A DNA stretch of 56,825 nucleotides from Halorubrum kocurii JCM 14978 (GTDB lineage Archaea; Halobacteriota; Halobacteria; Halobacteriales; Haloferacaceae): NCBI RefSeq assembly GCF_000337355.1, contig NZ_AOJH01000027.1, positions 57,344 to 114,168 on the forward strand, given 5' to 3'. The first letter of the stretch is position 1, and every line of letters starts with the position of its first letter. The position numbers were made by a program, and so were the translations under genes. Positions 1 through 56,825 of the stretch are shown here, piece by piece. The notes under the pieces are model-generated. The model worked only from the letters and a program-made list of their open reading frames with translations. It had not been told where the DNA came from and made no database searches.

Positions 1-2
1 GC

Positions 3-308
3 GAGTTCCACGGCGAGCGGGTGCTGTTGGCCGGGGACCGAGACGCGTGGCTGAGCCGGGCGGTCGCGATCGCCGAGACCGCCGCCATCGAGACGCTGGC
101 GGACCGAGACCTCTCACACGAGCTGCGGGTGCAGGCGGCCGAGCCGCTTCGCACCTTCGTCCGCACCTGCCCGGTCTGCGGCGGCGACGTCACCGACACG
201 ACCCTGCGGAACTGCTGCGGGGGCCCCGGCGGCGTCAGCGGCAACCCCGAGCGCCCCGTCCGGGCCTGCGCCGACTGCGACGCCGTCGTCTTCGCCGACC
301 TCTCCTGA
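3..308 (+). CDS. C-terminal part of a zinc-ribbon protein, 5' end outside the window
   Basis: The reading frame is open from the first bases and ends with TGA at 306-308, so the gene begins upstream. The visible 101 residues are soluble and end in a cysteine-rich module: CPVCGGD, then a CC pair about 15 residues later, then CADCD. This looks like a zinc ribbon of the kind common in small haloarchaeal proteins. The part before it is Ala/Glu/Arg-rich and probably helical. An ATG-like start inside the window (GTG at 21) is possible, but the frame is coding before it, so I treat the gene as truncated. I do not recognise the family. Confidence 0.6.
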   Translation, partial: EFHGERVLLAGDRDAWLSRAVAIAETAAIETLADRDLSHELRVQAAEPLRTFVRTCPVCGGDVTDTTLRNCCGGPGGVSGNPERPVRACADCDAVVFADLS

Positions 309-421
309 GGGGACACGCCGCCGTTCGCTTCCGCGCCTCCCCCGCCGGGATCGCCGCTCGCGCCCGTGACGTCTCGCGGGATCGCCGACAGCTACAATCG
401 CTTCCGGTCCGAACAGATCGT

Positions 422-787
422 ATGGGTGTCGGTAGCACGGTCGAGCTCGCCTTCCGGTTCGGGGTCGCGGCAGTCGCGATCGTCGGCCCGACCGTCCTCT
501 ACCTCGGGCTCTGGCGGTTCCTCGCCTGGCTGCGAGACGACGCGCTCGTCGACCGCCTCGCGGCCCGCGGCGCGGTCGAGGCGCCCCGTCCGGCGCCGGC
601 CGACGTCCTCGCGTCGGCGACCGCCGGCCTCGACGGCCGCCGCTGTCCGGCCTGCGGGACCCGCCTCATCGCCGGCGAGACGCGCTGTCGAAGCTGCCAC
701 CGCGATCCCGACGACGGGACGGGTCGGGCCGACGGCGGGACCGCGCCGACCGACGCCGAGAACCCGTCCGTCGGGCGCCGACGGTGA
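422..787 (+). CDS. Small membrane protein with C-terminal zinc ribbon
   Basis: The protein has 121 residues. A hydrophobic segment at about residues 8-32 is a likely membrane anchor. It is followed by an Arg/Ala-rich linker and a zinc ribbon at about residues 77-96 (CPAC...CRSC), then a polar acidic tail. The ATG at 422 is chosen because the membrane segment follows directly. The frame extends upstream only as low-quality Arg-rich sequence that overlaps the preceding gene. An AT-richer patch near 390-397 lies about 27 nt upstream and could be the TATA element. Function is unknown. The MscS channel gene downstream is convergent and ends 16 nt away. Confidence 0.6.
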   Translation: MGVGSTVELAFRFGVAAVAIVGPTVLYLGLWRFLAWLRDDALVDRLAARGAVEAPRPAPADVLASATAGLDGRRCPACGTRLIAGETRCRSCHRDPDDGTGRADGGTAPTDAENPSVGRRR

Positions 788-803
788 GGGTGACCCTCCC
801 CGT

Positions 804-1952
804 TCACGCCGTCCGGTCGGCAACGGGTCCGTCCGCGGTCTCCGCGTCGCCGGCGGGTCGGGGCGACGACCGTTCCGTCGTCGGTCCGAACTCCGCGTCG
901 CCGGTCGCAGTGACCGTCAGGTCGCGTTTCGGGTACGGGATCTCGATGTCCGCGTCTGACAGCGCCTTGTACAGCGCGCGGTTGAGCTTGTGCTGCGCGC
1001 GCCGGCGACGCGTCGGTCCGTTGACCCAGCAGAGCAGCTCGTACTGGAGCGCCGAGTCCCCGAACGACCGGAGCCGGGCCCGCGGCTTCGGCGAGTCGAG
1101 GACCAGCGGCTCCGAGAGCAGGACCTCGATCGCGAGCGCCTCGAACGCGTCGATGTCGGTCCCGTAGGCGACGCCGATCGGCACCCGGACGCGGCGGCGG
1201 CGCTGCGGCGCGGACTCGTTCGTCACCTTCGCGGCGTTGAGCGCCGCGTTGGGGACCGTCACGAGCACCTCGTCGCGGGTGAGCAGCGTCGTCGAGCGCA
1301 CGCCCACCTTGATCACGGTCCCCGCGGTGCCGTCGTCGAGGACGATGAAGTCGCCGATCTTGTAGGTGTCGTCGAAGTACAGCGCGATGCCGCCGAAGAA
1401 GTTCGCGACCGTGTCCTTCGCGGCGAACCCGACCGCGATGCCGGCGACCCCCGCGGCGCCCAGAAGGGGGGTGATCTCGATGCCCCACAGCCACAGCAGG
1501 GTCCCGACGCTACCGACGAGCACCGCGAGCGTCCAGACGTTCGAGAAGACGGGCGCGAAGTCGAACCGGCCGCCCTCCTCGTTGACGGCCGCGACGAGCC
1601 GGTTCACGACGCTGTTCGCGGCGTACGCCCACACGAGGACGATCACGGACAGCGACGGCCGGCCGAAGATGTCGTCGAGCAGCTGCGGGTCCACGAGGAC
1701 GGCCGACCGGATCGCCGGGACCTGCGTGAGCACGAACACGCCGGCGAGCGCGGCGGTGACGACGAGCGGGGCGCGCAGCGAGGAGATGACGATGTCGTCG
1801 TACGCGGAGTCGGTGGTCGAGACGACCCGGCGGGCCACCCGCAGGACGACGAACTCCATCCCCACGGCGGCGACGATCGAGACCGCGAGGACGGCGACGG
1901 TCGCCTCGACCGCCGAGAACCCCTCGAACAACGCGGACAGCGCCGGTATCAT
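804..1952 (-). CDS. MscS family small-conductance mechanosensitive channel
   Basis: This 382-residue membrane protein has about four N-terminal transmembrane segments, then the MscS pore helix (Gly/Ala-rich GAAGVAGIAVGFAAKDTVAN) and the beta domain with FDDTYKIGDFI and the VPNA motif. The C-terminal alpha/beta domain ends near IEIPYPKRDL, a classic MscS ending. A polar tail of about 40 residues follows. It probably opens under membrane tension to release solutes after hypo-osmotic shock, a real hazard for a salt-in haloarchaeon. The gene is monocistronic. A TATA-like element at 1976-1983 lies about 27 nt upstream of the ATG, so the transcript is probably leaderless. Confidence 0.9.
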   Translation of the reverse strand: MIPALSALFEGFSAVEATVAVLAVSIVAAVGMEFVVLRVARRVVSTTDSAYDDIVISSLRAPLVVTAALAGVFVLTQVPAIRSAVLVDPQLLDDIFGRPSLSVIVLVWAYAANSVVNRLVAAVNEEGGRFDFAPVFSNVWTLAVLVGSVGTLLWLWGIEITPLLGAAGVAGIAVGFAAKDTVANFFGGIALYFDDTYKIGDFIVLDDGTAGTVIKVGVRSTTLLTRDEVLVTVPNAALNAAKVTNESAPQRRRRVRVPIGVAYGTDIDAFEALAIEVLLSEPLVLDSPKPRARLRSFGDSALQYELLCWVNGPTRRRRAQHKLNRALYKALSDADIEIPYPKRDLTVTATGDAEFGPTTERSSPRPAGDAETADGPVADRTA

Positions 1953-1973
1953 GCCTTCGAGACGCCGCTGTGT

Positions 1974-1984
1974 GAGATAACCGT
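1974..1984 (-). promoter_or_regulatory. TATA element of the MscS gene
   Basis: Read on the minus strand the sequence is GGTTATCTC, centred about 27 nt upstream of the ATG at 1952. That is the spacing expected for a leaderless haloarchaeal transcript. Call is by position and composition only. Confidence 0.45.
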
Positions 1985-2011
1985 TTCTGCGGGGACGCGT
2001 TGCTCACCGGG

Positions 2012-2776
2012 TCACGGTGTCGTCTCGACGAGGCCGACGAGGTCGTGGAGGGTGTCGATCTCGATGGTCGGGTCGACGTCGAGATCGAGAGCGGCGTTGT
2101 GCTCACGCCTGAGGAACACGCCGTCGAGTCCGGCCCGTTCGGCGGCGATCACGTCGGTGGCGCGGTCGCCGACGTAGAGCCCGGTGGTCGCGTCGAGCGC
2201 GTCGAGCGCCTCGTTCAGGTAGTGCGGGTCCGGCTTGCGGCGGCGGAACCCGTCCGGGCCGAGGTCGCGGCCGCGGACGAACGAGAACGCGTCGAGCCGG
2301 AAGTGGTCGACGACGAACTCAACGGTCGGGTGGTAATTGTTGCTCACGAGCCCGACGGGGACGCGTTCCGCGAGCTCGCCGATCGCGTCGACGTCCGGAC
2401 AGAGCCGTCTCGTCCCGGCCGCGAGCCGGGCGACGGAGCGCTTCGCGCTGCGCTCCTCGCGGGCCCGGAACAGGGTCCTGGGATCGACGCCGAGCTCCTC
2501 ACAGGCGCCTCGGAAGTCGTCGTCGTACTCGTACGTCTCCAGCGGGCGCCGGAGGTCGCCGGTCACCCGCAGGTCCCGTTCCTCGAGCACGTCGTCGAGC
2601 GCGCGACTGTGAACGGCGTCGTCGGTCCCCCAGCCGTCGAGGACCACGCCGTCCATGTCGAAGAGGACGACTCCATCGGTCGCTCGGTCGGTCCGGTCGT
2701 CTGTATCGTGAATCGCTGTCATGTGTGGTTCCGTTTTGTCGTCGGTTCGCGGGTCGATCCGCCTCGCGGTCGGCAT
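2012..2776 (-). CDS. HAD-superfamily hydrolase at the end of the phosphonate transporter operon
   Basis: HAD phosphatase fold. Motif I is FDMDGVVLD (nucleophile and acid Asp), motif II is VSNN, the motif III Lys lies in RRRKPDPHY, and motif IV is VGDRATDV. A helical cap lies between motifs I and II. The ATG at 2776 overlaps the upstream permease stop as TGATG, the same arrangement as the junction before it, so I chose it. An in-frame ATG at 2722 would remove 18 disordered residues and is also possible. Being last in a phn operon suggests that it dephosphorylates the imported organophosphorus compound or a breakdown product. The phosphonatase-specific lysine cannot be assigned by eye, so the substrate is unknown. 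Confidence 0.85.
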   Translation of the reverse strand: MPTARRIDPRTDDKTEPHMTAIHDTDDRTDRATDGVVLFDMDGVVLDGWGTDDAVHSRALDDVLEERDLRVTGDLRRPLETYEYDDDFRGACEELGVDPRTLFRAREERSAKRSVARLAAGTRRLCPDVDAIGELAERVPVGLVSNNYHPTVEFVVDHFRLDAFSFVRGRDLGPDGFRRRKPDPHYLNEALDALDATTGLYVGDRATDVIAAERAGLDGVFLRREHNAALDLDVDPTIEIDTLHDLVGLVETTP

Positions 2777-3570
2777 CAGCGCACTTTCCGTCGGGCGTAC
2801 GCCGACACTCCTTCGCTCACCAGCACGACGCCGAGGATGGCGATCAGCAGCGCCGACACCGTCCGCCACGCGAACGAGTCGATCGCCTCGAACAGCTGGA
2901 CGCCGATCCCGCCGGCGCCGACGAACCCGAGGATCGTTGCCGCGCGGACGTTGATGTCCCAGCGGTACACGCTGAGCCCGACCAAGGCGGGCTTGATCTG
3001 AGGGACGATCCCGTAGACGAGCAGCTGGGCGGGGCTCGCACCGGTCGCCCGGACCCCCTCCACCTGCCCGAAGTCGATCTCCTCGATCTCCTCGCCGAGG
3101 AGCTTCGCGAGGAACCCGATCGACCGGACCGCGGTCGCGACGGTGCCCGCGAGCGCGCCCGGCCCGAACATCACGACGAACAGCAGCGCCCAGACGATGG
3201 TGTGGACCGACCGCGAGACGGTGACGATGAACTTCCCGAGCGCGTACGTCGCGCGGTTCGGCGTCGTGTTCTCGGCGGTGATGTACGCGACCGGGGCCGC
3301 CATCGCCACCGCCGCGATCGTCCCGACGACGGCGATCTGTATCGTCTCGGCGAGCGGGCCGACCGCGTTCGGCAGGTACCCCCAGTCCGGCGGGACCATC
3401 CGCCCGAAGAGGTCGCCGACCTGCGCCGGCGCGGTGGTCACGTACTGGAGGCTCATGTCGAGCCACTCCCACGAGCCGACCACGACGGCGACGGCGACGA
3501 GGACACCGCCGATCCGGAAGAGCCGCTCTCGCGCGTCGAACCGGCTCCACTCGCGCGTGGCGCCCGCCAT
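2776..3570 (-). CDS. phnE: Phosphonate ABC transporter permease, second copy
   Basis: Inner-membrane permease of the PhnE family, 264 residues, with about six membrane segments. The EAA loop that docks on the ATPase is visible (EGVRATGASPAQLLVYG, followed by PQ). It is paralogous to the permease gene just upstream: both share VEAVRATGAS/VEGVRATGAS, a YRWDIN(V/I)R motif and GAGGIGV. Translation could start at GTG 3573, but the ATG at 3570 overlaps the previous stop as TGATG and is preferred. With its partner it probably forms a heterodimeric channel for phosphonate, phosphite or a phosphate ester. Confidence 0.9.
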   Translation of the reverse strand: MAGATREWSRFDARERLFRIGGVLVAVAVVVGSWEWLDMSLQYVTTAPAQVGDLFGRMVPPDWGYLPNAVGPLAETIQIAVVGTIAAVAMAAPVAYITAENTTPNRATYALGKFIVTVSRSVHTIVWALLFVVMFGPGALAGTVATAVRSIGFLAKLLGEEIEEIDFGQVEGVRATGASPAQLLVYGIVPQIKPALVGLSVYRWDINVRAATILGFVGAGGIGVQLFEAIDSFAWRTVSALLIAILGVVLVSEGVSAYARRKVR

Positions 3571-4406
3571 CACTGGACCCTCCGTCTGACGACGGCGCTC
3601 ACGAACTCGGCGACCAAGACCACGGCGATGATCGCGACGAGGATCGCCGCCACGTAGTCGTACTCGTACCGTTGGTAGGCTCGCTGGAGGAGGACGCCGA
3701 TCCCACCGGCGCCGACGATCCCGACGATCGTCGACGACCGGATGTTGATGTCCCAGCGGTACACGGCGAGTCCGGCGAAGCGCGGAACGACCTGCGGGAC
3801 GACCCCGTAGACGAGGCTCTGGAACCGAGAGGCGCCGGTCGCCCGGACTGCCTCGACACCTCCCATGTCGATGTCCTCCAAGTCCTCGGCGAACAGCTTC
3901 GAAAAGAAGCCAATCGTTTTGAAACTGATCGCGACGATCCCCGCGAGCGGGCCGAACCCGAGCGCGATGACGGCGATGATCGCGACGATCAGTCCGTCGA
4001 TGGCGCGCGTGGCGCTGATGGTACCGCGACTGAGGTAGTAGGTCGGCTTCGGCGAGATGTTCTCGGCCGCCCCGAACGCCACCGGGAGGCTGATCGCGAT
4101 CCCGGCGACGGTCGCGACCATCGCCATCGCGATCGTCTCGATCATGCGGTCAAACAGCCTGAGCGTGTATTCGCTGCCGGTCTCGGGTGGCAGCATCGAG
4201 TCGATCAGCTCGTAGCCGTACCCGATTCCGGAGAGGAAGCGGCCGGGCGTGATCCGGAGGCTCGCGACCGACCACGCGATCAGCGCGAGGACGGCCCCGT
4301 ACACCGCCCACTTCGTGTACCGGTTCCGGAACGCTGTCGGGCGCCGCCACGTCCGCCGGTCGGCCGCGCCCGTCGACCCCGTCGGCGAGGATGACTCGGT
4401 CGCCAC
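3570..4406 (-). CDS. phnE: Phosphonate ABC transporter permease, first copy
   Basis: PhnE-type permease of 278 residues with a cytoplasmic N-terminal tail of about 30 residues and about six membrane segments. The EAA motif is VEAVRATGASRFQSLVYG, followed by YRWDINIRSS and GAGGIGVLLQ. The start is GTG at 4406, 3 nt after the phnC stop; no ATG lies closer. It is part of the phnD-phnC-phnE-phnE-HAD unit on the minus strand. Having two permease genes rather than one homodimer is known from other phn loci. Confidence 0.9.
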   Translation of the reverse strand: MATESSSPTGSTGAADRRTWRRPTAFRNRYTKWAVYGAVLALIAWSVASLRITPGRFLSGIGYGYELIDSMLPPETGSEYTLRLFDRMIETIAMAMVATVAGIAISLPVAFGAAENISPKPTYYLSRGTISATRAIDGLIVAIIAVIALGFGPLAGIVAISFKTIGFFSKLFAEDLEDIDMGGVEAVRATGASRFQSLVYGVVPQVVPRFAGLAVYRWDINIRSSTIVGIVGAGGIGVLLQRAYQRYEYDYVAAILVAIIAVVLVAEFVSAVVRRRVQ

Positions 4407-4409
4407 GGG

Positions 4410-5258
4410 TCAGTCCTCCGCGGGCAGGCGGTCGGAACCGGCGTCCTGCCCGTTCCGCGCGCTCGACTCGTCGTCCGGACCCGACAGCCAGTCCGGGTCC
4501 GTCGCGGTCGACTCCGGCGGCTCCTCGCCGCGGTAGATGACGCCCTTCGACTCGTCGGTGAGGTTGCTCGCCGACCCGTCGAAGACGAGCTCGCCGGCGT
4601 GGAGCCCGAGGATTCGGTCCGCGTACGCCTCCGCGAGGTCGACTTCGTGGATGTTGATCAGCACGGGCACGTCTCGGTCGTCGGCGATGTCAGTGAGCAG
4701 CTCCATCACGTCGCGGGAGGTCTCGGGGTCGAGGCTGGAGGTCGGTTCGTCGGCCAACAGGATCTTCGGCTCCTGAACGACCGCCCTTGCGATGCCGACC
4801 CGCTGGCGCTGCCCGCCCGAGAGTTCGTCGACCCGTTTGTCCTCCATGCCGTTGAGGCCGACGAGCTCCAGTAGCTCGTAGGCACGCTCGACGTCCTCCG
4901 GCGGAAAGTTCCGCCGGAGCGCGGCCCAGTTCGAGACGTAGCCGAGCCGCCCCGAGAGCACGTTCTCCATCACGGTGAGCCGCTCGACGAGGTTGTACTC
5001 CTGGAACACCATCCCGATGTTCCGCCGTGCGTCCCGCAGCTCGTCGTCGTCCAGCGCGGTCAGCTCCGTGTCGTCGAGGCGAATGCTCCCTGTCGTTGGC
5101 TCGACTAGCCGGTTGATACACCGGACAAACGTGCTTTTGCCGGCCCCGCTCGGACCGATCATCGCGACGACCTCGCGGCCGTCAATCCGCACAGACACGT
5201 CGCGAAGCGCCTCGTCGCCGGTCGGGTACGTTTTTCCGAGGTTCTCCGTTTCGAGCAT
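4410..5258 (-). CDS. phnC: Phosphonate ABC transporter ATP-binding protein
   Basis: Cytoplasmic ATPase of 282 residues. Walker A is GPSGAGKST at residues 35-43. The Q-loop region is [14 protein letters not shown], the ABC signature is [14 protein letters not shown], and Walker B is [12 protein letters not shown], followed by the switch histidine in NIHEVDLA. The [19 protein letters not shown] stretch is typical of PhnC. The C-terminus has an acidic tail of about 40 residues, a common haloarchaeal addition. The ATG lies 2 nt after the phnD stop, so the two are cotranscribed. It powers import of the substrate bound by PhnD. Confidence 0.93.
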
Positions 5259-5260
5259 TG

Positions 5261-6484
5261 TTACAGGTTCCCGCTCTCGTACTCGACGCCGTTGTACCGC
5301 TGGATGATCAGGATGTCGTTGAAGACGTTCTTGTAGTCGATTTCGACGTACTCGGCCTCACCGGTGTTTTCGGCGTACTCGGTGTCCGTCCAGTCGGTCC
5401 CGATGGTCGCCTCCTTGATCCCTTCGACGATGTCCGGGTGGAGGTCGTATCGGTGAACCATCGGACCCGGCGGGAACGGGTTGCTCGCCCAGACCAGCTT
5501 GAAGTCGTCGTATTCGATGTCCTCTGTCGACTGGACGAGGTCGTCGACGCAGGTGCTACAGATCGGTCCGGCGTCGTAGTCGCCGGCCGCGATGCCGCGG
5601 GCGGTCTGGTCGTGGCCGCCCGAGAACTCCCTCTCGTAGTCCTCTCCGGCCGTCACGTCGAAGGACTGGTCGAAAAGCGCCGACGGCGCCTGGTTACCGG
5701 AGTTCGACGCCGGCTCGGAGTGCGTGACTGTGACATCGTCACGCGCGAAGTCGTTGACGGACTGGATGTCGTGCTCGTCGTCGCGGGTGATCGCCAGCAG
5801 CCGGTAGCCGAACTGTCCGGAGGGACTTATCGGGACCGCGAACGGAACGACGCCGCCGAGGTTGACCCCGAAGGCGGACGTTCCGGTCGAGATATCGCCA
5901 AGATGTCCGCGCCCCGCCCGGAACGACTCGACCGTCGCCGCGTTGGAGTCGACGGGCTGCCACTCGACCGTCCGGCCCGTCGTCTCCTCAAGCCGGTCCA
6001 GCAGCGGCTGGATGGTATCCTGGTACTGCGTCTGGCCGGACTCGCCGGGCTTGTCCACGAAAATGAGCGGGTCGGGGTCGACCCACTCGCTCTCGTCGTC
6101 GGGCAGCTCCCGTGGCGGGCTGCCGTGAGCTATCTCCTCGACGTCCTGGTTCCGCATGTTCTCCAGGTCCGTCTGGCTCCCCTGGAAGTAGTCGTTCTCC
6201 GAGACCGCCGTCATCAGGTAGTTGTTCTCCTCCCAGTTGGGCTCGGCGGGATCGAACTCCGAGGCGTCCGTGAGCATCGGGTCGCTCGATCCGCTGTCGC
6301 CGCCGTCGCCGCCGTCGCCGCCGTCATCGCCGTCGCCGCCCGAATCGAGGCCCGCCCCGGCCTCGCCGCCCCCGTCGCTCCCGCCGGTACAGCCCGCCAA
6401 CCCGGCGATTCCGACCGCGCCGCCGGCCAGGATGAACTTCCGTCTGGAACTCGTCTCCCTCCGTCCGCCGGTGTCTTTCACCAT
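5261..6484 (-). CDS. phnD: Phosphonate/phosphite-type substrate-binding lipoprotein
   Basis: Periplasmic-binding protein of the PhnD/PtxB family, 407 residues. The N-terminus carries a Tat motif (RRKF at 14-17) and a lipobox ending in Cys32 (LAGC), so it is exported folded and lipid-anchored outside the membrane. A Gly/Asp-rich linker at about 33-65 tethers the binding domain. The mature domain has the family pattern of [15 protein letters not shown], then [10 protein letters not shown], then [16 protein letters not shown]. It is the first gene of the operon. A TATA-like element at 6508-6517 would place the transcript start only a few nt from the ATG. Confidence 0.9.
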
Positions 6485-6507
6485 TCCAGTTGTACGTGCC
6501 TATTTTC

Positions 6508-6517
6508 GGTGTAAGAA
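6508..6517 (-). promoter_or_regulatory. Probable TATA element of the phnDCEE-HAD operon
   Basis: On the minus strand the sequence is TTCTTACACC, centred 28-30 nt upstream of the phnD ATG at 6484. A second AT-rich word (GAAAATAG) lies at about 6501-6507. No PhoB-like direct repeats could be recognised by eye. Confidence 0.4.
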
Positions 6518-6630
6518 GCCTGCTATGACTCGTATATGGCCGTCTCAACGTCTCCACACTGGTACGGTGAGGGAGGGACCGCTCCGCCGCGTTCCGGATC
6601 GATATATACCGCTCCGAACCGGTCCGTACC

Positions 6631-6647
6631 GCTCGCGGGAAGCGAGC
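6631..6647 (-). terminator. Hairpin downstream of hisD
   Basis: A 6-bp perfect stem, GCTCGC/GCGAGC, with a 5-nt loop lies 15-31 nt beyond the hisD stop. No T-run follows, so a role as terminator is only a guess. The surrounding 6530-6660 region holds no gene. Confidence 0.25.
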
Positions 6648-6661
6648 CGCACCGAAGTGCC

Positions 6662-7939
6662 CTATTTAAATCGCTTCCGGACGCTCTCGGCGTGCGCCTC
6701 CAGCCCCTCGGCCTCTGCGAGTGTCGTGATCGTGTCGGAGAGGCCGTCGAGCGCGTCGCGGTCGAGCCGCTGGACCGTCGACGACCGGAGGAATGTGTCG
6801 ACGGAGAGCCCGCCGTAGCGCTTCGCGCCGCCGTTCGTCGGTAACACGTGGTTCGTCCCCGTCGCGTAGTCGCCGGCGGCGACCGGCGAGTACGGCCCGA
6901 GGAACACCGAGCCGGCGTTGGAGATCCGGTTGAGGAGGGCCTCGTCGTCGGCGGCGACGATCGAGAGGTGTTCGGCCGCGTATTCCTCGGCGAACAGCAC
7001 CGCCTCGGGCATCGACCTGGCGCGGAGGACCCCGGAGGCCTCGTTGTCGAGCGCGGCCCGGATCGTCTCCTCGCGCTCGCGGTTCGCGGCCTGCTCGTCG
7101 ACCGCATCCGCGACCGCCGCGGCGAGGTCGGCGTCGGCGGTGACGGCGACCACGGAGGCGTTCGGGTCGTGTTCGGCCTGCGCGACGAGGTCCGCGGCGA
7201 CCAAGTCTGGGTCCGCGGTCTCGTCGGCGAGCACGAGCACCTCGCTCGGCCCCGCGAGGAAGTCGATCTCCGCGTCGCCCTGCACGACCGCCTTCGCGGC
7301 GGTGACCCACTTGTTACCTGGCCCCACGATCTTCTGCGCGTTCGTCACGGTCTCCGTGCCGTACGCGAGCGCGGCGATCGCCTGCGCGCCGCCGACCTGG
7401 TACACCGCGTCGGCGCCGGCCTCGTGGATCGCGGCGAGCGTGACCGGATTCAGGTCCTCGGCCGGCGGCGTCGCGACCGCGACGTGGCCGACGCCCGCCA
7501 CGGTCGCCGGGATCACGCCCATCAGCGCGCTGGAGGGGTACGCCGCCGCGCCGCCGGGCACGTACACCCCCGCTCGGTCGATGGGGCGGAACCGCCGGCC
7601 CAGCTCGCGGTCGCCGAACTCGTCGCGCCAGTCCTCAGGGCGCTGTCGCTCGTGGAACTCGCGGACGTTCGCGGCCGCCTCGCGGATCGCATCGAGGACC
7701 GGGTCGCCCGCGTCGTCGAGCTCGGCGTGCGCGCGCTCCGCGTCGTCGGTGATGTCGATGTTGCCGACGGCCACGCCGTCGAACTCCTCGGAGAACTCCC
7801 GCAGCGCCACGTCCCCCTCCTCGCGCACCCGGTCGACGATCTCGCTCACGTCGTCGCGGACCGCGTCGACGCCCGCGTCGCGCTCGAAGAAGGAGCGGCG
7901 CTCGGCCGGCGAGAGGTCGGCGACGGTTCGTACGTCCAT
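6662..7939 (-). CDS. hisD: Histidinol dehydrogenase
   Basis: Catalyses the last two steps of histidine synthesis, histidinol to histidine with NAD+ and Zn2+. The 425-residue protein matches HisD throughout: RFRPIDRAGVYVPGG near the N-terminus, GVGHVAVATPP, IVGPGNKWVTAAK, IDFLAGPSEVLVLAD, the zinc-ligand region AQAEHDPNA and NHVLPTNGGAKRYGGLSV near the end. The ATG at 7939 is chosen since MDVRTVADLSP is a natural HisD start. A TTG at 7963 and an ATG at 7948 are less likely. The other his genes are not in the window, so it stands alone, as is usual in haloarchaea. Confidence 0.95.
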   Translation of the reverse strand: MDVRTVADLSPAERRSFFERDAGVDAVRDDVSEIVDRVREEGDVALREFSEEFDGVAVGNIDITDDAERAHAELDDAGDPVLDAIREAAANVREFHERQRPEDWRDEFGDRELGRRFRPIDRAGVYVPGGAAAYPSSALMGVIPATVAGVGHVAVATPPAEDLNPVTLAAIHEAGADAVYQVGGAQAIAALAYGTETVTNAQKIVGPGNKWVTAAKAVVQGDAEIDFLAGPSEVLVLADETADPDLVAADLVAQAEHDPNASVVAVTADADLAAAVADAVDEQAANREREETIRAALDNEASGVLRARSMPEAVLFAEEYAAEHLSIVAADDEALLNRISNAGSVFLGPYSPVAAGDYATGTNHVLPTNGGAKRYGGLSVDTFLRSSTVQRLDRDALDGLSDTITTLAEAEGLEAHAESVRKRFK

Positions 7940-8015
7940 ACCCGCCATCGGAGCCGCGGTCAAAAGGGCGTTCCGACTCTCACTCCGGCGGTCGGCTCCG
8001 ATCGCCTCAGAGACG

Positions 8016-8027
8016 GTATTTAAATAC
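8016..8027. promoter_or_regulatory. Palindromic TATA-like element GTATTTAAATAC upstream of hisD
   Basis: A perfect 12-bp palindrome lies 77-88 nt upstream of the hisD ATG, with a second TATA-like run (TTATAAAAAAA) at 8051-8061. The first could drive hisD with an untranslated leader of about 50 nt. The second points into the repeat element on the plus strand, with a start expected near 8080-8085. Between them lies only GC-rich sequence. Confidence 0.4.
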
Positions 8028-8065
8028 GTTCGAGCGAGCGCGACGATCGCTTATAAAAAAACGAC

Positions 8066-8305
8066 GCGGTGGCGCGCCCCGGTGAGCGGCCGCTCGGCCG
8101 CTCACCGACGGTGCGAGGGACGCGGCGAACGCGAGCGGCGAAGCCGCGAGCCGTGAGCCGCGAGGCTGGGGAGGTGTGAGGCTGCGGTGCCGTGCGGGGT
8201 GGGACTCGAAGGGGCAGTCGCGAGGGCGAAGCACGCTGCAGCAAGCACCGCAGCGAGGGAGCGCTAGCGATCGAGTGAGGAGCGCAGCAAAGCGCGCGAG
8301 CCGTC
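8066..8305 (+). repeat. Composite repeat element A: structured module
   Basis: Noncoding. It opens with GCGGTGGCGCG, then hairpin 1 at 8081-8106 (11-bp stem, 4-nt loop), then a second stem near 8135-8147 (GCGGC-GAA-GCCGC), then a conserved G-rich block at 8161-8227 containing CTGGGGAGG, GTGAGGCTG and GGGACTCGAAGGGGCAG. The same parts in the same order occur inverted at 18969-19182 (element B). In B both hairpins are built from different sequence at the same places. The TATA-like run at 8051-8061 could start transcription near hairpin 1. Open frames across it are by-products of high GC. The element may be a structured RNA or a mobile noncoding unit. Confidence 0.6.
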
Positions 8306-8503
8306 GCGACTGGGGCTTTGGAGCCGTTCACCGTCGGGTCACTGTTCGCGTAGTACCGAGCGACTGGGGCTTTGGAGCCGTTCACCGTCGGGTCACCGTT
8401 CGCGTAGTACCGAGCGACCGGGGCTTTGGAGCCGTTCTCCGTCGGGTCACTGTTCGCGTAGTACCGAGCGACTGGGGCTTTGGAGCCGTTCTCCGCAGGG
8501 CCA
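8306..8503 (+). repeat. 54-bp tandem repeat array of element A
   Basis: Units start at 8306, 8360, 8414 and 8468, with an exact 54-bp period: three full copies and one partial. Each begins GCGACTGGGGCTTTGG, has a variable middle, and ends ACTGTTCGCGTAGTACCGA or a close variant. Copies differ by only a few substitutions. An array of the same unit in opposite orientation lies at 18843-18966. The repeats are contiguous, without spacers, so this is not a CRISPR array. The period is divisible by 3, which makes open frames run through it, but no start signal, codon bias or family supports a protein. Confidence 0.85.
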
Positions 8504-8504
8504 G

Positions 8505-8730
8505 CATTGACCTCCTCCCGCGCCTGAAGACGCGGGAATCCCACCACGGGATTTCAGGCCGAGAGCGGCCCTGCGGTTTCAAGACGCATTCGTTCCACGC
8601 GTCCCTTGCTGGGTTTCAGCATCGGCGTGGGTGTCTTGTGGGGCGGTCAAACGCCCCCCATCCTCAGCCGAGTCACGGATAAACAGCCGACAGTAACACC
8701 ACTCGATCAGTTATAAACAGCCGATCAGTC
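8505..8730 (+). mobile_element. IS200/IS605-like element end or MITE remnant
   Basis: Directly after the 54-bp array comes a stretch rich in imperfect hairpins: CCCGCG/CGCGGG at 8517-8536 around CCTGAAGA, then GGATTTCAGG, and a stem near 8640-8662 (TGGGGCG/CGCCCCCCA). CCTCCTCCCGCGCCTGAAGACG resembles the terminal region next to tnpB genes of haloarchaeal IS200/IS605 (IS1341-type) elements, as I recall them. No transposase or TnpB frame is present. ATAAACAGCCGA occurs twice at about 8680 and 8713. This is an inference from hairpin type and wording; it may be a nonautonomous derivative. Confidence 0.4.
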
Positions 8731-8790
8731 GTCCCGGCATGCCGGCTCCCGTGATCGACCGCCGCTGATCCCGCAGTGGTTGCGACCACC

Positions 8791-9000
8791 TCACTCCAGC
8801 GATCGGATCCCGGTCACGTCCAGCGTCGCGAGCGCGACCAGCCCGACCAACAGTGCGGCGGCGACGAAGAGGATCGGCGCCGACAGCGCCACGGCGACCT
8901 CGTAGGGCGCGATCAGCCGGGTCGTCCCGCGGACGACGAACGAGAGGAAGACGAGCCCGAACGCGGCGAGCGCGAGGCCGACGAACCGGGACCTGTTCAC
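8791..9000 (-). CDS. Small membrane protein downstream of phytoene synthase
   Basis: This 69-residue protein has two hydrophobic stretches (about residues 6-25 and 37-60) separated by a short polar loop with an Arg and a Glu, so it is a two-helix membrane protein. It starts with GTG at 9000, 12 nt after the crtB stop, and is probably cotranslated with crtB. No family is recognised. Its conserved-looking position suggests a role in the membrane near carotenoid synthesis, but nothing in the sequence shows this. Confidence 0.6.
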   Translation of the reverse strand: MNRSRFVGLALAAFGLVFLSFVVRGTTRLIAPYEVAVALSAPILFVAAALLVGLVALATLDVTGIRSLE

Positions 9001-9012
9001 GGCGCCTCCGGG

Positions 9013-9978
9013 TCAGTCCGACTGGGCGACGCCCGGCCCGTGCGGTCCGCGCTCGCGGTGTTCGTGCGCGGAGTCGAAGCCGCCGCACATCTCGTAGAAC
9101 ACCGTCTCGGGGTCCCTGTTCCACTGCCACTTCCAGCGGGTCCGGACGAGCAGCGAGATCTTGCGGACGAACGACAGCTCCGGCGTCGTCGACACCGTGT
9201 CGTACCCCAGATCCCGGATCAGCCGGTGGTGGTCCGCGTACAGCACCGCCGCGAGCAACACCGCGAGCTGGCAGTCCTCGGGGAGGTACTTGATCCCCGC
9301 GACGCCCTCCTCGTAGAGGCGCTCGGTCCGGGCGAGCTCCTCGCGGACCGCTGCCGCCACGTCGTCGTCGAACTCCAGCTCCAGGATCTGCTCCTCGCTC
9401 ACGCCGTGTCGCCGGAGCGTCTCCAGCGGGAGGTACACCCGGCCGCGCTCGACCACGTCCTCGCGCACGTCCCGGATGAAGTTCGTCATCTGGAACGCCT
9501 CGCCGAGCTTCGTCGCGTGGGGGAGCGCCTTCGCCTCGGCCTCCCCGTCGAGCTCCATGATCGCGGTCATCATCCGGCCGACGGCGGCTGCGGAGCCGTC
9601 CATGTACGTCTCCAGCTCCTCGTAGGTCTCGTAGCGGTCCGTGTCGATGTCGGACGCCATCGCGTCGACGAACGCGTGCACGTCCTCGTCCGGGATGCCG
9701 TGTTCCTCGCGCACCGCGGCGAACGCCTCCAACACCGGGTCGTCGGTCTCCTCCTCGCCCAGCGCGGCCCGGCGGAGCCGGTCGAGCTCCGCCCGCTGTT
9801 CGTCGGGGGGCGCGGTGTCCTCGGCGTCGACGACCTCGTCCGCGATTCGGAAGAAGCCGTACAGCACGTAGGTCGGGTGCCGGATCCGCTCCGGAAGCAG
9901 CCGGGTCGCGACGTGGAACGTCTTCCCGGTCCGGCGCTGGATCCGCTTCCCCTGGGCAACCTGCGTCTGCTCTACCAT
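9013..9978 (-). CDS. crtB: Phytoene synthase
   Basis: Condenses two geranylgeranyl diphosphates to phytoene, the first committed step to bacterioruberin and to beta-carotene/retinal. The 321-residue protein has both Asp-rich motifs: DEVVD at 47-51 (FFRIADEVVDAED) and NFIRDVREDVVERGRVYLP. HPTYVLYGFFR is also typical of squalene/phytoene synthases. The ATG at 9978 is chosen; the frame runs on upstream but only as low-complexity sequence across the promoter. The desaturase gene lies 5 kb away at 14908. AT-rich TTATG words at about 10025-10060 are candidate promoter elements. Confidence 0.93.
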   Translation of the reverse strand: MVEQTQVAQGKRIQRRTGKTFHVATRLLPERIRHPTYVLYGFFRIADEVVDAEDTAPPDEQRAELDRLRRAALGEEETDDPVLEAFAAVREEHGIPDEDVHAFVDAMASDIDTDRYETYEELETYMDGSAAAVGRMMTAIMELDGEAEAKALPHATKLGEAFQMTNFIRDVREDVVERGRVYLPLETLRRHGVSEEQILELEFDDDVAAAVREELARTERLYEEGVAGIKYLPEDCQLAVLLAAVLYADHHRLIRDLGYDTVSTTPELSFVRKISLLVRTRWKWQWNRDPETVFYEMCGGFDSAHEHRERGPHGPGVAQSD

Positions 9979-10105
9979 GCTGACCTCTGGTAGTCGGCAG
10001 GGAGGATCGAGAGCGGGTCGCCGATCATAACATACAGATCGCACCACAAGAACATAACAGTTCGCACAGCGTGGTTCGGTGTTCGGGGATCGAGGCGCCG
10101 AGGCG

Positions 10106-10270
10106 TCAGTAGAAGGTGTCCGAGCAGTCGTAGACGACTCCGTGCGCCGGGCAGACGTACTTGCAGTGGCGGTGGTACATGGGCGTCTCACACAGGGGAC
10201 AGGGCCGCCCGCCGGGGTCGCTCGTCGGCTCCCCCTCGACCCCGTCTCCGCCCTCCTCGGCGTCGCTCAT
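10106..10270 (-). CDS. Small zinc-finger protein, HVO_2523-like
   Basis: This 54-residue protein has an acidic, Gly-rich N-terminus and a compact cysteine/histidine module: CPLC, then HRHCKYVC, then H and C near the end (GVVYDCSD). Two metal sites or one ribbon are possible. I recall that in Haloferax volcanii a zinc-finger micro-protein (HVO_2523) sits beside phytoene synthase (HVO_2524), and this gene has the same position. The start is the ATG at 10270; an upstream frame extension is poor. Function in other haloarchaea is not settled. Confidence 0.7.
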   Translation of the reverse strand: MSDAEEGGDGVEGEPTSDPGGRPCPLCETPMYHRHCKYVCPAHGVVYDCSDTFY

Positions 10271-10344
10271 ACCGGCTCGAACGGACCCGACCGTCATAAC
10301 CGCTGTCCTCTGTGCCACTGCGGGCGACACGGTGCTGTCCCGCC

Positions 10345-10382
10345 CGTCGATCAGGCGTCGGCCCGTCGATCAGGCGTCGGCC
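10345..10382. repeat. 19-bp tandem duplication across a stop codon
   Basis: CGTCGATCAGGCGTCGGCC occurs twice back to back. The second copy contains the stop codon and last codons of the secreted protein gene on the minus strand. The first copy lies just beyond the stop. It looks like a recent slippage duplication. Confidence 0.8.
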
Positions 10383-10945
10383 AGCGAGTCGTACACCGAC
10401 TCCGCGACCGGTGCCTCGCCGAACGGGAGCGTCAACACGCCGCCCCACTCCTCGTCGGTCAGCGCCGACACCGTCGCTTCGTCCAGTTCGACTCGCCTGA
10501 CCTCGCTCCCGTCGAGCGTCATCGACACCGCGAACCCCTCCGGGTCGTCCGCCGCGCCGGCGTCCGCCAGCCCCGTCTGTAACGCGTCGATCCCGGCGTC
10601 GCCGAGCGACACGTACACGAGGTGCTCGCCCTCCTCGGCGATCACGCCCTGCACGCGGTCGAGATCGCCGGCGCCGAAGAGCCTGCGGTCGTCGTCACCG
10701 TCGCGGAGCAGCCGCGCCTCGAACGGGGCGTCCGGGTCGACCGGGACGGACCCGGTCTGATCGTCTTCGTCATCGCCGGCCGCGTCTCCGCCGAGCGCGT
10801 CCCCGCCGAGCGCGCCCTCGTCGGGATCGGCTCCGCCGTCGACGGCGTCGTCGTCGGTCACCGAGGCGGCGCCGACGAACCCGACGCCCCCGACCGCGAG
10901 CGCGGCCCCGACCCCGCCGAGCATGCCGCGTCGAGAGAGTTCCAT
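10370..10945 (-). CDS. Tat-exported hypothetical protein
   Basis: The N-terminus SRRGMLGGVGAALAVGG is a Tat signal with no lipobox cysteine after it, so the protein is exported folded. Residues 30-60 are an Asp/Gly-rich linker. The mature domain of about 125 residues alternates beta-like and helical stretches (HLVYVSLGDAGIDALQTGL, FAVSMTLDGSEV, GVLTLPFGEA). This vaguely resembles the SecD-like P1 fold of extracellular domains but without a motif I can rely on. The gene is monocistronic between the zinc-finger gene and nicotinamidase. No function is assigned. Confidence 0.65.
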   Translation of the reverse strand: MELSRRGMLGGVGAALAVGGVGFVGAASVTDDDAVDGGADPDEGALGGDALGGDAAGDDEDDQTGSVPVDPDAPFEARLLRDGDDDRRLFGAGDLDRVQGVIAEEGEHLVYVSLGDAGIDALQTGLADAGAADDPEGFAVSMTLDGSEVRRVELDEATVSALTDEEWGGVLTLPFGEAPVAESVYDSLADA

Positions 10946-11041
10946 ACGCGACGGTCTCCGTCGGTGGTAAAAAGGGTTACACGCCGATTCACGCGGTTGA
11001 TAACGGCACCGGGCGAGGTCGACTCGCCTCCCGGTCCCCCC

Positions 11042-11617
11042 TCACGCGCCTCCGAACGCGATCGACTCGCGAGTCGCCGTCTCGCCGAACAGCCAGTCGG
11101 CGTGCTCGACCGCGTACTCGCGGTGCTCCTCGGTGATGTACCCGAGCGCGTCCTCGACGACGACAGGGCGGTAGTCGCGGAGGCCGGCGCTGCCGGCGGT
11201 GTGGAGCACGCAGACGTTCGCGAGCGTCCCGCAGATCAGGAGGTCGCGGACCCCGTGCGCGTCGAGGTGGCCCTCCAGGTCGGTCTGATAGAAGGCGTCG
11301 TACGTGTGCTTCTCGACGACGTGGTCCTCGTCGCGCACGTCGAGCTCGCCGACGAGCTCGGCGTCCCACGACCCCTCGACGACGTGTTCGCCCCACCGGT
11401 CGAACTCGTCGTAGTAGTGCGCTCCGTCGAACTGCTCCGGCGGGTGGACGTCCCGGGTGTACACGACGCTCGCGCCGGCGTCCCGGGCGCGGTCGACCAG
11501 CGCCGTCACGGGCTCGACGGCCGCCTCGCTCGGCTCGGCGTAGAGGCTCCCGTCGGGGTGACAGAACCCGTTCTGCATGTCGACGACGATCACCGCGGTC
11601 TCGGTCGGGTCGTACGG
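11042..11617 (-). CDS. pncA: Nicotinamidase (isochorismatase-like cysteine hydrolase)
   Basis: Isochorismatase-fold hydrolase of 191 residues with the Asp14-Lys104-Cys137 triad (VVDMQNGF, VEKHTYDAF, LANVCVLHT). The metal site typical of nicotinamidases is present as Asp57-x-His59 plus His79 (TRDVH, GEHVVEGSW). That favours nicotinamide to nicotinate hydrolysis over isochorismate hydrolysis. Nicotinate phosphoribosyltransferase, the next enzyme of the salvage route, is encoded 2 kb away. The ATG at 11617 is chosen, because sequence upstream is a repeat array that reads through in frame. Confidence 0.85.
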   Translation of the reverse strand, partial: PYDPTETAVIVVDMQNGFCHPDGSLYAEPSEAAVEPVTALVDRARDAGASVVYTRDVHPPEQFDGAHYYDEFDRWGEHVVEGSWDAELVGELDVRDEDHVVEKHTYDAFYQTDLEGHLDAHGVRDLLICGTLANVCVLHTAGSAGLRDYRPVVVEDALGYITEEHREYAVEHADWLFGETATRESIAFGGA

Positions 11618-11690
11618 CATGCGCGAGCGTTGGACGCGCGGGCTCAAAAACCACCGGCGGTTCTCGCGGCCGCGCCGGCCGCCGTCGTCG

Positions 11691-11808
11691 CGCCGTCCGC
11701 ACAGACCACCGTCGTTCCGCCGTCCGCACAGACCACCGTCGTTCCGCCGTCCGCACAGACCACCGTCGTTCCGCCGTCCGCACAGACCACCGTCGTCGTG
11801 CCGTCCGA
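11691..11808. repeat. 27-bp tandem repeat array
   Basis: Four copies with an exact 27-bp period. The word ACAGACCACCGTCGTTCCG begins at 11701, 11728, 11755 and 11782, and the last copy degenerates. The array fills most of the gap between nicotinamidase and the promoter of the surface protein. Read as codons, the minus strand gives a 9-residue repeat (GRRNDGGLC), but there is no start or RBS. There are no spacers. It may be a slippage product or a regulator-binding array. Confidence 0.8.
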
Positions 11809-11823
11809 GCACCCACCGACAAA

Positions 11824-11832
11824 CTACTTATC
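11824..11832 (+). promoter_or_regulatory. TATA element of the Hvo_1808-like gene
   Basis: CTACTTATC is centred 26 nt upstream of the ATG at 11854. That is the expected spacing for a leaderless transcript, and it starts directly after the 27-bp repeat array. Confidence 0.55.
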
Positions 11833-11853
11833 GGGTCGGCCGTAATCGAACCT

Positions 11854-13638
11854 ATGCGACGGGTTCTCACCCTCTCGTTCGTCGCGGCCGCGATCGCTCT
11901 CCTGTCGATCGGCGTCGGCGGAGCCGTCGCCGTCGGGCCGATGGCCGCGATCCCGGGAGACGCACCGGCCAGCGCCACCGCCGCCGAGTGCGACGCCGGC
12001 GCCGGGACCGACATCGTCGGCTGCTGGAACGGGACCCACTACGAGGACGAGCTCCCGTTCAACCAGACGGACGGGCTGACCGAGTCGGAGCTGGAAGCGC
12101 TGACCCACCTGACGATGGCCCGGGTCGAGCACGTCCGGGAGCGTCCCTTCCGCGAGGACGTGCCGGTCGAGACCGTCACGCGCTCAGAGTTCACGAACGG
12201 GTCCGCGGGCGGGGGCGCGGGCGGCTCGGACGCGGAGTACCAGCGCTGGAACGATCAGGTGTGGAAGGCGCTGTTCGTCGTCGGCGAGGACGAGAACGCG
12301 TCCGACGCGATCGACGGCGTCTTCGGCGGCGCAGTCACCGGGTTCTACTCGCCGAACGAGGGACAGATCGTCCTCGTCGTCCCGGAGGGTGAGGACCCGC
12401 AGATCGACCCGTCGACGCTGGCACACGAGCTGACGCACGCGATGCAAGACCAGTATCACGACCTCACGAGCCCCCGGTACGTCGGCGCCACGCAGGACGC
12501 CGACCTGGCGGTCGACGGGATCATCGAAGGAGAGGCGGTCCACGTCGAGGAGCGGTACGACGCGCGCTGCGCAGCCAACTGGAGCTGCCTCGGCCCGCCC
12601 GACTCCGGCGGCGGCGGGTCGGCCCCGGACTACAACTTCGGGATCCTCCAGACCGTGCTTCAGCCCTACTCCGACGGCGCGCTCTACGCCGAGGAGCTCG
12701 TCGACGAAGGGGGGTGGAGCGCCGTCAACGAGACGATGAACGACCCGCCGACCGCGACCTCGGAGGTGATCCACCGCGACCCCGACTACGAGACGAGTGA
12801 GGTCGCCTTCGAGGACACGGCGACCGACGGCTGGGAGACGTACCCGGACCAGGGCGTCGACGGCGCCGACACCGCCGGCGAGGCGTCGATGTTCGTGATG
12901 TTCTGGTACCAGAGCTACGAGTACCGCCACGCCGTGTTGGACCCGGACGCGACGGTCCGGGAGAACGTCCAAATCCACACGCAGCCGGACGAGGAGCTCC
13001 GGACTCGTCCGAACTACAACTACGCCCACGAGTCGACCGACGGCTGGGCGGGCGACGAGCTGTACCCGTACCGGAACGACGGGAACGACACCGCGGACGG
13101 GAACGACACGGCCGGAGACGGCGACGACGCGACCGAGGTCGAGGACGGTTACGTCTGGGTGACCGAGTGGCAGACGACCGCGGACGCGACCGAGTTCCGC
13201 GAGACGTACCTGCGGATGCTGACCGCCCACGGCGGCGACGACTACGCCGCCGGCGAGGTGTACGAGGTCGAAGACGGCGACTTCCGCGGAGCCTACGGCG
13301 TCGAGCGGGACGGGACCACGGTGACGATCGCGCACGGACCGGAGCCCGTCGACGTGCTCGAACTCCGGCCCGACGCCGACCTCGACCTCCCCTCGGCCGA
13401 CGCCGGCGACGACGCGAACGGGACTGACGGCGACGACGGGACCGACGGGAACGGCTCCGACGACGCGGACGGGTCCGGCGACGGGAACGACTCCGACGGG
13501 GAGAGCGGAACAGACTCCGACGGCTCCGCCGGCCCCGACGCCGCCACCGACGACGGGGTGCCCGGGTTCGGTCCGCTCGCCGCGGTCGTCGGCCTGCTCG
13601 CGGCGATGACGCTTTTGGCGGGCCGCGTCCGGCGCTGA
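11854..13638 (+). CDS. Hvo_1808-family surface protein with HExxH motif and PGF-CTERM anchor
   Basis: Secreted 594-residue protein. A Sec signal peptide covers about residues 1-27. The ectodomain contains HELTHAMQDQYHDL, a zincin-type motif with His191, Glu192 and His195, and a downstream Glu-rich helix (IIEGEAVHVEE), so it may be a metalloprotease. NxS/T sequons suggest N-glycosylation. Residues about 515-565 form an Asp/Gly/Ser spacer. The end is a PGF-CTERM signal (PGF at 570-572, a hydrophobic helix, RVRR), so archaeosortase should cleave and lipid-anchor it. It matches the Hvo_1808 family of haloarchaeal surface proteins. Proteolysis is inferred only. Confidence 0.85.
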   Translation: MRRVLTLSFVAAAIALLSIGVGGAVAVGPMAAIPGDAPASATAAECDAGAGTDIVGCWNGTHYEDELPFNQTDGLTESELEALTHLTMARVEHVRERPFREDVPVETVTRSEFTNGSAGGGAGGSDAEYQRWNDQVWKALFVVGEDENASDAIDGVFGGAVTGFYSPNEGQIVLVVPEGEDPQIDPSTLAHELTHAMQDQYHDLTSPRYVGATQDADLAVDGIIEGEAVHVEERYDARCAANWSCLGPPDSGGGGSAPDYNFGILQTVLQPYSDGALYAEELVDEGGWSAVNETMNDPPTATSEVIHRDPDYETSEVAFEDTATDGWETYPDQGVDGADTAGEASMFVMFWYQSYEYRHAVLDPDATVRENVQIHTQPDEELRTRPNYNYAHESTDGWAGDELYPYRNDGNDTADGNDTAGDGDDATEVEDGYVWVTEWQTTADATEFRETYLRMLTAHGGDDYAAGEVYEVEDGDFRGAYGVERDGTTVTIAHGPEPVDVLELRPDADLDLPSADAGDDANGTDGDDGTDGNGSDDADGSGDGNDSDGESGTDSDGSAGPDAATDDGVPGFGPLAAVVGLLAAMTLLAGRVRR

Positions 13639-13714
13639 CCGGTCGGAACCGGCCGGCGCCCCGCGCCCGCTCGACCCGGGTGGCTTTTCCTCCCCCGCGG
13701 CCGAACCGACGGGT

Positions 13715-14884
13715 ATGACAGAGTTCGACATCGTCGACGCGGCCGCGATCCGCGACGGCCGGGCGACCGACGCGTACTTCGAGCGGACCGAAGCGGCCTT
13801 GGAGCACGCGGGGCGGAACCCCCGCGTCGTCGCCGAGGTCACCGCCGACCAGTTCCCCGACGGCGACTTCGAGCTGTTCGCCGGGCTGAAGGACGCGGTC
13901 GCGCTCTTGGAGGACCGCGACGTCGACGTCGACGCGATCCCGGAGGGGCGCCTGTTCGACGGCGGCCCGGTGATGCGGATCGAGGGGCCGTACCTCGCGT
14001 TCGCGCGGCTGGAGACCTCGCTTCTGGGCTTCCTCTCGCACGCCTCCGGGATCGCGACCGCGGGGCTCGACTGCCGGGTCGCGGCGCCGGACTCGCAGCT
14101 GCTCTCCTTCGGCGCGCGCCACGTCCACCCGTCGATGACCGCGGCGGTCGAGCGCTCGGCGCTCGTGGCCGGGCTCGACGGGTTCTCGCACGTCGCCGCC
14201 GGCGACCTGATCGGCCGAGAGGCGTCCGGGACGATGCCGCACGCGCTCGCCATCTGCTTCGGTCGCGGCGAGCAGGAGGCGGCGTGGCGCGCCTTCGACG
14301 AGGCCGTCGACGAGTCGGTCCCGCGGATCGCCCTGTGTGACACCTACTCCGACGAGGTCGACGAGGTGTTGCGCGCGGCGGCGGCGCTCGGCGACCGGCT
14401 CGACGGCGTGCGGCTCGACACCACCGGCTCGCGGCGCGGCGACTTCAGACACATCGTCCGAGAGGTGCAGTGGGAGTTAGACGTCCGCGGCCGCGACGAC
14501 GTCGACGTGTACGTCTCCGGCGGGCTCGGTCCCGCCGACCTGCGCGAGCTGCGCGACGCGGTCGACGGCTTCGGCGTCGGCGGCTACGTCTCGAACGCCG
14601 ACCCGGTCGACTTCGCGCTCGACTTGGTGGCCGTCGAGGGGGCGCCGGCCGCCAAACGCGGCAAGCTCTCCGGCGCGAAGGACGTGTACCGCACCGCGGA
14701 CGGGGCGCACGCGGTCGGGCTATCGGACCGCTCGGGCCCCGACGGGGCCGAGTCGCTCATGGAGCCGGTGATCCGCGACGGCGAGGTCGTCGCCGGCGAC
14801 GCGTTCGACCTCGACGCGGCAGCGGAGCGCGCGCTCGCGGACGCCGAGGCGGTGGGTTACGGCGCGGACCGGGACGGGCGGTAG
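13715..14884 (+). CDS. pncB: Nicotinate phosphoribosyltransferase
   Basis: Converts nicotinate and PRPP to nicotinate mononucleotide for NAD synthesis. The 389-residue protein has the type II PRTase barrel features: the DAYFERTEAAL start, FGARHVHPSM (catalytic His region), GREASGTMPHALAI, ALCDTYSDEVDEVL, GVRLDTTGSRRGDFRHIV and VYVSGGL. The C-terminus carries the AAKRGKLSGAKDVYR segment and an acidic end. It completes a salvage pair with the nicotinamidase at 11042. A T-rich word at about 13682 lies 30 nt upstream of the ATG. It converges on the desaturase gene with a 23-nt gap. Confidence 0.92.
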   Translation: MTEFDIVDAAAIRDGRATDAYFERTEAALEHAGRNPRVVAEVTADQFPDGDFELFAGLKDAVALLEDRDVDVDAIPEGRLFDGGPVMRIEGPYLAFARLETSLLGFLSHASGIATAGLDCRVAAPDSQLLSFGARHVHPSMTAAVERSALVAGLDGFSHVAAGDLIGREASGTMPHALAICFGRGEQEAAWRAFDEAVDESVPRIALCDTYSDEVDEVLRAAAALGDRLDGVRLDTTGSRRGDFRHIVREVQWELDVRGRDDVDVYVSGGLGPADLRELRDAVDGFGVGGYVSNADPVDFALDLVAVEGAPAAKRGKLSGAKDVYRTADGAHAVGLSDRSGPDGAESLMEPVIRDGEVVAGDAFDLDAAAERALADAEAVGYGADRDGR

Positions 14885-14907
14885 CGCTGGACGGATCGGA
14901 GGGCGAG

Positions 14908-16431
14908 TTAGGGGTCCGGCGTCGTTCTCCGCTGGCCGCCGAGGGCGTCGGGGTAGTCCTCCTCGAGGGCCGTCGCGACGTGTTCGCCGCTGATGAGACA
15001 CATCGGCATCCCGATCCCCGGTCCCGTGAACGAGCCGACGTAGTACAGCCCGTCGAGACCCGCGCGGTGGCCGGGGCGGAGCGGGCCCGTCTGGAAGAGG
15101 GTGTGCGCGAGCCCCAGCGCCGTGCCGTGGGGGTCGCCGTAGCGCTCGGCGAAGTCGCTGACGCAGGCGGTCGTCTCCGAGACGATCCGCCCCCGGAGGT
15201 CGACTCCGGCGTGGTCGGCGAGGTCGCGCAACACCTTCTCCCGGTAGCGCTCGCGTACTTCGGGCCCGTCGTCGAGCCCGGGCGCGATGGGCACCAGCGC
15301 GACGACGGCGTGGTGGCCGTCCGGCGCGACCGCGTCGTCGGTCTTGGAGGTGACGGAGAGGTAGTACGCGGGGTCGTCCGGCCAGCGCGGCTCCTCGAAG
15401 ATGGCCTCGAAGTGGTCGGACCAGTCGGTCGGCAGGACGAGCGAGTGGTGCGCGAGGGGGTCCACGTCGCCCTCGACGCCGAGGTACAGCATGTACGCGG
15501 ACGGGGCGTACGTCCGATCGCTCCAGTAGCTCGGGTCGTGGTCGCGGTCGCTCGGGTCGAGGAGCTCCCGCTCGACGTACGCCGGGTTCGCGTTGCTGAC
15601 CACGAGGTCCGTCCGCCGCGTCCCCTCGTCGGTCGCGAGCTCGAACGCCCCGGCCCGGCCGTCGATCGACTCCACTTCGACGCCGGTCTCGATCGTGACC
15701 CCCCGCTCGCGGGCGAGTTCGGTCAGCCCGTCGACGACTCCGGCGATGCCGCCTTCGGGGTAGAAGACGTTGTTGTTCAGGTCGACGTGGCTCATGATGC
15801 TGTACAGCGCCGGCGTGTTGTACGGCGACCCGCCGAGGAACACGAGCGTGTACTCCAACAGCTGTTTGAGCTTCGGGTGGTCGACGTACCGCCCCACGTA
15901 GTCGTCCATGTTCCCGAACAGGCGGTAGCGCGGGGCCAGCGGCAGCAGGTCGGTGTCGACGTAGTCGCGCAGTCGGTCGCGCCCCTCGTACACCACGCGG
16001 TCCATCGCCAGCTCGTAGTTGCGCTCGGCGCGGTCGAGGTACTCCGCGAGGGCGTCGCCGGCGCCCACCTCGTACGACTCGAACACCTCGTGGACGTTCT
16101 CCCGATTCGGCGCGATCGTCGCGCGGTCGCCGTCTTTCCAGAACACCCGGTACTGCGGGTCGAGCCGCTCCAGCTCGAAGTAGTCCTCCGGCTCTCGGTC
16201 GAAGTGCCCGAAGAAGCGCTCGAACACGTCGGGCATCAGGTACCACGACGGGCCGGAGTCGAACCGGAACCCGTCTCGTTCGATGACGCCCGCGTGCCCC
16301 CCGACCCGGTCGTGGCGTTCGAGCAGCTCCACCTCCCCCCCGGCGTCGGCGAGGTACGCGGCCGCCGCGAGGCCGCCGAACCCCCCGCCGACGACGGTGA
16401 TAGTCTGGTCGCCGCGTCGCTGGTCCGCCAT
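14908..16431 (-). CDS. crtI: CrtI-type phytoene desaturase
   Basis: FAD-dependent carotenoid desaturase of 507 residues. The dinucleotide motif is VVGGGFGGLAAAAYLADAG (GxGxxG at 15-20), then VGGHAGVIERDGFRFDSGPS. The C-terminal CrtI signature is YYVGSFTGPGIGMPMCLISG with a second FAD contact. PEGGIAGVVDGLTELARERG is also diagnostic. It probably turns phytoene into lycopene; a role as 3,4-desaturase (CrtD) in bacterioruberin synthesis cannot be excluded. The ATG at 16431 is chosen over a TTG at 16464. It is divergent from the Brp/Blh gene, with 103 nt between. Confidence 0.88.
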   Translation of the reverse strand: MADQRRGDQTITVVGGGFGGLAAAAYLADAGGEVELLERHDRVGGHAGVIERDGFRFDSGPSWYLMPDVFERFFGHFDREPEDYFELERLDPQYRVFWKDGDRATIAPNRENVHEVFESYEVGAGDALAEYLDRAERNYELAMDRVVYEGRDRLRDYVDTDLLPLAPRYRLFGNMDDYVGRYVDHPKLKQLLEYTLVFLGGSPYNTPALYSIMSHVDLNNNVFYPEGGIAGVVDGLTELARERGVTIETGVEVESIDGRAGAFELATDEGTRRTDLVVSNANPAYVERELLDPSDRDHDPSYWSDRTYAPSAYMLYLGVEGDVDPLAHHSLVLPTDWSDHFEAIFEEPRWPDDPAYYLSVTSKTDDAVAPDGHHAVVALVPIAPGLDDGPEVRERYREKVLRDLADHAGVDLRGRIVSETTACVSDFAERYGDPHGTALGLAHTLFQTGPLRPGHRAGLDGLYYVGSFTGPGIGMPMCLISGEHVATALEEDYPDALGGQRRTTPDP

Positions 16432-16534
16432 GTCCGATCGGTATGGTCTCCCGAACCTTGTCAAGCGGTACCGTTCCCGGTGTGTGGGATCGCCCCCGGG
16501 TCGGTTTTTTCATGGGGTCCGTACGTCCCGTGAG

Positions 16535-17599
16535 ATGTCTCTGACCGTTCGGAAGCGCGTGTGGCGGTCGGTCGGCGGGGCGAGCGTCCACCCCTCGATC
16601 GGGCTCTCGCGGGCGGCGCTCGCGGTGCTCATCGTCGGGTTCGGCGCGCTCGCGCTCGCCGAGTTCACCGTCCCGATCGAGGCACAGATGATCGTCTATC
16701 TCGTGGGGATGATCGCGTTGAACCTCCCTCACGGTGGGTACGAGCACTTCGAGAACCTCCGGCGGCGACGCCCGTCGTTCCGGTGGCGCTACGTCGCCGC
16801 CTACGTGGCCGCGATCGCCGGCTTCGTCGGGCTGTTCCTGCTCGCGCCGGTCGTCGGGCTCGGACTCGCGCTCGTCGTCGCGATGGCGAAGGGCGGGATC
16901 GGCGGGGTCCGCGTCCTCGACGCGACCGTCGGGAGCGAGCACCTCCGGACGCGGCCGCAGCGGGCGCTCGCCGCCGCCGTCCGCGGCGGGGCCGTCATGC
17001 TGGTCCCGATGGCGTTCCACACCGACACGTTCTACGCGTTCAGCACGCTCATGGTCGGGCTCGTGGACGGCGGGGCGCTCGGCGGCGCCGGGGGCCGAAT
17101 CGATGCGGTCCGAACGGCGATCATCGTCGGCTACGGCGCCGCGCTCGTCGCGCACATCGCGCTGGGGTACGTCCGCGGCGGCGGGCGGTCGTGGCTCGTC
17201 GACGCCGCCGAGAGCGTCCTCCTCGCCGCGTACTTCGCGGTCGTCCCGGTGCTCGTGGCCGTCGGGCTCTACTTCCCCTTCTGGTACTCCGCCAGACAGG
17301 TCGCTCGGACGGCGACGGTCGACGCCGAGCCCGCCGGCGACGACGAGTGGGACCTCGTGGGCGGCGACTCCGTGTCCGAGGCCGCGCTGCGGGCGTGGGG
17401 ATTGATGGCGGTCGGCGCGCTCGCCACGTTCGTCGTCGTCGCCGCGCTCTACTGGGCGTTCCCGAACCCGTTCGCGGGGTCGGGGCTGCTCCCCGGCGCG
17501 GTGGCGTTCTGGAGCGTCTCGATCAGCATCATCGCGCTCCCGCACGTCGTTATCGGCGACCTACTGGACCGTGACCGGGGGATCTGGTACGTCCCGTGA
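16535..17599 (+). CDS. blh: Brp/Blh-family beta-carotene 15,15'-dioxygenase
   Basis: Integral membrane enzyme of 354 residues with about eight to ten helices. The two histidine motifs of the Brp/Blh family are present: NLPHGGYEHFENL near residue 65 and LPHVVIGDLLDR at the C-terminus; FHTDTFYAF also carries a conserved His. It cleaves beta-carotene to retinal, the chromophore of bacteriorhodopsin, halorhodopsin and sensory rhodopsins. No opsin gene lies in the window. The ATG at 16535 follows a TTTTTTC word at 16504-16511 at leaderless spacing. The frame is open further upstream, but only across the promoter. Confidence 0.85.
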   Translation: MSLTVRKRVWRSVGGASVHPSIGLSRAALAVLIVGFGALALAEFTVPIEAQMIVYLVGMIALNLPHGGYEHFENLRRRRPSFRWRYVAAYVAAIAGFVGLFLLAPVVGLGLALVVAMAKGGIGGVRVLDATVGSEHLRTRPQRALAAAVRGGAVMLVPMAFHTDTFYAFSTLMVGLVDGGALGGAGGRIDAVRTAIIVGYGAALVAHIALGYVRGGGRSWLVDAAESVLLAAYFAVVPVLVAVGLYFPFWYSARQVARTATVDAEPAGDDEWDLVGGDSVSEAALRAWGLMAVGALATFVVVAALYWAFPNPFAGSGLLPGAVAFWSVSISIIALPHVVIGDLLDRDRGIWYVP

Positions 17600-17630
17600 C
17601 GTGGCGGCGAGGCTCGTCGGTTCGACTCGT

Positions 17631-17665
17631 CGATACGGAAGAAGGCTCTTCGATACGGAAGAAGG
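17631..17665. repeat. 15-bp direct repeat between convergent genes
   Basis: CGATACGGAAGAAGG occurs at 17631-17645 and 17651-17665, a 20-bp period. It lies in the 91-bp gap between the convergent Brp/Blh and AMMECR1 genes. Confidence 0.6.
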
Positions 17666-17690
17666 GTCGTCGACCGGCGAGTCCGGCCCG

Positions 17691-18293
17691 CTACAGCTCT
17701 TCGACCGCGCCGCCGTCGGCGCGCTCTCGGAACACCTGTCCCTCGATGAGCGTCACCATCGTCTCCTCGTCCTCCCACGCGTTCGGCGCGAGCTTTGCCT
17801 TCCGGCAGGCGCGCGAGAGGAACTCGGCGCCGGACCAGCCGTTCTCGACGGGGACCGTCGGGTAGAGCCAACCGTGCGAGTTGCCGCCGTCGACGGCGAC
17901 GCCGTGGGTGCCGACCTCGAGGTCGGCGAGGGGGTCGTTGGTGAGCACCGTGTTCGAGACGACAAACACGGAGACGGTGATGTTGTCGAGCTCCTTGGGC
18001 TCGACCTCGGAGCCGCAGGAGTCGCCGGAGGCGGCCTTGATGGCGGCCTCGACGATGGCGTGACCGAGCTGGTCGGACGTCTCCCAGGCGCCCGCGCAGC
18101 CGCGGAGTCGCCCTCGCCCTCTCGTGGATTCAAGCCGGACGAACGCCCCGGTACGGGCGTAGAACGCCTCACGCATGCTTCCCGGTTGTTCACGTTGTCC
18201 GTGTCGAACAAACGACTCGACCGCCTCCCGCGCGAGTTCGACCGCTCGTGCACCGTCGTCGTACGACAGCTGAACGGTCTGAGCCTCGGACAT
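17691..18293 (-). CDS. AMMECR1-family protein
   Basis: Soluble protein of 200 residues with the AMMECR1 domain. The invariant LRGCxG motif appears as LRGCAG near residue 63; AIKAASGDSCGSEVEP, ELDNITVSVFVVSN and FLSRACRKAKLAPNAWED follow. Length and order fit the archaeal TIGR00296 proteins. The biochemical role is unknown throughout the family; the exposed Cys in RGCAG suggests catalysis. The gene is divergent from the RNase P RNA gene, with about 160 bp between. Confidence 0.9.
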   Translation of the reverse strand: MSEAQTVQLSYDDGARAVELAREAVESFVRHGQREQPGSMREAFYARTGAFVRLESTRGRGRLRGCAGAWETSDQLGHAIVEAAIKAASGDSCGSEVEPKELDNITVSVFVVSNTVLTNDPLADLEVGTHGVAVDGGNSHGWLYPTVPVENGWSGAEFLSRACRKAKLAPNAWEDEETMVTLIEGQVFRERADGGAVEEL

Positions 18294-18420
18294 GATAGTC
18301 CCTTACGTTGCTGACGACTTGAACGCTTCCCTTGCGAACCCGGGCCGCTCGGCCCCGCTCGACGGGGTGATCTGGGGGGTGATCGGATCCTTAGGCCGAC
18401 CGTACCCTCGGCGACCGAAC

Positions 18421-18429
18421 CCCTTATTC
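18421..18429 (+). promoter_or_regulatory. TATA element of the RNase P RNA gene
   Basis: CCCTTATTC lies about 27 nt before the inferred 5' end of the RNA. This supports transcription starting near 18450. Confidence 0.5.
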
Positions 18430-18452
18430 GCGGGCGTCGGCTAGACGCGAAT

Positions 18453-18767
18453 GGACAGAGGGAGCCCGACTCCCGTGCCTCTGGCATGAGGAAAGTCCCC
18501 CCACCGGCCGGACAGGCGACCGGGCACACGCCCGGAGTCGGAGACGGCTGGCTCTGGAACAGCAACGACACCCCCCGCCCCGATCGATGATCCGAGCGAA
18601 CCGACCCGCAAGGGAAGGGAGTTAACCCGGTGAGAGCCGACGGACGGGAACGGATGGAACGGCGAATCCTCGCCGGTGCAAGTCCGCGCCACAAGGTAGT
18701 CCGGCCACGGCGCGGACGCTCAGCCGAATGTCGGGACGAACCGAAGGGGGCTTACTCCCCTCAGTCC
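18453..18767 (+). ncRNA. rnpB: RNase P RNA
   Basis: The catalytic RNA that trims tRNA 5' leaders. The universal CR-I motif GAGGAAAGTCC is at about 18487-18497. The CR-V and 3' side are seen in AGCCGAATGTCGGGACGAAC and GAAGGGGGCTTACTC. The CR-II/III region shows GCAAGGGAAGGG and GGTGAGAGCC; GGTGCAAGTCCGCGCCACAAGG matches the L15 to P15 specificity region. Helix P1 pairs GGACAGAGGGAG at 18453 with CTCCCCTCAGTCC at 18755-18767, which sets the ends to within a few nt. The protein partner Rpp29 is encoded at 42261. Confidence 0.92.
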
Positions 18768-18842
18768 GCCGCTACTCGTTAGCGAGCGGTGTTTCGATCG
18801 GGTATTCATACGTGATTAACCGTGGAACGGCGGTGCAGGCCT

Positions 18843-18966
18843 CCAAAGCCCCAGCCGCTCGGTACTACGCGAACAGTTGCCCGACGGCGAAGACCACCAA
18901 AGCCCCAGCCGCTCGGTACTACGCGAACAGTTGCCCGACGGCGAAGACCACCAAAGCCCCAGCCGC
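18843..18966 (-). repeat. 54-bp tandem repeat array of element B
   Basis: Units begin at 18843, 18897 and 18951 (two full, one partial) with an exact 54-bp period, opposite in orientation to the array at 8306. On the minus strand each unit reads GCGGCTGGGGCTTTGG, a variable middle, then ACTGTTCGCGTAGTACCGA. Against element A the ends are almost identical while about 9-10 positions in the middle differ. Copies within B are identical to each other, which suggests local homogenisation. Confidence 0.85.
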
Positions 18967-19204
18967 GAGGACTCGATGGGCTCGCTGCGGTCCTCGTCGC
19001 TCACTTCGTTCGCTCCTGTGGTCCTTGCGTCGCCCGTCTTCGTCCTCGCGGCTGCCCCTTTGAGTCCCGCCCGCACCGCACAGCCTCATGCCTCCCCAAC
19101 CTCGTCGCTGGCGCCGCCGGCGCCAGCGACTCCCTCGCGCGTGCTCCTCGCACCCTTCGGGTGCTCGGAGGCACGCGCCACCGCCTCGTTCACCGGTCCA
19201 TAAC
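18967..19204 (-). repeat. Composite repeat element B: structured module
   Basis: Minus-strand copy of the module at 8066-8305. In its own direction it has GCGGTGGCGCG (19172-19182), hairpin 1 (outer stem 19137-19144 with 19171-19178, inner GCACCC-TTC-GGGTGC at 19150-19164), hairpin 2 (perfect 12-bp stem, 3-nt loop, 19104-19130), then the G-rich block at 19035-19103 with GGGACTCAAAGGGGCAG, then a variable tract and the 54-bp array. A TATA-like GTTATGG at about 19199-19205 lies just ahead of it. The stretch from 18768 to 19274 holds no gene. Confidence 0.6.
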
Positions 19205-19274
19205 GTGAGTCACGTAGAGTAGAGGCCGATCGCAGCGTCACCTTCTGTGGTCTGTTTCCTCCGCCGTCGTCCGC

Positions 19275-20210
19275 CTATAGCCCGAGGAGCGCCGCGCCCG
19301 CCTGTCCCGCGCCCTCCATCTCGGGGCCGTACGTGATGACGATATAGCCGATCGTCAGGAGGAGGCTGTTGTACAGCCCGTGCATCACGGCGACGACGGC
19401 GAGGTTCTCCGTGTACTCGTACACCGCGCCGAAGATCAGGCTCGGGACGAACAGAAGGCTGATCGTCGTCAGCATCGCACTCACGCCGCCGGTCAGCGAG
19501 ACGACGTGAGCGGGCGCGAACACGGAGGCGGCGAGGAGGATGGCCGGAACCGCGGAGAGCGTTTCCCGCGCGCGGCTCTGGATGACGCCGCGGAACAGGA
19601 GCTCCTCGCACGGCCCCACGACGAGCAGCATGGCGACGATCATGACCGGAATGATCGACGGGTTCTCCAAGGTCGTCTGAGCGCCCTGGTTCTGGGCGGG
19701 CTCCGGTCCGACCAGTAATACGACCGAGCTAACGACGAGCACCGTGACGATCACGAGTATCGGGCCGATCAGGGCGATCACGGACTCGACGATGCTCGGC
19801 CGCCGGATCCCGAGGTACGCCGCGATCTCCTCGCGGTTCAGCCCTCGCCATCGGAGGTAGCCGAGGCTGACCCCGACGAACGCGACGACCTGCCCGACGA
19901 CGAACGGCAGGACGAACGAGCCGAGAAGCGACGGTTGCCGCCCGGTGACCGTCGCGGCGACGAAGACGACGCCCCCGACGATCGTGGTGACGGCGAGGAG
20001 GCCGAGGATGCCCGCGATTCCCAGTCCGAAGGCGACGCCGACCGTTCGGAGCGCGGAGCCTCCGTACTTCTCGTCGGACGGGCCTACGGCGTCGACCGCC
20101 GTGCGGGCGTCGCCGGGTTCACCCCCGTCGCTGGCCGCGGGGTCTGCCGGGTCGTCACGCTCTTGACCGCTGTCGCCAGACTCGGCGTCGAACTCGGAGG
20201 GATCGCTCAT
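19275..20210 (-). CDS. CPBP-family intramembrane CAAX protease
   Basis: Membrane protein of 311 residues. A disordered acidic N-terminal tail of about 55 residues precedes about eight helices. The abortive-infection/CPBP motifs are in place: motif 1 CEELLFRGVIQSRARE (EExxxR), motif 2 FAPAHVVSL (His) and motif 3 VMHGLYNS (His, Asn). These form the glutamyl/metal active site of Rce1-type proteases. Substrates in archaea are unknown; roles in protein maturation or defence are inferred in bacteria. The ATG at 20210 is chosen. The gene is monocistronic. Confidence 0.88.
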   Translation of the reverse strand: MSDPSEFDAESGDSGQERDDPADPAASDGGEPGDARTAVDAVGPSDEKYGGSALRTVGVAFGLGIAGILGLLAVTTIVGGVVFVAATVTGRQPSLLGSFVLPFVVGQVVAFVGVSLGYLRWRGLNREEIAAYLGIRRPSIVESVIALIGPILVIVTVLVVSSVVLLVGPEPAQNQGAQTTLENPSIIPVMIVAMLLVVGPCEELLFRGVIQSRARETLSAVPAILLAASVFAPAHVVSLTGGVSAMLTTISLLFVPSLIFGAVYEYTENLAVVAVMHGLYNSLLLTIGYIVITYGPEMEGAGQAGAALLGL

Positions 20211-20314
20211 TACCCCCGGTACGAACCGACCGGTCAAAGGCCTGTCCGTCGCTCCCACGAGTGTCGGATTTCGATGGCCCGTCGACGACCTCGACACCGG
20301 GGCCCGGCTCCCCC

Positions 20315-20872
20315 TTACCGGTGGAGGAGCTCGTACCACAGCACGGCGGTCACGGCCCGGCCGTCCCGGAGCCCCTCGTCGACGACGGCCTCGAGCAGGT
20401 CGTCGTACGGGACCGTCTCGACCGCGATCGACTCGTTGTGGTCGAGATCCCGATCGGCGGTCGGCTCACAGCCGGTCGCGAGGAAGTGGTGGTGGACCGA
20501 GTCTGCGACCCCGTTCGTCGGCTCGACCGAGGTCAGGCGCTCGAAGTCGTCGGCCTCGTACCCGGTCTCCTCGGCGAGTTCGCGGGCGGCGGCGCGTTCG
20601 AGGTCGTCGGCGTCCTCCGGCTCCACCGACCCCGCGGGGATCCCGCGGTTGATCCGACCGACCGCCTGTCGCCACTCGTCGATGACGACGACGTCGCCGT
20701 CGGGCGTCAGGGGGAGCACCACGACCGCCGGCGCCTCGTCGACGTAGTGGTACCCGTCGGTGTCGCCGTTCGGGAAGCGCACCTCGTCGCGGCGCACGTC
20801 GAAGCCGGGACAGCGGTAGTCGATGTCGGTGTCGAGCGTCTCCCACGCGAGCTCGGCGGCGGAGTCGTCCAT
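20315..20872 (-). CDS. Nudix hydrolase, ADP-ribose pyrophosphatase-like
   Basis: This 185-residue protein has a Nudix box of the form Gx5Ex7REUxEExGU: GSVEPEDADDLERAAARELAEETGY reads through with AARELAEETGY as the catalytic helix. The RQAVGRINRGIPAGSVE lead-in is typical of ADP-ribose/nucleotide-sugar pyrophosphatases, which clear ADP-ribose in NAD turnover. The ATG at 20872 is taken; a GTG at 20896 would add eight residues. It lies 80 nt downstream of the polymerase IV gene and is probably transcribed with it. Confidence 0.85.
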   Translation of the reverse strand: MDDSAAELAWETLDTDIDYRCPGFDVRRDEVRFPNGDTDGYHYVDEAPAVVVLPLTPDGDVVVIDEWRQAVGRINRGIPAGSVEPEDADDLERAAARELAEETGYEADDFERLTSVEPTNGVADSVHHHFLATGCEPTADRDLDHNESIAVETVPYDDLLEAVVDEGLRDGRAVTAVLWYELLHR

Positions 20873-20951
20873 GGGTCGGGGTCGGTGCTCGGGCACCTAA
20901 ATCCCCTCACTCGGCGGCGGGTCGGCGCCGGACCCGGCACCGGACGGGCGT

Positions 20952-22364
20952 TCACGACCAGTCGCCGAGCGACGCCTGCCCGTCGCCGGTGCGCCGGTCG
21001 GTCTCCGTTTCGCCGTCCGCGTCGGCGCCGTCCGGCTCCCCGTCGACCCAGTCGGTTAGCTTTCCGCCGTCGCCGTCGGTGGCGGCCGAGCGCGGCTCGG
21101 TCCCGCGGTCGCGGCCGCCGGGCTCGTCCCCGGCGTCGCCGCTCCCGCCGCCAGCGTCGAACCCGCCGAGCGTCGCCTGGTCGCTCTCGGCGAAGTCGAG
21201 CTTCGAGACGCGCACTCCGAGCTTGCGGACCCGGTCGCCGTCGAACTCGTCGAGGAGGTCCAGCGCCACCGACTCCACGAGGTCGGGGTCGTCGACCGGG
21301 CCGGGGAGACTCCGGGCGCGGGTGTTCACCTCGTAAGGGGGCTCGACCGCCTTGATCCCGATAGTGCGGTACAGACACCCTCGCTCGCGGGCGCGGCGGG
21401 CCACGTCGGCGGCCAGCGCGCGCACCGTCTCCCGCTTCCGCTCCTCGTCGGCCGTCGCCGACAGCGACGACTCCCGCGAGAGGCTCTTGGGCAGCCCCGT
21501 GGGCGTGACCTCTCGGTCGTCCTCGCCGCGCGCCCGCCGGTACAGCTCCCGGCCGCGGTCGCCCAGCTCGTCGGCGAGCCGGTCGGGGTCGGCGGCGGCG
21601 AGGTCGCCCGCGGTCTCGATCCCCAGCTCCGCCAGCGTCCGCTCCGTCACCGGGCCGACGCCGTGGATGTCCGCGGTCGGTAGCGGCGCGAGGAAGGGCT
21701 CGACCTCGCCCGGCGGCACGACGACGAGCCCGTCCGGCTTGTCGGCGTCGCTGGCGACCTTCGCGGTCGACATGTTCGGCGCGACGCCGACGCTCGCGGG
21801 CACGCCGGCCTCGCGCTCGATGCGCTCCTTGACGTGCCGGGCGTACCCCTCCGCCAGCGTTCGGACCTCGGCGGGGCCGGCCGCGGCGCTCTCCCCGGCC
21901 GCGGCGTCCCACGCCGTGCGGTCGGTGACGTCGAGGTACGCCTCGTCGACGCTCACCTCGCGAAGCACGTCGGCGCAGTCGCGGAGGACGGCCTTCACGT
22001 CGCCCGCGACCTCTTTATAAAAGTCGAGGTCGACGGGGAGGTACCGACCCGCCTCGCCGGGGTCTGGCGCGTCCGGGTCGTCGGGGTCGGCGTTCGCCCG
22101 CCGGGGCAGCAGCTCCAGCGCCTCCGAGATCGGCATCGCGCTCTCGACGCCGAACGCGCGGGCCTCGTAGCTCGCGGTCGCGACCGCGCCGATCGTCTCG
22201 CCCGCCTCGTACCCCATCCCGACGACGAGGGGCTCACCGTCGAGCTCGGGCCGCCGCAGGCGCTCGCAGGAGGCGTAAAAGCAGTCCATGTCGACGTGGA
22301 ACACGACGCGGTCGCTCTCCGCGTCGTCGTCCGCGTCGGTCCCGGGGAGCGTTCCGCCCGCCAT
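20952..22364 (-). CDS. dinB: DNA polymerase IV (Y-family translesion polymerase)
   Basis: Error-prone polymerase that copies past lesions, 470 residues. The palm motifs are HVDMDCFYASCE (metal ligand Asp25) and SVDEAYLDVT; the helix-hairpin-helix is DIHGVGPVTERTLAELGI; the little finger follows (SLSRESSLSA). Two PCNA-interacting-like boxes are visible, QATLGGFD and the extreme C-terminus QASLGDWS. A disordered acidic region separates them. The protein is longer than the roughly 350 residues of crenarchaeal Dpo4 because of that linker and an insert near residue 95-110. The ATG at 22364 is the natural start. Confidence 0.93.
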   Translation of the reverse strand: MAGGTLPGTDADDDAESDRVVFHVDMDCFYASCERLRRPELDGEPLVVGMGYEAGETIGAVATASYEARAFGVESAMPISEALELLPRRANADPDDPDAPDPGEAGRYLPVDLDFYKEVAGDVKAVLRDCADVLREVSVDEAYLDVTDRTAWDAAAGESAAAGPAEVRTLAEGYARHVKERIEREAGVPASVGVAPNMSTAKVASDADKPDGLVVVPPGEVEPFLAPLPTADIHGVGPVTERTLAELGIETAGDLAAADPDRLADELGDRGRELYRRARGEDDREVTPTGLPKSLSRESSLSATADEERKRETVRALAADVARRARERGCLYRTIGIKAVEPPYEVNTRARSLPGPVDDPDLVESVALDLLDEFDGDRVRKLGVRVSKLDFAESDQATLGGFDAGGGSGDAGDEPGGRDRGTEPRSAATDGDGGKLTDWVDGEPDGADADGETETDRRTGDGQASLGDWS

Positions 22365-22507
22365 CGCCCGGGGCTCCGCGCCGCGCGGCCTTAAGAATCA
22401 GCCACGCGCGGCGGTAGTGGAAATCCGACGCGTCGGTGCCAAAACGTCGGCGACTGCGGCCGCCACCCCCGAGCGATACTCAGAACTGATACCCGAGCCG
22501 ACATTCG

Positions 22508-22513
22508 TTTATC
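22508..22513 (+). promoter_or_regulatory. TATA element of the LOV histidine kinase gene
   Basis: TTTATC in the context ATTCGTTTATCGGG is centred 26 nt upstream of the ATG at 22536, fitting a leaderless start. It faces away from the polymerase IV gene, and the 171-bp gap between them is shared. Confidence 0.55.
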
Positions 22514-22535
22514 GGGAGAGCCCGAAGAGCGCGCC

Positions 22536-24359
22536 ATGCCCGACCGGATCGACGTGTTGCACGTCGACGACGACCCGTCCGTGCTGGACCTCGCGGAGGC
22601 GTACCTCGAACGCGAGCTGGGGTCCGTCTCGGTGACGAGCGTCGCGGAGCCGTCGGCCGCGCTCGACGCGCTCGACGAAGGGGCGTTCGACTGCGTGGTC
22701 AGCGACTACGACATGCCCGGCACGGACGGGCTGGAGCTCTTCGAGTCCGTCAGCGCCGACCGCCCCCGGCTGCCGTTCATCCTCTACACCGGCAAGGGGT
22801 CAGAGGAGATCGCCAGCCGGGCGCTCAACGCGGGCGTCACCGGCTACTTCCAGAAGGGCGGTCCCGAGCAGCTCCGCCGGCTCGCGAACCGGGTCGAGCA
22901 GGCGGTCGACGAGCGCCGGACCCGCGAGATCGCCGACCGGTACTCGACGGTCATCGACGCGCTCGGGTACCCCGTGTACGTCGTCGACGAGACGGGGACG
23001 TTCGAGTTCGTCAACGAGTCGTTCGCGGCGCTGACCGGCTACGACGTCGAGGAGATAGTCGGGAGCAAGCCGGGGCTGATAAAGGGCGACGACGCGGTCA
23101 GCGAGTCCGAAGACCGGCTCGGTACCATCCTCTCCAGCACCGGTCCGGACATCCAACGGTTTCGCGTCGATATCGAGCCGAAGGAGGGCGATCCGGTCCC
23201 GTGTCGGGACCACATGGCGGCGCTGCCGTACGAGGGCGAGTCCTTCGACGGGAGCGTCGGCATCCTGCGCGACGTCTCAGACGAGGTCCAGCGGCGCGAG
23301 GAGTTACAGACGAAGACGCGGGCGCTCGACGAGGCGCCCGTCGGTATCACGATCACCGACCCGAGCCTGCCGGACAACCCGATGGTGTACGTCAACGACC
23401 GGTTCGTCGAGATGACCGGCTACGACCGCGAGGACGCCGTCGGCGTCAACTGCCGGTTCCTGCAGGGGGAGGACACCGACCCGGAGACAGTCGACCGGCT
23501 CCGGGAGGCGATCGACGCCGAGGAGCCGGCAAGCGTCGAGCTGTTGAACTACCGGAAGGACGGCGCGCCGTTCTGGAACCGCGTCAGCGTCGCGCCGATC
23601 TGCGAGGACGGGTCGGTCTCCGAGTGGGTCGGCTTCCAAGAGGACATCACGGCGTTCAAGCGGCGTGAGGCGGCGCTCGAACGCCAGAACGAGCGACTCG
23701 ACTCGTTCGCGGGCATCGTCTCGCACGACCTCCGGAACCCGCTCAACGTCGCGCAGGGGCGCGTCGATCTGGCGCGGGGGCTGGCGGACGACCCGGAGCA
23801 CCTCGACGCCGCGGCCGACGCCCTCGACCGGATCGAGTCGATCGTCGAGCACACCCTCACGCTCGCCCGCGAGGGGGAGACCGTCGGCGACCCGGAGCCG
23901 GTCTCCGTCGCCGCGGTCGCCGCCGACAGCTGGGAGACGGTCGACACCGCCTCGGCCTCGCTGTCGGTCGAGTCGGACCGCGAGATCCTCGCCGATCCGG
24001 ACCGGCTCCGCAACCTGTTCGAGAACCTCGTCCGGAACAGCGTGGAACACGGTTCCACCGGCAGTCGGGCGGAGCCCGGCGACGGCGTGGAGCGCGCCGG
24101 CGACGGCGTCCGGATCCGCGTCGGCGACCTCCCCGACGGGTTCTACCTCGAGGACGACGGGCCCGGGATCCCGGAGGCGGTCCGCGACGACCTCTTCGAA
24201 CCCGGCCGGAGCGCGGTCGACGGGAACACCGGCTTCGGGCTGGCGATCGTCCAGGAGATCGCCACCGCCCACGGGTGGACCGTCGAGGCGCTCGACGCGG
24301 CCGACGGAGGCGCGCGGTTCGAGGTCCGCGGGGTCGCTCGCCCGTCGCCGGCGGAGTAG
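22536..24359 (+). CDS. Receiver-PAS-LOV histidine kinase, putative blue-light sensor
   Basis: Soluble sensor of 607 residues. Receiver domain at about 1-125 with phospho-acceptor Asp57 (VVSDYDMPG) and DDD acidic pocket. PAS 1 lies at about 135-250. The second PAS at about 262-375 is a LOV domain: GVNCRFLQG with the flavin-adduct cysteine Cys306, NYRKDGAPFWN with Asn338 and Asn348, and Gln368 in GFQEDIT, all four flavin residues kept. A HisKA domain follows with His397 (SHDLRNPLN), then the N-box (NLFENLVRNSVEH), DDGPGIPE and GFGLAIVQE. There are no membrane segments. Light or redox control of a haloarchaeal response is inferred; no separate response regulator is adjacent. Confidence 0.88.
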   Translation: MPDRIDVLHVDDDPSVLDLAEAYLERELGSVSVTSVAEPSAALDALDEGAFDCVVSDYDMPGTDGLELFESVSADRPRLPFILYTGKGSEEIASRALNAGVTGYFQKGGPEQLRRLANRVEQAVDERRTREIADRYSTVIDALGYPVYVVDETGTFEFVNESFAALTGYDVEEIVGSKPGLIKGDDAVSESEDRLGTILSSTGPDIQRFRVDIEPKEGDPVPCRDHMAALPYEGESFDGSVGILRDVSDEVQRREELQTKTRALDEAPVGITITDPSLPDNPMVYVNDRFVEMTGYDREDAVGVNCRFLQGEDTDPETVDRLREAIDAEEPASVELLNYRKDGAPFWNRVSVAPICEDGSVSEWVGFQEDITAFKRREAALERQNERLDSFAGIVSHDLRNPLNVAQGRVDLARGLADDPEHLDAAADALDRIESIVEHTLTLAREGETVGDPEPVSVAAVAADSWETVDTASASLSVESDREILADPDRLRNLFENLVRNSVEHGSTGSRAEPGDGVERAGDGVRIRVGDLPDGFYLEDDGPGIPEAVRDDLFEPGRSAVDGNTGFGLAIVQEIATAHGWTVEALDAADGGARFEVRGVARPSPAE

Positions 24360-24451
24360 CGCTCGCCCCGGAACCCGCCGCCCCGGGCCGGAACCGGATC
24401 GATCCCCCCCGTTCGCAAACGCCTTTGGGCTCGCGGGCGAAATCGCGTCCG

Positions 24452-25765
24452 ATGGGGTTGCTCTCGGGCGTCGCCGACACCGACCGCCGAGTGATCGTGC
24501 TCGCGCTCGCCCGGATGGTCGGCGCCGCCGGCAACTCCTTTCTCATTGTCGTCCTGCCGCTGTACATCGCGAGCGACCTGGTCGACATCGAGTCGCTCCT
24601 CGAGACCTCGGTCGGCGTCGGCGCGGCGTCGGTGACGCTGACCGAGCCGCTGCTCATCGGGCTCGTCCTCTCGCTGTTCGGGTTTCTCAACAGCTTCTCA
24701 CAGCCCCTGACGGGACGGCTCTCCGACCGGATGGGCGTGCGCCGTCCCTTCGTGTTGGCCGGGATCCTCCTTCTGGGGACCGCGAGCGGGCTCTACACGG
24801 TCGCGGACGCCTACTGGCAGCTGATCGCGCTCCGCGCGGCGCAGGGGTTCGGCGCGGCGCTCATCATCCCGGCGACGGTCGCGCTGGTCAACGAGTACGC
24901 CGCGAGCGACGCCGACCGCGGCGGCAACTTCGGCGTGTACAACACCTTCCGGCTGATCGGGTTCGGGTTCGGCCCGGTCCTCGCCGGCGCCGTCGTCCAG
25001 CGCGGCCCGTACGACCTCTCCGCGGTCGGCCTCCCGGTGGTCGACGGGTTCGACGCGGCGTTCGCGGCGGCCTGCGCCGGGGCGTACCTCAGCTTCATCC
25101 TCGTCTTCTTCCTCGTGCGCGACGCCGCGGAGTCGAGCGAGGCGAGCGACGACCTCTCGATCCGCGTCCGCGGCGAGGGGCGCCTGCTCGACCCAGTGTT
25201 CGCGCTCGGGCTGGCGACGGTCGTGATGGGGATCTGCATCGCGCTGTTCGCGACGCTTCAGGCCCAGGTGAACGCCCGGCTCGACCAGCCCCCGGTGTGG
25301 TTCGGCCTCCAGTTCGCGGCGGTCACCATCGCGAACGTCCTGTTCCAGGTGCCCGTCGGGCAGGCCAGCGACCGGATCGGGCGCCGCCCGTTCCTGCTCG
25401 CCGGGTTCGCCCTGCTCGTCCCCACGACGCTCCTGCAGGGGATCGTCACTCAGTCGGTGGTGATGACGCTCGTCCGGCTGGCGCAGGGCGTCGCCGTCGC
25501 GTGCGTGTTCGCCCCCTCCCTGGCGCTCGCCGGCGACCTCGCGCGGGAGGGCGAGTCCGGCACGACGCTGTCGGTGCTCACGATGGGGTTCGGCTTCGGG
25601 GTCGCGGTCGGGCCGCTGGCGTCCGGGTGGCTCTACGCCTTCGGGTTCGTCGTCCCCTTCGTCGTCGGCGCCGGGCTCGCCGTCGTCGCGCTCGCGGCCG
25701 TCGTGACGCAGGTCGAGGAGACGCTCGAGACGGACGACGCCGGGGACGCGGCCGCGGCGGACTGA
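24452..25765 (+). CDS. Major facilitator superfamily transporter
   Basis: Membrane protein of 437 residues with about 12 helices and two homologous halves. MFS motif A is seen in both: GRLSDRMGVRRP after helix 2 and GQASDRIGRRP after helix 8. A central loop (SSEASDDLSIRV) separates the halves. Motif-level likeness is to drug/H+ antiporters and sugar exporters; the substrate cannot be given. The ATG at 24452 is chosen since the open upstream stretch overlaps the kinase gene. It is transcribed in the same direction as the kinase, 92 nt downstream. Confidence 0.88.
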   Translation: MGLLSGVADTDRRVIVLALARMVGAAGNSFLIVVLPLYIASDLVDIESLLETSVGVGAASVTLTEPLLIGLVLSLFGFLNSFSQPLTGRLSDRMGVRRPFVLAGILLLGTASGLYTVADAYWQLIALRAAQGFGAALIIPATVALVNEYAASDADRGGNFGVYNTFRLIGFGFGPVLAGAVVQRGPYDLSAVGLPVVDGFDAAFAAACAGAYLSFILVFFLVRDAAESSEASDDLSIRVRGEGRLLDPVFALGLATVVMGICIALFATLQAQVNARLDQPPVWFGLQFAAVTIANVLFQVPVGQASDRIGRRPFLLAGFALLVPTTLLQGIVTQSVVMTLVRLAQGVAVACVFAPSLALAGDLAREGESGTTLSVLTMGFGFGVAVGPLASGWLYAFGFVVPFVVGAGLAVVALAAVVTQVEETLETDDAGDAAAAD

Positions 25766-25799
25766 TCGGTATAAGTCCCCGGCAACCGAAGCGGCGGCC

Positions 25800-26078
25800 G
25801 TGTCCCGCGACCGCGTCCACTGCGTCGACTGCCGGGAGCCGATCCCGAGCGACGCCCGGATCTGCCCCCACTGCGAGACGGTCCAGCCGTCGCCGCTCCT
25901 CGACGTCGGCGTCGTCGTCGCCGGGGTGTTCGCGTTCGTCTTCGGCGCGGTCCTCGCGCTGATGACGCTAGGGGCGACCCGCGTGCTCGGCCTCGGACTG
26001 ATCGCGGTTGGGTTCGGCCTCGCCGTCGGCGGCTACACCCGGTACATCGACCGCCAGGCCGGGCGTCGAGGGCGGTGA
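25800..26078 (+). CDS. Small zinc-ribbon membrane protein
   Basis: This 92-residue protein starts with a zinc ribbon (CVDC at residues 8-11, CPHC at 22-25), followed by two hydrophobic helices at about 35-56 and 60-80 and a basic end. The start is GTG at 25800. A GGTATAAG element at 25768-25775 sits 28 nt upstream, which supports a leaderless start here. Family unknown; similar ribbon-plus-two-helices proteins are common in haloarchaea. Confidence 0.65.
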   Translation: MSRDRVHCVDCREPIPSDARICPHCETVQPSPLLDVGVVVAGVFAFVFGAVLALMTLGATRVLGLGLIAVGFGLAVGGYTRYIDRQAGRRGR

Positions 26079-26154
26079 GGGCGGCGGACCGCTTCGATCG
26101 GCTGACATTCTCGTCTCGGGACCTTTTAAGTCGACCCGGCGTCCACGTGACGCC

Positions 26155-26832
26155 ATGATCACGCCACTCTCGGCCGGACTCGTCGTCGCGGGACTGCTCC
26201 TCGCGTTCGTCGGGGCCGCGGTCTCCGTCTACGCGGTCACGCTGACCGGCGTCCTCGTCGGGGCCGGCGCGGGCTACGTCGCCGCGCCGAACCTCGCCGG
26301 GCTGATCGCGGTCGACGGGCTGGTCCTCACCGGCGGGGGGGTCGCGCTCGGCGCCGCGGTCGGCGGCTTCCTCGCGTACGCGGGGCTCTCCTTCGCGGTC
26401 GTCGGCATCGGGGGGCTCGTCGGGGGCTTCGCCGGGCGGTTCGCTGTCGGACCGATGTACGCGGCCGACGCGGCCGGCGCGGAGGGCACCCTCCTCCTCG
26501 TCGGCGCCACGCTGGCCGGCGTCGCGGTCGGCGCGCTGTTCGGGTTCGTGCTGAGTCGGACGACGCTCGTCGTCTCGACGGCGTTCATCGGCGCGGCGTT
26601 CGCGTCGCGGTCGATCACGCCGGCGACGCTGGACGCGGCGACCGCGCAGACGTCGGTCGAGCCCCTGCTGTTCGACGTGACCGCGCCCGCGTTCCTCGCC
26701 GTCTTCGCCCTCGGCGCGCTCTCCCAGCTCGGCCTCTTCAAGTTCGGCTACGTGACGAAGCTCGTCGGGCTCCTCCCCGGCGCGCGTCGGTGGACGGCGA
26801 GCAACGACGCGGACGGCGCCAAAAGCAGCTAA
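26155..26832 (+). CDS. Polytopic membrane protein of unknown function (TMEM198/DUF4203-like)
   Basis: Hydrophobic protein of 225 residues with six to seven helices very rich in Gly and Ala, a short C-terminal hydrophilic tail, and few charged residues in the core. The glycine pattern (GAAVGGFLAYAG, GGLVGGFAGRF, GVAVGALFGFVLS) recalls TMEM198/DUF4203 proteins, though I cannot confirm that. A CTTTTAAG element at 26123-26130 lies about 28 nt ahead of the ATG. It overlaps the end of the convergent dehydrogenase gene by 4 nt. Confidence 0.6.
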   Translation: MITPLSAGLVVAGLLLAFVGAAVSVYAVTLTGVLVGAGAGYVAAPNLAGLIAVDGLVLTGGGVALGAAVGGFLAYAGLSFAVVGIGGLVGGFAGRFAVGPMYAADAAGAEGTLLLVGATLAGVAVGALFGFVLSRTTLVVSTAFIGAAFASRSITPATLDAATAQTSVEPLLFDVTAPAFLAVFALGALSQLGLFKFGYVTKLVGLLPGARRWTASNDADGAKSS

Positions 26833-27686
26833 TCGTACTCGTAGAACCCCTTCCCCGTCTTCTTCCCGAGGTCTCCGGCCTCCACCTTGCGCTTGACGAG
26901 GTACGCCGGCTTGTAGCGGTCGCCGAGCTCGGCGTGGAGCGTCTCGCTGGCGTCTAACACTACATCGAGCCCGATGTGATCGGCGAGTTCGAGCGGCCCC
27001 ATTGGGACGTTGGTCCCGAGCGTCATCCCGCGGTCGATGTCCGCTTTGTCCGCGACGCCCTCGTCGAAGGCGCGGACGCCCTCGTTGATCCACGGCATCA
27101 GGATGCGATTCGTGACGAAGCCGGGCTTGTCGTCGGCCTCCCACGTCTCCTTGCCGAGGGCCTCGGCGAACGCGTGCGCGAAGTCGACGACGGCGTCCGC
27201 GGTGCGCTCCCCGACGACGACCTCTACGCCGTCCATGATCGGCACCGGGTTCATGAAGTGGAGGCCGATCACGTCGCTCGCGCGGTCCGTGGCGCTCGCG
27301 ATGGTCGTGATCGACAGCGTCGAGGTGTTCGTCGCGAGGACCACGTCGTCGTCGGTCACCGCGTCGAGGTCGGCGAAGACCTCCCGTTTCACGTCGAGGT
27401 TCTCGACGGCGGCCTCGACGACCACGTCCGCGGCCGCGAGGGCGTCGAGGTCGGTGGTCCCCTCGATCCGGTCGCGGATCGCCTCCGGGTCCTCGTCGAG
27501 TCGGTCTCTCTCGTCGAGCCGGGCGAGGCTGTCGTCGATCCCCTCGAGGCCGCGCTCGACGTACTCCGGCTCGAGGTCGCGCATCACGACCTCGTAGCCG
27601 GCGGCCGCCGCGACCTGCGCGATCCCGTTGCCCATCGTCCCGGCCCCGACCACGCCGACGACGTCGATGTCGGATAGCTCCCGCAT
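26829..27686 (-). CDS. hbd: 3-hydroxyacyl-CoA dehydrogenase
   Basis: NAD-dependent oxidation of 3-hydroxyacyl-CoA (or the reverse, acetoacetyl-CoA reduction), 285 residues, the length of stand-alone HbdA-type enzymes. The Rossmann motif is VGVVGAGTMGNGIAQVAA (GxGxxG at 14-19). The catalytic His is in IGLHFMNPVPIM and its Glu partner lies a few residues after; the substrate Ser/Asn are in TNTSTLSI and PGFVTNRI. It ends GKKTGKGFYEYD, the family signature. It acts in fatty-acid oxidation or polyhydroxyalkanoate metabolism. A GGTAAGTATT word at 27711-27720 is the likely promoter (TATA on the minus strand). Confidence 0.93.
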   Translation of the reverse strand: MRELSDIDVVGVVGAGTMGNGIAQVAAAAGYEVVMRDLEPEYVERGLEGIDDSLARLDERDRLDEDPEAIRDRIEGTTDLDALAAADVVVEAAVENLDVKREVFADLDAVTDDDVVLATNTSTLSITTIASATDRASDVIGLHFMNPVPIMDGVEVVVGERTADAVVDFAHAFAEALGKETWEADDKPGFVTNRILMPWINEGVRAFDEGVADKADIDRGMTLGTNVPMGPLELADHIGLDVVLDASETLHAELGDRYKPAYLVKRKVEAGDLGKKTGKGFYEYD

Positions 27687-27710
27687 GCGGGACGCTGTCG
27701 CGGCGGCGAT

Positions 27711-27720
27711 GGTAAGTATT
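27711..27720 (-). promoter_or_regulatory. TATA element of the hydroxyacyl-CoA dehydrogenase gene
   Basis: On the minus strand the sequence is AATACTTACC, about 27 nt upstream of the ATG at 27686. The rest of the 236-bp gap to the aldolase gene contains an unusually AT-rich block at 27777-27813 of unknown role. Confidence 0.45.
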
Positions 27721-27922
27721 GCGACTCCCCCGACCGACGCGGCCGCGCCCGGACGGGCAGCTCGTTCTGTTCGCTTGATAATTAACTATTTGAGTAGTAA
27801 GTATATTCACCGAGGGCGTGTGTTAGACCCCGGCAATACGCGCGGATACGGCCGAATTCAATTCTTTACGTCCATCGATTCGACCATAGTGTTTTTTACC
27901 GATGTAACGGGAGTATGAACTG

Positions 27923-28726
27923 ATGCTTCCTCACGCCGCCGACAACATCGAGCGGGACGGTAAGTCGCTCATTTTGGCGTACGACCACGGACTCGAACAC
28001 GGACCGGTCGACTTCGAGCCGAACCCCGACACGGCGGACCCCGAGCGGATATTCGAGCTCGCCGCCCACGAGGCGGTCACCTCGTTGGCCGTCCAGAAGG
28101 GGCTCGCCGAGGCGTACTACCCGGACTACGAGGACGATGTGAACCTCCTGTTGAAGCTCAACGGGACCTCGAACCTCTGGATGGGCGAGCCCAACAGCGC
28201 GGTCAACTGCACGGCCGAGTACGCCGCCGGGCTGGGCGCCGACGCGATCGGGTTCACCGTCTACGGCGGCTCGAACCACGAGGTGGAGATGGCCGAGGAG
28301 TTCCGGAGAGCGCAGGAGGGCGCCCGCGAGCACGACATGGCCGTCGTCATGTGGTCGTACCCGCGGGGACAGGGGCTTCGAAACGACGGGAGCCCGGACG
28401 TGATCTCGTACGGTGCGCGGCTCGGCCTGGAGCTCGGCGCCGACGTGGTGAAGGTGAAGTACCCCGGCTCCGCCGAGGCGATGGGCCACGCGGTCGAGAT
28501 GGCCGGGCCCGCCGACGTCGTGATGTCCGGCGGGACGATGCGCGACGACAAGGCGTTCCTCCGGAACGTCTCGAACGCCATCGACGCGGGCGCGACCGGC
28601 ATCGCCGTCGGGCGGAACGTCTTCCAGCGCGAAGAGCCCGAGCGCATCCTCGACGCGCTGGAGGCCGTGATCTTCCAGGAGGTCGAGCCCGACGAGGCGC
28701 TGGCGATCGCCGAGAGCGACGACTGA
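27923..28726 (+). CDS. DhnA-type class I fructose-bisphosphate aldolase
   Basis: Schiff-base aldolase of the archaeal DhnA group, 267 residues, TIM barrel. SLILAYDHGLEHGP is the N-terminal signature. The barrel shows LLLKLNGTSNLW, AIGFTVYGGS, MWSYPRGQG, the likely Schiff-base lysine in DVVKVKYPG, and the phosphate-binding VMSGGTM and GIAVGRNVFQRE. The gene overlaps fructose-1,6-bisphosphatase, which supports fructose bisphosphate formation in gluconeogenesis. The related 2-amino-3,7-dideoxyheptulosonate synthase of the archaeal shikimate route is the main alternative. GGGAG at 27909-27913 is a candidate ribosome site; an odd two-codon frame (ATG AAC TGA at 27915) precedes and overlaps the start. 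Confidence 0.85.
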   Translation: MLPHAADNIERDGKSLILAYDHGLEHGPVDFEPNPDTADPERIFELAAHEAVTSLAVQKGLAEAYYPDYEDDVNLLLKLNGTSNLWMGEPNSAVNCTAEYAAGLGADAIGFTVYGGSNHEVEMAEEFRRAQEGAREHDMAVVMWSYPRGQGLRNDGSPDVISYGARLGLELGADVVKVKYPGSAEAMGHAVEMAGPADVVMSGGTMRDDKAFLRNVSNAIDAGATGIAVGRNVFQREEPERILDALEAVIFQEVEPDEALAIAESDD

Positions 28727-29637
28727 TGACCGCTCCCGACGCGGACGGTGGCGACCCCGCCGACGCGGGTTCGGTCGTCGAGGCGGTCTTCGACGCGGTC
28801 GCCGAGACGGCCCCCGAGATCCGCGCCGCGCTCCCCGGTCGCCGCGTCAAGAGCGGGACGGAGAACGCCTCGGGCGAGAGCGTGATGGCCGGCGACCTGT
28901 ACGCCGACGAGCTGCTCGGCGACGCGATCACCGCGGTCGACGGCGTCGGCTCGTTCGTCAGCGAGGAGCGCGAGGCCGCCGTCGACGCCGGCGGTGCGGT
29001 CGGCGAGGGCGCGTACGCGGTCGCGATCGACCCCCTCGACGGCTCCTCGAACCTCCGGTCGAACAACGCGATGGGCACCGTCGTCGGGGTGTACGACGCC
29101 CCGCTCCCCGCCACCGGGCGCGACCTCGTCGCCGCCGGGTACGTGCTCTACGGGCCGATCACGACGATGGTCGTCGCCGACGACGACGGCGTCCGCGAGG
29201 AGGTCGTCGAAGCGGGCGCCGACGGGTCGGTCTCCCGGTCGGTCGTCGAGGACAACCTGCGCCTCCCCGACGACCCGCTCGTCTACGGGTTCGGCGGGCG
29301 CGTCCCGGACTGGACCGACGAGTTCACCGCCTACGCCCGCGAGATCGAAGACGAGCTGAAGCTCCGGTACGGCGGCGCCATGGTCGGCGACGTGAACCAG
29401 GTGCTCACCTACGGCGGGATCTTCGCGTACCCCGCGCTCGTCGACGCGCCGGACGGGAAGCTCCGGCTCTCCTTCGAGGCGAACCCGATCGCCTACATCG
29501 TCGAGCGCGCGGGCGGCGCCGCGACCGACGGCGAGGTCGACATCCTCGACGTCGAGCCCGAGGGCGTCCATGACCGCGTCCCGCTGTACGTCGGCAACGA
29601 GGAGCTGGTCGAGCGGCTGAAGGCGGCGCTGGACTGA
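28726..29637 (+). CDS. fbp: Class 1 fructose-1,6-bisphosphatase
   Basis: Hydrolyses fructose 1,6-bisphosphate to fructose 6-phosphate, the irreversible step of gluconeogenesis. The 303-residue protein keeps the metal-binding DPLDGSSN motif, the SEE(R) region (FVSEEREA), GFGGRVPDW, the LRYGGAMVGDVNQVL substrate segment and YPALVDAPDGKLRLSFEANPI. The ATG at 28726 overlaps the aldolase stop as TGATG, so the two are translationally coupled and function in sequence. Confidence 0.93.
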   Translation: MTAPDADGGDPADAGSVVEAVFDAVAETAPEIRAALPGRRVKSGTENASGESVMAGDLYADELLGDAITAVDGVGSFVSEEREAAVDAGGAVGEGAYAVAIDPLDGSSNLRSNNAMGTVVGVYDAPLPATGRDLVAAGYVLYGPITTMVVADDDGVREEVVEAGADGSVSRSVVEDNLRLPDDPLVYGFGGRVPDWTDEFTAYAREIEDELKLRYGGAMVGDVNQVLTYGGIFAYPALVDAPDGKLRLSFEANPIAYIVERAGGAATDGEVDILDVEPEGVHDRVPLYVGNEELVERLKAALD

Positions 29638-29740
29638 CCGGGCGGTTCGGTCTTTTAAATATCGACCCGCGGGACGCGGAAAACCAGCATGGTAAACCCG
29701 CATGGAAAACTGTTTAGGATCCACCGCAAATCTTGCGCCC

Positions 29741-31564
29741 ATGAAAGTCCACGTCGGCGCGGCGGCGACGCCGGAGGAGGCCGAGGCGATAGCGAAGTCG
29801 CTCGCGGAGCACCTCGGCGTCGACGTCGACGTCCACGTTGGGGAGAGCGGCGAGCCCGCGGCGAGCGCGTCGCCGCCCGCGGTCGAGTACCCCCTCGACG
29901 ACGACCTCGGCCCCACGGACCGCGAGCGCGACCTCCGGGCCGAGATAGACGACATCCTCGAGGGCGGGCCGGAGAAGTACCGCGAGCGGCTCCCCGAGCA
30001 GGGGAAGCTGTTCGTCCGCGACCGGCTCGACCTCTGGTTCGGCGGCGAGGGCGGGACGCGCGGCGCGGGCGACGCGAGCGCGACCGACGGCGATCCGGCG
30101 GGGCTCCACTTCGAAGACGGGAAGTTCGCCGCGTTCGACGACTGGCACCCGAACGCGCCGAACCGCGACGCCGACGGCGAGGGCGGTGAAGCCGACGATG
30201 CCAGCGGCGACCGCCTCCCCGGCGACGGCCTGCTCACCGGCGCGGCCGAGTTCGAGGGGCGCGACGTCCACTTCATGGCCAACGACTTCACGGTGAAGGC
30301 GGGGTCGATGGCGGCGAAGGGCGTCGAGAAGTTCCTCCGGATGCAGCAGCGCGCCCTGAAGACCGGCCGGCCCGTGCTCTACCTGATGGACTCCTCCGGG
30401 GGGCGAATCGACCAGCAGAGCGGTTTCTTCGCCAACCGAGAGGGGATCGGGAAGTACTACTACAACCACTCGATGCTGTCGGGCGCGGTCCCGCAGATCT
30501 GCGTGCTGTACGGCCCCTGTATCGCCGGTGCCGCCTACACTCCCGTCTTCGCCGACTTCACCGTGATGGTCGAGGGGATGTCCGCGATGGCGATCGCCTC
30601 GCCGCGGATGGTGAAGATGGTCACCGGCGAGGAGATCGAGATGGCGGACCTGGGCGGCCCGCGCGTCCACGCCGAGGAGTCCGGGTCGGCGGACCTGGTC
30701 GCCCGCGACGAGGAGCACGCCCGCGAGCTCGTCGCCGACCTGATCGGCTACCTCCCCGACAGAGCGGGCGAGAAACCACCGAAACGCGAGACGAAGCCTC
30801 CCAAACTCTCCCCGGAGGGGATCGACGAGCTGATCCCGGAGTCGCCGAACCGCCCGTACGACGTCCGCGACCTGCTCGACCGGATCGCCGACGCGGAGTC
30901 CGTCTTCGAGCTGAAGGAGGGGTACGGCCCGGAGATCGTCACGGCGTTCTGCCGGATCGACGGGCGCCCTGTCGGCGTCGTCGCCAACCAGCCGACGGAG
31001 CGGTCGGGCGCCATCTTCCCGGACGCCGCCGAGAAGGCGGCCGAGTTCATCTGGACCTGCGACGCCTACGAGGTCCCCCTCCTGTACCTCTGTGATACGC
31101 CGGGGTTCATGGCCGGCTCGCAGGTCGAGAAGGACGCCATCCTGGAGAAGGGGAAGAAGATGATCTACGCCACTTCCTCGGCGACGGTCCCGAAACAGAC
31201 CGTCGTCACCCGGAAGGCGTACGGCGCGGGGATCTACGCGATGGGCGGGCCTGCCTACGACCCGGAGAGCGTGATCGGGCTCCCCTCCGGCGAGATCGGG
31301 ATCATGGGGCCGGAGGCCGCGATCAACGCCGTGTACGCCCGGAAGCTCGCCGGCATCGACGCCCCCGAGGAGCGCGCCGAGACCGAGGCGCAACTGCGCG
31401 AGGAGTACCGCGAGGACATCGACGTCCACCGGATGGCGAGCGAGGTCGTCATCGACGAGATCGTCCCGCCCTCGACGCTCCGCGAGGAGCTCGCGGCGCG
31501 GTTCGCGTTCTACGAGGACGTGGAGAAGGACCTGCCTGACAAAAAGCACGGGACAGTTCTGTAA
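29741..31564 (+). CDS. Acyl-CoA carboxylase carboxyltransferase subunit
   Basis: Biotin-dependent carboxyltransferase (beta) of 607 residues. The two crotonase-like halves are visible: GKLFVRDRLDLWF, FMANDFTVKAGSMAAKGVEKFLRMQ, VLYLMDSSGGRIDQQ and GPCIAGAAYTPVFADFTVMVE; then VGVVANQPTERSGAIFPDAAEKAAEFI, YLCDTPGFMAGSQVEKDAI and GIMGPEAAINAVYARK. About 100 residues precede the core and an acidic linker sits near 105-160, so it is longer than the usual 510-540. The acceptor may be propionyl-, acetyl- or methylcrotonyl-CoA; the pattern is closest to the last. No biotin carboxylase gene is nearby. A TGTTTAGG word at 29711 is a possible TATA element. Confidence 0.85.
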   Translation: MKVHVGAAATPEEAEAIAKSLAEHLGVDVDVHVGESGEPAASASPPAVEYPLDDDLGPTDRERDLRAEIDDILEGGPEKYRERLPEQGKLFVRDRLDLWFGGEGGTRGAGDASATDGDPAGLHFEDGKFAAFDDWHPNAPNRDADGEGGEADDASGDRLPGDGLLTGAAEFEGRDVHFMANDFTVKAGSMAAKGVEKFLRMQQRALKTGRPVLYLMDSSGGRIDQQSGFFANREGIGKYYYNHSMLSGAVPQICVLYGPCIAGAAYTPVFADFTVMVEGMSAMAIASPRMVKMVTGEEIEMADLGGPRVHAEESGSADLVARDEEHARELVADLIGYLPDRAGEKPPKRETKPPKLSPEGIDELIPESPNRPYDVRDLLDRIADAESVFELKEGYGPEIVTAFCRIDGRPVGVVANQPTERSGAIFPDAAEKAAEFIWTCDAYEVPLLYLCDTPGFMAGSQVEKDAILEKGKKMIYATSSATVPKQTVVTRKAYGAGIYAMGGPAYDPESVIGLPSGEIGIMGPEAAINAVYARKLAGIDAPEERAETEAQLREEYREDIDVHRMASEVVIDEIVPPSTLREELAARFAFYEDVEKDLPDKKHGTVL

Positions 31565-31586
31565 GCGGGCTCGCCGACGGTCGCAG

Positions 31587-32135
31587 TTATAAAGCCGTGA
31601 CCCACTCGGCACCGAGCAGTTCGGCCGCGCTCCCGAACCCGAGCGCCACGGCGACGCCGACCGCCAGCAGCGCGCCGACGTACGCGGCGGACCCGACCAG
31701 CGACGCGGCGGCGAACCGCGGCGCGGAGACGGACGAGGCGTTCGCGGTCGGGACGGCGAGCCAGCCGCGGGTGCCGGGGACCGCGTTCGAGGCCGCCACC
31801 GCCGGGAGCCCCCACCGGTCGAACCAGCGACCGGCGCCGTCGAGCCGGCTCTCACCGACCGGAACGAGGGGAAGGGAGGTCGGATCCGCGTCGAACCGAC
31901 GGACGACCGTGAAGACGACCGCCTGCCCGAGCGTCGCGCCGATCACGGCCGCGGCGAACACCGGCAGGACCGCGATCGCCTCGACGCCGACCGCGACGAC
32001 CGCGGCGACGAACAGCGTCCGCGCCGGGAGCACCTTCCCGACGAGGGCGCCTTCAAGCGCGAACACGACGAAGACCGCGACGGCGCCGTAGCTGTCGACG
32101 AGGGCGAGCGCGGTCGCGGCGTCGAGGCCAAACAC
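31587..32135 (-). CDS. DedA-family (VTT domain) membrane protein
   Basis: Protein of 182 residues with four to five hydrophobic stretches. The family features are a re-entrant first helix with EGALVGKVLPARTLFVAA and the conserved loop SNAVPGTRGWLAVPTANA, comparable to the RFIPGVRT segment of DedA proteins. Members act in membrane lipid scrambling or undecaprenyl/polyprenyl phosphate recycling. It ends 22 nt from the convergent carboxyltransferase gene. On the minus strand GCTTTAGG at about 32157-32164 is the probable TATA element. Confidence 0.75.
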   Translation of the reverse strand: MFGLDAATALALVDSYGAVAVFVVFALEGALVGKVLPARTLFVAAVVAVGVEAIAVLPVFAAAVIGATLGQAVVFTVVRRFDADPTSLPLVPVGESRLDGAGRWFDRWGLPAVAASNAVPGTRGWLAVPTANASSVSAPRFAAASLVGSAAYVGALLAVGVAVALGFGSAAELLGAEWVTAL

Positions 32136-32230
32136 GCCTCCCTTCGGCCGGCCACACCTAAAGCTCTTACACCGTGAGCGCTGCTCGCAGGTGTCATAGC
32201 TGTGTTTACTCCGATAACTTTGGTTCTCAG

Positions 32231-32262
32231 CACCTCCGGCCGGGACCGAGTCGCCGGAGGTG
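32231..32262. promoter_or_regulatory. 10-bp perfect inverted repeat ahead of the peroxiredoxin-like gene
   Basis: CACCTCCGGC at 32231-32240 and GCCGGAGGTG at 32253-32262 form a perfect dyad with a 12-nt spacer. It ends 3 nt before the TATA element TATTTAT (32265-32271), which itself lies 26 nt from the ATG at 32296. This is the position of an operator that would affect TFB/TBP binding. The regulator is unknown. Confidence 0.5.
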
Positions 32263-32295
32263 GGTATTTATCCGCCGCACGCACAGATGTCATCC

Positions 32296-32823
32296 ATGAT
32301 AGACGTCGGCGTCAAGGCCCCCGACTTCATCGCCCCTGCGGTCGCGGGCGGGGCGGCGGTGAAGCTGGAACTGTTCCGGCTCGTCGACGGCCACGAGGCC
32401 GTCGCGCTCTGTTTCGCTCCCGCGGACTTCGTCCCGACCTGCACCGCCGCGTTCGCCGCCGTGCGGGACGCGGGCTGGCACGACCGCGACGACCTCGCCG
32501 TCGTCGCGCTCACCGGCGACTCGCTGTACGCCGGGTTCGCGTACGCCGACCAGTTCGACCTCCCGTTCCCCCTCGTCTCCGACTTCCACGGGGGCGTCGC
32601 CGACTCGTACGACCTGGTCGCAGAGTCGTGGGAGGGACACTCTCAGATCCCGCGCCGCGCGACGGTCGTGATCGGCGGGGACTGGACGGTCCGGTTCGCC
32701 GAGGCGACGACGGACGCGCTCGACCGCCCGGCGCCGTCGCCGGTCCAGAACGCCACCACGGCGCTCCGCGACCTCGGCGTCGACGTCGATCGGCCGCGGG
32801 TGAACTACGACGGCCCGTGGTGA
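32296..32823 (+). CDS. Divergent peroxiredoxin-like (AhpC/TSA) protein
   Basis: Thioredoxin-fold protein of 175 residues. The N-terminus VGVKAPDF and the segments LTGDSLYAGFAYAD and FPLVSDFHG follow the AhpC/TSA family. Cys49 is in the place of the peroxidatic cysteine (DFVPTCTAAF), but the usual PxxxTxxC motif reads PxxxVxxC, with Val46 in place of Thr/Ser. No clear resolving cysteine is present apart from Cys39. It may reduce peroxides weakly or act as a thiol sensor. The ATG at 32296 is chosen from the TATA spacing; ATG 32287 is the alternative. Confidence 0.75.
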   Translation: MIDVGVKAPDFIAPAVAGGAAVKLELFRLVDGHEAVALCFAPADFVPTCTAAFAAVRDAGWHDRDDLAVVALTGDSLYAGFAYADQFDLPFPLVSDFHGGVADSYDLVAESWEGHSQIPRRATVVIGGDWTVRFAEATTDALDRPAPSPVQNATTALRDLGVDVDRPRVNYDGPW

Positions 32824-32907
32824 GGGCGCCGTCGCCGGCAACCCGACCGGTCGGGCAGGCCGCGTCGCCGCCGGAGTTATTTCACGCCTCCGCGCGGAGT
32901 CCCCGGC

Positions 32908-34008
32908 ATGGAGACCGCCTTCGCGGACTACCTCGACGAGTTCACGCGCCGGGACTGGGAGACGCTCGATCCGGAGGCCGTCGCCGACCCCGTTCGAGTC
33001 GCGGTCGTCGGCCTCGGTTGGTTCGCCCGCGAGTGGGCCCTGCCGGGGATCGCGCGGTCGGCGTACACCGAGGCGACCGTCGTAACCGACGTCGACCCGG
33101 ACGCGGTGGAGACGGTCGCGGCCGAGCGCGACGTGACCGGCGTCACCCCCGAGGAGTTCCGCTCGGGCGCCGCCGCCGACGCCTACGACGCGGCGTACGT
33201 CGCGACGCCGAACGCGGCCCACCTCGACTACGTTCGGGCCGCCGCGGCGCAGGGGAAGGCGGTCCTCTGCGAGAAGCCGCTGGAGGCGACGCTGGACCGC
33301 GCCCGTCGGCTCGTGGCCGCGTGTCGAGACGCCGACGTCCGCCTGATGGTCGGCTACCGGATGCAGACCGACCCCGCCGTCCGCCGGCTCCGAGACCTCC
33401 TCCGCGCGGGCGTCGCCGGCGACGTGGTCCACGTCCACGCGACGATGTCGCAGACGATGCTCGGCGAGCTCGGCGGCGACACCGACCAGTGGCGGCTCGA
33501 CCCGGAGCTGTCTGGCGGCTGCGCGCTCATGGATCTCGGCGTGTACCCGCTCAACACGACCCGGTTCGTGCTTGACGAGGACCCGGTCCGCGTCTCCGGC
33601 CGGACCCGCACGCGCCACGAGGCGTTCGCCGACGTCGACGAGCACGCCTCGTTCCGGCTGGCGTTCCCCGACGGCGTCGACGCGCTGTGTACGGTGAGCC
33701 AGAACGCCCAGCACGCGAGCCGGCTGGAAGTCACCGGGACGGAGGCGAGACTGATCTCAGACCCGGCGTTCTACGAGCGGGAGGACCGCGGGTTCGCCGT
33801 CGTCCGCGACGGCACCCGCGTCGACGTCGACTTCGACCAGGTCCACCAGATCGAAGAGGAGTTCGCGTACTTCGGCCACCAGCTGTTGGCGGACGAGCCG
33901 TTCCATCCGGACGGCGAGCACGCCCTCGCCGACATGCGCGCGCTCGACGGAATCTACCGGTCCGCCGAGACCGGCCGGTCGGTGACGCTCGACGAGGACG
34001 CGGCCTGA
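32908..34008 (+). CDS. Gfo6-like D-xylose 1-dehydrogenase (Gfo/Idh/MocA family)
   Basis: NAD(P)-dependent oxidoreductase of 366 residues. A 25-residue N-terminal extension (FADYLDEFTRRDWETL) precedes the Rossmann motif VAVVGLGWFARE. The EKPLEAT motif carries the conserved Lys of the family, and a helix with GGCALMDLGVYPLN holds the catalytic Asp/Tyr region. The extension and GWF/GWW signature match the haloarchaeal Gfo6 group, whose Haloferax member oxidises D-xylose to xylonolactone. The remaining xylose pathway genes are not in the window, so the sugar is uncertain. Confidence 0.8.
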   Translation: METAFADYLDEFTRRDWETLDPEAVADPVRVAVVGLGWFAREWALPGIARSAYTEATVVTDVDPDAVETVAAERDVTGVTPEEFRSGAAADAYDAAYVATPNAAHLDYVRAAAAQGKAVLCEKPLEATLDRARRLVAACRDADVRLMVGYRMQTDPAVRRLRDLLRAGVAGDVVHVHATMSQTMLGELGGDTDQWRLDPELSGGCALMDLGVYPLNTTRFVLDEDPVRVSGRTRTRHEAFADVDEHASFRLAFPDGVDALCTVSQNAQHASRLEVTGTEARLISDPAFYEREDRGFAVVRDGTRVDVDFDQVHQIEEEFAYFGHQLLADEPFHPDGEHALADMRALDGIYRSAETGRSVTLDEDAA

Positions 34009-34021
34009 GGCCGGGACGTCG

Positions 34022-34858
34022 TCACCGCTCGATCCCGTACACGTCGCTCGTCCAGTCGCGGGCCGGGGTGTCGTACACCGGCTCGCCGCGGTCGCGCTCG
34101 TCGAGCCGCCGCCGGTCGGCCGCGTCGAGCTCCCAGTCGAGGTCGGCGTTGGCCCGGACGTGGGCCGGAGTCGACGACCGCGGCAGCGGGACCACGTCGC
34201 GATCCACCGCCCACCGGAGCACGACCTGCGCGGGACTCCTGTCGTACGCCTCCGCGAGCTCGGCGACGACCTCGTCGCCGAACACGCCCGTCCGCGCGAG
34301 CGGCGCCGCCGCCTCGATCACGGTGTCGGACTCGCGGCAGTAGTCGACGAGGTCGGGGCGCTGGAGCCACGGGTGGAACTCGATCTGGTTGACCGCGATC
34401 GGCACGTCCGAAATGTGGTGCGCGCAGCTCAGCTGGTAGGCGCTGAAGTTCGACACGCCGACGTCGCGCACGAGCCCCCGCTCGCGGAGCTCCGCCATCG
34501 CTCGGAGCGTCTCGCGCAGCGAGATCGCGGGGTTCGGCCAGTGAATCAGGTATAAATCGAGGTAGTCGGTTCCGAGTCGATCGAGCGATGCCTCGCACGA
34601 CTCGATCACCGACTCGTAGTTGAGGTTCTTCGCGAGCACCTTCGAGGTGAGGAACACGTCGTCGTGGTCGTACGCCGCGAGCGCCTCGCCGATGACCTCC
34701 TCGTTGCGATACCCCTCGGCGGTGTCGACGTGCGCGTAGCCGGCGTCGAGCGCCGCGCGGACGCTCTCGGCCGTCTGGTCGTCGTCGAGGTCGTACGTGC
34801 CCAGCCCGAGCCCCGGTAGCTCGGCGCCGCTCGGGAGCGTCTTCGTCGGAACGGTCAT
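34022..34858 (-). CDS. Aldo/keto reductase
   Basis: NADPH-dependent (beta/alpha)8 reductase of 278 residues. The catalytic tetrad is complete: Asp45 and Tyr50 (VDTAEGY), Lys73 (FLTSKV) and His106 (LYLIHWP). Later features are VGVSNFSAYQL, NQIEFHPWLQ and the cofactor loop VVPLPRSSTPAHV. It is closest in style to AKR5-like 2,5-diketo-gluconate reductases; the physiological substrate is unknown. It converges on the Gfo6-like gene. A TTTCAAT word on the minus strand at 34887-34893 is the expected TATA position. Confidence 0.9.
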   Translation of the reverse strand: MTVPTKTLPSGAELPGLGLGTYDLDDDQTAESVRAALDAGYAHVDTAEGYRNEEVIGEALAAYDHDDVFLTSKVLAKNLNYESVIESCEASLDRLGTDYLDLYLIHWPNPAISLRETLRAMAELRERGLVRDVGVSNFSAYQLSCAHHISDVPIAVNQIEFHPWLQRPDLVDYCRESDTVIEAAAPLARTGVFGDEVVAELAEAYDRSPAQVVLRWAVDRDVVPLPRSSTPAHVRANADLDWELDAADRRRLDERDRGEPVYDTPARDWTSDVYGIER

Positions 34859-34933
34859 ACGTCACGGGTTCAGCGGATCGCCGATTGAAACTACCGGTCG
34901 GGGAACGTCGCGGGCGAGCAACTGAAGCGAACG

Positions 34934-34954
34934 CTAACTGAAGCAGTCAGTTAG
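34934..34954. repeat. 7-bp perfect inverted repeat beside tRNA-Gly
   Basis: CTAACTG and CAGTTAG flank a 7-nt loop, followed on the tRNA strand side by a short T-run (TTTTC when read on the minus strand, before the hairpin). It lies 5 nt beyond the tRNA 3' end and could aid termination or processing. Confidence 0.35.
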
Positions 34955-34958
34955 AAAA

Positions 34959-35029
34959 TGCACCGGCCGAGATTTGAACTCGGGTTGCAACCATGGCAAG
35001 GTTGCGTGATACCACTACACTACCGGTGC
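34959..35029 (-). tRNA. tRNA-Gly(GCC)
   Basis: Cloverleaf of 71 nt with no intron. Acceptor stem GCACCGG/CCGGTGC, D-arm with TAGTGTAGTGGTATCAC, anticodon stem CAACC/GGTTG around loop TTGCCAT (anticodon GCC), T-arm with GAGTTCAAATCTC, discriminator A. CCA is not encoded. A minus-strand TATA element CTTATATC at 35062-35069 lies at promoter distance. Confidence 0.95.
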
Positions 35030-35166
35030 GTGCTTCGCATCTGCACATAGCCCGAGTCGGAGATATAAGGGTTCCGAACGACGGCCGGCGGGACCGGATC
35101 CGGCTCGACGCGGAGCGCCGGAAGCGTCATCGGGCTGCCGACCAAGACGGAGACGAGACCACCGCT

Positions 35167-36444
35167 ATGACGCGCCGATCCACGCACCTCGCCCCCGACA
35201 GACGTAGCGTCCTCCGAGCGACCGGCGGCCTCGCCGCTATCTCGGTCGCGGGGTGTCTCGGTGAGGGCGAAACCAACGACGGAGCGACCGGCGCGGGCGG
35301 GGACGGGGACGACGACGCCGGCGTCCCGCCCGACGACGGCGCCGACGTCGAGTACGCGGTCGAGCGCGTCGCGGAGGGGTTCGAGAATCCGTGGGGGCTC
35401 GCCTTCCTCCCGGACGACGGACGGCTGCTGGTCACGGAGCGCCCGGGGCGGCTCTCGCTCGTCGACCCCGCGGACGGGACGCGCGCGACGGTCGACGGCG
35501 TCCCGGGCGTCCACGCCGCTGAACAGGGCGGGCTCCTCGACGTCGCGGTCCACCCGGAGTTCCCGGGCGACGCGCGCGTGTACCTCACCTACGCCGCGAC
35601 GAACGACGCCGGCGAGTCGACGACGCACGTCGGCAGCGGGCGGCTCTCCGGTTCCGACGGCGACTCGCCCGCGCTCGACGGCTTCGAGGCGATCCGCGTC
35701 GCGGGGCCGTTCGTCGACTCCGACCTCCACTTCGGCTCCCGAGCGACGTTCGGCCCGGACGGCGCGCTGTTCGTCACCGTCGGGGACCGTCGCGACACCG
35801 ACTTCGGGCCCGACCACGTCTCGCAGGACCGCTCGAACGAGCTCGGATCGACCCTCCGGTTGACGCCCGACGGCGACGCGCACCCCGACAACCCGTTCGT
35901 CGACGAGCCGGAGGCGGCCGACGCGATATACAGCTACGGCCACCGGAATCCGCAGGCGATGGCGGTCCGCCCCGAGACGGGCGCGCTCTGGCAGTGCGAG
36001 CACGGCGAACGCGACGGCGACGAGATCAACGTCGTTGAGCGCGGCGGCAACTACGGCTGGCCGGTGGCGAGCGAGGCGTGCCGGTACGGCACCGACGAGC
36101 GCGTCGCGCCGAGCCACCGCGAGCGCGGCGACGTGGTCGCTCCGGTCCACTACTGGCCGTGCGGCTCCGGCGGGTTCCCGCCGAGCGGGGCGGTCTTTTA
36201 TCAGGGCGACGCGTTCCCCGCGTGGCGCGGCGACCTGTTCGCGGGGACGCTCGCCGGCCGGTACCTCGGGCGGTTCACGGTCGAGGGCGCAGGTGCCGAC
36301 GGCGCCGACGTCACCGAGCGCAACCCACTGCTCGCCGACCGCGACTGGCGCGTCCGGACGCTCGCGGTCGAACCCGCCACGGGCCACCTCTACCTCGCGG
36401 TCGACGACGCCGACGCGCCGATCGCGCGGATCGTCCCGACCTGA
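35167..36444 (+). CDS. PQQ-type sugar dehydrogenase lipoprotein (glucose/sorbosone dehydrogenase fold)
   Basis: Exported six-bladed beta-propeller of 425 residues. Tat motif DRRSVLRATGG, lipobox ending in SVAGC at about residue 29, then a Gly/Asp-rich tether to about 60. The catalytic domain has ENPWGLAFLPDDGRLLVTERPGR, EQGGLLDVAVHPEF, DLHFGSRATFGPDG, SYGHRNPQAMA, WQCEHGERDGDEIN (acid region) and GGNYGWP, which are the classic soluble aldose dehydrogenase motifs. It would oxidise a sugar outside the cell if PQQ is available; many archaeal members may lack the cofactor. The ATG at 35167 is chosen because the Tat signal follows directly. Confidence 0.88.
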   Translation: MTRRSTHLAPDRRSVLRATGGLAAISVAGCLGEGETNDGATGAGGDGDDDAGVPPDDGADVEYAVERVAEGFENPWGLAFLPDDGRLLVTERPGRLSLVDPADGTRATVDGVPGVHAAEQGGLLDVAVHPEFPGDARVYLTYAATNDAGESTTHVGSGRLSGSDGDSPALDGFEAIRVAGPFVDSDLHFGSRATFGPDGALFVTVGDRRDTDFGPDHVSQDRSNELGSTLRLTPDGDAHPDNPFVDEPEAADAIYSYGHRNPQAMAVRPETGALWQCEHGERDGDEINVVERGGNYGWPVASEACRYGTDERVAPSHRERGDVVAPVHYWPCGSGGFPPSGAVFYQGDAFPAWRGDLFAGTLAGRYLGRFTVEGAGADGADVTERNPLLADRDWRVRTLAVEPATGHLYLAVDDADAPIARIVPT

Positions 36445-36605
36445 TCCGGTCCCGGTCGGATCTCCTCCGCCGACCGTGTGATAGACTCTCTCGATTCTGT
36501 GACCGAATCCCCCGCCAGACCCCGTGTGAACGCTCCACAGCCCGGAAACGGGACCGCTATCCTTTTACGGTGCCGTCCGAAATCGAGGGGTACAGTCTCG
36601 CCACG

Positions 36606-37472
36606 ATGCGTACCGAAGACGGACTCACGATCTGCGTTCCGTCTTCGGTCGTCCGGGAGGCCGAAGACGATCGCGAGGCGACTCGCAAACTCGGCTACGT
36701 CGCCCGCGCGGCGGCGGTGTTCCGGGCGGATCGACTGGTCGTCTTCCCCGACAGGGAAGGCGAGCGGCGACGGGGCGGCGAGTACGTTCGGACCGTGCTG
36801 GGGTACGCCGCGACCCCTCCGGGGCTCCGCAAGGACCTCTGGGGGGAGCGCGACGAGCTCCGGTACGCCGGCGTGCTCCCGCCGCTCCGCGTGCCGTGGC
36901 GGACCGGCTCGACCCCTAGCGGGGGAGAGTCGAAAACACAGGGACTCGTGACCGAGGTCGGACCTGAAGGCCGCGTCCGGGTCAATTCCCCGCTGCGGGA
37001 ACACCCGATCTCCCTGCTCGTTCCCTCCGGAATGGAGGTCGAGCAGGGGGAGCGCGTCACCATCAGGGTCTCTTCGAGAGAACCGGTCCGCGCCCGCATC
37101 ACCGGGAAGCCGGAGGACGGCTTCCAGGTCGTGGAAGCGGACCTGTCGGAAGCGCTCGCCGGCGACGGTTTGGCCGTCGCGACGTCGCGACACGGGGAGG
37201 AACTCTCCGTCTCGCGGCTCGGCACCATCGTCTCGGACGCGCGGGAGGCCGGCGGGTACACCGTCGCCTTCGGCTCGCCCGAGCGAGGGCTTCCGGAGAT
37301 GCTCGGGCTTTCGCCCGACGGCATTCGGGCGGCCGTTGCCGACGGCCGCTCGGTCGAACCCGATCCGGGGTTCGACCTCTGGCTGAACACGATCCCGGCA
37401 CAGGCGAGCGAGGTCGTCCGGACGGAGGAGGCTCTGTTCGTGACTCTCGGCTCGCTCACACTCACGGAGTAA
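36606..37472 (+). CDS. SPOUT-class putative RNA methyltransferase heading the ribosomal operon
   Basis: Protein of 288 residues of the DUF171/Methyltrn_RNA_3 family (C9orf114-like), with an OB-like insert at about 110-165 between two parts of the SPOUT knot. Visible features are VARAAAVFRADRLVVFPDRE, GYAATPPGLRKDLW, LRYAGVLPPLRVPW, a trefoil-knot region VAFGSPERGLPEML, and LNTIPAQASEVVRTEEALFVTLGSL, the cofactor-binding end. It probably methylates 23S rRNA at a uridine N3 or related site. It stops 4 nt before rpl3 and is conserved at this position in many archaea. A TTTTAC word at 36563-36568 probably forms the operon promoter. Confidence 0.85.
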   Translation: MRTEDGLTICVPSSVVREAEDDREATRKLGYVARAAAVFRADRLVVFPDREGERRRGGEYVRTVLGYAATPPGLRKDLWGERDELRYAGVLPPLRVPWRTGSTPSGGESKTQGLVTEVGPEGRVRVNSPLREHPISLLVPSGMEVEQGERVTIRVSSREPVRARITGKPEDGFQVVEADLSEALAGDGLAVATSRHGEELSVSRLGTIVSDAREAGGYTVAFGSPERGLPEMLGLSPDGIRAAVADGRSVEPDPGFDLWLNTIPAQASEVVRTEEALFVTLGSLTLTE

Positions 37473-37476
37473 ACAC

Positions 37477-38493
37477 ATGCCACAACCAAGCCGACCACGA
37501 AAAGGCTCGCTGGGCTACGGCCCGCGTACCCGCGCAGACCGCGAGGTCCCGCGCATTCGCTCGTGGCCCGACGACGATGGAGCCCCCGCACTGCAGGGGT
37601 TCGCCGGTTACAAGGCCGGAATGACGCACGTCGTTATGGTCAACGACGAGGCCAACTCGCCGCGTGAAGGGATGGAAACGTCCGTTCCCGTCACCGTCGT
37701 CGAGACGCCGCCGATGTACGCGGTGGCCCTGCGCGCCTACGAACAGACGCCGTACGGAAAGAAGCCGGTCGAAGAGGTCTGGGCGACCGAGTTCCACGAG
37801 GAGCTCGACCGCGCGCTCGACCTCCCGGCGGAGGACACCTTCGAGGAGGATGCCGACGAGCTGCGCGCGCTGCTCGACGAGGGCGCGGTCGACGACGTCC
37901 GCGTCATCACCCACACCGTCCCCTCGGAGCTCGCGAACGTGCCCAAGAAGAAGCCCGACGTCATGGAGACCCGAGTCGGCGGCGGCTCCCTCGAGGAGCG
38001 CGTCGACTTCGGGCTCGACCTCGTCGCGGAGGGCGGCGCCCACGAGTTCGGCGACGTCTTCCGCGCGGGGCAGTACACCGACGTGTCGGGCATCACGAAG
38101 GGGAAGGGGACACAGGGTCCCGTCAAGCGTTGGGGCGTCCAGAAGCGGAAGGGCAAACACGCCCGCCAGGGATGGCGGCGCCGGATCGGCAACCTCGGTC
38201 CGTGGAACCCCTCCCGCGTTCGCTCCACCGTTCCCCAGCAGGGGCAGACCGGCTACCACCAGCGCACCGAGCTCAACAAGCGCCTCATCGACTTCGGCGA
38301 GGGCGACGACGCCTCCGTCGACGGCGGCTTCGTCAACTACGGCGAGGTCGACGGCGACTACGCGCTCATCAAGGGCTCGCTGCCCGGTCCGGACAAGCGC
38401 CTGCTTCGGTTCCGCCCGGCCATCCGGCCGAACGACCAGCCGCGCCTCGACCCCGAGGTCCGGTACGTATCCACCGCATCCAACCAGGGATAA
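37477..38493 (+). CDS. rpl3: Ribosomal protein L3 (uL3)
   Basis: Large-subunit protein near the peptidyl-transferase centre, 338 residues, the archaeal/eukaryotic length. It shows the basic N-terminus RPRKGSLGYGPRTRADREVPR, FAGYKAGMTHVV, then the conserved core DVSGITKGKGTQGPVKRWG and the loop tip near NLGPWNPSRVRSTVPQQGQTGYHQRTE. Two acidic insertions (ADELRALLDEGAVDD) are haloarchaeal. It is the first ribosomal gene of the run; rpl4 follows after 3 nt. Confidence 0.97.
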   Translation: MPQPSRPRKGSLGYGPRTRADREVPRIRSWPDDDGAPALQGFAGYKAGMTHVVMVNDEANSPREGMETSVPVTVVETPPMYAVALRAYEQTPYGKKPVEEVWATEFHEELDRALDLPAEDTFEEDADELRALLDEGAVDDVRVITHTVPSELANVPKKKPDVMETRVGGGSLEERVDFGLDLVAEGGAHEFGDVFRAGQYTDVSGITKGKGTQGPVKRWGVQKRKGKHARQGWRRRIGNLGPWNPSRVRSTVPQQGQTGYHQRTELNKRLIDFGEGDDASVDGGFVNYGEVDGDYALIKGSLPGPDKRLLRFRPAIRPNDQPRLDPEVRYVSTASNQG

Positions 38494-38496
38494 TCC

Positions 38497-39243
38497 ATGA
38501 ACGCAACAGTACACGACCTGGACGGCGGGGACGCGGGCAGCGTCGAGCTGCCGGCGATCTTCGAGACCGCGTTCCGACCGGACCTCATCGGTCGGGCGGT
38601 CTCCGCCGCACAGGCTAACCGGAAACAGGCCTACGGTGCCGACGAGTTCGCCGGGCTGCGAACCCCGGCGGAGTCGTTCGGCTCCGGTCGCGGGCTCGCA
38701 CACGTCCCGCGCTCCGAGAACGTCGCCCGCCGCGTCCCGCACGCCGTGTCGGGCCGCGCCGCGCACCCGCCGAAGGCCGAGAAAGACCAGACGAAGAGCC
38801 TGAACGACAAGGAGCGACAGCTCGCCATCCGGTCGGCCATCGCGGCCACCGCCGACGCCGAGCTGGTCGCCGAGCGCGGTCACGCGTTCGACGAGGACCT
38901 CGACCTCCCGCTCATCGTGAGCGACGAGTTCGAGGACCTCGAGAAGACTCAGGAGGCCCTGGGCGTGCTCGAATCCGTCGGCGTCGACGCCGACATCGAG
39001 CGCGCCGAGGAGGGCCGCTCGGTCCGAGCCGGCCGCGGGAAGACCCGCGGTCGCAAGTACAGCCAACCGAAGTCCGTCCTCGTCGTCACCAGCGAGGAGC
39101 CGTCCCGCGCCGCCCGCAACCTTTCGGGCGTCGACGTCGCGACCGCGCGAGAGGTCAACGCGGAAGACCTCGCGCCGGGCGCGCACCCGGGCCGACTCAC
39201 GCTGTGGACCGAGAGCGCCGTCGAGGAGGTGGCCGACCGATGA
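38497..39243 (+). CDS. rpl4: Ribosomal protein L4 (uL4)
   Basis: Protein of 248 residues whose long loop lines the exit tunnel. The archaeal core is seen in ADEFAGLRTPAESFGSGRG, HVPRSENVARRVPHAVSGRAAHPPK and SVRAGRGKTRGRKYSQPKSVLVV. In bacteria and some archaea L4 also represses its own operon; no such site was recognised here. The stop overlaps the rpl23 start as ATGA. Confidence 0.97.
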   Translation: MNATVHDLDGGDAGSVELPAIFETAFRPDLIGRAVSAAQANRKQAYGADEFAGLRTPAESFGSGRGLAHVPRSENVARRVPHAVSGRAAHPPKAEKDQTKSLNDKERQLAIRSAIAATADAELVAERGHAFDEDLDLPLIVSDEFEDLEKTQEALGVLESVGVDADIERAEEGRSVRAGRGKTRGRKYSQPKSVLVVTSEEPSRAARNLSGVDVATAREVNAEDLAPGAHPGRLTLWTESAVEEVADR

Positions 39244-39494
39244 ACTCCATCATCGAGCATCCGATCGTCACCGAGCAGGCGATGAACGAGATGGACTTCA
39301 AGAACAAGCTGCTGTTCCTCGTCGACGTCGACGCGACCAAGCCCGAGGTCCGCGAGGAAGTGCAGGACCGGTACGACGTCTCCGTCGTGGACGTGAACAC
39401 GCAGGTGACCCCGCAGGGCGCGAAGAAGGCCACCGTCACGCTCTCCGAGGACGACGACGCGACCGAGATCGCATCGCGCATCGGGGTGTTCTGA
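39240..39494 (+). CDS. rpl23: Ribosomal protein L23 (uL23)
   Basis: Protein of 84 residues at the tunnel exit, the SRP docking site. It begins MNSIIEHPIVTEQAMNEMDF, followed by NKLLFLVDVDATKPEVREEV, the normal core. The ATG at 39240 overlaps the rpl4 stop; the open sequence upstream belongs to rpl4 in another frame. Confidence 0.96.
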   Translation: MNSIIEHPIVTEQAMNEMDFKNKLLFLVDVDATKPEVREEVQDRYDVSVVDVNTQVTPQGAKKATVTLSEDDDATEIASRIGVF

Positions 39495-39495
39495 G

Positions 39496-40218
39496 ATGGG
39501 ACGACGAATCCAAGGACAGCGGCGTGGACGCGGCGGCCCGACGTTCCGGGCCCCGTCCCACCGCTACAAGGCGGAACTGTCGCACAAGAAGCTCGAAGAC
39601 GTGGACACGATCACCGGCGAGATCGTCGGGATCGAACACGACCCCGCCCGCTCGGCTCCGCTCGCGGAGATCGAGTTCGAGGACGACGACCGTCGGCTCG
39701 TGCTCGCGCCGGAAGGCGTGCGCGTGGGCGAGACGATTCAGGTCGGCGTCTCCGCGGAGATCAAGCCCGGGAACACGCTCCCGCTGGCGGAGATCCCCGA
39801 GGGCGTCCCGGTCTGTAACGTCGAGAGCAACCGCGGGGACGGCGGGAAGTTCGCGCGCGCCTCCGGCGTGTCCGCGACGCTTCTCACCCACGACCGCGAC
39901 GTCGCGGTCGTCCAGCTCCCCAGCGGTGAAGTGAAGCGGCTCGACCCGCAGTGCCGCGCCACGATCGGCGTGGTCGCCGGCGGCGGTCGGACGGAGAAGC
40001 CCTTCGTCAAGGCCGGTAACAAACACCACAAGATGAAAGCGCGCGGGACCAAGTATCCGCGCGTACGCGGCGTCGCGATGAACGCCGTCGACCACCCCTT
40101 CGGCGGGGGCGGTCGCCAACACCCCGGCCAGCCGAAGTCCGTCTCGCGGGACGCCCCGCCGGGACGCAAGGTCGGTGACATCGCATCCAAGCGCACCGGA
40201 CGAGGTGGCAACAAATGA
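39496..40218 (+). CDS. rpl2: Ribosomal protein L2 (uL2)
   Basis: RNA-binding protein of 240 residues needed for peptidyl transfer. It starts [23 protein letters not shown] without the bacterial N-terminal extension. The C-terminal active-site region is [21 protein letters not shown] with the conserved His. Its end overlaps the rps19 start by 4 nt. Confidence 0.97.
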
Positions 40219-40640
40219 GTTCTGACTACCGCACCGGCCGCGAGGGCAAGGAGTTCGCCTACCGCGGTCACTCGCTCGACGAGCTGCAGGAGATGGACGT
40301 AGACGAAGTCGCGGAACTGCTCCCCGCACGCCAGCGGCGAAGCATCGTTCGCGGACTCGGAACCGAACAGCAGAAGCTGCTGGAGACGGTCCGAAGCCGC
40401 GACAAGGAGACGACGGCGGACGACCCGATCCGGACGCACCTGCGCGACATGCCGGTTCTTCCGGAGTTCGTCGGCGTCACCTTCTCCGTGTACAACGGAC
40501 ACAGCTTCGAGCGCGTGCAGGTCGAACCCGAGATGATCGGTCACTTCCTCGGCGAGTTCCACCTGACTCGAAGCACCGTCGAACACGGTCAGGCCGGCAT
40601 CGGCGCGACCCGGTCCTCGAAGTTCGTGCCCCTCAAGTAA
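40215..40640 (+). CDS. rps19: Ribosomal protein S19 (uS19)
   Basis: Head protein of the small subunit, 141 residues, with the archaeal N-terminal extension ([29 protein letters not shown]) ahead of the S19 core. The core shows [24 protein letters not shown] and [19 protein letters not shown]. It overlaps rpl2 as ATGA. Confidence 0.97.
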
Positions 40641-40643
40641 CCC

Positions 40644-41108
40644 ATGGGAATCAACTACAGCGTCGAGGCCGACCCGGAGACCACCGCCAAGGGGATGCTC
40701 CGCGACCGGCCCATCAGCGTGAAGGACAGCAAGGAGATCTCCCGGGAGATCAAAGGCGAGACGGTCGCCGACGCCGAGGAGTTCCTCCAGGAAGTCATCG
40801 ACGAGGAGACCTCGGTGCCGATGCGCCAGCACAACGCCGGCGCGGGCCACCGCTCCGACATCGACGGCTGGGACGCGGGACGGTACCCCGAGAAGGCCGC
40901 CAAGGACTTCCTGAAGCTCCTGGAGAACGTCAAGAACAACGCGGACGAACAGGGGTTCGACGGCGACGAGATGGTCATCAAACACGTCGCCCCCCACAAG
41001 GTCGGCGAACGACCGGGGCGGAACCCGCGAGCCGCGGGCGCCACCGGGTGGAACACCACCCTCGCCGACGTCGAACTCATCATCGAGGACCCGGAGGCTG
41101 ACGAATAA
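40644..41108 (+). CDS. rpl22: Ribosomal protein L22 (uL22)
   Basis: Protein of 154 residues that lines the exit tunnel with its beta-hairpin. Features are [23 protein letters not shown], the acidic-basic helix near [26 protein letters not shown], and [18 protein letters not shown]. Its stop overlaps the rps3 start by a single nt (TAATG). Confidence 0.96.
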
Positions 41109-42046
41109 TGGCTGACGAACACCAATTCATCGAGGACGGCCTGCGCCGTTCACAGATCAACGAGTTCTTCGCAGACGAGCTCGGCCGCGCCGGCTACGGC
41201 GGTATGGACGTCGCTCAGACGCCGATGGGGACGCAGATCGTCCTGAAGGCCGAAAAGCCCGGCATGGTGATCGGGAAGGGCGGGAAGAACATCCGCAAGA
41301 TCACCACCGAGCTCGAGGACCGCTTCGACATGGACGACCCGCAGATCGACGTTCAGGAGGTCGACGAGCCCGACCTGAACGCGCAGATCGTCGCGGACCG
41401 TCTCGCGAACGCCTTAGAGCGCGGCTGGTACTTCCGGAAGGCCGGTCACACGACGATCGACCGGATCATGGACGCGGGCGCGCTTGGCGCCGAGATCGTC
41501 CTGAGCGGGAAGGTCACCGGCGCGCGCTCGCGCGTCGAGAAGTTCAACCGCGGCTACATCAAGCACAACGGCGAGCCCGCGGAGGAGGTCGTCGACCACG
41601 GTCAGGGCGTCGCGGTGATGAAGCTCGGGACGATCGGCGTCAACGTGAAGATCATCCCGCCGGGCGCGAAACTCCCGGACGACTTCGACATCCGCGAGGA
41701 CGCCGAGGTCCCGGAGGTCGAGCAGGCGGCCGTCGGCGCCGACGCCGACGAGGGCGTCGAGTCGCTCCTCGAGGAGGAGCCCGAGGACGTGCCCGACGTC
41801 GGCGGCGACGAGGACGTCGAGGTCCCCGACGAGGACCCGGCAGACCTCATCGACGAGGAGGTCGTCGAAGAGGTCGTCGAGGAGACCCAGGACACGGCCA
41901 CGGAGGCGACCGACGTCGCCGCCGAGGAGCCGGTCGGCGACGCCGACGCGGACGACGTCGACGAGCTCGACGAGGAGATCGAAGAGGAGGCCGCAGACCT
42001 CGTCGCGGAGATGGAGGCTGCGGACGAAGACGAGGAGGACGAATAA
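41108..42046 (+). CDS. rps3: Ribosomal protein S3 (uS3) with long acidic tail
   Basis: mRNA-entry protein of 312 residues. The KH domain has [20 protein letters not shown]; the S3 C-domain follows with GLG-type [25 protein letters not shown] and [14 protein letters not shown]. The core ends near residue 205. The last 105 residues are almost only Asp, Glu, Val and Ala, one of the strongest acidic tails in the operon. rpl29 starts right after the stop. Confidence 0.96.
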
Positions 42047-42259
42047 ATGGCAATCCTCTACACCGACGAGATCCGCGACATGACCGCGGCCGAGCGACAG
42101 GTCGAACTCGAGGAGCTCGAGACCGAGCTGCTCAACTCGAAGGCGCAGCGGGCCGCCGGCGGCATGCCGGAGAGCCCCGGTCGCGTGAAGGAGCTGAAGA
42201 AGACGATCGCGCGGATCAAGACGATACAGGCGGAAGAAGGCGACTTCGACGACGAATAA
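42047..42259 (+). CDS. rpl29: Ribosomal protein L29 (uL29)
   Basis: Two-helix protein of 70 residues at the tunnel exit beside L23: [23 protein letters not shown] and [20 protein letters not shown]. It begins at the nt after the rps3 stop and ends 1 nt before rnp1. Confidence 0.95.
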
Positions 42260-42260
42260 G

Positions 42261-42719
42261 ATGATCTCCCCCGACACCATCGTTCGGCACGAACTCGTCG
42301 GCCTCCCGGTTCGGGTGGTCGACGCCGACAGCGACGCCCACGTGGGCATCGCCGGTCGCGTGCTGTCCGAGACGTTCGGCACCCTCGTGGTCCGGACCGA
42401 GTCGGGGGACAAACGCGTGCCCAAGTCGGGCGCGACGTTGGAGTTCGCGGTCGTCGATGTCCCGACCGTTCGCACAGATGAAGCCGCCGACGACGGCCAG
42501 TCGTCGGGGTCCGCGTCCCAACTCGGGTCGGATACTACGGGGGTCCGCCCCCGTCAGTCTGGCCCGTCCGGGTCCGCAAGCGTCGTCACCGGTGACGACG
42601 CGGATCCGGCGAGCCAACACGGCGAGTGCAAAGACGCGGTCTACGTAACGGTGGATGGCGATCGGCTGCGGTATCGACCCGCCGAACGCACCGAACAAGG
42701 TGTCACACAATGGCGATAG
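42261..42719 (+). CDS. rnp1: RNase P protein component 1 (Rpp29/POP4) with an insertion
   Basis: Protein cofactor of RNase P, Sm-like barrel, 152 residues. The barrel begins ISPDTIVRHELVGLPVRVVDA, then GIAGRVLSETFGTLVV and KRVPKSGATLEF, which match archaeal Rpp29. About 50 residues rich in Ser, Gly and Asp (roughly 72-122) separate this from the last strands YVTVDGDRLRYRPAERTEQG. Typical archaeal members have about 95-100 residues without that insert. The RNA partner is the gene at 18453. Its location in the spc-like operon is standard. rps17 overlaps its end by 10 nt. Confidence 0.9.
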   Translation: MISPDTIVRHELVGLPVRVVDADSDAHVGIAGRVLSETFGTLVVRTESGDKRVPKSGATLEFAVVDVPTVRTDEAADDGQSSGSASQLGSDTTGVRPRQSGPSGSASVVTGDDADPASQHGECKDAVYVTVDGDRLRYRPAERTEQGVTQWR

Positions 42720-43054
42720 GAATCGACGTACCCACGCCTCCGGAGCCAGACAACCCGGAGGATTACGACTACGAGAAGTGCCCGTTCTACGGGCAGCTCT
42801 CCGTCCGCGGCCAGACCCGTGAGGGAACGGTCGTGTCGACGGATATGGAAAAGACCGTCATCGTCGAGCGAGAATACGACGTGTTCGTACCGAAATACGA
42901 CCGGTACATGAAGCGTCGGTCGCGCATCCCGGCCCACGTGCCGGGCGTGCTCGACTCGCTCGAAGTCGGTGACGAAGTGAAAATCGCGGAGACGCGACCG
43001 CTCTCGAAGACGAAGTCCCACGTCGTCGTCGAGAACCTGTCGGGTGATCAGTGA
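42710..43054 (+). CDS. rps17: Ribosomal protein S17 (uS17)
   Basis: OB-fold protein of 114 residues. The archaeal N-terminal part ([21 protein letters not shown]) precedes [20 protein letters not shown] and [14 protein letters not shown], the S17 core, with [17 protein letters not shown] at the end. The ATG at 42710 lies inside the end of rnp1. It overlaps rpl14 as TGATG. Confidence 0.96.
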
Positions 43055-43452
43055 TGGAGGCGCTCAAGGCCGACGTCACGCAGGGGCTCTCGAAGGGCTC
43101 GCTCATCACGTGCGCCGACAACACCGGCGCCCGTGAGCTGAAGGTGATCTCGGTGGCCGGCTACTCCGGCACCAAGAACCGCCACCCGAAGGCAGGTATC
43201 GGTGACAAGGTGACCGTCTCGGTCACCAAAGGGACCCCGGAGATGCGGCGGCAGGTGCTGGAGGCGGTCGTCGTCCGCCAGCGCAAGCCGATCCGCCGTC
43301 CGAACGGCACGCGCGTGAAGTTCGAGGACAACGCGGCCGTCATCATCGACGACCTCGAGGAGCCGCGGGGCACGGAGATCAAAGGCCCCGTCGCCCGCGA
43401 GGTCGCCGAGCGCTTCGGGAGCATCGCCTCCACCGCGACGATGATCGTCTAA
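43054..43452 (+). CDS. rpl14: Ribosomal protein L14 (uL14)
   Basis: Subunit-interface protein of 132 residues. Core motifs: [61 protein letters not shown] and [17 protein letters not shown]. The ATG at 43054 (TGATG junction) is chosen over a GTG one codon earlier. Confidence 0.97.
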
Positions 43453-43454
43453 TC

Positions 43455-43811
43455 ATGACGAAACAGCCACGCAAACAGCGAAAACGGTCGGAGACCGCGC
43501 CGCTCCACGAGCGGCAGAACCAGGTCCGAGCCACCCTCACGGAGGATCTCCGCGAGGAGTACGGACAGCGGAACGTCCGCGTCAACGCCGGCGACACCGT
43601 CGAGGTGCTTCGCGGCGACGCGGCCGGCACGGAGGCCGAGGTCATCTCGGTCGACCTGTCCGCGGAACGGATCACCGTCGAGGACGTCACCGTCGCGAAG
43701 GCGGACGGGGAGGAGGTTCCCCGTCCCATCCCGGCGAGCAACGTCCGGGTGACCGAACTGGACCTGGAAGACGAGCGCCGGGAGGCGCGGCTCCAGGAGG
43801 ATAACGAATGA
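43455..43811 (+). CDS. rpl24: Ribosomal protein L24 (uL24)
   Basis: Assembly-initiator protein of 118 residues. Basic start [20 protein letters not shown], then the KOW motif [21 protein letters not shown] and [15 protein letters not shown], ending in the archaeal acidic C-terminus. It overlaps rps4e as ATGA. Confidence 0.96.
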
Positions 43812-44533
43812 CGCGACATCAGAAGCGACTGGCAGTACCGAACTCCTGGCCGGTCGAGCGAAAGACCGACACGTTCACCGTTAAGGCCGGCGCCGGCCCG
43901 CACGGTGAGGCGGGCGTTCCGCTCGTCGTCCTGCTGCGGGACGTGCTCGGTTACGTCGACTCGACGAAGGAGGCGCGCTACGCGCTGAACAACGACTCGG
44001 TCCTCGTCAACGGGGACGCAATTTCGGACGAGCAGCGTCCGATCGGGATGTTCGACATCCTGGCGTTCCCCGAGCGCGGGGAGTTCTTCCGCGTCTTCCC
44101 CGACGAGGGCGGTCGGCTCGCGCTGACCCCCGTCGACGAGGAGGCCGCGGGCAGCCGGCTCGGGAAGATCACGAACAAGTCCGTCGTCCCCGGCGGAGAC
44201 GTCCAGCTGACGCTCCACGACGGGACGAACGTCCTCGTTGACGCCGACGCCGAGTACGACACGAAGGACTCGATCGTCGTCGACAACGAGTCGAAGGAGG
44301 TCGTCGCCCACTTCGAGTACGAAGAGGGCGCCCTCGTCACCGCCGTCGCCGGCCAGCACGCCGGTCGAATCGGCGAGGTGGCCGACATCGACGTGACGCT
44401 CGGCTCCGGCTCGAACACGGTCTTCGTCGGCGACGACGAGGACGGCTACGAGACGGTCGAGGAGTACCTCGTCGTCATCGACGAGAACTTCACCGCCGAC
44501 GACGCGGACGAGACGGGTGATTCGGATGAGTGA
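43808..44533 (+). CDS. rps4e: Ribosomal protein S4e (eS4)
   Basis: Archaeal/eukaryotic small-subunit protein, 241 residues, absent from bacteria. N-terminus [20 protein letters not shown]4-like RNA-binding segment [22 protein letters not shown], and a KOW-type region [21 protein letters not shown]. Acidic C-terminal tail. It overlaps rpl5 by 8 nt. Confidence 0.96.
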
Positions 44534-45050
44534 ATCCGAGAGCGCGTCCCACGAGATGCGCGAACCGTACCTGGAGAAGGTCGTCGTCCACATGGGCGTC
44601 GGACAGGGCGGTGAGCCGCTCGCCGACGCCGAGGAGATCATCGAGGAGATCACGGGCCAGCAGTCGGTCCGGACCACTTCGAAGCGCACCATCGCCGAGT
44701 TCGGGATCCGCAAGGGCGACCCGATCGGCGTCAAGGTGACGCTGCGGAACGAGGACGCGCACGCGTTCCTCGAGACCGCCCTGGAACTGGCCGACGTCTC
44801 CAAGAGCCAGTTCGACGACACGGGGAACCTGAGCTTCGGGGTCGAGGACCACACCGACTTCCCGAGCCAGGAGTACGACCCGAACATCGGTATCTACGGC
44901 CTCGACGTGACGACGACGATCGTCCGTCCCGGCTACCGCGTGTCGAAGCGGGACAAGGCCACCGCCTCGATCCCGGAAAAACACCGGATGACCGCCGAGG
45001 ACGCGGCCGCGTTCCTCGAAACGAACTTCGACGTTGAGGTAACGGAATGA
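44526..45050 (+). CDS. rpl5: Ribosomal protein L5 (uL5)
   Basis: 5S-rRNA-binding protein of 174 residues. Features: [68 protein letters not shown]. The start is the ATG at 44526, just inside the end of rps4e; a GTG at 44517 would add three residues. Overlaps rps14 as ATGA. Confidence 0.96.
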
Positions 45051-45220
45051 GCGAAGCGAACAACGACACGGGCGAGCACGCGTCGAAACGCACCGACTCC
45101 CGGCACACGTGCCGGCGGTGCGACCGCGAGCAGGGGCTCGTCGGCAAGTACGACATCAACCTCTGCCGGCAGTGTTTCCGCGAGGTCGCCCGAGACATGG
45201 GATTCGAGAAGTACAGCTGA
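45047..45220 (+). CDS. rps14: Ribosomal protein S14, zinc-binding type (uS14)
   Basis: Short gene of 57 residues. It begins at the ATG that overlaps the rpl5 stop (ATGA, 45047-45050) and ends with TGA at 45218-45220. The translation contains [20 protein letters not shown] and CRQC, giving the four-cysteine zinc site Cx2C...Cx2C of archaeal S14, and ends [13 protein letters not shown] as in other archaea. Its position between rpl5 and rps8 is the standard one. Confidence 0.96.
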
Positions 45221-45222
45221 TC

Positions 45223-45615
45223 ATGACGGGAAACGATCCATTCACCAACGCGCTGGCCGGCATGGACAACGCCGAGAGCGTTGGCCACCTGTCGTACACG
45301 GTTGAGCCCGCCTCCAACATCATCGGCTCCGTCCTCGAGGTCCTCTACGACCGCGGGTACGTCGACGGCTTCGAGTACGTCGACGACGGGAAAGCCGGGA
45401 AGTTCGAGGTCGAACTGAAAGGTGCCATCAACGAGTGTGGCGCCGTCAAGCCCCGCTACTCCGCGGGCGCTGACGAGTTCGAGAAGTGGGAGAAGCGATA
45501 CCTCCCCGCCCGTGACTACGGGACGCTCATCGTCACGACGAGCCACGGCGTCATGAGCCACTACGAGGCCCGCGAAGAGGGCATCGGCGGCCAAGTGATC
45601 GCATACGTCTACTAA
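45223..45615 (+). CDS. rps8: Ribosomal protein S8 (uS8)
   Basis: Platform protein of 130 residues. MTGNDPFTNALAGMDNAESV is the archaeal start (equivalent to D-PLANALS), and GTLIVTTSHGVMSHYEAREEG is the S8 rRNA-binding end. The ATG at 45223 lies 2 nt after the rps14 stop; the frame open upstream is not used. Confidence 0.97.
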   Translation: MTGNDPFTNALAGMDNAESVGHLSYTVEPASNIIGSVLEVLYDRGYVDGFEYVDDGKAGKFEVELKGAINECGAVKPRYSAGADEFEKWEKRYLPARDYGTLIVTTSHGVMSHYEAREEGIGGQVIAYVY

Positions 45616-45617
45616 CA

Positions 45618-46151
45618 ATGAACAGAGTCGAAATCGACATTCCGGACGACGTCTCCGCCGAGACCGACCACCTCGAACTCACCGTCGAGGGTCCCAACGG
45701 GAGCGTTACGCGACGCCTCTGGTACCCCGACGTCGAGGTCACGGTCGAGGACGGTGTCGTCGCGATCGCCTCCGAGAACGAGGACGCGAAGACGAACGCC
45801 ACGGTCGGCACCTTCGAGAGCCACGTCGCCAACATGATCCACGGCGTCACCGACGGATGGGAGTACACGATGGAAGTGTACTACGCCCACTTCCCGATGC
45901 AGGTGACCGTGGAGGGCGACGAGGTCGTCATCGAGAACTTCCTCGGCGAGCGAGCACAGCGACGCACCCCGATCCGCGGGGACACGGACGTACAGATCGA
46001 CGGCGAGACGGTACGGCTTACGGGCTCCGACAAGGAGGCCGTCGGGCAGACCGCCGCCGACATCGAACAGCTGACGAAGGTGACCGACAAGGACACGCGC
46101 GTCTTCCAGGACGGCGTGTACATCGTCGAGAAGCCCACCGGAGGTGCCTAA
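45618..46151 (+). CDS. rpl6: Ribosomal protein L6 (uL6)
   Basis: Protein of 177 residues with two similar domains near the sarcin-ricin loop. Features: EIDIPDDVSAETDHLELTVE, then HVANMIHGVTDGWEYTMEVYY and FPMQVTVEGDEVVIENFLGE, ending DTRVFQDGVYIVEKP. It is 3 nt from rpl32e. Confidence 0.97.
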   Translation: MNRVEIDIPDDVSAETDHLELTVEGPNGSVTRRLWYPDVEVTVEDGVVAIASENEDAKTNATVGTFESHVANMIHGVTDGWEYTMEVYYAHFPMQVTVEGDEVVIENFLGERAQRRTPIRGDTDVQIDGETVRLTGSDKEAVGQTAADIEQLTKVTDKDTRVFQDGVYIVEKPTGGA

Positions 46152-46154
46152 CCA

Positions 46155-46865
46155 ATGGCCGAAGAACTGGAAGACATCAGCGGTGTCGGTCCCTCGAAGG
46201 CGGACGCCCTTCGCGAGGCCGGCTACGAGACGGTCGAGGACGTGAAGGCCGCCTCCCAGTCTGAGCTCTCCGAGGTCGACGGCGTCGGCAACGCGCTCGC
46301 AGCGCGGATCAAGGCCGACGTTGGCGGGCTGGAGGTCGACGAGGAGGCGGACGCGGAGATCGAAGACGAGACGGACGAGGAGGAGGAGGCCGACGAGGCC
46401 GACGCCGACGAGGACGTCGAGACGGAGCTTCGCCCCCGCGGTCACGCCGACAAGACGCCGGAACTGGACGACGAGACTGCTCGCGCGCTCGCACAGAAGC
46501 ACCGCGAGGGGAAACCGCAGTTCAACCGGCAGGACTACCACAAGAAGAAGCGGATCCCGACGTCGTGGCGCAAGCCGCGCGGCGGGCTCTCCAAGCAGCG
46601 CCGCCGCATGAAGGCGAAGGGCCCTGTCGTCGAGGCGGGGTTCCGGTCGCCCAAGGCGTCGCGCGACCTACACCCGAGCGGCTTCGAGGAGGTCCGCGTG
46701 CACAACACGGACGACCTCGAGGGCGTCGACGGCGACACGCAGGCGGTGCGCATCGCCTCGAAGGTCGGCGGACGCAAGCGCGAACTGATCGAAGACGAGG
46801 CGGAGGAGCGCGAGATCCGCGTGCTGAACCCGACCTACGTCGAAGTGGAGGTCGACGATGAGTGA
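46155..46865 (+). CDS. rpl32e: Ribosomal protein L32e (eL32) with N-terminal HhH extension
   Basis: The L32e core occupies about residues 115-236: [41 protein letters not shown] and [19 protein letters not shown]. Ahead of it is a haloarchaeal extension with helix-hairpin-helix-like repeats ([34 protein letters not shown]) and an acidic stretch. Similar extensions occur in other Halobacteria. It overlaps rpl19e by 8 nt. Confidence 0.95.
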
Positions 46866-47319
46866 CCTGAAGGCGCAGAAACGGCTCGCAGCGGACGAGC
46901 TCGACGTCGGCAAGGGCCGCGTCTGGCTCGACCCCGAGGCACAGGAAGAGATCGAGGACGCCATCACGCGAGAGGACGTCCGCGAGCTCATCGAACAGGG
47001 CACCATCCGCGCGAAGGACGCGAAGACGAACTCCCGCGGTCGGGCCCGCGAGCGCGCGGAAAAGCGCTCGTACGGTCATCAGTCGGGCGCCGGTACCCGG
47101 AAGGGGAAGTCCGGCGCGCGACAGAACACGAAGGACGACTGGAAGGCGCGGATCCGCGCACAGCGCGCCCGCCTGAAGGAGCTTCGAGACGAGGAGGACG
47201 TACTCGACGCCAGCGAGTACCGCACGCTCTACAACAAGGCGAGCGGCGGCGACTTCGAGGACGTCGCGCGGCTGGAGGCGTACATCCAGACCCAGTACGG
47301 TTACGAGGTGACGGACTAA
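46858..47319 (+). CDS. rpl19e: Ribosomal protein L19e (eL19)
   Basis: Archaeal/eukaryotic protein of 153 residues. [22 protein letters not shown] and [20 protein letters not shown] plus [22 protein letters not shown] are the family core. The ATG lies 8 nt before the end of rpl32e; the stop overlaps the rpl18 start as TAATG. Confidence 0.96.
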
Positions 47320-47876
47320 TGGCGACAGGACCACGATACAAGGTGCCGATGCGGCGCCGCCGCGAGGTCCGGACGGACTACCATCAGAGGTTGCGCCTGC
47401 TGAAATCGGGCAAGCCTCGCCTGGTCGCCCGGGTGAGCAACGCTCACGTCAGGGCGCAGCTGGTGACCCCCGGATCCGACGGCGACGAGACCCACGCGGC
47501 CGCCTCCAGCGAGGAGCTCGGCGAGTACGGCTGGGACGCCCCCACGGGCAACCTCCCCAGCGCGTACCTGACCGGGTTCCTTGCGGGCGCCCGCGCCGTC
47601 GACGCCGGCCTCGACGAGGCCGTCCTCGACATCGGGCTCAACACGGCGACGCCCGGCAACAAGACGTTCGCAGTACAGGAAGGAGCGATCGACGCCGGCC
47701 TCGAGATCCCGCACAGCGACGACGTGCTGGCCGACTGGTCGCGCACGCGCGGCGAGCATATCGCCGCGTACGCCGAGCAGCTCGACGAACCGCTGTACAG
47801 CGGCGATTTCGACGCGGCCGACCTACCCGAGCACTTCGACGACGTGCTCGCGACAATCCAGGAGGACCATGAGTAG
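47319..47876 (+). CDS. rpl18: Ribosomal protein L18 (uL18)
   Basis: 5S-rRNA-binding protein of 185 residues, the longer archaeal type. Features: [65 protein letters not shown] and a C-terminal region [20 protein letters not shown]. It overlaps rps5 by 8 nt. Confidence 0.96.
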
Positions 47877-48516
47877 ACACAACGACGGCTGGGAACCGCG
47901 GACGCGACTCGGCCGCAAGGTACAGAACGGCGACATCTCGTCGATGGAACAGGCGCTCGACTCCGGCCTCCCGCTGAAGGAGGCCGAGATCGTCGACCAG
48001 CTCCTCCCGGGGCTGGAAGACGAAGTACTGGACATCAACATGGTCCAGCGCATGACCGACTCCGGCCGCCGCGTGAAGTTCCGCTGCGTGGTCGCCGTGG
48101 GCAACCGCGACGGCTACCTCGGCTACGCGCAGGCCCGAGACGATCAGGTCGGCGGCGCGATCCAGAAGGCGATCGACGTCGCGAAGCTGAACATCATCAA
48201 GGTTGACCGCGGCTCCGGGTCCTGGGAGGACCAGCCCGGCGGCACGAACTCCCTCACCCGCAAGGCGGAGGGGAAGGCCGGCTCCGTCACCGTCGAGATC
48301 CAGCCCGCCCCTCAGGGGCTCGGTCTGGCCGCGGCGGAGACGGTACGGAACATCCTAGAGCTCGCCGGCGTCGAGGACGCCTGGACGAACTCCGACGGCA
48401 ACACCCGCACGACCGTGAACCTCGCGAAGGCGACGTTCAACGCGCTGGAGAACGCGGCGCAGTCCCGCACTCCGCAGCACGCGCGTGAGGTACACTACGA
48501 CGAGGTGAGCGAGTGA
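47869..48516 (+). CDS. rps5: Ribosomal protein S5 (uS5)
   Basis: Fidelity protein of 215 residues. The dsRNA-binding-like N-domain has [21 protein letters not shown] and [21 protein letters not shown]; the C-domain has [22 protein letters not shown]. The ATG at 47869 sits in the end of rpl18, with GGAGG at 47861-47865 as its ribosome-binding site. Confidence 0.96.
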
Positions 48517-48980
48517 TGCAAGCGATCGTGCAGCTCCGCGGTGACGTGAACCTGGAGTACGGCGTCGAGGACACCCTCGACATGCTGAACATCGGGCGCG
48601 TCAACCACGCGACGTTCGTCCCTGAGACGGAGTCGTACCGCGGCATGATCACCAAGGTGAACGACGTCGTCGCGTTCGGGGAACCGAGCGTTGACACGGT
48701 CGCGACCACCGTCGCGCGACGCGGTGAGCCCCTGGAGGGCTCGGCCGACATCGACGACGAGTGGATCGACGACAACACCGACTACGCCGATCTCGAGGCG
48801 CTGGCCGAGGCGCTCGTCGACGAGGAGACGACGCTGCGCGAGCAGGGTCTCTCGCCGACGCTCCGGCTCCACGCCCCCCGCGGCGGTCACGAGGGAATCA
48901 AGCACCCGGTGATCGAGGGCGGCGAACTCGGCAAACACACCACCGAGGAGATCGATAATCTCCTGGAGGCGATGCGATGA
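48516..48980 (+). CDS. rpl30: Ribosomal protein L30 (uL30)
   Basis: Protein of 154 residues, the long archaeal form related to eukaryotic L7. [35 protein letters not shown] is the archaeal core, shown here only in part: GRVNHATFVPETESYRGMIT. The end is SPTLRLHAPRGGHEGIKHP. TGATG overlap with rps5; ATGA overlap with rpl15. Confidence 0.95.
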   Translation: MQAIVQLRGDVNLEYGVEDTLDMLNIGRVNHATFVPETESYRGMITKVNDVVAFGEPSVDTVATTVARRGEPLEGSADIDDEWIDDNTDYADLEALAEALVDEETTLREQGLSPTLRLHAPRGGHEGIKHPVIEGGELGKHTTEEIDNLLEAMR

Positions 48981-49474
48981 CGAGCAAGAAACGTCGACAG
49001 CGCGGGTCCCGTACCCACGGCGGCGGAACGCACAAGAACCGGCGCGGCGCCGGTCACCGCGGTGGCCGCGGCGCGGCCGGCCGCGCGAAACACGAGTTCC
49101 ACAACTACGGCCCGCTCGGTAAGTACGGCTTCAAGCGCCCCGAGGGGACGCAAACCGAGGTCCTCGAAGTGAAAGTCCAGAAGCTCGACGAGGACGCGGC
49201 GCTGTACGCCGCGGAAGACCTCGCCGAGGAGGACGGCGACGCGTACGTCGTCGACGCGCGCGACGTCGTCGAGGACGGCCACGAGGCCGACGTCGTGAAG
49301 GTGCTCGGCGGCGGGCAGGTCCGCCGTGAGCTCCGCGTCACCGCAGACGCGTTCACCGCCGGTGCGGTCGAACTCATCGAGGAAGCCGGCGGCGAGGCGA
49401 CGCTCTCCGAGCGAGCCGAGGAGGCCGCTGACGAACCGGAAAACACTTCCGACGACGAGGACGACGAGGCGTAA
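48977..49474 (+). CDS. rpl15: Ribosomal protein L15 (uL15)
   Basis: Protein of 165 residues. Basic Gly-rich start TSKKRRQRGSRTHGGGTHKN, RRGAGHRGGRGAAGRAKHEF, and the globular end VVKVLGGGQVRRELRVTADAF. Acidic tail. It stops 3 nt before secY, as in other archaeal spc operons. Confidence 0.96.
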   Translation: MTSKKRRQRGSRTHGGGTHKNRRGAGHRGGRGAAGRAKHEFHNYGPLGKYGFKRPEGTQTEVLEVKVQKLDEDAALYAAEDLAEEDGDAYVVDARDVVEDGHEADVVKVLGGGQVRRELRVTADAFTAGAVELIEEAGGEATLSERAEEAADEPENTSDDEDDEA

Positions 49475-49477
49475 CCA

Positions 49478-50956
49478 ATGAGTTGGAAGGAGGTCGCTGA
49501 ACCGTTGCTCACGCGGATGCCCGTCGTGGAGCGACCCACAGGTCACGTTCCGTTCAAGCGGAAGCTGATGTGGACGGCCGGCATTTTGGTCGTCTACTTC
49601 TTCTTGACCAACATCAACCCGTTCGGGCTGGCCGCCGGTCAGGGGTCTGACTTCTTCGGGCAGTTCCGGTCGGTGCTCGCCGGCTCGTCCGGCTCGCTGT
49701 TACAGGTCGGTATCGGACCGATCGTCACGGCGTCCATCGTCCTCCAGCTGTTGGGCGGTGCGAACCTGCTGGGACTCGACACCGACGACCCGCGCGACCA
49801 AGTCCTGTACCAGGGTCTCCAGAAGCTGCTGGTGGTCATCGTCACCGCCCTGACGGCGGCGCCGATGGTGTTCACCGGCGAGTTCCTCCCCGAAGACCCG
49901 GCAGTCGGGCAGGCGCTCGGAATCGGAGCGTTCGGCGTCGAAGCGCTGATCTTCGTACAGATCTTCATCGGCGGCGTCCTCCTTCTGTTCATGGACGAGA
50001 TCGTGAGCAAGTGGGGCGTCGGCTCCGGCGTGGGTCTGTTCATCATCGCAGCCGTGAGCCAGCAGATCGTCGGCGGGTTCTTCAGCTTCTCGGCGCTCGG
50101 CGCGTCCGGGTTCTTCGCGAGCTGGTACGGCATCATCGTCGGCGACGTGCCGGTGTCGCTGTCGCCGTTCACGGCGGAGGGGCTCCAGAACCTGCTGTTC
50201 GATCCCGGGAACATCTTGGCGCTGTTCACCACGCTGTTCATCTTCGGGATCGTCGTGTACGCGGAGTCGGTCCGCGTCGAGATCCCGCTGTCGCACGCGC
50301 GGGTGAAAGGGGCCCGTGGGCGCTTCCCGGTGAAGCTCATCTACGCCTCCGTCCTGCCGATGATCCTCGTTCGCGCGCTGCAGGCGAACATCCAGTTCCT
50401 CGGACAGCTCCTCTCCTCGCAGTGGGCGGAGATGCCCGGGTGGCTCGGCGTCTACAGCGACCAAGGCCAGCCCATCTCCGGGCTGTTCTACTACCTGAAC
50501 CCAATCCAGCGCCGAACCGACTGGATGTGGTTCTTGGGTGAGATCCCGGCGTCGGTCGAGCCGTGGATGATCGCGGTTCGACTGATCATCGACCTCACCT
50601 TCATGGTCGTCGGCGGTGCGATATTCGCCATCTTCTGGGTCGAAACCACCGGAATGGGTCCGGAGGCGACGGCGAAACAGATCCAGAACTCCGGGATGCA
50701 GATCCCCGGGTTCCGGCGGAATCCGCAGGTCGTCGAGAAGGTCATGGAGCGGTACATCCCGCAGGTGACCGTCATCGGTGGCGCCCTCGTGGGACTGCTC
50801 GCCGTCATGGCGAACCTGCTCGGCACCATCGGTCAGGTCTCCGGTACCGGGCTGCTGCTCGCGGTCTCCATCACGTACAAGCTGTACGAGGAGATCGCCG
50901 AGGAGCAGCTGATGGAGATGCACCCGATGATGCGCCAGATGTTCGGAAACGAGTAG
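49478..50956 (+). CDS. secY: Preprotein translocase subunit SecY
   Basis: Pore-forming subunit of the Sec61/SecY channel, 492 residues with ten helices. Features: PTGHVPFKRKLMWTAGILVVY (helix 1), the plug region near GSDFFGQFRSVLAGSSGSLL, LLGGANLLGLDTDDPRDQVL, MDEIVSKWGVGSGVGLFI, ARGRFPVKLIYASVLPMILV and FAIFWVETTGMGPEATAKQI. It closes the ribosomal operon, so membrane insertion is coupled in supply to ribosome synthesis. A T-run follows. Confidence 0.97.
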   Translation: MSWKEVAEPLLTRMPVVERPTGHVPFKRKLMWTAGILVVYFFLTNINPFGLAAGQGSDFFGQFRSVLAGSSGSLLQVGIGPIVTASIVLQLLGGANLLGLDTDDPRDQVLYQGLQKLLVVIVTALTAAPMVFTGEFLPEDPAVGQALGIGAFGVEALIFVQIFIGGVLLLFMDEIVSKWGVGSGVGLFIIAAVSQQIVGGFFSFSALGASGFFASWYGIIVGDVPVSLSPFTAEGLQNLLFDPGNILALFTTLFIFGIVVYAESVRVEIPLSHARVKGARGRFPVKLIYASVLPMILVRALQANIQFLGQLLSSQWAEMPGWLGVYSDQGQPISGLFYYLNPIQRRTDWMWFLGEIPASVEPWMIAVRLIIDLTFMVVGGAIFAIFWVETTGMGPEATAKQIQNSGMQIPGFRRNPQVVEKVMERYIPQVTVIGGALVGLLAVMANLLGTIGQVSGTGLLLAVSITYKLYEEIAEEQLMEMHPMMRQMFGNE

Positions 50957-50974
50957 GACCGACGACCGTTCCCT

Positions 50975-50992
50975 CGACGCGGTTTTTTTATG
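50975..50992 (+). terminator. T-run terminator after secY
   Basis: CGACGCGG followed by seven T residues at 50983-50989 lies 27 nt beyond the secY stop. T-tracts after GC-rich sequence act as archaeal intrinsic terminators, and the next gene is on the opposite strand. Confidence 0.55.
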
Positions 50993-51063
50993 CTGACCCG
51001 CACGCGCCCTAGCGACGCGTCCCGACTACGGCTCACGGACCGTCCGGCCGATCGCCGCTTCGT

Positions 51064-52392
51064 TCACTCTCTCCGCTCCGAGAACAGTGCGTCCCACGCG
51101 GCGGGAAGGCGGGCGTACACCGTCGCGTTGCGTCGCAGGGCCTCGACGGTCGTGTACTCGTCGACGGCGTGGACCGTGTCGGTGCCGAATCCGAACTCGA
51201 CGGTCGGTACCCCGGCGTGCCGGAACGTCTTCGCGTCGCCGCCGCCGGTCGCGCTCCGGCGGTATATCCGGTCGTCGACGACGGCTTCGGCGGTTCGCGT
51301 CACGGCCTCGACGAGCGGACTCTCGACCGGTTCGTAGCTACCGACCGACCAGCTCGCGTCGGCGACGGAAACTGTCGGGAAGTCGGCGAGACACTCTCGG
51401 ATGTCAGCGAGCACGTCCGCGGTGTCGACGCCCGCGGTGAGACGGACGTCGAGACGGGCCGTCGCCGCATCGGGAACGGTGTTCACCGCGTCGCCGCCCT
51501 CGATCGTTCCGAGGTTCACGGTCGGGTGTTCGAAGAGGTCGCGGGCGGCCTCCGCCCCGAGCGTCGGTTCGTAGAACGCGACGGACTCCTCGACAATCGG
51601 CCGCAGCGTCGCGTCGAGGTCGAGGTCGCGCGCGGAGAGGCGCGACCGGATCAGCGAGGCCGCCGCCCAGAGCCGGTCGATCGCGTTGTCGCCGAGCGAC
51701 GGGCGAGAGCCGTGCGCCGCGGTGCCCGACGCTCGGAGCGTCAGCCAGATGCTCCCGCGGTCCGCCACGGTGACGGAGTGTCGCCCGCGCGAACAGGTCG
51801 TCTCGCCGATGACGCACCCGTCGGGCGCGAGCCGCTCGAGCGCGCCGCGCTCGACAACGGTGTCGACGCCGGCGGCGCCGCCGGTCTCCTCGTCGCTCAC
51901 GACGGCGAAGGCGACCTCCACCGGTGGGTCCCGGTCGGCCGCGGCCAGCGCCTCGCCGGCCGCGAGCATCGCGGCGAGCGGCCCCTTCATATCGGTCGCA
52001 CCGCGTCCGTACACCCGGTCACCGTCCAGCTCCCCGAGCGGGTCGCGGGTCCACGCCTCGGGGTCGAACGGGACGGTGTCCACGTGGCCGTTGTACAGCA
52101 GGGTCCGGTCGGCCTCGCCCGGCAGGGTGGCGATCAGGTTTGGCTTTGCCGGGTCGGTCGCGACGCGCTCGGTGTCGAAGCCGGCGGCCGAGAGCAGCGA
52201 CTCGACGCGATCGATCGCAGCGCGGACGTCGCCCGGCGGATTCTGTGTGTCGATAGCGAGCAGGTCGGCCACGATGTCGACGACGCGGTCGGTCGAGATC
52301 GACGGACCGCCGTCGGCAGCGTCGTCTTCCGTCGTCGCGTCCTCCGCCGTCGCGTCGGTCGGGTCGTTCGTGTCTGCTGTGTCGTGTGTCAT
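51064..52392 (-). CDS. M20-family metallopeptidase (ArgE/DapE-like)
   Basis: Zinc hydrolase of 442 residues. Metal and catalytic residues: YNGHVDTVP (His, Asp), YGRGATDMKGPLA (bridging Asp), SDEETGG (catalytic Glu and ligand), GETT, and the C-terminal ligand region near TGGGDAKTFRHAGVP. The dimerisation domain holds ASGTAAHGSRPSLGDNAI with its His. A disordered acidic tail of about 35 residues precedes the core. The substrate may be succinyl-diaminopimelate, an N-acetyl amino acid or a dipeptide; not decided by sequence. Monocistronic; convergent with secY. Confidence 0.88.
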   Translation of the reverse strand: MTHDTADTNDPTDATAEDATTEDDAADGGPSISTDRVVDIVADLLAIDTQNPPGDVRAAIDRVESLLSAAGFDTERVATDPAKPNLIATLPGEADRTLLYNGHVDTVPFDPEAWTRDPLGELDGDRVYGRGATDMKGPLAAMLAAGEALAAADRDPPVEVAFAVVSDEETGGAAGVDTVVERGALERLAPDGCVIGETTCSRGRHSVTVADRGSIWLTLRASGTAAHGSRPSLGDNAIDRLWAAASLIRSRLSARDLDLDATLRPIVEESVAFYEPTLGAEAARDLFEHPTVNLGTIEGGDAVNTVPDAATARLDVRLTAGVDTADVLADIRECLADFPTVSVADASWSVGSYEPVESPLVEAVTRTAEAVVDDRIYRRSATGGGDAKTFRHAGVPTVEFGFGTDTVHAVDEYTTVEALRRNATVYARLPAAWDALFSERRE

Positions 52393-52505
52393 GGTGTGGA
52401 ACGCGACCGGTACCGGGCAGACGAACGGGTCGTAGTAGAAAACATGGGCCTCAGTAGGAGAACTGGTGTCCGTCGGGAGCGGTGGGTCCGCGGTCCGGAC
52501 GCTCG

Positions 52506-52961
52506 TTAGTCGTCGCTGGGGGCCACCGCGGGTTCGTCCGTGTCGTGGCTCCGCCAGACGCCCTGCGCGTAGGCGCCGATGAACATCCCGCCGATCGCGT
52601 AGAGGATCGGCCAGTTCCCGACGCCGAGGCTGGCGTAGGCGGCGCCGGGACAGATCCCCGACAGCCCCCAGCCGACGCCGAAGACCGAGCCGCCGATCAG
52701 GACGTTGCGATCGAACGACTTCAGTCGACGGCCGTACGGGCGACCGGTGAGCGGTGCGGACTCGAACAGCTTCGGGACGGTCCAGAACGCGATTCCGGCG
52801 ACGATCGAGCCGCCGAACATCACGAATAAGAGCCCGAAGTCCTCGAACGTCAGGAAGTCGATAACGACCTCCGGGCGGGCCATGTGGCTGAAGCCGAGGC
52901 CGAAGCCGAAGACGAGTCCGCCGACGAGCACCAGCGGCATGAACAGCGGATGTCGGCTCAC
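52506..52961 (-). CDS. YeeE/YedE half-protein, C-terminal type
   Basis: Membrane protein of 151 residues with four to five helices. It resembles the second half of YeeE/YedE (TsuA-like) thiosulfate/sulfur transport proteins: GGLVFGFGLGFSHMARP, LIGGSVFGVGWGLSGICPGAA with the conserved Cys, and AIGGMFIGAYA. The start is GTG at 52961, overlapping the partner's stop as GTGA, so the two halves are made together. The pair probably forms one functional channel for a sulfur species. The acidic C-terminus is cytoplasmic. Confidence 0.85.
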   Translation of the reverse strand: MSRHPLFMPLVLVGGLVFGFGLGFSHMARPEVVIDFLTFEDFGLLFVMFGGSIVAGIAFWTVPKLFESAPLTGRPYGRRLKSFDRNVLIGGSVFGVGWGLSGICPGAAYASLGVGNWPILYAIGGMFIGAYAQGVWRSHDTDEPAVAPSDD

Positions 52962-53482
52962 AGCCCCACCCCCAGCGCCGAGACGGCGTTCGCGGTCACG
53001 ATCGCGACGACGAGGAAGGTCGCCACGCCGACCAGCGAGGTGCGGGACACCGAGCCGACGCCGCAGATCCCGTGGCCGGAGGTACACCCCTTCCCGACGC
53101 GGGTGCCGATCCCGACGAGGATCCCGCCGACGAACAGGCGCCACGCGGACACCTCGGTGGTCCAGCCGCTACCGGCGATCGACCACGGGTCGCCCTGGTA
53201 GATCACCGCGTACGCCGCGGCGCCGCCGATGATCCCGACGGTGAACACGATGCGCCAGTCGCGGGACGGCCGATACTGCGCGAACCGAGATCGACCCGAG
53301 ACGTACGAGAGGGTCGACTCGAGGAACGTGCTCGCGCCGGCCGTGATCCCCGTTCCGAGGTAGATCAGGACGGTTCCGAGCCCCACGAACAGCCCCCCGA
53401 TCGCGTACCGGGACACGCCGTTCGGAAACAGCGCGTCGACGGTCTGGGCGCCCAGCAGATCGGCGACGGCGGCGTCGATCAC
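52958..53482 (-). CDS. YeeE/YedE half-protein, N-terminal type
   Basis: Membrane protein of 174 residues with five helices. Key motif GIGTRVGKGCTSGHGICGVG holds the two conserved cysteines of the YeeE/YedE family, plus AIGGLFVGLGTVLIYLGTG earlier. The start is GTG at 53482. It lies 69 nt downstream of the rhodanese-MBL gene in the same direction, so the three may share a transcript. It likely imports thiosulfate or another sulfane-sulfur carrier for the enzymes nearby. Confidence 0.85.
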   Translation of the reverse strand: MIDAAVADLLGAQTVDALFPNGVSRYAIGGLFVGLGTVLIYLGTGITAGASTFLESTLSYVSGRSRFAQYRPSRDWRIVFTVGIIGGAAAYAVIYQGDPWSIAGSGWTTEVSAWRLFVGGILVGIGTRVGKGCTSGHGICGVGSVSRTSLVGVATFLVVAIVTANAVSALGVGL

Positions 53483-53551
53483 CGCGGCTCACCTCCGGAC
53501 GGGGCGGGCGTGTCGATCCGTAGGCGACCGGACGGTGGGGTCACGGTCGAA

Positions 53552-54754
53552 TCAGTCGTCGCTCGTGAGCGCATCTTGGCTCGCGGCGCAGTTGTTCGGC
53601 CCGAGCTCGAGGGTGAACGCCTCGTCGTCGTCGACGGCGTTCTGTCCGAGGTTCGTCGCGATGATGTCCTCGTAGTTGGCCGGGCGGGGAGGCATGTCGG
53701 CGAGGACGGTCTCGACGAACTCGTCTTCGTCGGCCGAGAGCGCGTCCATCCGCTCGCGGAGCTCGCCGATCGGGGCGGTGTAGGTGCCGTCCGCCGCCGG
53801 CTCGGCGGCGTCACTGAAGTGCGCGCCGCCGACGAGCACGTCGTCGTCGAGCGTCAGCACGCGGTTCTGCAGCGAGTCGTACAGCAGCCGGGCCGCCTCG
53901 GGCGCGCCCTCGTCGCCTTCCTCGAGGTCGGGGCGGGCGACGCTCTCGATGAACAGCCCGTCGCCGGTCGCGAGCAGGCTGTCGCCGAGCAGGTACGAGG
54001 TCATCCCGGTCGTGTGCCCGGGCGTGAACACCGTCTCGACGGTCGCGTCGCCGACCGCGAACTTGTCGCCGTCCTCGACGAGCGTGACCGCGTCGGTGTA
54101 GGTGACGCCGCGGTCGGCGGCGGCGGACGGGAGCATCGCCTCGACACCCTCGTCGGCGAGTTCGCGGAGCCCGGAGAGGTGGTCGGCGTGCACGTGCGTG
54201 TCGAAGGCGTACGTCAGGTCGACGCCCAGCTCCTCGGCGTCGGCGAGGTAGCGATCGGTGAACGCCCGGAGCGGGTCGACGATCGCGGCCTCGTCGCCGT
54301 CGTACAGCAGGTAGCCGAGACAGCCGCTGGAGGGGCGCTGGTACTGGAGGAGCGTCCCCGGGCCGTCGTAGCCGGTCACCTCGTGCGATTCGTAGATCGA
54401 TGCCCAGCCGTTCATCCCGTCTTCAAGGTGGTCAACGTCGTAGCCGCGGTCGGCGAGCGCGCCCGCGACGTACTCGCTGGCGCCGCCCTTCGCGCAGAGC
54501 ACCGTGACGTGTTCGTCGTCGGGGATGCGACCGAGGACGTCGTCGTCGATCTCCTCGTCGAGGAACTGGAAGTACGGCACGTTGATCGAGTCGACGTTCG
54601 GTCCGTCGATCTTCCACTCCTCGTAGTCGCTCGACATCCGCGTGTCGAGCAGCGTCACCGACTCGCCGTCGTCGATGCGGCTCTTGAGCGTTTCGGGGGC
54701 GATCGAGTCAACGTCCGAGTCCGGCGTCGGAAAGTCCATCTCGTCTGCGTCCAT
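53552..54754 (-). CDS. Rhodanese-metallo-beta-lactamase fusion, persulfide dioxygenase-like
   Basis: Soluble protein of 400 residues with two domains. A rhodanese domain (about 15-120) has the CxxGx-type loop around Cys87 (VTVLCAKGGASEYVAG) and TRMSSDYEEWKIDG. The MBL domain (about 130-380) has the THVHADH metal motif at 186-192, FTPGHTTGMTSYL, LLATGDGLF and the C-terminal AHFSD histidine. Its likeness is to ETHE1/Blh-type persulfide dioxygenases, which oxidise glutathione or other persulfides to sulfite. Haloarchaea lack glutathione, so gamma-glutamylcysteine persulfide is a plausible substrate. The ATG at 54754 is chosen from the promoter spacing; ATG 54739 is the alternative. Confidence 0.88.
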   Translation of the reverse strand: MDADEMDFPTPDSDVDSIAPETLKSRIDDGESVTLLDTRMSSDYEEWKIDGPNVDSINVPYFQFLDEEIDDDVLGRIPDDEHVTVLCAKGGASEYVAGALADRGYDVDHLEDGMNGWASIYESHEVTGYDGPGTLLQYQRPSSGCLGYLLYDGDEAAIVDPLRAFTDRYLADAEELGVDLTYAFDTHVHADHLSGLRELADEGVEAMLPSAAADRGVTYTDAVTLVEDGDKFAVGDATVETVFTPGHTTGMTSYLLGDSLLATGDGLFIESVARPDLEEGDEGAPEAARLLYDSLQNRVLTLDDDVLVGGAHFSDAAEPAADGTYTAPIGELRERMDALSADEDEFVETVLADMPPRPANYEDIIATNLGQNAVDDDEAFTLELGPNNCAASQDALTSDD

Positions 54755-54782
54755 GTACACCAACCCGTAACGGGGGGAGGAA

Positions 54783-54812
54783 CTTAAGAGTTCGTATAGT
54801 AATTCACTATAC
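54783..54812 (-). promoter_or_regulatory. Promoter of the rhodanese-MBL gene with perfect palindrome GTATAGT-n5-ACTATAC
   Basis: On the minus strand a TTAAG core at about 54783-54788 lies 29-34 nt from the ATG at 54754, giving an almost leaderless start. Directly upstream, 54794-54812, GTATAGT and ACTATAC form a perfect 7-bp dyad with the 5-nt spacer AATTC. The dyad abuts the BRE position, which fits an activator or a repressor site. Confidence 0.6.
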
Positions 54813-54896
54813 ACACAAGATAGATGAGTGGTCCCAGTGAGTCGAGAACCGAATATGCGGCGTGTACGGCCATTTATACGTTTGTACGCGTTACCG

Positions 54897-54909
54897 GTGT
54901 GTCGCACAC
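54897..54909. promoter_or_regulatory. Small inverted repeat GTGTG-TCG-CACAC in the divergent sulfur promoter
   Basis: A perfect 5-bp dyad lies midway between the two divergent genes, followed by further CAC repeats. A further TATA-like CATTTATACG is at about 54871-54880, which could be a second promoter. The role is uncertain. Confidence 0.3.
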
Positions 54910-54967
54910 ACGAAGGTCTGCTCTCTTGTTCGTCAGTAGTTCAGGATAACCACAAGTATCGACACAC

Positions 54968-55003
54968 TTATACCGACCTGACCAGTATTGTGGGGTAACC
55001 CCA
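54968..55003 (+). promoter_or_regulatory. tusA promoter with palindrome TGGGGTAACCCCA at the start site
   Basis: TTATAC at 54968-54973 is a good TATA element. It predicts transcription from about 54996, leaving a leader of about 25 nt before the ATG at 55021, with GGGGG at 55008-55012 as a possible ribosome site. The 13-nt perfect palindrome at 54991-55003 lies right over the predicted start, the classic position for an archaeal repressor. Confidence 0.55.
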
Positions 55004-55020
55004 ACACGGGGGACCAAACA

Positions 55021-55275
55021 ATGAGTACGGAAACCGCAGCCGAGACGCTGGACGTGAAGGGACAGAACTGCCCGATGCCCGTGATCAAGACGAAAGAAGC
55101 CTTCGACGGCATCGCCGCGGGCGAGGTGCTCGAAGTCGTCGCCACCGACTCCGGGAGCATGAGCGACATCGCGGGATGGGCGGAGTCGACCGAGGGGGCC
55201 GAGCTCGTCGATCAAGAGGAGGCGACCGAGGGCGGCCAGGACGTGTACAAACACTACGTCCGGAAGACCGAGTGA
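55021..55275 (+). CDS. tusA: TusA-family sulfurtransferase
   Basis: Small sulfur carrier of 84 residues with the invariant CPMP motif (Cys17-Pro18-x-Pro20) in VKGQNCPMPVIKTKEAF. The fold is beta-alpha-beta-alpha-beta-beta, with SDIAGWAESTEGAELVDQEE as the later helix. It carries persulfide sulfur between proteins, for tRNA thiolation or sulfur oxidation. It is followed after 1 nt by a DsrE protein, a typical TusA partner. The ATG at 55021 is chosen since the frame upstream only crosses the promoter. Confidence 0.92.
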   Translation: MSTETAAETLDVKGQNCPMPVIKTKEAFDGIAAGEVLEVVATDSGSMSDIAGWAESTEGAELVDQEEATEGGQDVYKHYVRKTE

Positions 55276-55276
55276 A

Positions 55277-55864
55277 ATGAGCGCTGACACCCCGGCGTCG
55301 CCCGACGACGACCTCAGCCCCGAAGCCGTCGCCGACTTGCAGGACCGCATCGACGCGCTCGAGACCGAGGTGTCGGACCTCCGAACCGAGGTCGACGACG
55401 GCGGTCCCCAGAAGATGGTGATCATCGCCACGAAGGGAACGCTCGACATGGCGTACCCGCCGCTGATCCTCGCGAGTACGGCCGCCGCCTTCGGCTACGA
55501 CGTCACCGTCTTCCACACGTTCTGGGGGCTCGAGATCCTCCACGAGGAGAACTCGAAGGACCTCCAGCTCAGCTCCGTGGGGAACCCGAACATGCCGGTT
55601 CCGAACGCGATCGCCGCGCTCCCCGGGATGGACCGGATGACCACGCGCATGATGCGCAACAAGATCGAGGACAACGACGTCGCGTCGGTGGAGGAGCTCA
55701 TCGAGACGTCGCTCGCCAGCGGCGTCGACCTGCAGGCGTGTCAGATGACGATCGACCTGCTCGGCTACGACGAAGACGACTTCTACGACGGGGTCACGAC
55801 GGGCGTCGGCGCCGCCTCGGCGTTCCAAGACATGGTCGACGCGGACATCCAGCTGCTCGTCTGA
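55277..55864 (+). CDS. DsrE/DsrF-like family protein
   Basis: Protein of 195 residues. A short disordered N-terminus precedes a coiled-coil-prone helix (EAVADLQDRIDALETEVSDL), then the DsrE-like domain with VIIATKGTLDMAYPPLILAS, GYDVTVFHTFWGLEIL and the conserved Cys155 in LQACQMTIDLLG, which can accept sulfur. The DsrMKFJ-type DsrE, or DrsH-like, group acts with TusA in sulfur trafficking. It shares a transcript with tusA. Confidence 0.88.
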   Translation: MSADTPASPDDDLSPEAVADLQDRIDALETEVSDLRTEVDDGGPQKMVIIATKGTLDMAYPPLILASTAAAFGYDVTVFHTFWGLEILHEENSKDLQLSSVGNPNMPVPNAIAALPGMDRMTTRMMRNKIEDNDVASVEELIETSLASGVDLQACQMTIDLLGYDEDDFYDGVTTGVGAASAFQDMVDADIQLLV

Positions 55865-55884
55865 CGGCGGACTCGACCCGCTTC

Positions 55885-56825
55885 TCACTCGACCGCGACC
55901 GACTCGTTTCCGGCGGCACTTTCGTACAACGCGTCGATGACTCGCATGTTCGCGACGGCCTCTTTCCCGTCGGTCAACGGATGCGTGCCGTCGGCAACGC
56001 TCTCGGCGAACCGCTCCACCTGTAGGCGGTACTGGTCGACGGGGTCGAACGTCTCGACGCCGCGCCGGCCGTCGATCTCGTAGGTCAGCTCCACCGGCTC
56101 GTCGGTCGGCGCGTCGAACGCCCGCTCGACCGCGACCCAGCCGTCGGTCGCGTCGATCCGGTAGCGCTGGATCAACTGCGTGTCGAAGCCGGAGGCGATC
56201 CGGGCCGACCGGCCGTCGTCGTACTCCAGCACGCCAGCGAGCTCGGTGTCGACGCCGGCGTCGCGGCTGTCGTGCGTGTGCGCGTACGCCCGGTCGGGCG
56301 TCCCGAGAACCGCTCTGACGAGCGAAACCGGGTAACATCCAACGTCCATCAGCGATCCGCCGTCGAGGCCGGGGTCCAGCCGCACGTCGTTCGGCCGGTC
56401 GTACAGCGGGAACCGGAACGTCGCGGTCACCGTGCGCACGTCGGTCAACTCTCGCTCGGCCAGTTCGAGGGCTCGCTCCGTCCGGGGGTGGTACCGGTAC
56501 ATGAACCCCTCCATCAGGGTGACGCCGCGGTCCTCGCAGCGGTCGGCCACCGACTGGGCCTCCGCGGCGTCGCCCGCGAGCGGCTTCTCGCAGAGCACGT
56601 GGAGCCCCGCGTCGGCCGCCCGCTTCGTCCACTCGGCGTGAAGCCCGTTCGGGAGCGGGACGTACACCGCGTCGATCCCGTCGTCCCCGAGCAGCGCCTC
56701 GTAGGAACCGTAGCTCCGGGGAATCCCGTTGTCCTCGGCGAACCGGCCCGCTCGCTCCTCGTCGCGGGACGCGACCGCGCCGAGCGCGTGGTCGCTCGCT
56801 CGGATCGCCGGTACGACCGCTTTCC
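55885..56825 (-). CDS. Gfo/Idh/MocA-family oxidoreductase, N-terminus outside the window
   Basis: The frame continues past the right edge, so only about 313 residues are visible. The end of the Rossmann domain is seen: AVASRDEERAGRFAEDNGIP, then GIDAVYVPLPNGLHAEWTKRA, the conserved EKPLAGDAAEAQ and a C-terminal domain with GGSLMDVGCYPVSL, the family core with its Asp/His region. It resembles trans-1,2-dihydrobenzene-1,2-diol/sugar dehydrogenases. The glycine-rich NAD(P) motif lies outside the window. The gene is convergent with the DsrE gene, 20 nt away. Confidence 0.85.
   Translation of the reverse strand, partial: KAVVPAIRASDHALGAVASRDEERAGRFAEDNGIPRSYGSYEALLGDDGIDAVYVPLPNGLHAEWTKRAADAGLHVLCEKPLAGDAAEAQSVADRCEDRGVTLMEGFMYRYHPRTERALELAERELTDVRTVTATFRFPLYDRPNDVRLDPGLDGGSLMDVGCYPVSLVRAVLGTPDRAYAHTHDSRDAGVDTELAGVLEYDDGRSARIASGFDTQLIQRYRIDATDGWVAVERAFDAPTDEPVELTYEIDGRRGVETFDPVDQYRLQVERFAESVADGTHPLTDGKEAVANMRVIDALYESAAGNESVAVE

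Follow-up and report, generated by a model that had tools for sequence, protein, structure and literature searches.

In enterobacteria the BIME/REP sequences, and in Streptococcus the BOX elements, are modular, mosaic repeats that are dispersed through intergenic DNA, form hairpins and vary in their internal modules; REP stems are conserved in sequence, and Y1-type RAYT transposases are tied to them. Among the large structured noncoding RNAs of bacteria and archaea, HEARO, ROOL and omega RNAs have a multi-hairpin fold in which covarying stems are combined with conserved single-stranded blocks. For the elements described here, BIME and BOX are the nearest precedent in bacteria, and the nearest among haloarchaea are the PATEs and SMRs. 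In Haloquadratum walsbyi, PATEs contain near-terminal palindromes related to IS605-type transposons, while SMRs possess terminal inverted repeats (PMC3119063).

The window, meaning the whole stretch of 56,825 nucleotides of Halorubrum kocurii JCM 14978 that was analysed, contains two noncoding elements, A (8066-8503, plus strand) and B (18843-19184, minus strand), the features of which are collected in Table 1. Read on their own strands, both start with GGTGGCGCG, followed by hairpin H1, the linker GAGGGA, hairpin H2 and a G block (GAGGYTGGGGAGGYRTGAGG), 3' of which come a GTGCGG-rich linker, GGGACTC(A/G)AAGGGGCAG, hairpin H3 and tandem tail units. The closing helix of H3, CUC(A/G)AAG / CUUUGGAG, is arranged around a GGG/GGG internal loop. 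Across the family the architecture is H1, GAGGGA, H2, GAGGCTGGGGAGGYRTGAGG, a long H3 and 1-5 tail ends of a 54-57 bp unit, the unit being 54 bp in A and B and 57 bp in most other copies. The original prediction of a common layout, with a boundary, two hairpins, a G block and a 54-bp array, was borne out, and the tract that it had called variable is in fact a third long hairpin, H3. It had also described the element as present twice in the window; two copies do occur there, but they belong to a genus-wide family with 71 matches to the 20-nt G block in the genome of origin, or about 70 copies. The TATA-like run expected before each copy precedes A as TTATAA and is missing before B. Finding only the 54-bp unit in related genomes had been named beforehand as a possible refutation, and what these genomes carry is the whole module. 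Based on comparison of the sequences, we read A and B as copies of a chromosome-resident, protein-free modular repeat whose functional state would be the folded plus strand, most likely as RNA; the family would have entered other haloarchaeal genera patchily, and its present upkeep would need no self-coded mover. We place the probability of this explanation as a whole at roughly 0.55.

Table 1. Positions of the parts of elements A and B within the window.
Feature	Position	Strand	Basis or remark
A, TTATAA end motif	8051..8056	+	window sequence; enrichment before GGTGGCG across copies
A, 5' boundary GCGGTGGCGCG	8066..8076	+	conserved alignment start
A, hairpin H1	8072..8114	+	tandem G.A mismatch turned into perfect pairing, as in a minority of copies
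A, linker GAGGGA between H1 and H2	8115..8120	+	invariant in module alignment
A, hairpin H2	8122..8161	+	sequence and covariation alignment
A, G block, 20 nt, GAGGCTGGGGAGGTGTGAGG	8162..8181	+	most conserved stretch; genus-wide pattern
A, hairpin H3	8205..8324	+	closed by a helix; contains the GGG/GGG internal loop and an inner ladder bearing tandem G.A
A, 3' tandem array, 54-bp unit	8306..8495	+	3.5 copies, 96% matches
B, 5' boundary GCGGTGGCGCG	19184-19174	-	window sequence
B, hairpin H1 (carries a tandem G.A mismatch)	19137..19178	-	sequence and fold
B, hairpin H2, 12-bp stem	19104..19130	-	sequence and fold
B, G block GAGGTTGGGGAGGCATGAGG	19084..19103	-	window sequence
B, hairpin H3, GGG/GGG internal loop and inner ladder	18949..19064	-	minimum-free-energy fold equals consensus
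B, 3' tandem array, 54-bp unit	18843..18966	-	2.3 copies, 100% matches

A and B lie inverted about 10.3 kb apart and have in common a derived 54-bp tail form, with GTAGTACCGAGCG replacing TTTATAAGCGAGCG, that occurs in none of the other copies read; this common form suggests local gene conversion. Directly 3' of array A, TTGACCTCCTCCCGCGCCTGAAGACGCGGGAATCC at 8508-8600 resembles an IS200/IS605-type right end, and right ends of this kind were also seen after copy L052 and within copy L028. Element B is adjoined by an archaeal RNase P RNA (18454-18766, 180.7 bits), for which congeners give matched lengths between about 313 and 410 bases.

In the genome of origin a DNA search returned 51 matches, and a core-pattern search combined with reading of the loci gave 56 copies. 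All 35 Halorubrum genomes of a class-wide sample carry the G block, at 13-194 copies per genome, and chance is excluded because a reversed control pattern matched once in 292 genomes. The element was found in 52 of 52 congeneric genomes by R1, a covariance model built on the 5' module, and deeper searches of four near-complete genomes gave 75, 104, 126 and at least 150 matches. Many draft contigs of the genome of origin (G000) end in or near an element (C33, C45, C49, C52, C57, C68, C79 and C87), and several loci contain N together with a duplicated element fragment, making copy number uncertain and some copies misassembled. Neither the gathering thresholds of Rfam 15 nor relaxed E-values produced a match to the element, the nearest being HgcC at 30 bits (cut-off 50) over 8495-8573; a search of the literature likewise found no description of this large and apparently undescribed repeat family. 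Outside Halorubrum the family is patchy and is carried by 11 of the 77 genera in the class sample. The named records that match are mostly from Halorubrum, with others from Haloparvum, Halorussus, Halosimplex, Halobellus and one further haloarchaeon; copies from these other genera retain much of the part order, and Halosimplex has a tail array of its own version. The patchy genera, together with a range of 0 to 95 copies within a single genus (g23, with species at 95, 45 and 0 copies), show invasion or loss in the past. A spread of this kind looks like that of an invading element, which speaks against a resident family and for a non-autonomous mobile element (a MITE, a PATE or a small mobile repeat) that would be moved in trans and would have the hairpins as its end structures. 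Mobility is also favoured by the many transposase-free mobile repeats found in haloarchaea (PMC3119063), and by the hisD and RNase P sites, where presence of the element varies and its orientation differs between clades. We nevertheless consider a mobile element unlikely.

The ends of the element bear on mobility as well. TTATAA occurs before GGTGGCG 87 times at -35 to -8 across copies, as compared with 8 times at -80 to -46; where present it lies mostly 14-17 nt upstream of GGTGGCG, and it recurs in the 3' unit, 31 nt past the last CTTTGG in 60 of 209 cases. The tail repeat unit spans TTATAA to TTATAA, similarity between copies drops just beyond these motifs, and 50 of 166 copies have the motif at both ends, a further point in favour of a mobile element. 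The 10 nt beside TTATAA agree at 3.76 positions within an element versus 3.49 between elements, and comparison of the flanks of copies showed no duplicated target extending beyond the TTATAA ends. The 5' end GGTGGCGCG and the end of the 3' unit are not mutually inverted in the copies read, where the terminal inverted repeats of a MITE are therefore lacking. Normal promoter spacing is longer than 14-17 nt, and TTATAA was rejected as a promoter of the whole element for that reason; the same short distance weakens the RNA reading.

Searches for an enzyme that could move the element argue against mobility. No match to RVT_1 was found in ten genomes, with positive controls, although eight of the ten have 18 or more G blocks or R1 matches, and a retroelement or SINE-like identity was rejected on this ground. 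Element motifs were present at 0 of 7 Y1 loci, and one genome (G016) has no Y1 transposase and yet carries 122 G blocks. The Y1 transposase was accordingly dismissed as the mover, being neither adjacent to the elements nor present in G016, and an identity as a PATE or an IS200-IS605 derivative was dismissed on the same two observations.

We then turn to orthologous sites: in three relatives the flanks of 14 elements could be placed, and 35 intervals were read. An intact 5' module in the same orientation was present in 26 of the 35, while six were truncated and three were empty, and this retention of place and orientation counts against mobility. Identity of the flanks was mostly 85-98% and that of the orthologous G block averaged 96%, whereas orthologous H1, H2 and H3 had mean identities of 63, 60 and 63%, as compared with 65, 58 and 61% for random copies from the same genome. 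Place and predicted three-hairpin shape are thus inherited, and the hairpin sequences are almost wholly replaced between close species. Under the mobile reading, such rebuilding would come from elements that insert again and again at preferred intergenic targets beside TTATAA and then decay. However, the best full-length match between different loci of the genome of origin is about 85%, which indicates no recent burst there and leaves no recent transposition in sight. Vertical descent does occur, because the L026/G005 pair kept both H2 and H3 unchanged. In other cases one H2 is combined with a different H1 and H3 (L010/L018/L047, L020/L025 and L029/L048), a sharing of cassettes that favours the resident repeat.

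Two further observations concern modules in and around the elements. At the hisD site of one genome (L208 in G012) there is a solo 5' flank (TTTAAACAGCGGTGAGCGACTGCAACGATCACTTATAAAC) without an element, similar to the flank that precedes several full copies. An 80-nt module (GTCGCAGCCCGCGCAGCGAA...GAGCAGGAACGTCT), which apparently has a closing helix of its own, was noted at L021, L022, L041, L214, L237, L278, L321 (at about 600-700) and L164. It occurs as an insertion in elements, where its orientation is the same by 22 to 1, and it was seen once 3' of a tRNA-Gly, between copies of the tRNA T-arm sequence.

With regard to genomic context, the best 150 places in the four near-complete genomes are all on chromosomal contigs, non-chromosomal contigs making up 8-10% of the DNA. 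Only two plasmid records match, phage records gave zero matches, and viral contigs gave zero matches to the G block and zero to the 80-nt module, all of which is at odds with a mobile element. Confinement of the best matches to the chromosome would instead suit a BIME-like DNA feature, in which structures extruded from the DNA, or sites for proteins, would lie between convergent genes and serve nucleoid organisation or supercoiling relief. In a multi-species set, 46 of 110 elements lie between convergent genes, as compared with 99 of 629 element-free pairs, and the genome of origin has 21 convergent, 21 codirectional and 5 divergent placements; gene calls came from a simple codon-usage script and these gene-pair figures are estimates. 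In codirectional pairs the two orientations of the element are about equally frequent (33 versus 32). Both the convergent bias and this lack of preference are compatible with a DNA feature, as is the distribution in one genome (G050) of its 74 best copies over the whole chromosome, at one per 38 kb; the convergent bias and the chromosomal confinement also count in favour of the resident repeat. However, no clear bias of orientation or spacing was seen along that chromosome, and, as shown below, the kept mismatches pair on one strand only, something that a double-stranded site would not require. We regard a DNA feature of this kind as improbable, more so than a mobile element. The equal orientation in codirectional pairs also led us to reject a 3'-UTR element of fixed sense. 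A coding role was rejected too, for although open reading frames overlap the elements, copies vary by indels and rebuilt stems.

The fold itself was assessed in aligned copies. In 24 copies, 17 of the 26 pairs of H1 and H2 showed double compensatory changes and 93% of cells were paired, versus 22-49% when the partner was slid; in 101 further copies, in an alignment fitted to the model, the counts were 23 of 26 pairs, with 93.9% of cells paired. For H3, 30 copies yielded double changes in 19 of 33 pairs and 97.5% pairing, versus 24-42% when slid, and across genera its closing helix changes in pairs (CUCAAAG/CUUUGGAG, CUCGAAG/CUUCGGAG and CUGAAAG/CUUUCAG). Covariation therefore exceeds the slid controls, as expected for a structured noncoding RNA. 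Alone, B has a minimum-free-energy fold exactly equal to the consensus (z = -5.5), and for A alone the consensus fold is weak (z = -1.65). Two claims of the original prediction hold at this level: the hairpins keep their place with other stem sequences over 24, 101 and 30 aligned modules as well as at orthologous sites, and the covariation that it had asked to be modelled is present. Departures from pairing favour G.U over A.C (51 versus 20) and G.A over T.C (77 versus 9), which identifies the plus strand as the folded one, with the caveat that the plus strand is purine-rich in general. Folding of single-stranded DNA would account for this asymmetry equally well.

It is known that template switching gives rise to hairpins and preserves them, and a single such event can produce a compensatory change (PMC8794818). 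Since it can rebuild stems without selection, covariation alone is weaker proof than it appears (PMC8794818), and a neutral turnover can be envisaged in which template switching at quasi-palindromes rebuilds the arms with no selection on the fold. Perfected variants do exist, with six H1s lacking the G.A mismatch and one H3 having CCC/GGG. However, template switching should make mismatches vanish, and these persist: the tandem GA.GA is retained in 80 of 92 H1s and at the two H3 sites in 29 of 30 and 30 of 30 copies (59 of 60 together), and for the GGG/GGG loop of H3 there are 210 retained cases against one that was perfected. The stronger evidence for selection, which is needed on top of template switching, consequently comes from the fixed G.A and GGG/GGG mismatches. 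The persistence of the G block and of part order across genera argues against neutral turnover as well, and we consider this account, largely refuted by the fixed mismatches, to be very improbable.

Returning to a resident repeat, we propose that ectopic gene conversion between copies would swap hairpin cassettes, with crossovers in GAGGGA, the G block, GGGACTCAAAGGGGCAG and CTGGGGCTTTGG, and that template switching would now and then render two arms perfectly complementary. Purifying selection would then discard copies in which the fold, or the G.A and GGG/GGG motifs, had been lost, and some factor may recognise the fold, possibly at convergent 3' gene ends. The earlier suggestion of a recombination substrate is likely right as to the mode of evolution, whereas that of a replicating noncoding unit found no support. 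Neither a reverse transcriptase nor a Y1 transposase accounts for the family. Sequence conservation in these elements is lower than is usual for a functional RNA, which stands against the RNA reading. It is tentatively conceivable, at less than even odds, that the family is a new multi-copy structured archaeal RNA class with one fold at about 13-190 chromosomal loci per genome, retained at their sites from species to species, in which the fold and its non-Watson-Crick motifs would be inherited and the stems swapped as cassettes. If the fold is RNA, it would be among the most abundant structured RNA families of any archaeal genus. In either case the family offers a natural experiment: place and fold are inherited and stem sequence is not, so that structural selection and mutagenesis by template switching can be told apart.

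Compared with known systems, the Halorubrum elements resemble HEARO, ROOL and omega RNAs in their multi-hairpin fold, covarying stems and conserved single-stranded blocks, and differ from them in having no Rfam 15 match, no associated gene found, up to about 190 copies per genome and stems that are replaced between close species. Perfected arms are in common with template-switch hairpins (PMC8794818), but the Halorubrum elements keep fixed internal mismatches. With BIME, REP and BOX they have in common a dispersed, modular mosaic of palindromic units in intergenic DNA; unlike those of REP, their stems vary freely within a larger fold, and a Y1-free genome contains 122 G blocks. Like PATEs and SMRs (PMC3119063), they are haloarchaeal, transposase-free, palindrome-bearing and intergenic, with tens to hundreds of copies, but they have three internal hairpins with fixed non-Watson-Crick motifs, carry a tandem 3' tail, are unconnected with Y1 genes and turn over in place. 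Membership in PATE/SMR or BIME/BOX fails on these defining features, yet the way of life, modular, dispersed, hairpin-rich and intergenic, is similar.

Follow-up and report, generated by a model that had tools for sequence, protein, structure and literature searches.

We conclude that the gene at positions 22536..24359 (+) of the window (the whole stretch of 56,825 nucleotides from Halorubrum kocurii JCM 14978 that was analysed) likely encodes a cytoplasmic histidine kinase that is dimeric and regulated by blue light, and whose output would pass through an unlinked response regulator. A kinase/phosphatase controlled by blue light is probably the best reading of the enzyme's activity. The gene is not a chance open reading frame: it is kept in 45 of 52 genomes of the genus, and the median dN/dS, computed on 150 random pairs of the 43 intact orthologs, is 0.26-0.34 in all five domains.

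The open reading frame starts with ATG and encodes 607 amino acids, arranged as REC-PAS-LOV-HisKA-HATPase according to Pfam and the orthologs; its GC contents at the three codon positions (0.73/0.44/0.95) fit a coding frame in DNA of 70% GC. The N-terminal receiver domain (aa 7-113; 22554..22874) matches Pfam Response_reg at 6e-21 and is conserved among orthologs, which bears out the receiver that the initial annotation had placed in front of the LOV kinase. It has the full set that marks this layout, the acidic pair D11/D12, the candidate phospho-acceptor D57, T85 and K107; D11, D12 and D57 are found in 43/43 orthologs, and T85 and K107 are likewise invariant in the conservation string. Between Response_reg and HisKA, Pfam places PAS stretches at 135-179 and 262-376. 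Pfam and conservation assign the first to a domain without a LOV motif, PAS1 (aa 135-255; 22938..23300), which the initial annotation omitted, as it did the flavin-pocket residue Trp364 and the dinB gene, which is divergent and starts 171 bp upstream. A conserved stretch, C-R-D-H-M-A-x-L-P-Y, lies at aa 223-232 of PAS1. The second belongs to the LOV domain (aa 263-375; 23322..23660), which is backed by Pfam, by solved relatives and by a model with a pLDDT of 91-96 over most of its length. HisKA (aa 389-447; 23700..23876) carries His397 in SHDLRNP, and HATPase_c (aa 487-597; 23994..24326) carries the boxes DDGPGIP and GFGLAIV, each delimited by Pfam, motif and conservation, so that the phospho-acceptor His and the N and G boxes of a HisKA-type kinase are all present. 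By its motif, H-D-L-R-N around His397 is of the putative kinase/phosphatase type. All these features lie on the forward strand. As first annotated, the protein has no membrane segment, the highest mean hydropathy over 19 residues being 0.96, and its composition is acidic (128 D+E versus 57 K+R).

The AF2 model has a mean pLDDT of 81 and a pTM of 0.38; because the pTM is low, the placement of the domains is untrustworthy, while the local LOV fold can be trusted. The model predicts an unbroken helix (aa 372-415; 23649..23780, +) that runs from the LOV domain into the phospho-accepting helix and contains His397, and further helices at 110-143 and 248-265 between the modules. In Foldseek, 1n9l, 9vf7, 2pr5 and 6ph2 align with the LOV part at TMt 0.81-0.93. 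The best solved relatives of the LOV part are YtvA (2pr5, 2mwg) and the YtvA-FixL chimera YF1 (4gcz, E 1e-44). With the AF2 model as query, YF1 4gcz and other LOV kinases, including SB2F1 (8a3u) and EL346 (4r3a), come out on top.

The LOV domain has the GxNCRFLQ motif, the Asn/Asn/Gln set and the PAS/LOV fold, and the residues named initially, Cys306 in GVNCRFLQG (303-311), Asn338 and Asn348 in NYRKDGAPFWN (338-348) and Gln368 in GFQEDIT (366-372), lie at the positions given for them. Conservation was counted on 43 of the 45 orthologs from the genus, leaving out L060, interrupted by an in-frame stop after 105 aa, and L057, whose frame is disturbed. Across these 43 proteins the candidate adduct-forming Cys306 (codon 23451..23453, +), Gln368, Asn305, Leu309, Gln310, Gly366 and Trp364 (codon 23625..23627, +) are invariant, as are Asp57, His397 and the glycines of the ATP boxes. 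Asn338, Asn348 and Arg307 each have one exception (N338H and R307L in L081, N348S in L072), and L052 has F308L. The eight flavin-site positions together show 3 variants, whereas a single LOV position has 5.46 on average; when eight LOV positions were drawn at random, 604 of 100000 sets did as well. The five proteins of a second genus also keep C306, N338, N348, Q368 and W364 (5/5), one of them (L083) deviating by N305D and R307L. Judged from these alignments, the flavin site is complete and selectively maintained above random LOV positions. In the L081 ortholog flavin sensing may be in the course of being lost; its genome (G044) has no match to the strict Cys LOV pattern.

Long orthologs with 71-88% identity occur in 45 of the 52 genomes of the genus, that of H. 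kocurii included, and the kinase is found at named loci of Halorubrum halophilum, lipolyticum, cibi, coriense, californiense and another Halorubrum. At E 1e-150, matches occur in 50 of 170 genomes of the family and in 2 of its 28 genera, the second genus contributing five at 61-62% identity. Halolamina, Salinadaptatus, Halovenus and Halogeometricum have kinases that share this layout at no more than 41-45% identity, and Pfam confirmed the receiver, the PAS domains and the kinase in two of these four genera. The gene is absent from 7 of the 52 genus genomes (G004, G017, G029, G032, G040, G041, G043). Remnants remain in place in three of them, covering aa 1-47 in G004, aa 3-53 and 497-603 in G043 and aa 521-600 in G032; in G017 and G029 there is no remnant, and the gap between dinB and the MFS gene is about 150-200 bp. 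In L060 (G016) LOV motifs persist behind the stop; the breaks in L060 and in L057 (G046, two pieces) may each reflect either an assembly error or decay. The contig that bears the gene is 167 kb long, in a genome of 3.6 Mb, and at 39204-50956 the window holds a ribosomal protein cluster that ends in a SecY-like gene, as recognised by eye from the ORF sequences; the kinase is on a core chromosomal contig. A plasmid search returned partial matches only (8 records, 72.8-87.1% identity). The kinase is a core gene of Halorubrum, widely kept but, since seven genomes do without it, dispensable.

The proposed mechanism is modelled on YF1-type systems, from which the adduct, the turn of the Gln, the signalling through a helix and the kinase/phosphatase switch are taken (PMC6798134). 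FMN would be seated in the LOV domain, blue light would produce an adduct between Cys306 and the flavin C4a, and Gln368 would turn. For ALovD-1 of Halonotius, a canonical haloarchaeal LOV domain, PMC12202551 reports that FMN is bound and that the 390-nm state forms at salt concentrations of up to 3 M. The signal would then travel along the predicted helix 372-415 to the phospho-accepting helix and shift how far the enzyme autophosphorylates at His397 or acts as a phosphatase. In 47 of 50 sequences Gln368 and His397 are spaced by 29; the script did not match the remaining three. Compared with YF1, the linker lacks 9 residues (+5 mod 7), and the rule given in PMC6798134 for the sign of the light response refers to 7n and 7n+1; since +5 falls outside this rule, linker length gives no prediction of the sign here, and we abandoned this use of it. 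The receiver may take the phosphate in cis at Asp57, or may gate the enzyme once phosphorylated by another kinase; for LvrB, switching of the kinase by a preceding receiver is reported (PMC13269768). Light would in this way be combined with a second input through the receiver, and PAS1 could provide a third. Median identities to the window protein are 77% for the receiver, 79% for PAS1 and 81% for LOV, and 54 of 121 positions are invariant in PAS1 versus 42 of 113 in LOV among the 43 orthologs. By these measures PAS1 is conserved no less than LOV, and it therefore probably has a separate input. The output would be an unlinked response regulator and not the adjacent pigment genes. A scan of the flanking genes showed no response regulator gene. 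At the two of five second-genus loci for which genes were called, the kinase adjoins a divergent set made up of a 4TM-type kinase, a stand-alone receiver and a REC kinase. We considered this stand-alone receiver as a partner in Halorubrum and rejected it: of seven genus genomes searched at E 1e-20, six, that of H. kocurii among them, gave no match to it, and the seventh, G036, gave two.

The flavin pocket differs from that of well-known LOV proteins at the position four residues before the conserved Gln. The kinase has Trp364 there and so departs from the Phe that is usual in bacteria and eukaryotes and that is found in YtvA and in the LOV domain of Meiothermus. PMC12202551 describes its alignment position 116, which we equate with kinase position 364 through the other numbers in that paper, as contacting the isoalloxazine ring, as Phe in published LOVs outside the archaea, and as Trp or Tyr in most archaeal LOVs from Lake Diamante. 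We surveyed 83 LOV-like stretches at 80 loci of named genomes. Among 65 haloarchaeal stretches with both Cys and Gln, position 364 is Tyr in 30, Phe in 26, Trp in 8 and His in 1; this tally leaves out the 10 of 75 archaeal stretches lacking Cys306 or Gln368, among them L119 (Trp364, His368). All eight bacterial stretches in the survey have Phe, and six of the eight haloarchaeal stretches with Trp364 are orthologs of this kinase. A DNA pattern written to find Cys LOVs that carry Trp364 matched 64 of 391 haloarchaeal genomes and gave 0 control matches. Of 46 genomes drawn from the genus, 42 contain it, always at the kinase gene, as do 22 of the 345 others; the pattern undercounts, because AAC is required for Asn305. 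In these surveys, then, Trp364 is a minority state in haloarchaea. Because position 364 is variable, the membership of the domain in the LOV family does not depend on the Trp. In the same genome, the other two Cys LOVs have Phe and Tyr at this position, and both Pro LOVs have Tyr.

Trp364 is a pocket residue of a kind able to quench flavins. It is unlikely, though conceivable, that in LOV domains of this clade electron transfer from Trp364 competes with formation of the Cys306 adduct. A related idea, a LOV-fold flavin sensor working mainly by electron transfer in which Trp364 competes with Cys306, light or cellular redox yields a semiquinone with little adduct, and the kinase reads the redox state or only very bright light, we also consider unlikely. 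It would explain why Trp364 is invariant, also in 5/5 proteins of the second genus, where YtvA, Meiothermus and all eight bacterial loci have Phe, and PMC12202551 calls Trp or Tyr at this position strong deactivators. In BAT LOV* of Halorubrum, a Trp near the flavin is reported to quench it and its removal to speed photoreduction, and the P188C variant, in which the Cys is restored, still formed no adduct (PMC4682037). The quenching Trp of BAT LOV* maps to kinase position 290, however, and this residue is Phe in the kinase. An invariant Cys306 would not be needed for pure redox sensing, and Tyr364 together with a retained Cys is common in haloarchaea (30/65). We take F41 of CrLOV1 to align with the same position 290, counting from its Cys57. 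The CrLOV1-F41Y variant is reported to favour photoreduction despite the presence of the Cys (PMC5645311), whereas ALovD-1, with Tyr at the equivalent of 290, forms the 390-nm state with a yield of about 0.49 (PMC12202551); since ALovD-1 still reacts, aromatic pockets can be tolerated. The initial annotation took the four residues as marking a photoactive LOV domain. This stands in so far as all four are present and selectively maintained, but they are necessary and not sufficient, as BAT LOV* and Trp364 illustrate: in view of BAT LOV* P188C and CrLOV1-F41Y, photoactivity is not proved by the four residues alone. Finally, the LOV domain might be a non-photoactive relic that acts as a dimerising spacer while the receiver or PAS1 does the signalling. 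The similar conservation of receiver, PAS1 and LOV would allow this, and in LvrB a front receiver alone can switch the kinase (PMC13269768); yet the flavin-site residues vary less than the rest of the LOV positions and are kept in the second genus, which makes a relic very unlikely. The blue-light-regulated kinase remains our preferred reading.

The surroundings of the gene bear on what it may control. The alignment of 45 upstream regions has a conserved TATA-like CGTTTAT (22506..22512, +) whose centre lies about 27 bp ahead of the kinase ATG, and a conserved CTTAAG (22390-22395) at likewise about 27 bp from the ATG of the divergent dinB gene (DNA polymerase IV; 20952..22364, -). By what is generally known of haloarchaea, these upstream elements may be promoters of leaderless transcripts. 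The codirectional MFS transporter gene downstream (24452..25765, +) has a conserved upstream block of its own (24390-24426), which leaves a kinase-MFS operon unsupported. The middle of the 171-bp spacer between dinB and the kinase is unconserved across the 45 regions, so that a shared dinB/kinase operator is not supported and was ruled against. A divergent dinB adjoins the kinase in 38 of 45 genus loci, the MFS gene lies directly downstream in 42, and both are present in 36, as well as in 6/6 of the named Halorubrum loci. This constancy could mean that the kinase targets dinB or the MFS gene and gives a light warning before sunlight damage. However, the spacer shows no conserved shared operator, the dinB-MFS order survives loss of the kinase (G004, G017, G029, G043), the kinase of the second genus has neither gene beside it (5/5), and old gene order alone suffices as an explanation; we regard these targets as quite unlikely. 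The initial annotation had proposed light control of the pigment genes of the window, a crtI/CrtD-type desaturase (14908-16431, -) and a Brp/Blh beta-carotene dioxygenase (16283-17599, +), which form an accessory pair 5 kb upstream. Among the 42 loci with at least 6.5 kb of upstream sequence, the pair is near the kinase in two, the window and L066. A core-type crtI with 60-62% identity was found in 8/8 genomes searched, and a 93% copy solely in G037, the source of L066. Since the core crtI lies elsewhere in all eight, the crtI of the window is an accessory second copy; the kinase, dinB and the MFS gene also have separate conserved promoter-like blocks. Gene order over 45 loci and the search for crtI copies led us to reject the pigment link, and control of carotenoid or retinal synthesis by this kinase is highly improbable. 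The pair sits between the genes for nicotinate phosphoribosyltransferase and AMMECR1, and among 16 loci that show both flanking genes it is present in the window and L066 only. The coordinates noted for this second desaturase and its partner are window positions 14908-17599 and G000:C48:35030-36481.

If light does control pigment in H. kocurii, two Bat-type proteins of the same genome are better candidates, because they combine LOV and DNA-binding domains. In Halobacterium, Bat mediates the control of bacterio-opsin and pigment genes by light and oxygen, which had lent the pigment proposal some plausibility; PMC4844311 also links Bat to this control in Halobacterium. The strict motif finds five LOV domains in the genome, three with Cys and two with Pro. 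Besides the kinase of the window, they belong to a REC-PAS-LOV-PAS kinase on contig C86, to a LOV-GAF-BAT-HTH_10 protein with a complete Cys LOV on C68 (L198:1257-2924(-)), to a REC-LOV*-GAF-BAT-HTH_10 protein, Bat, with Pro for Cys on C76 (L196:407-2413(-)), and to a multi-PAS kinase on C61 with Pro for Cys and Ala for Asn348. The C68 protein is a candidate one-component blue-light transcription factor, and together with the Cys-less Bat it fits pigment control better than the kinase, which has neither BAT (PF15915) nor HTH_10 (PF04967), both present in these two paralogs. The C76 Bat has a Trp at the position that quenches the flavin in Halorubrum BAT LOV*. We considered an expansion of LOV domains in this genome and found it unremarkable, the genus ranging from 0 to 4 Cys motifs per genome.

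The kinase group joins the archaeal LOV kinases already catalogued, its unusual point being the pocket Trp364. PMC4844311, of 2014, lists 167 archaeal LOV proteins, including LOV kinases with RR, GAF and PAS units, and PMC12202551 describes 28 from Lake Diamante. The latter presents its canonical archaeal LOV domain, in 2025 and as an isolated domain, as the first to be characterised, which agrees with the earlier remark that few haloarchaeal LOVs have been tested. As in the archaeal LOV kinases of these reports, REC, PAS or GAF units precede a Cys LOV, the kinase follows, and the composition is that of an acidic halophile protein. The Group A marks E292, D342 and FWN-R are kept, mapped through the C46/C57 numbering offset; points of difference are Trp364, and Leu instead of Arg at position 88 of PMC12202551. 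The LOV domain is about 47% identical to that of YtvA (Foldseek, 2pr5) with equal flavin-site residues; the output of YtvA is a STAS domain. Against NCBIfam NF052652 (YtvA family) the kinase scores 174.8 bits, below the cut-off of 250 and over the LOV part only. With YF1 it shares the succession of LOV, helix and FixL-type kinase, but YF1 has the longer linker and Phe in place of Trp364. The soluble blue-light LOV kinases Brucella LOV-HK and EL346 are structural matches, both being HWE-type kinases; against NF052306 (BluLightHisKinLov, LOV-HK) the score of 153.7 bits is below the cut-off of 450. BAT LOV* (PMC4682037) shares the haloarchaeal LOV fold behind a receiver, and the Bat on C76 is of the same kind; it differs from the kinase in Pro for Cys, Trp at 290 and a GAF-BAT-HTH_10 output. 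LvrB (Foldseek match 8vc9) also has a receiver before the kinase core and offers a mechanistic parallel; the abstract of PMC13269768 mentions no LOV for it. Literature searches combining LOV with haloarchaea or Halorubrum, and blue light with Haloferax volcanii histidine kinase, showed no study of an ortholog of this kinase among the titles and abstract openings covered, nor did we find spectroscopy or a kinase assay of it, and a search with Bat and LOV terms gave no match. None of the haloarchaeal LOV kinases known to us has an established output.

For the genus, the kinase is a widely kept Halorubrum gene at a stable locus, and the strains that lost it naturally are available for comparison. 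If electron transfer from Trp364 does compete with adduct formation, the competition might lower light sensitivity to a level suited to full-sun brines, or it might integrate blue light with redox state, and the result would be passed to the kinase part, for which the protein's receiver would supply a phospho-signal as well. Trp364 and its Phe and Tyr counterparts in the paralogs of one genome form a natural series in which adduct formation and electron transfer could be compared at molar salt.
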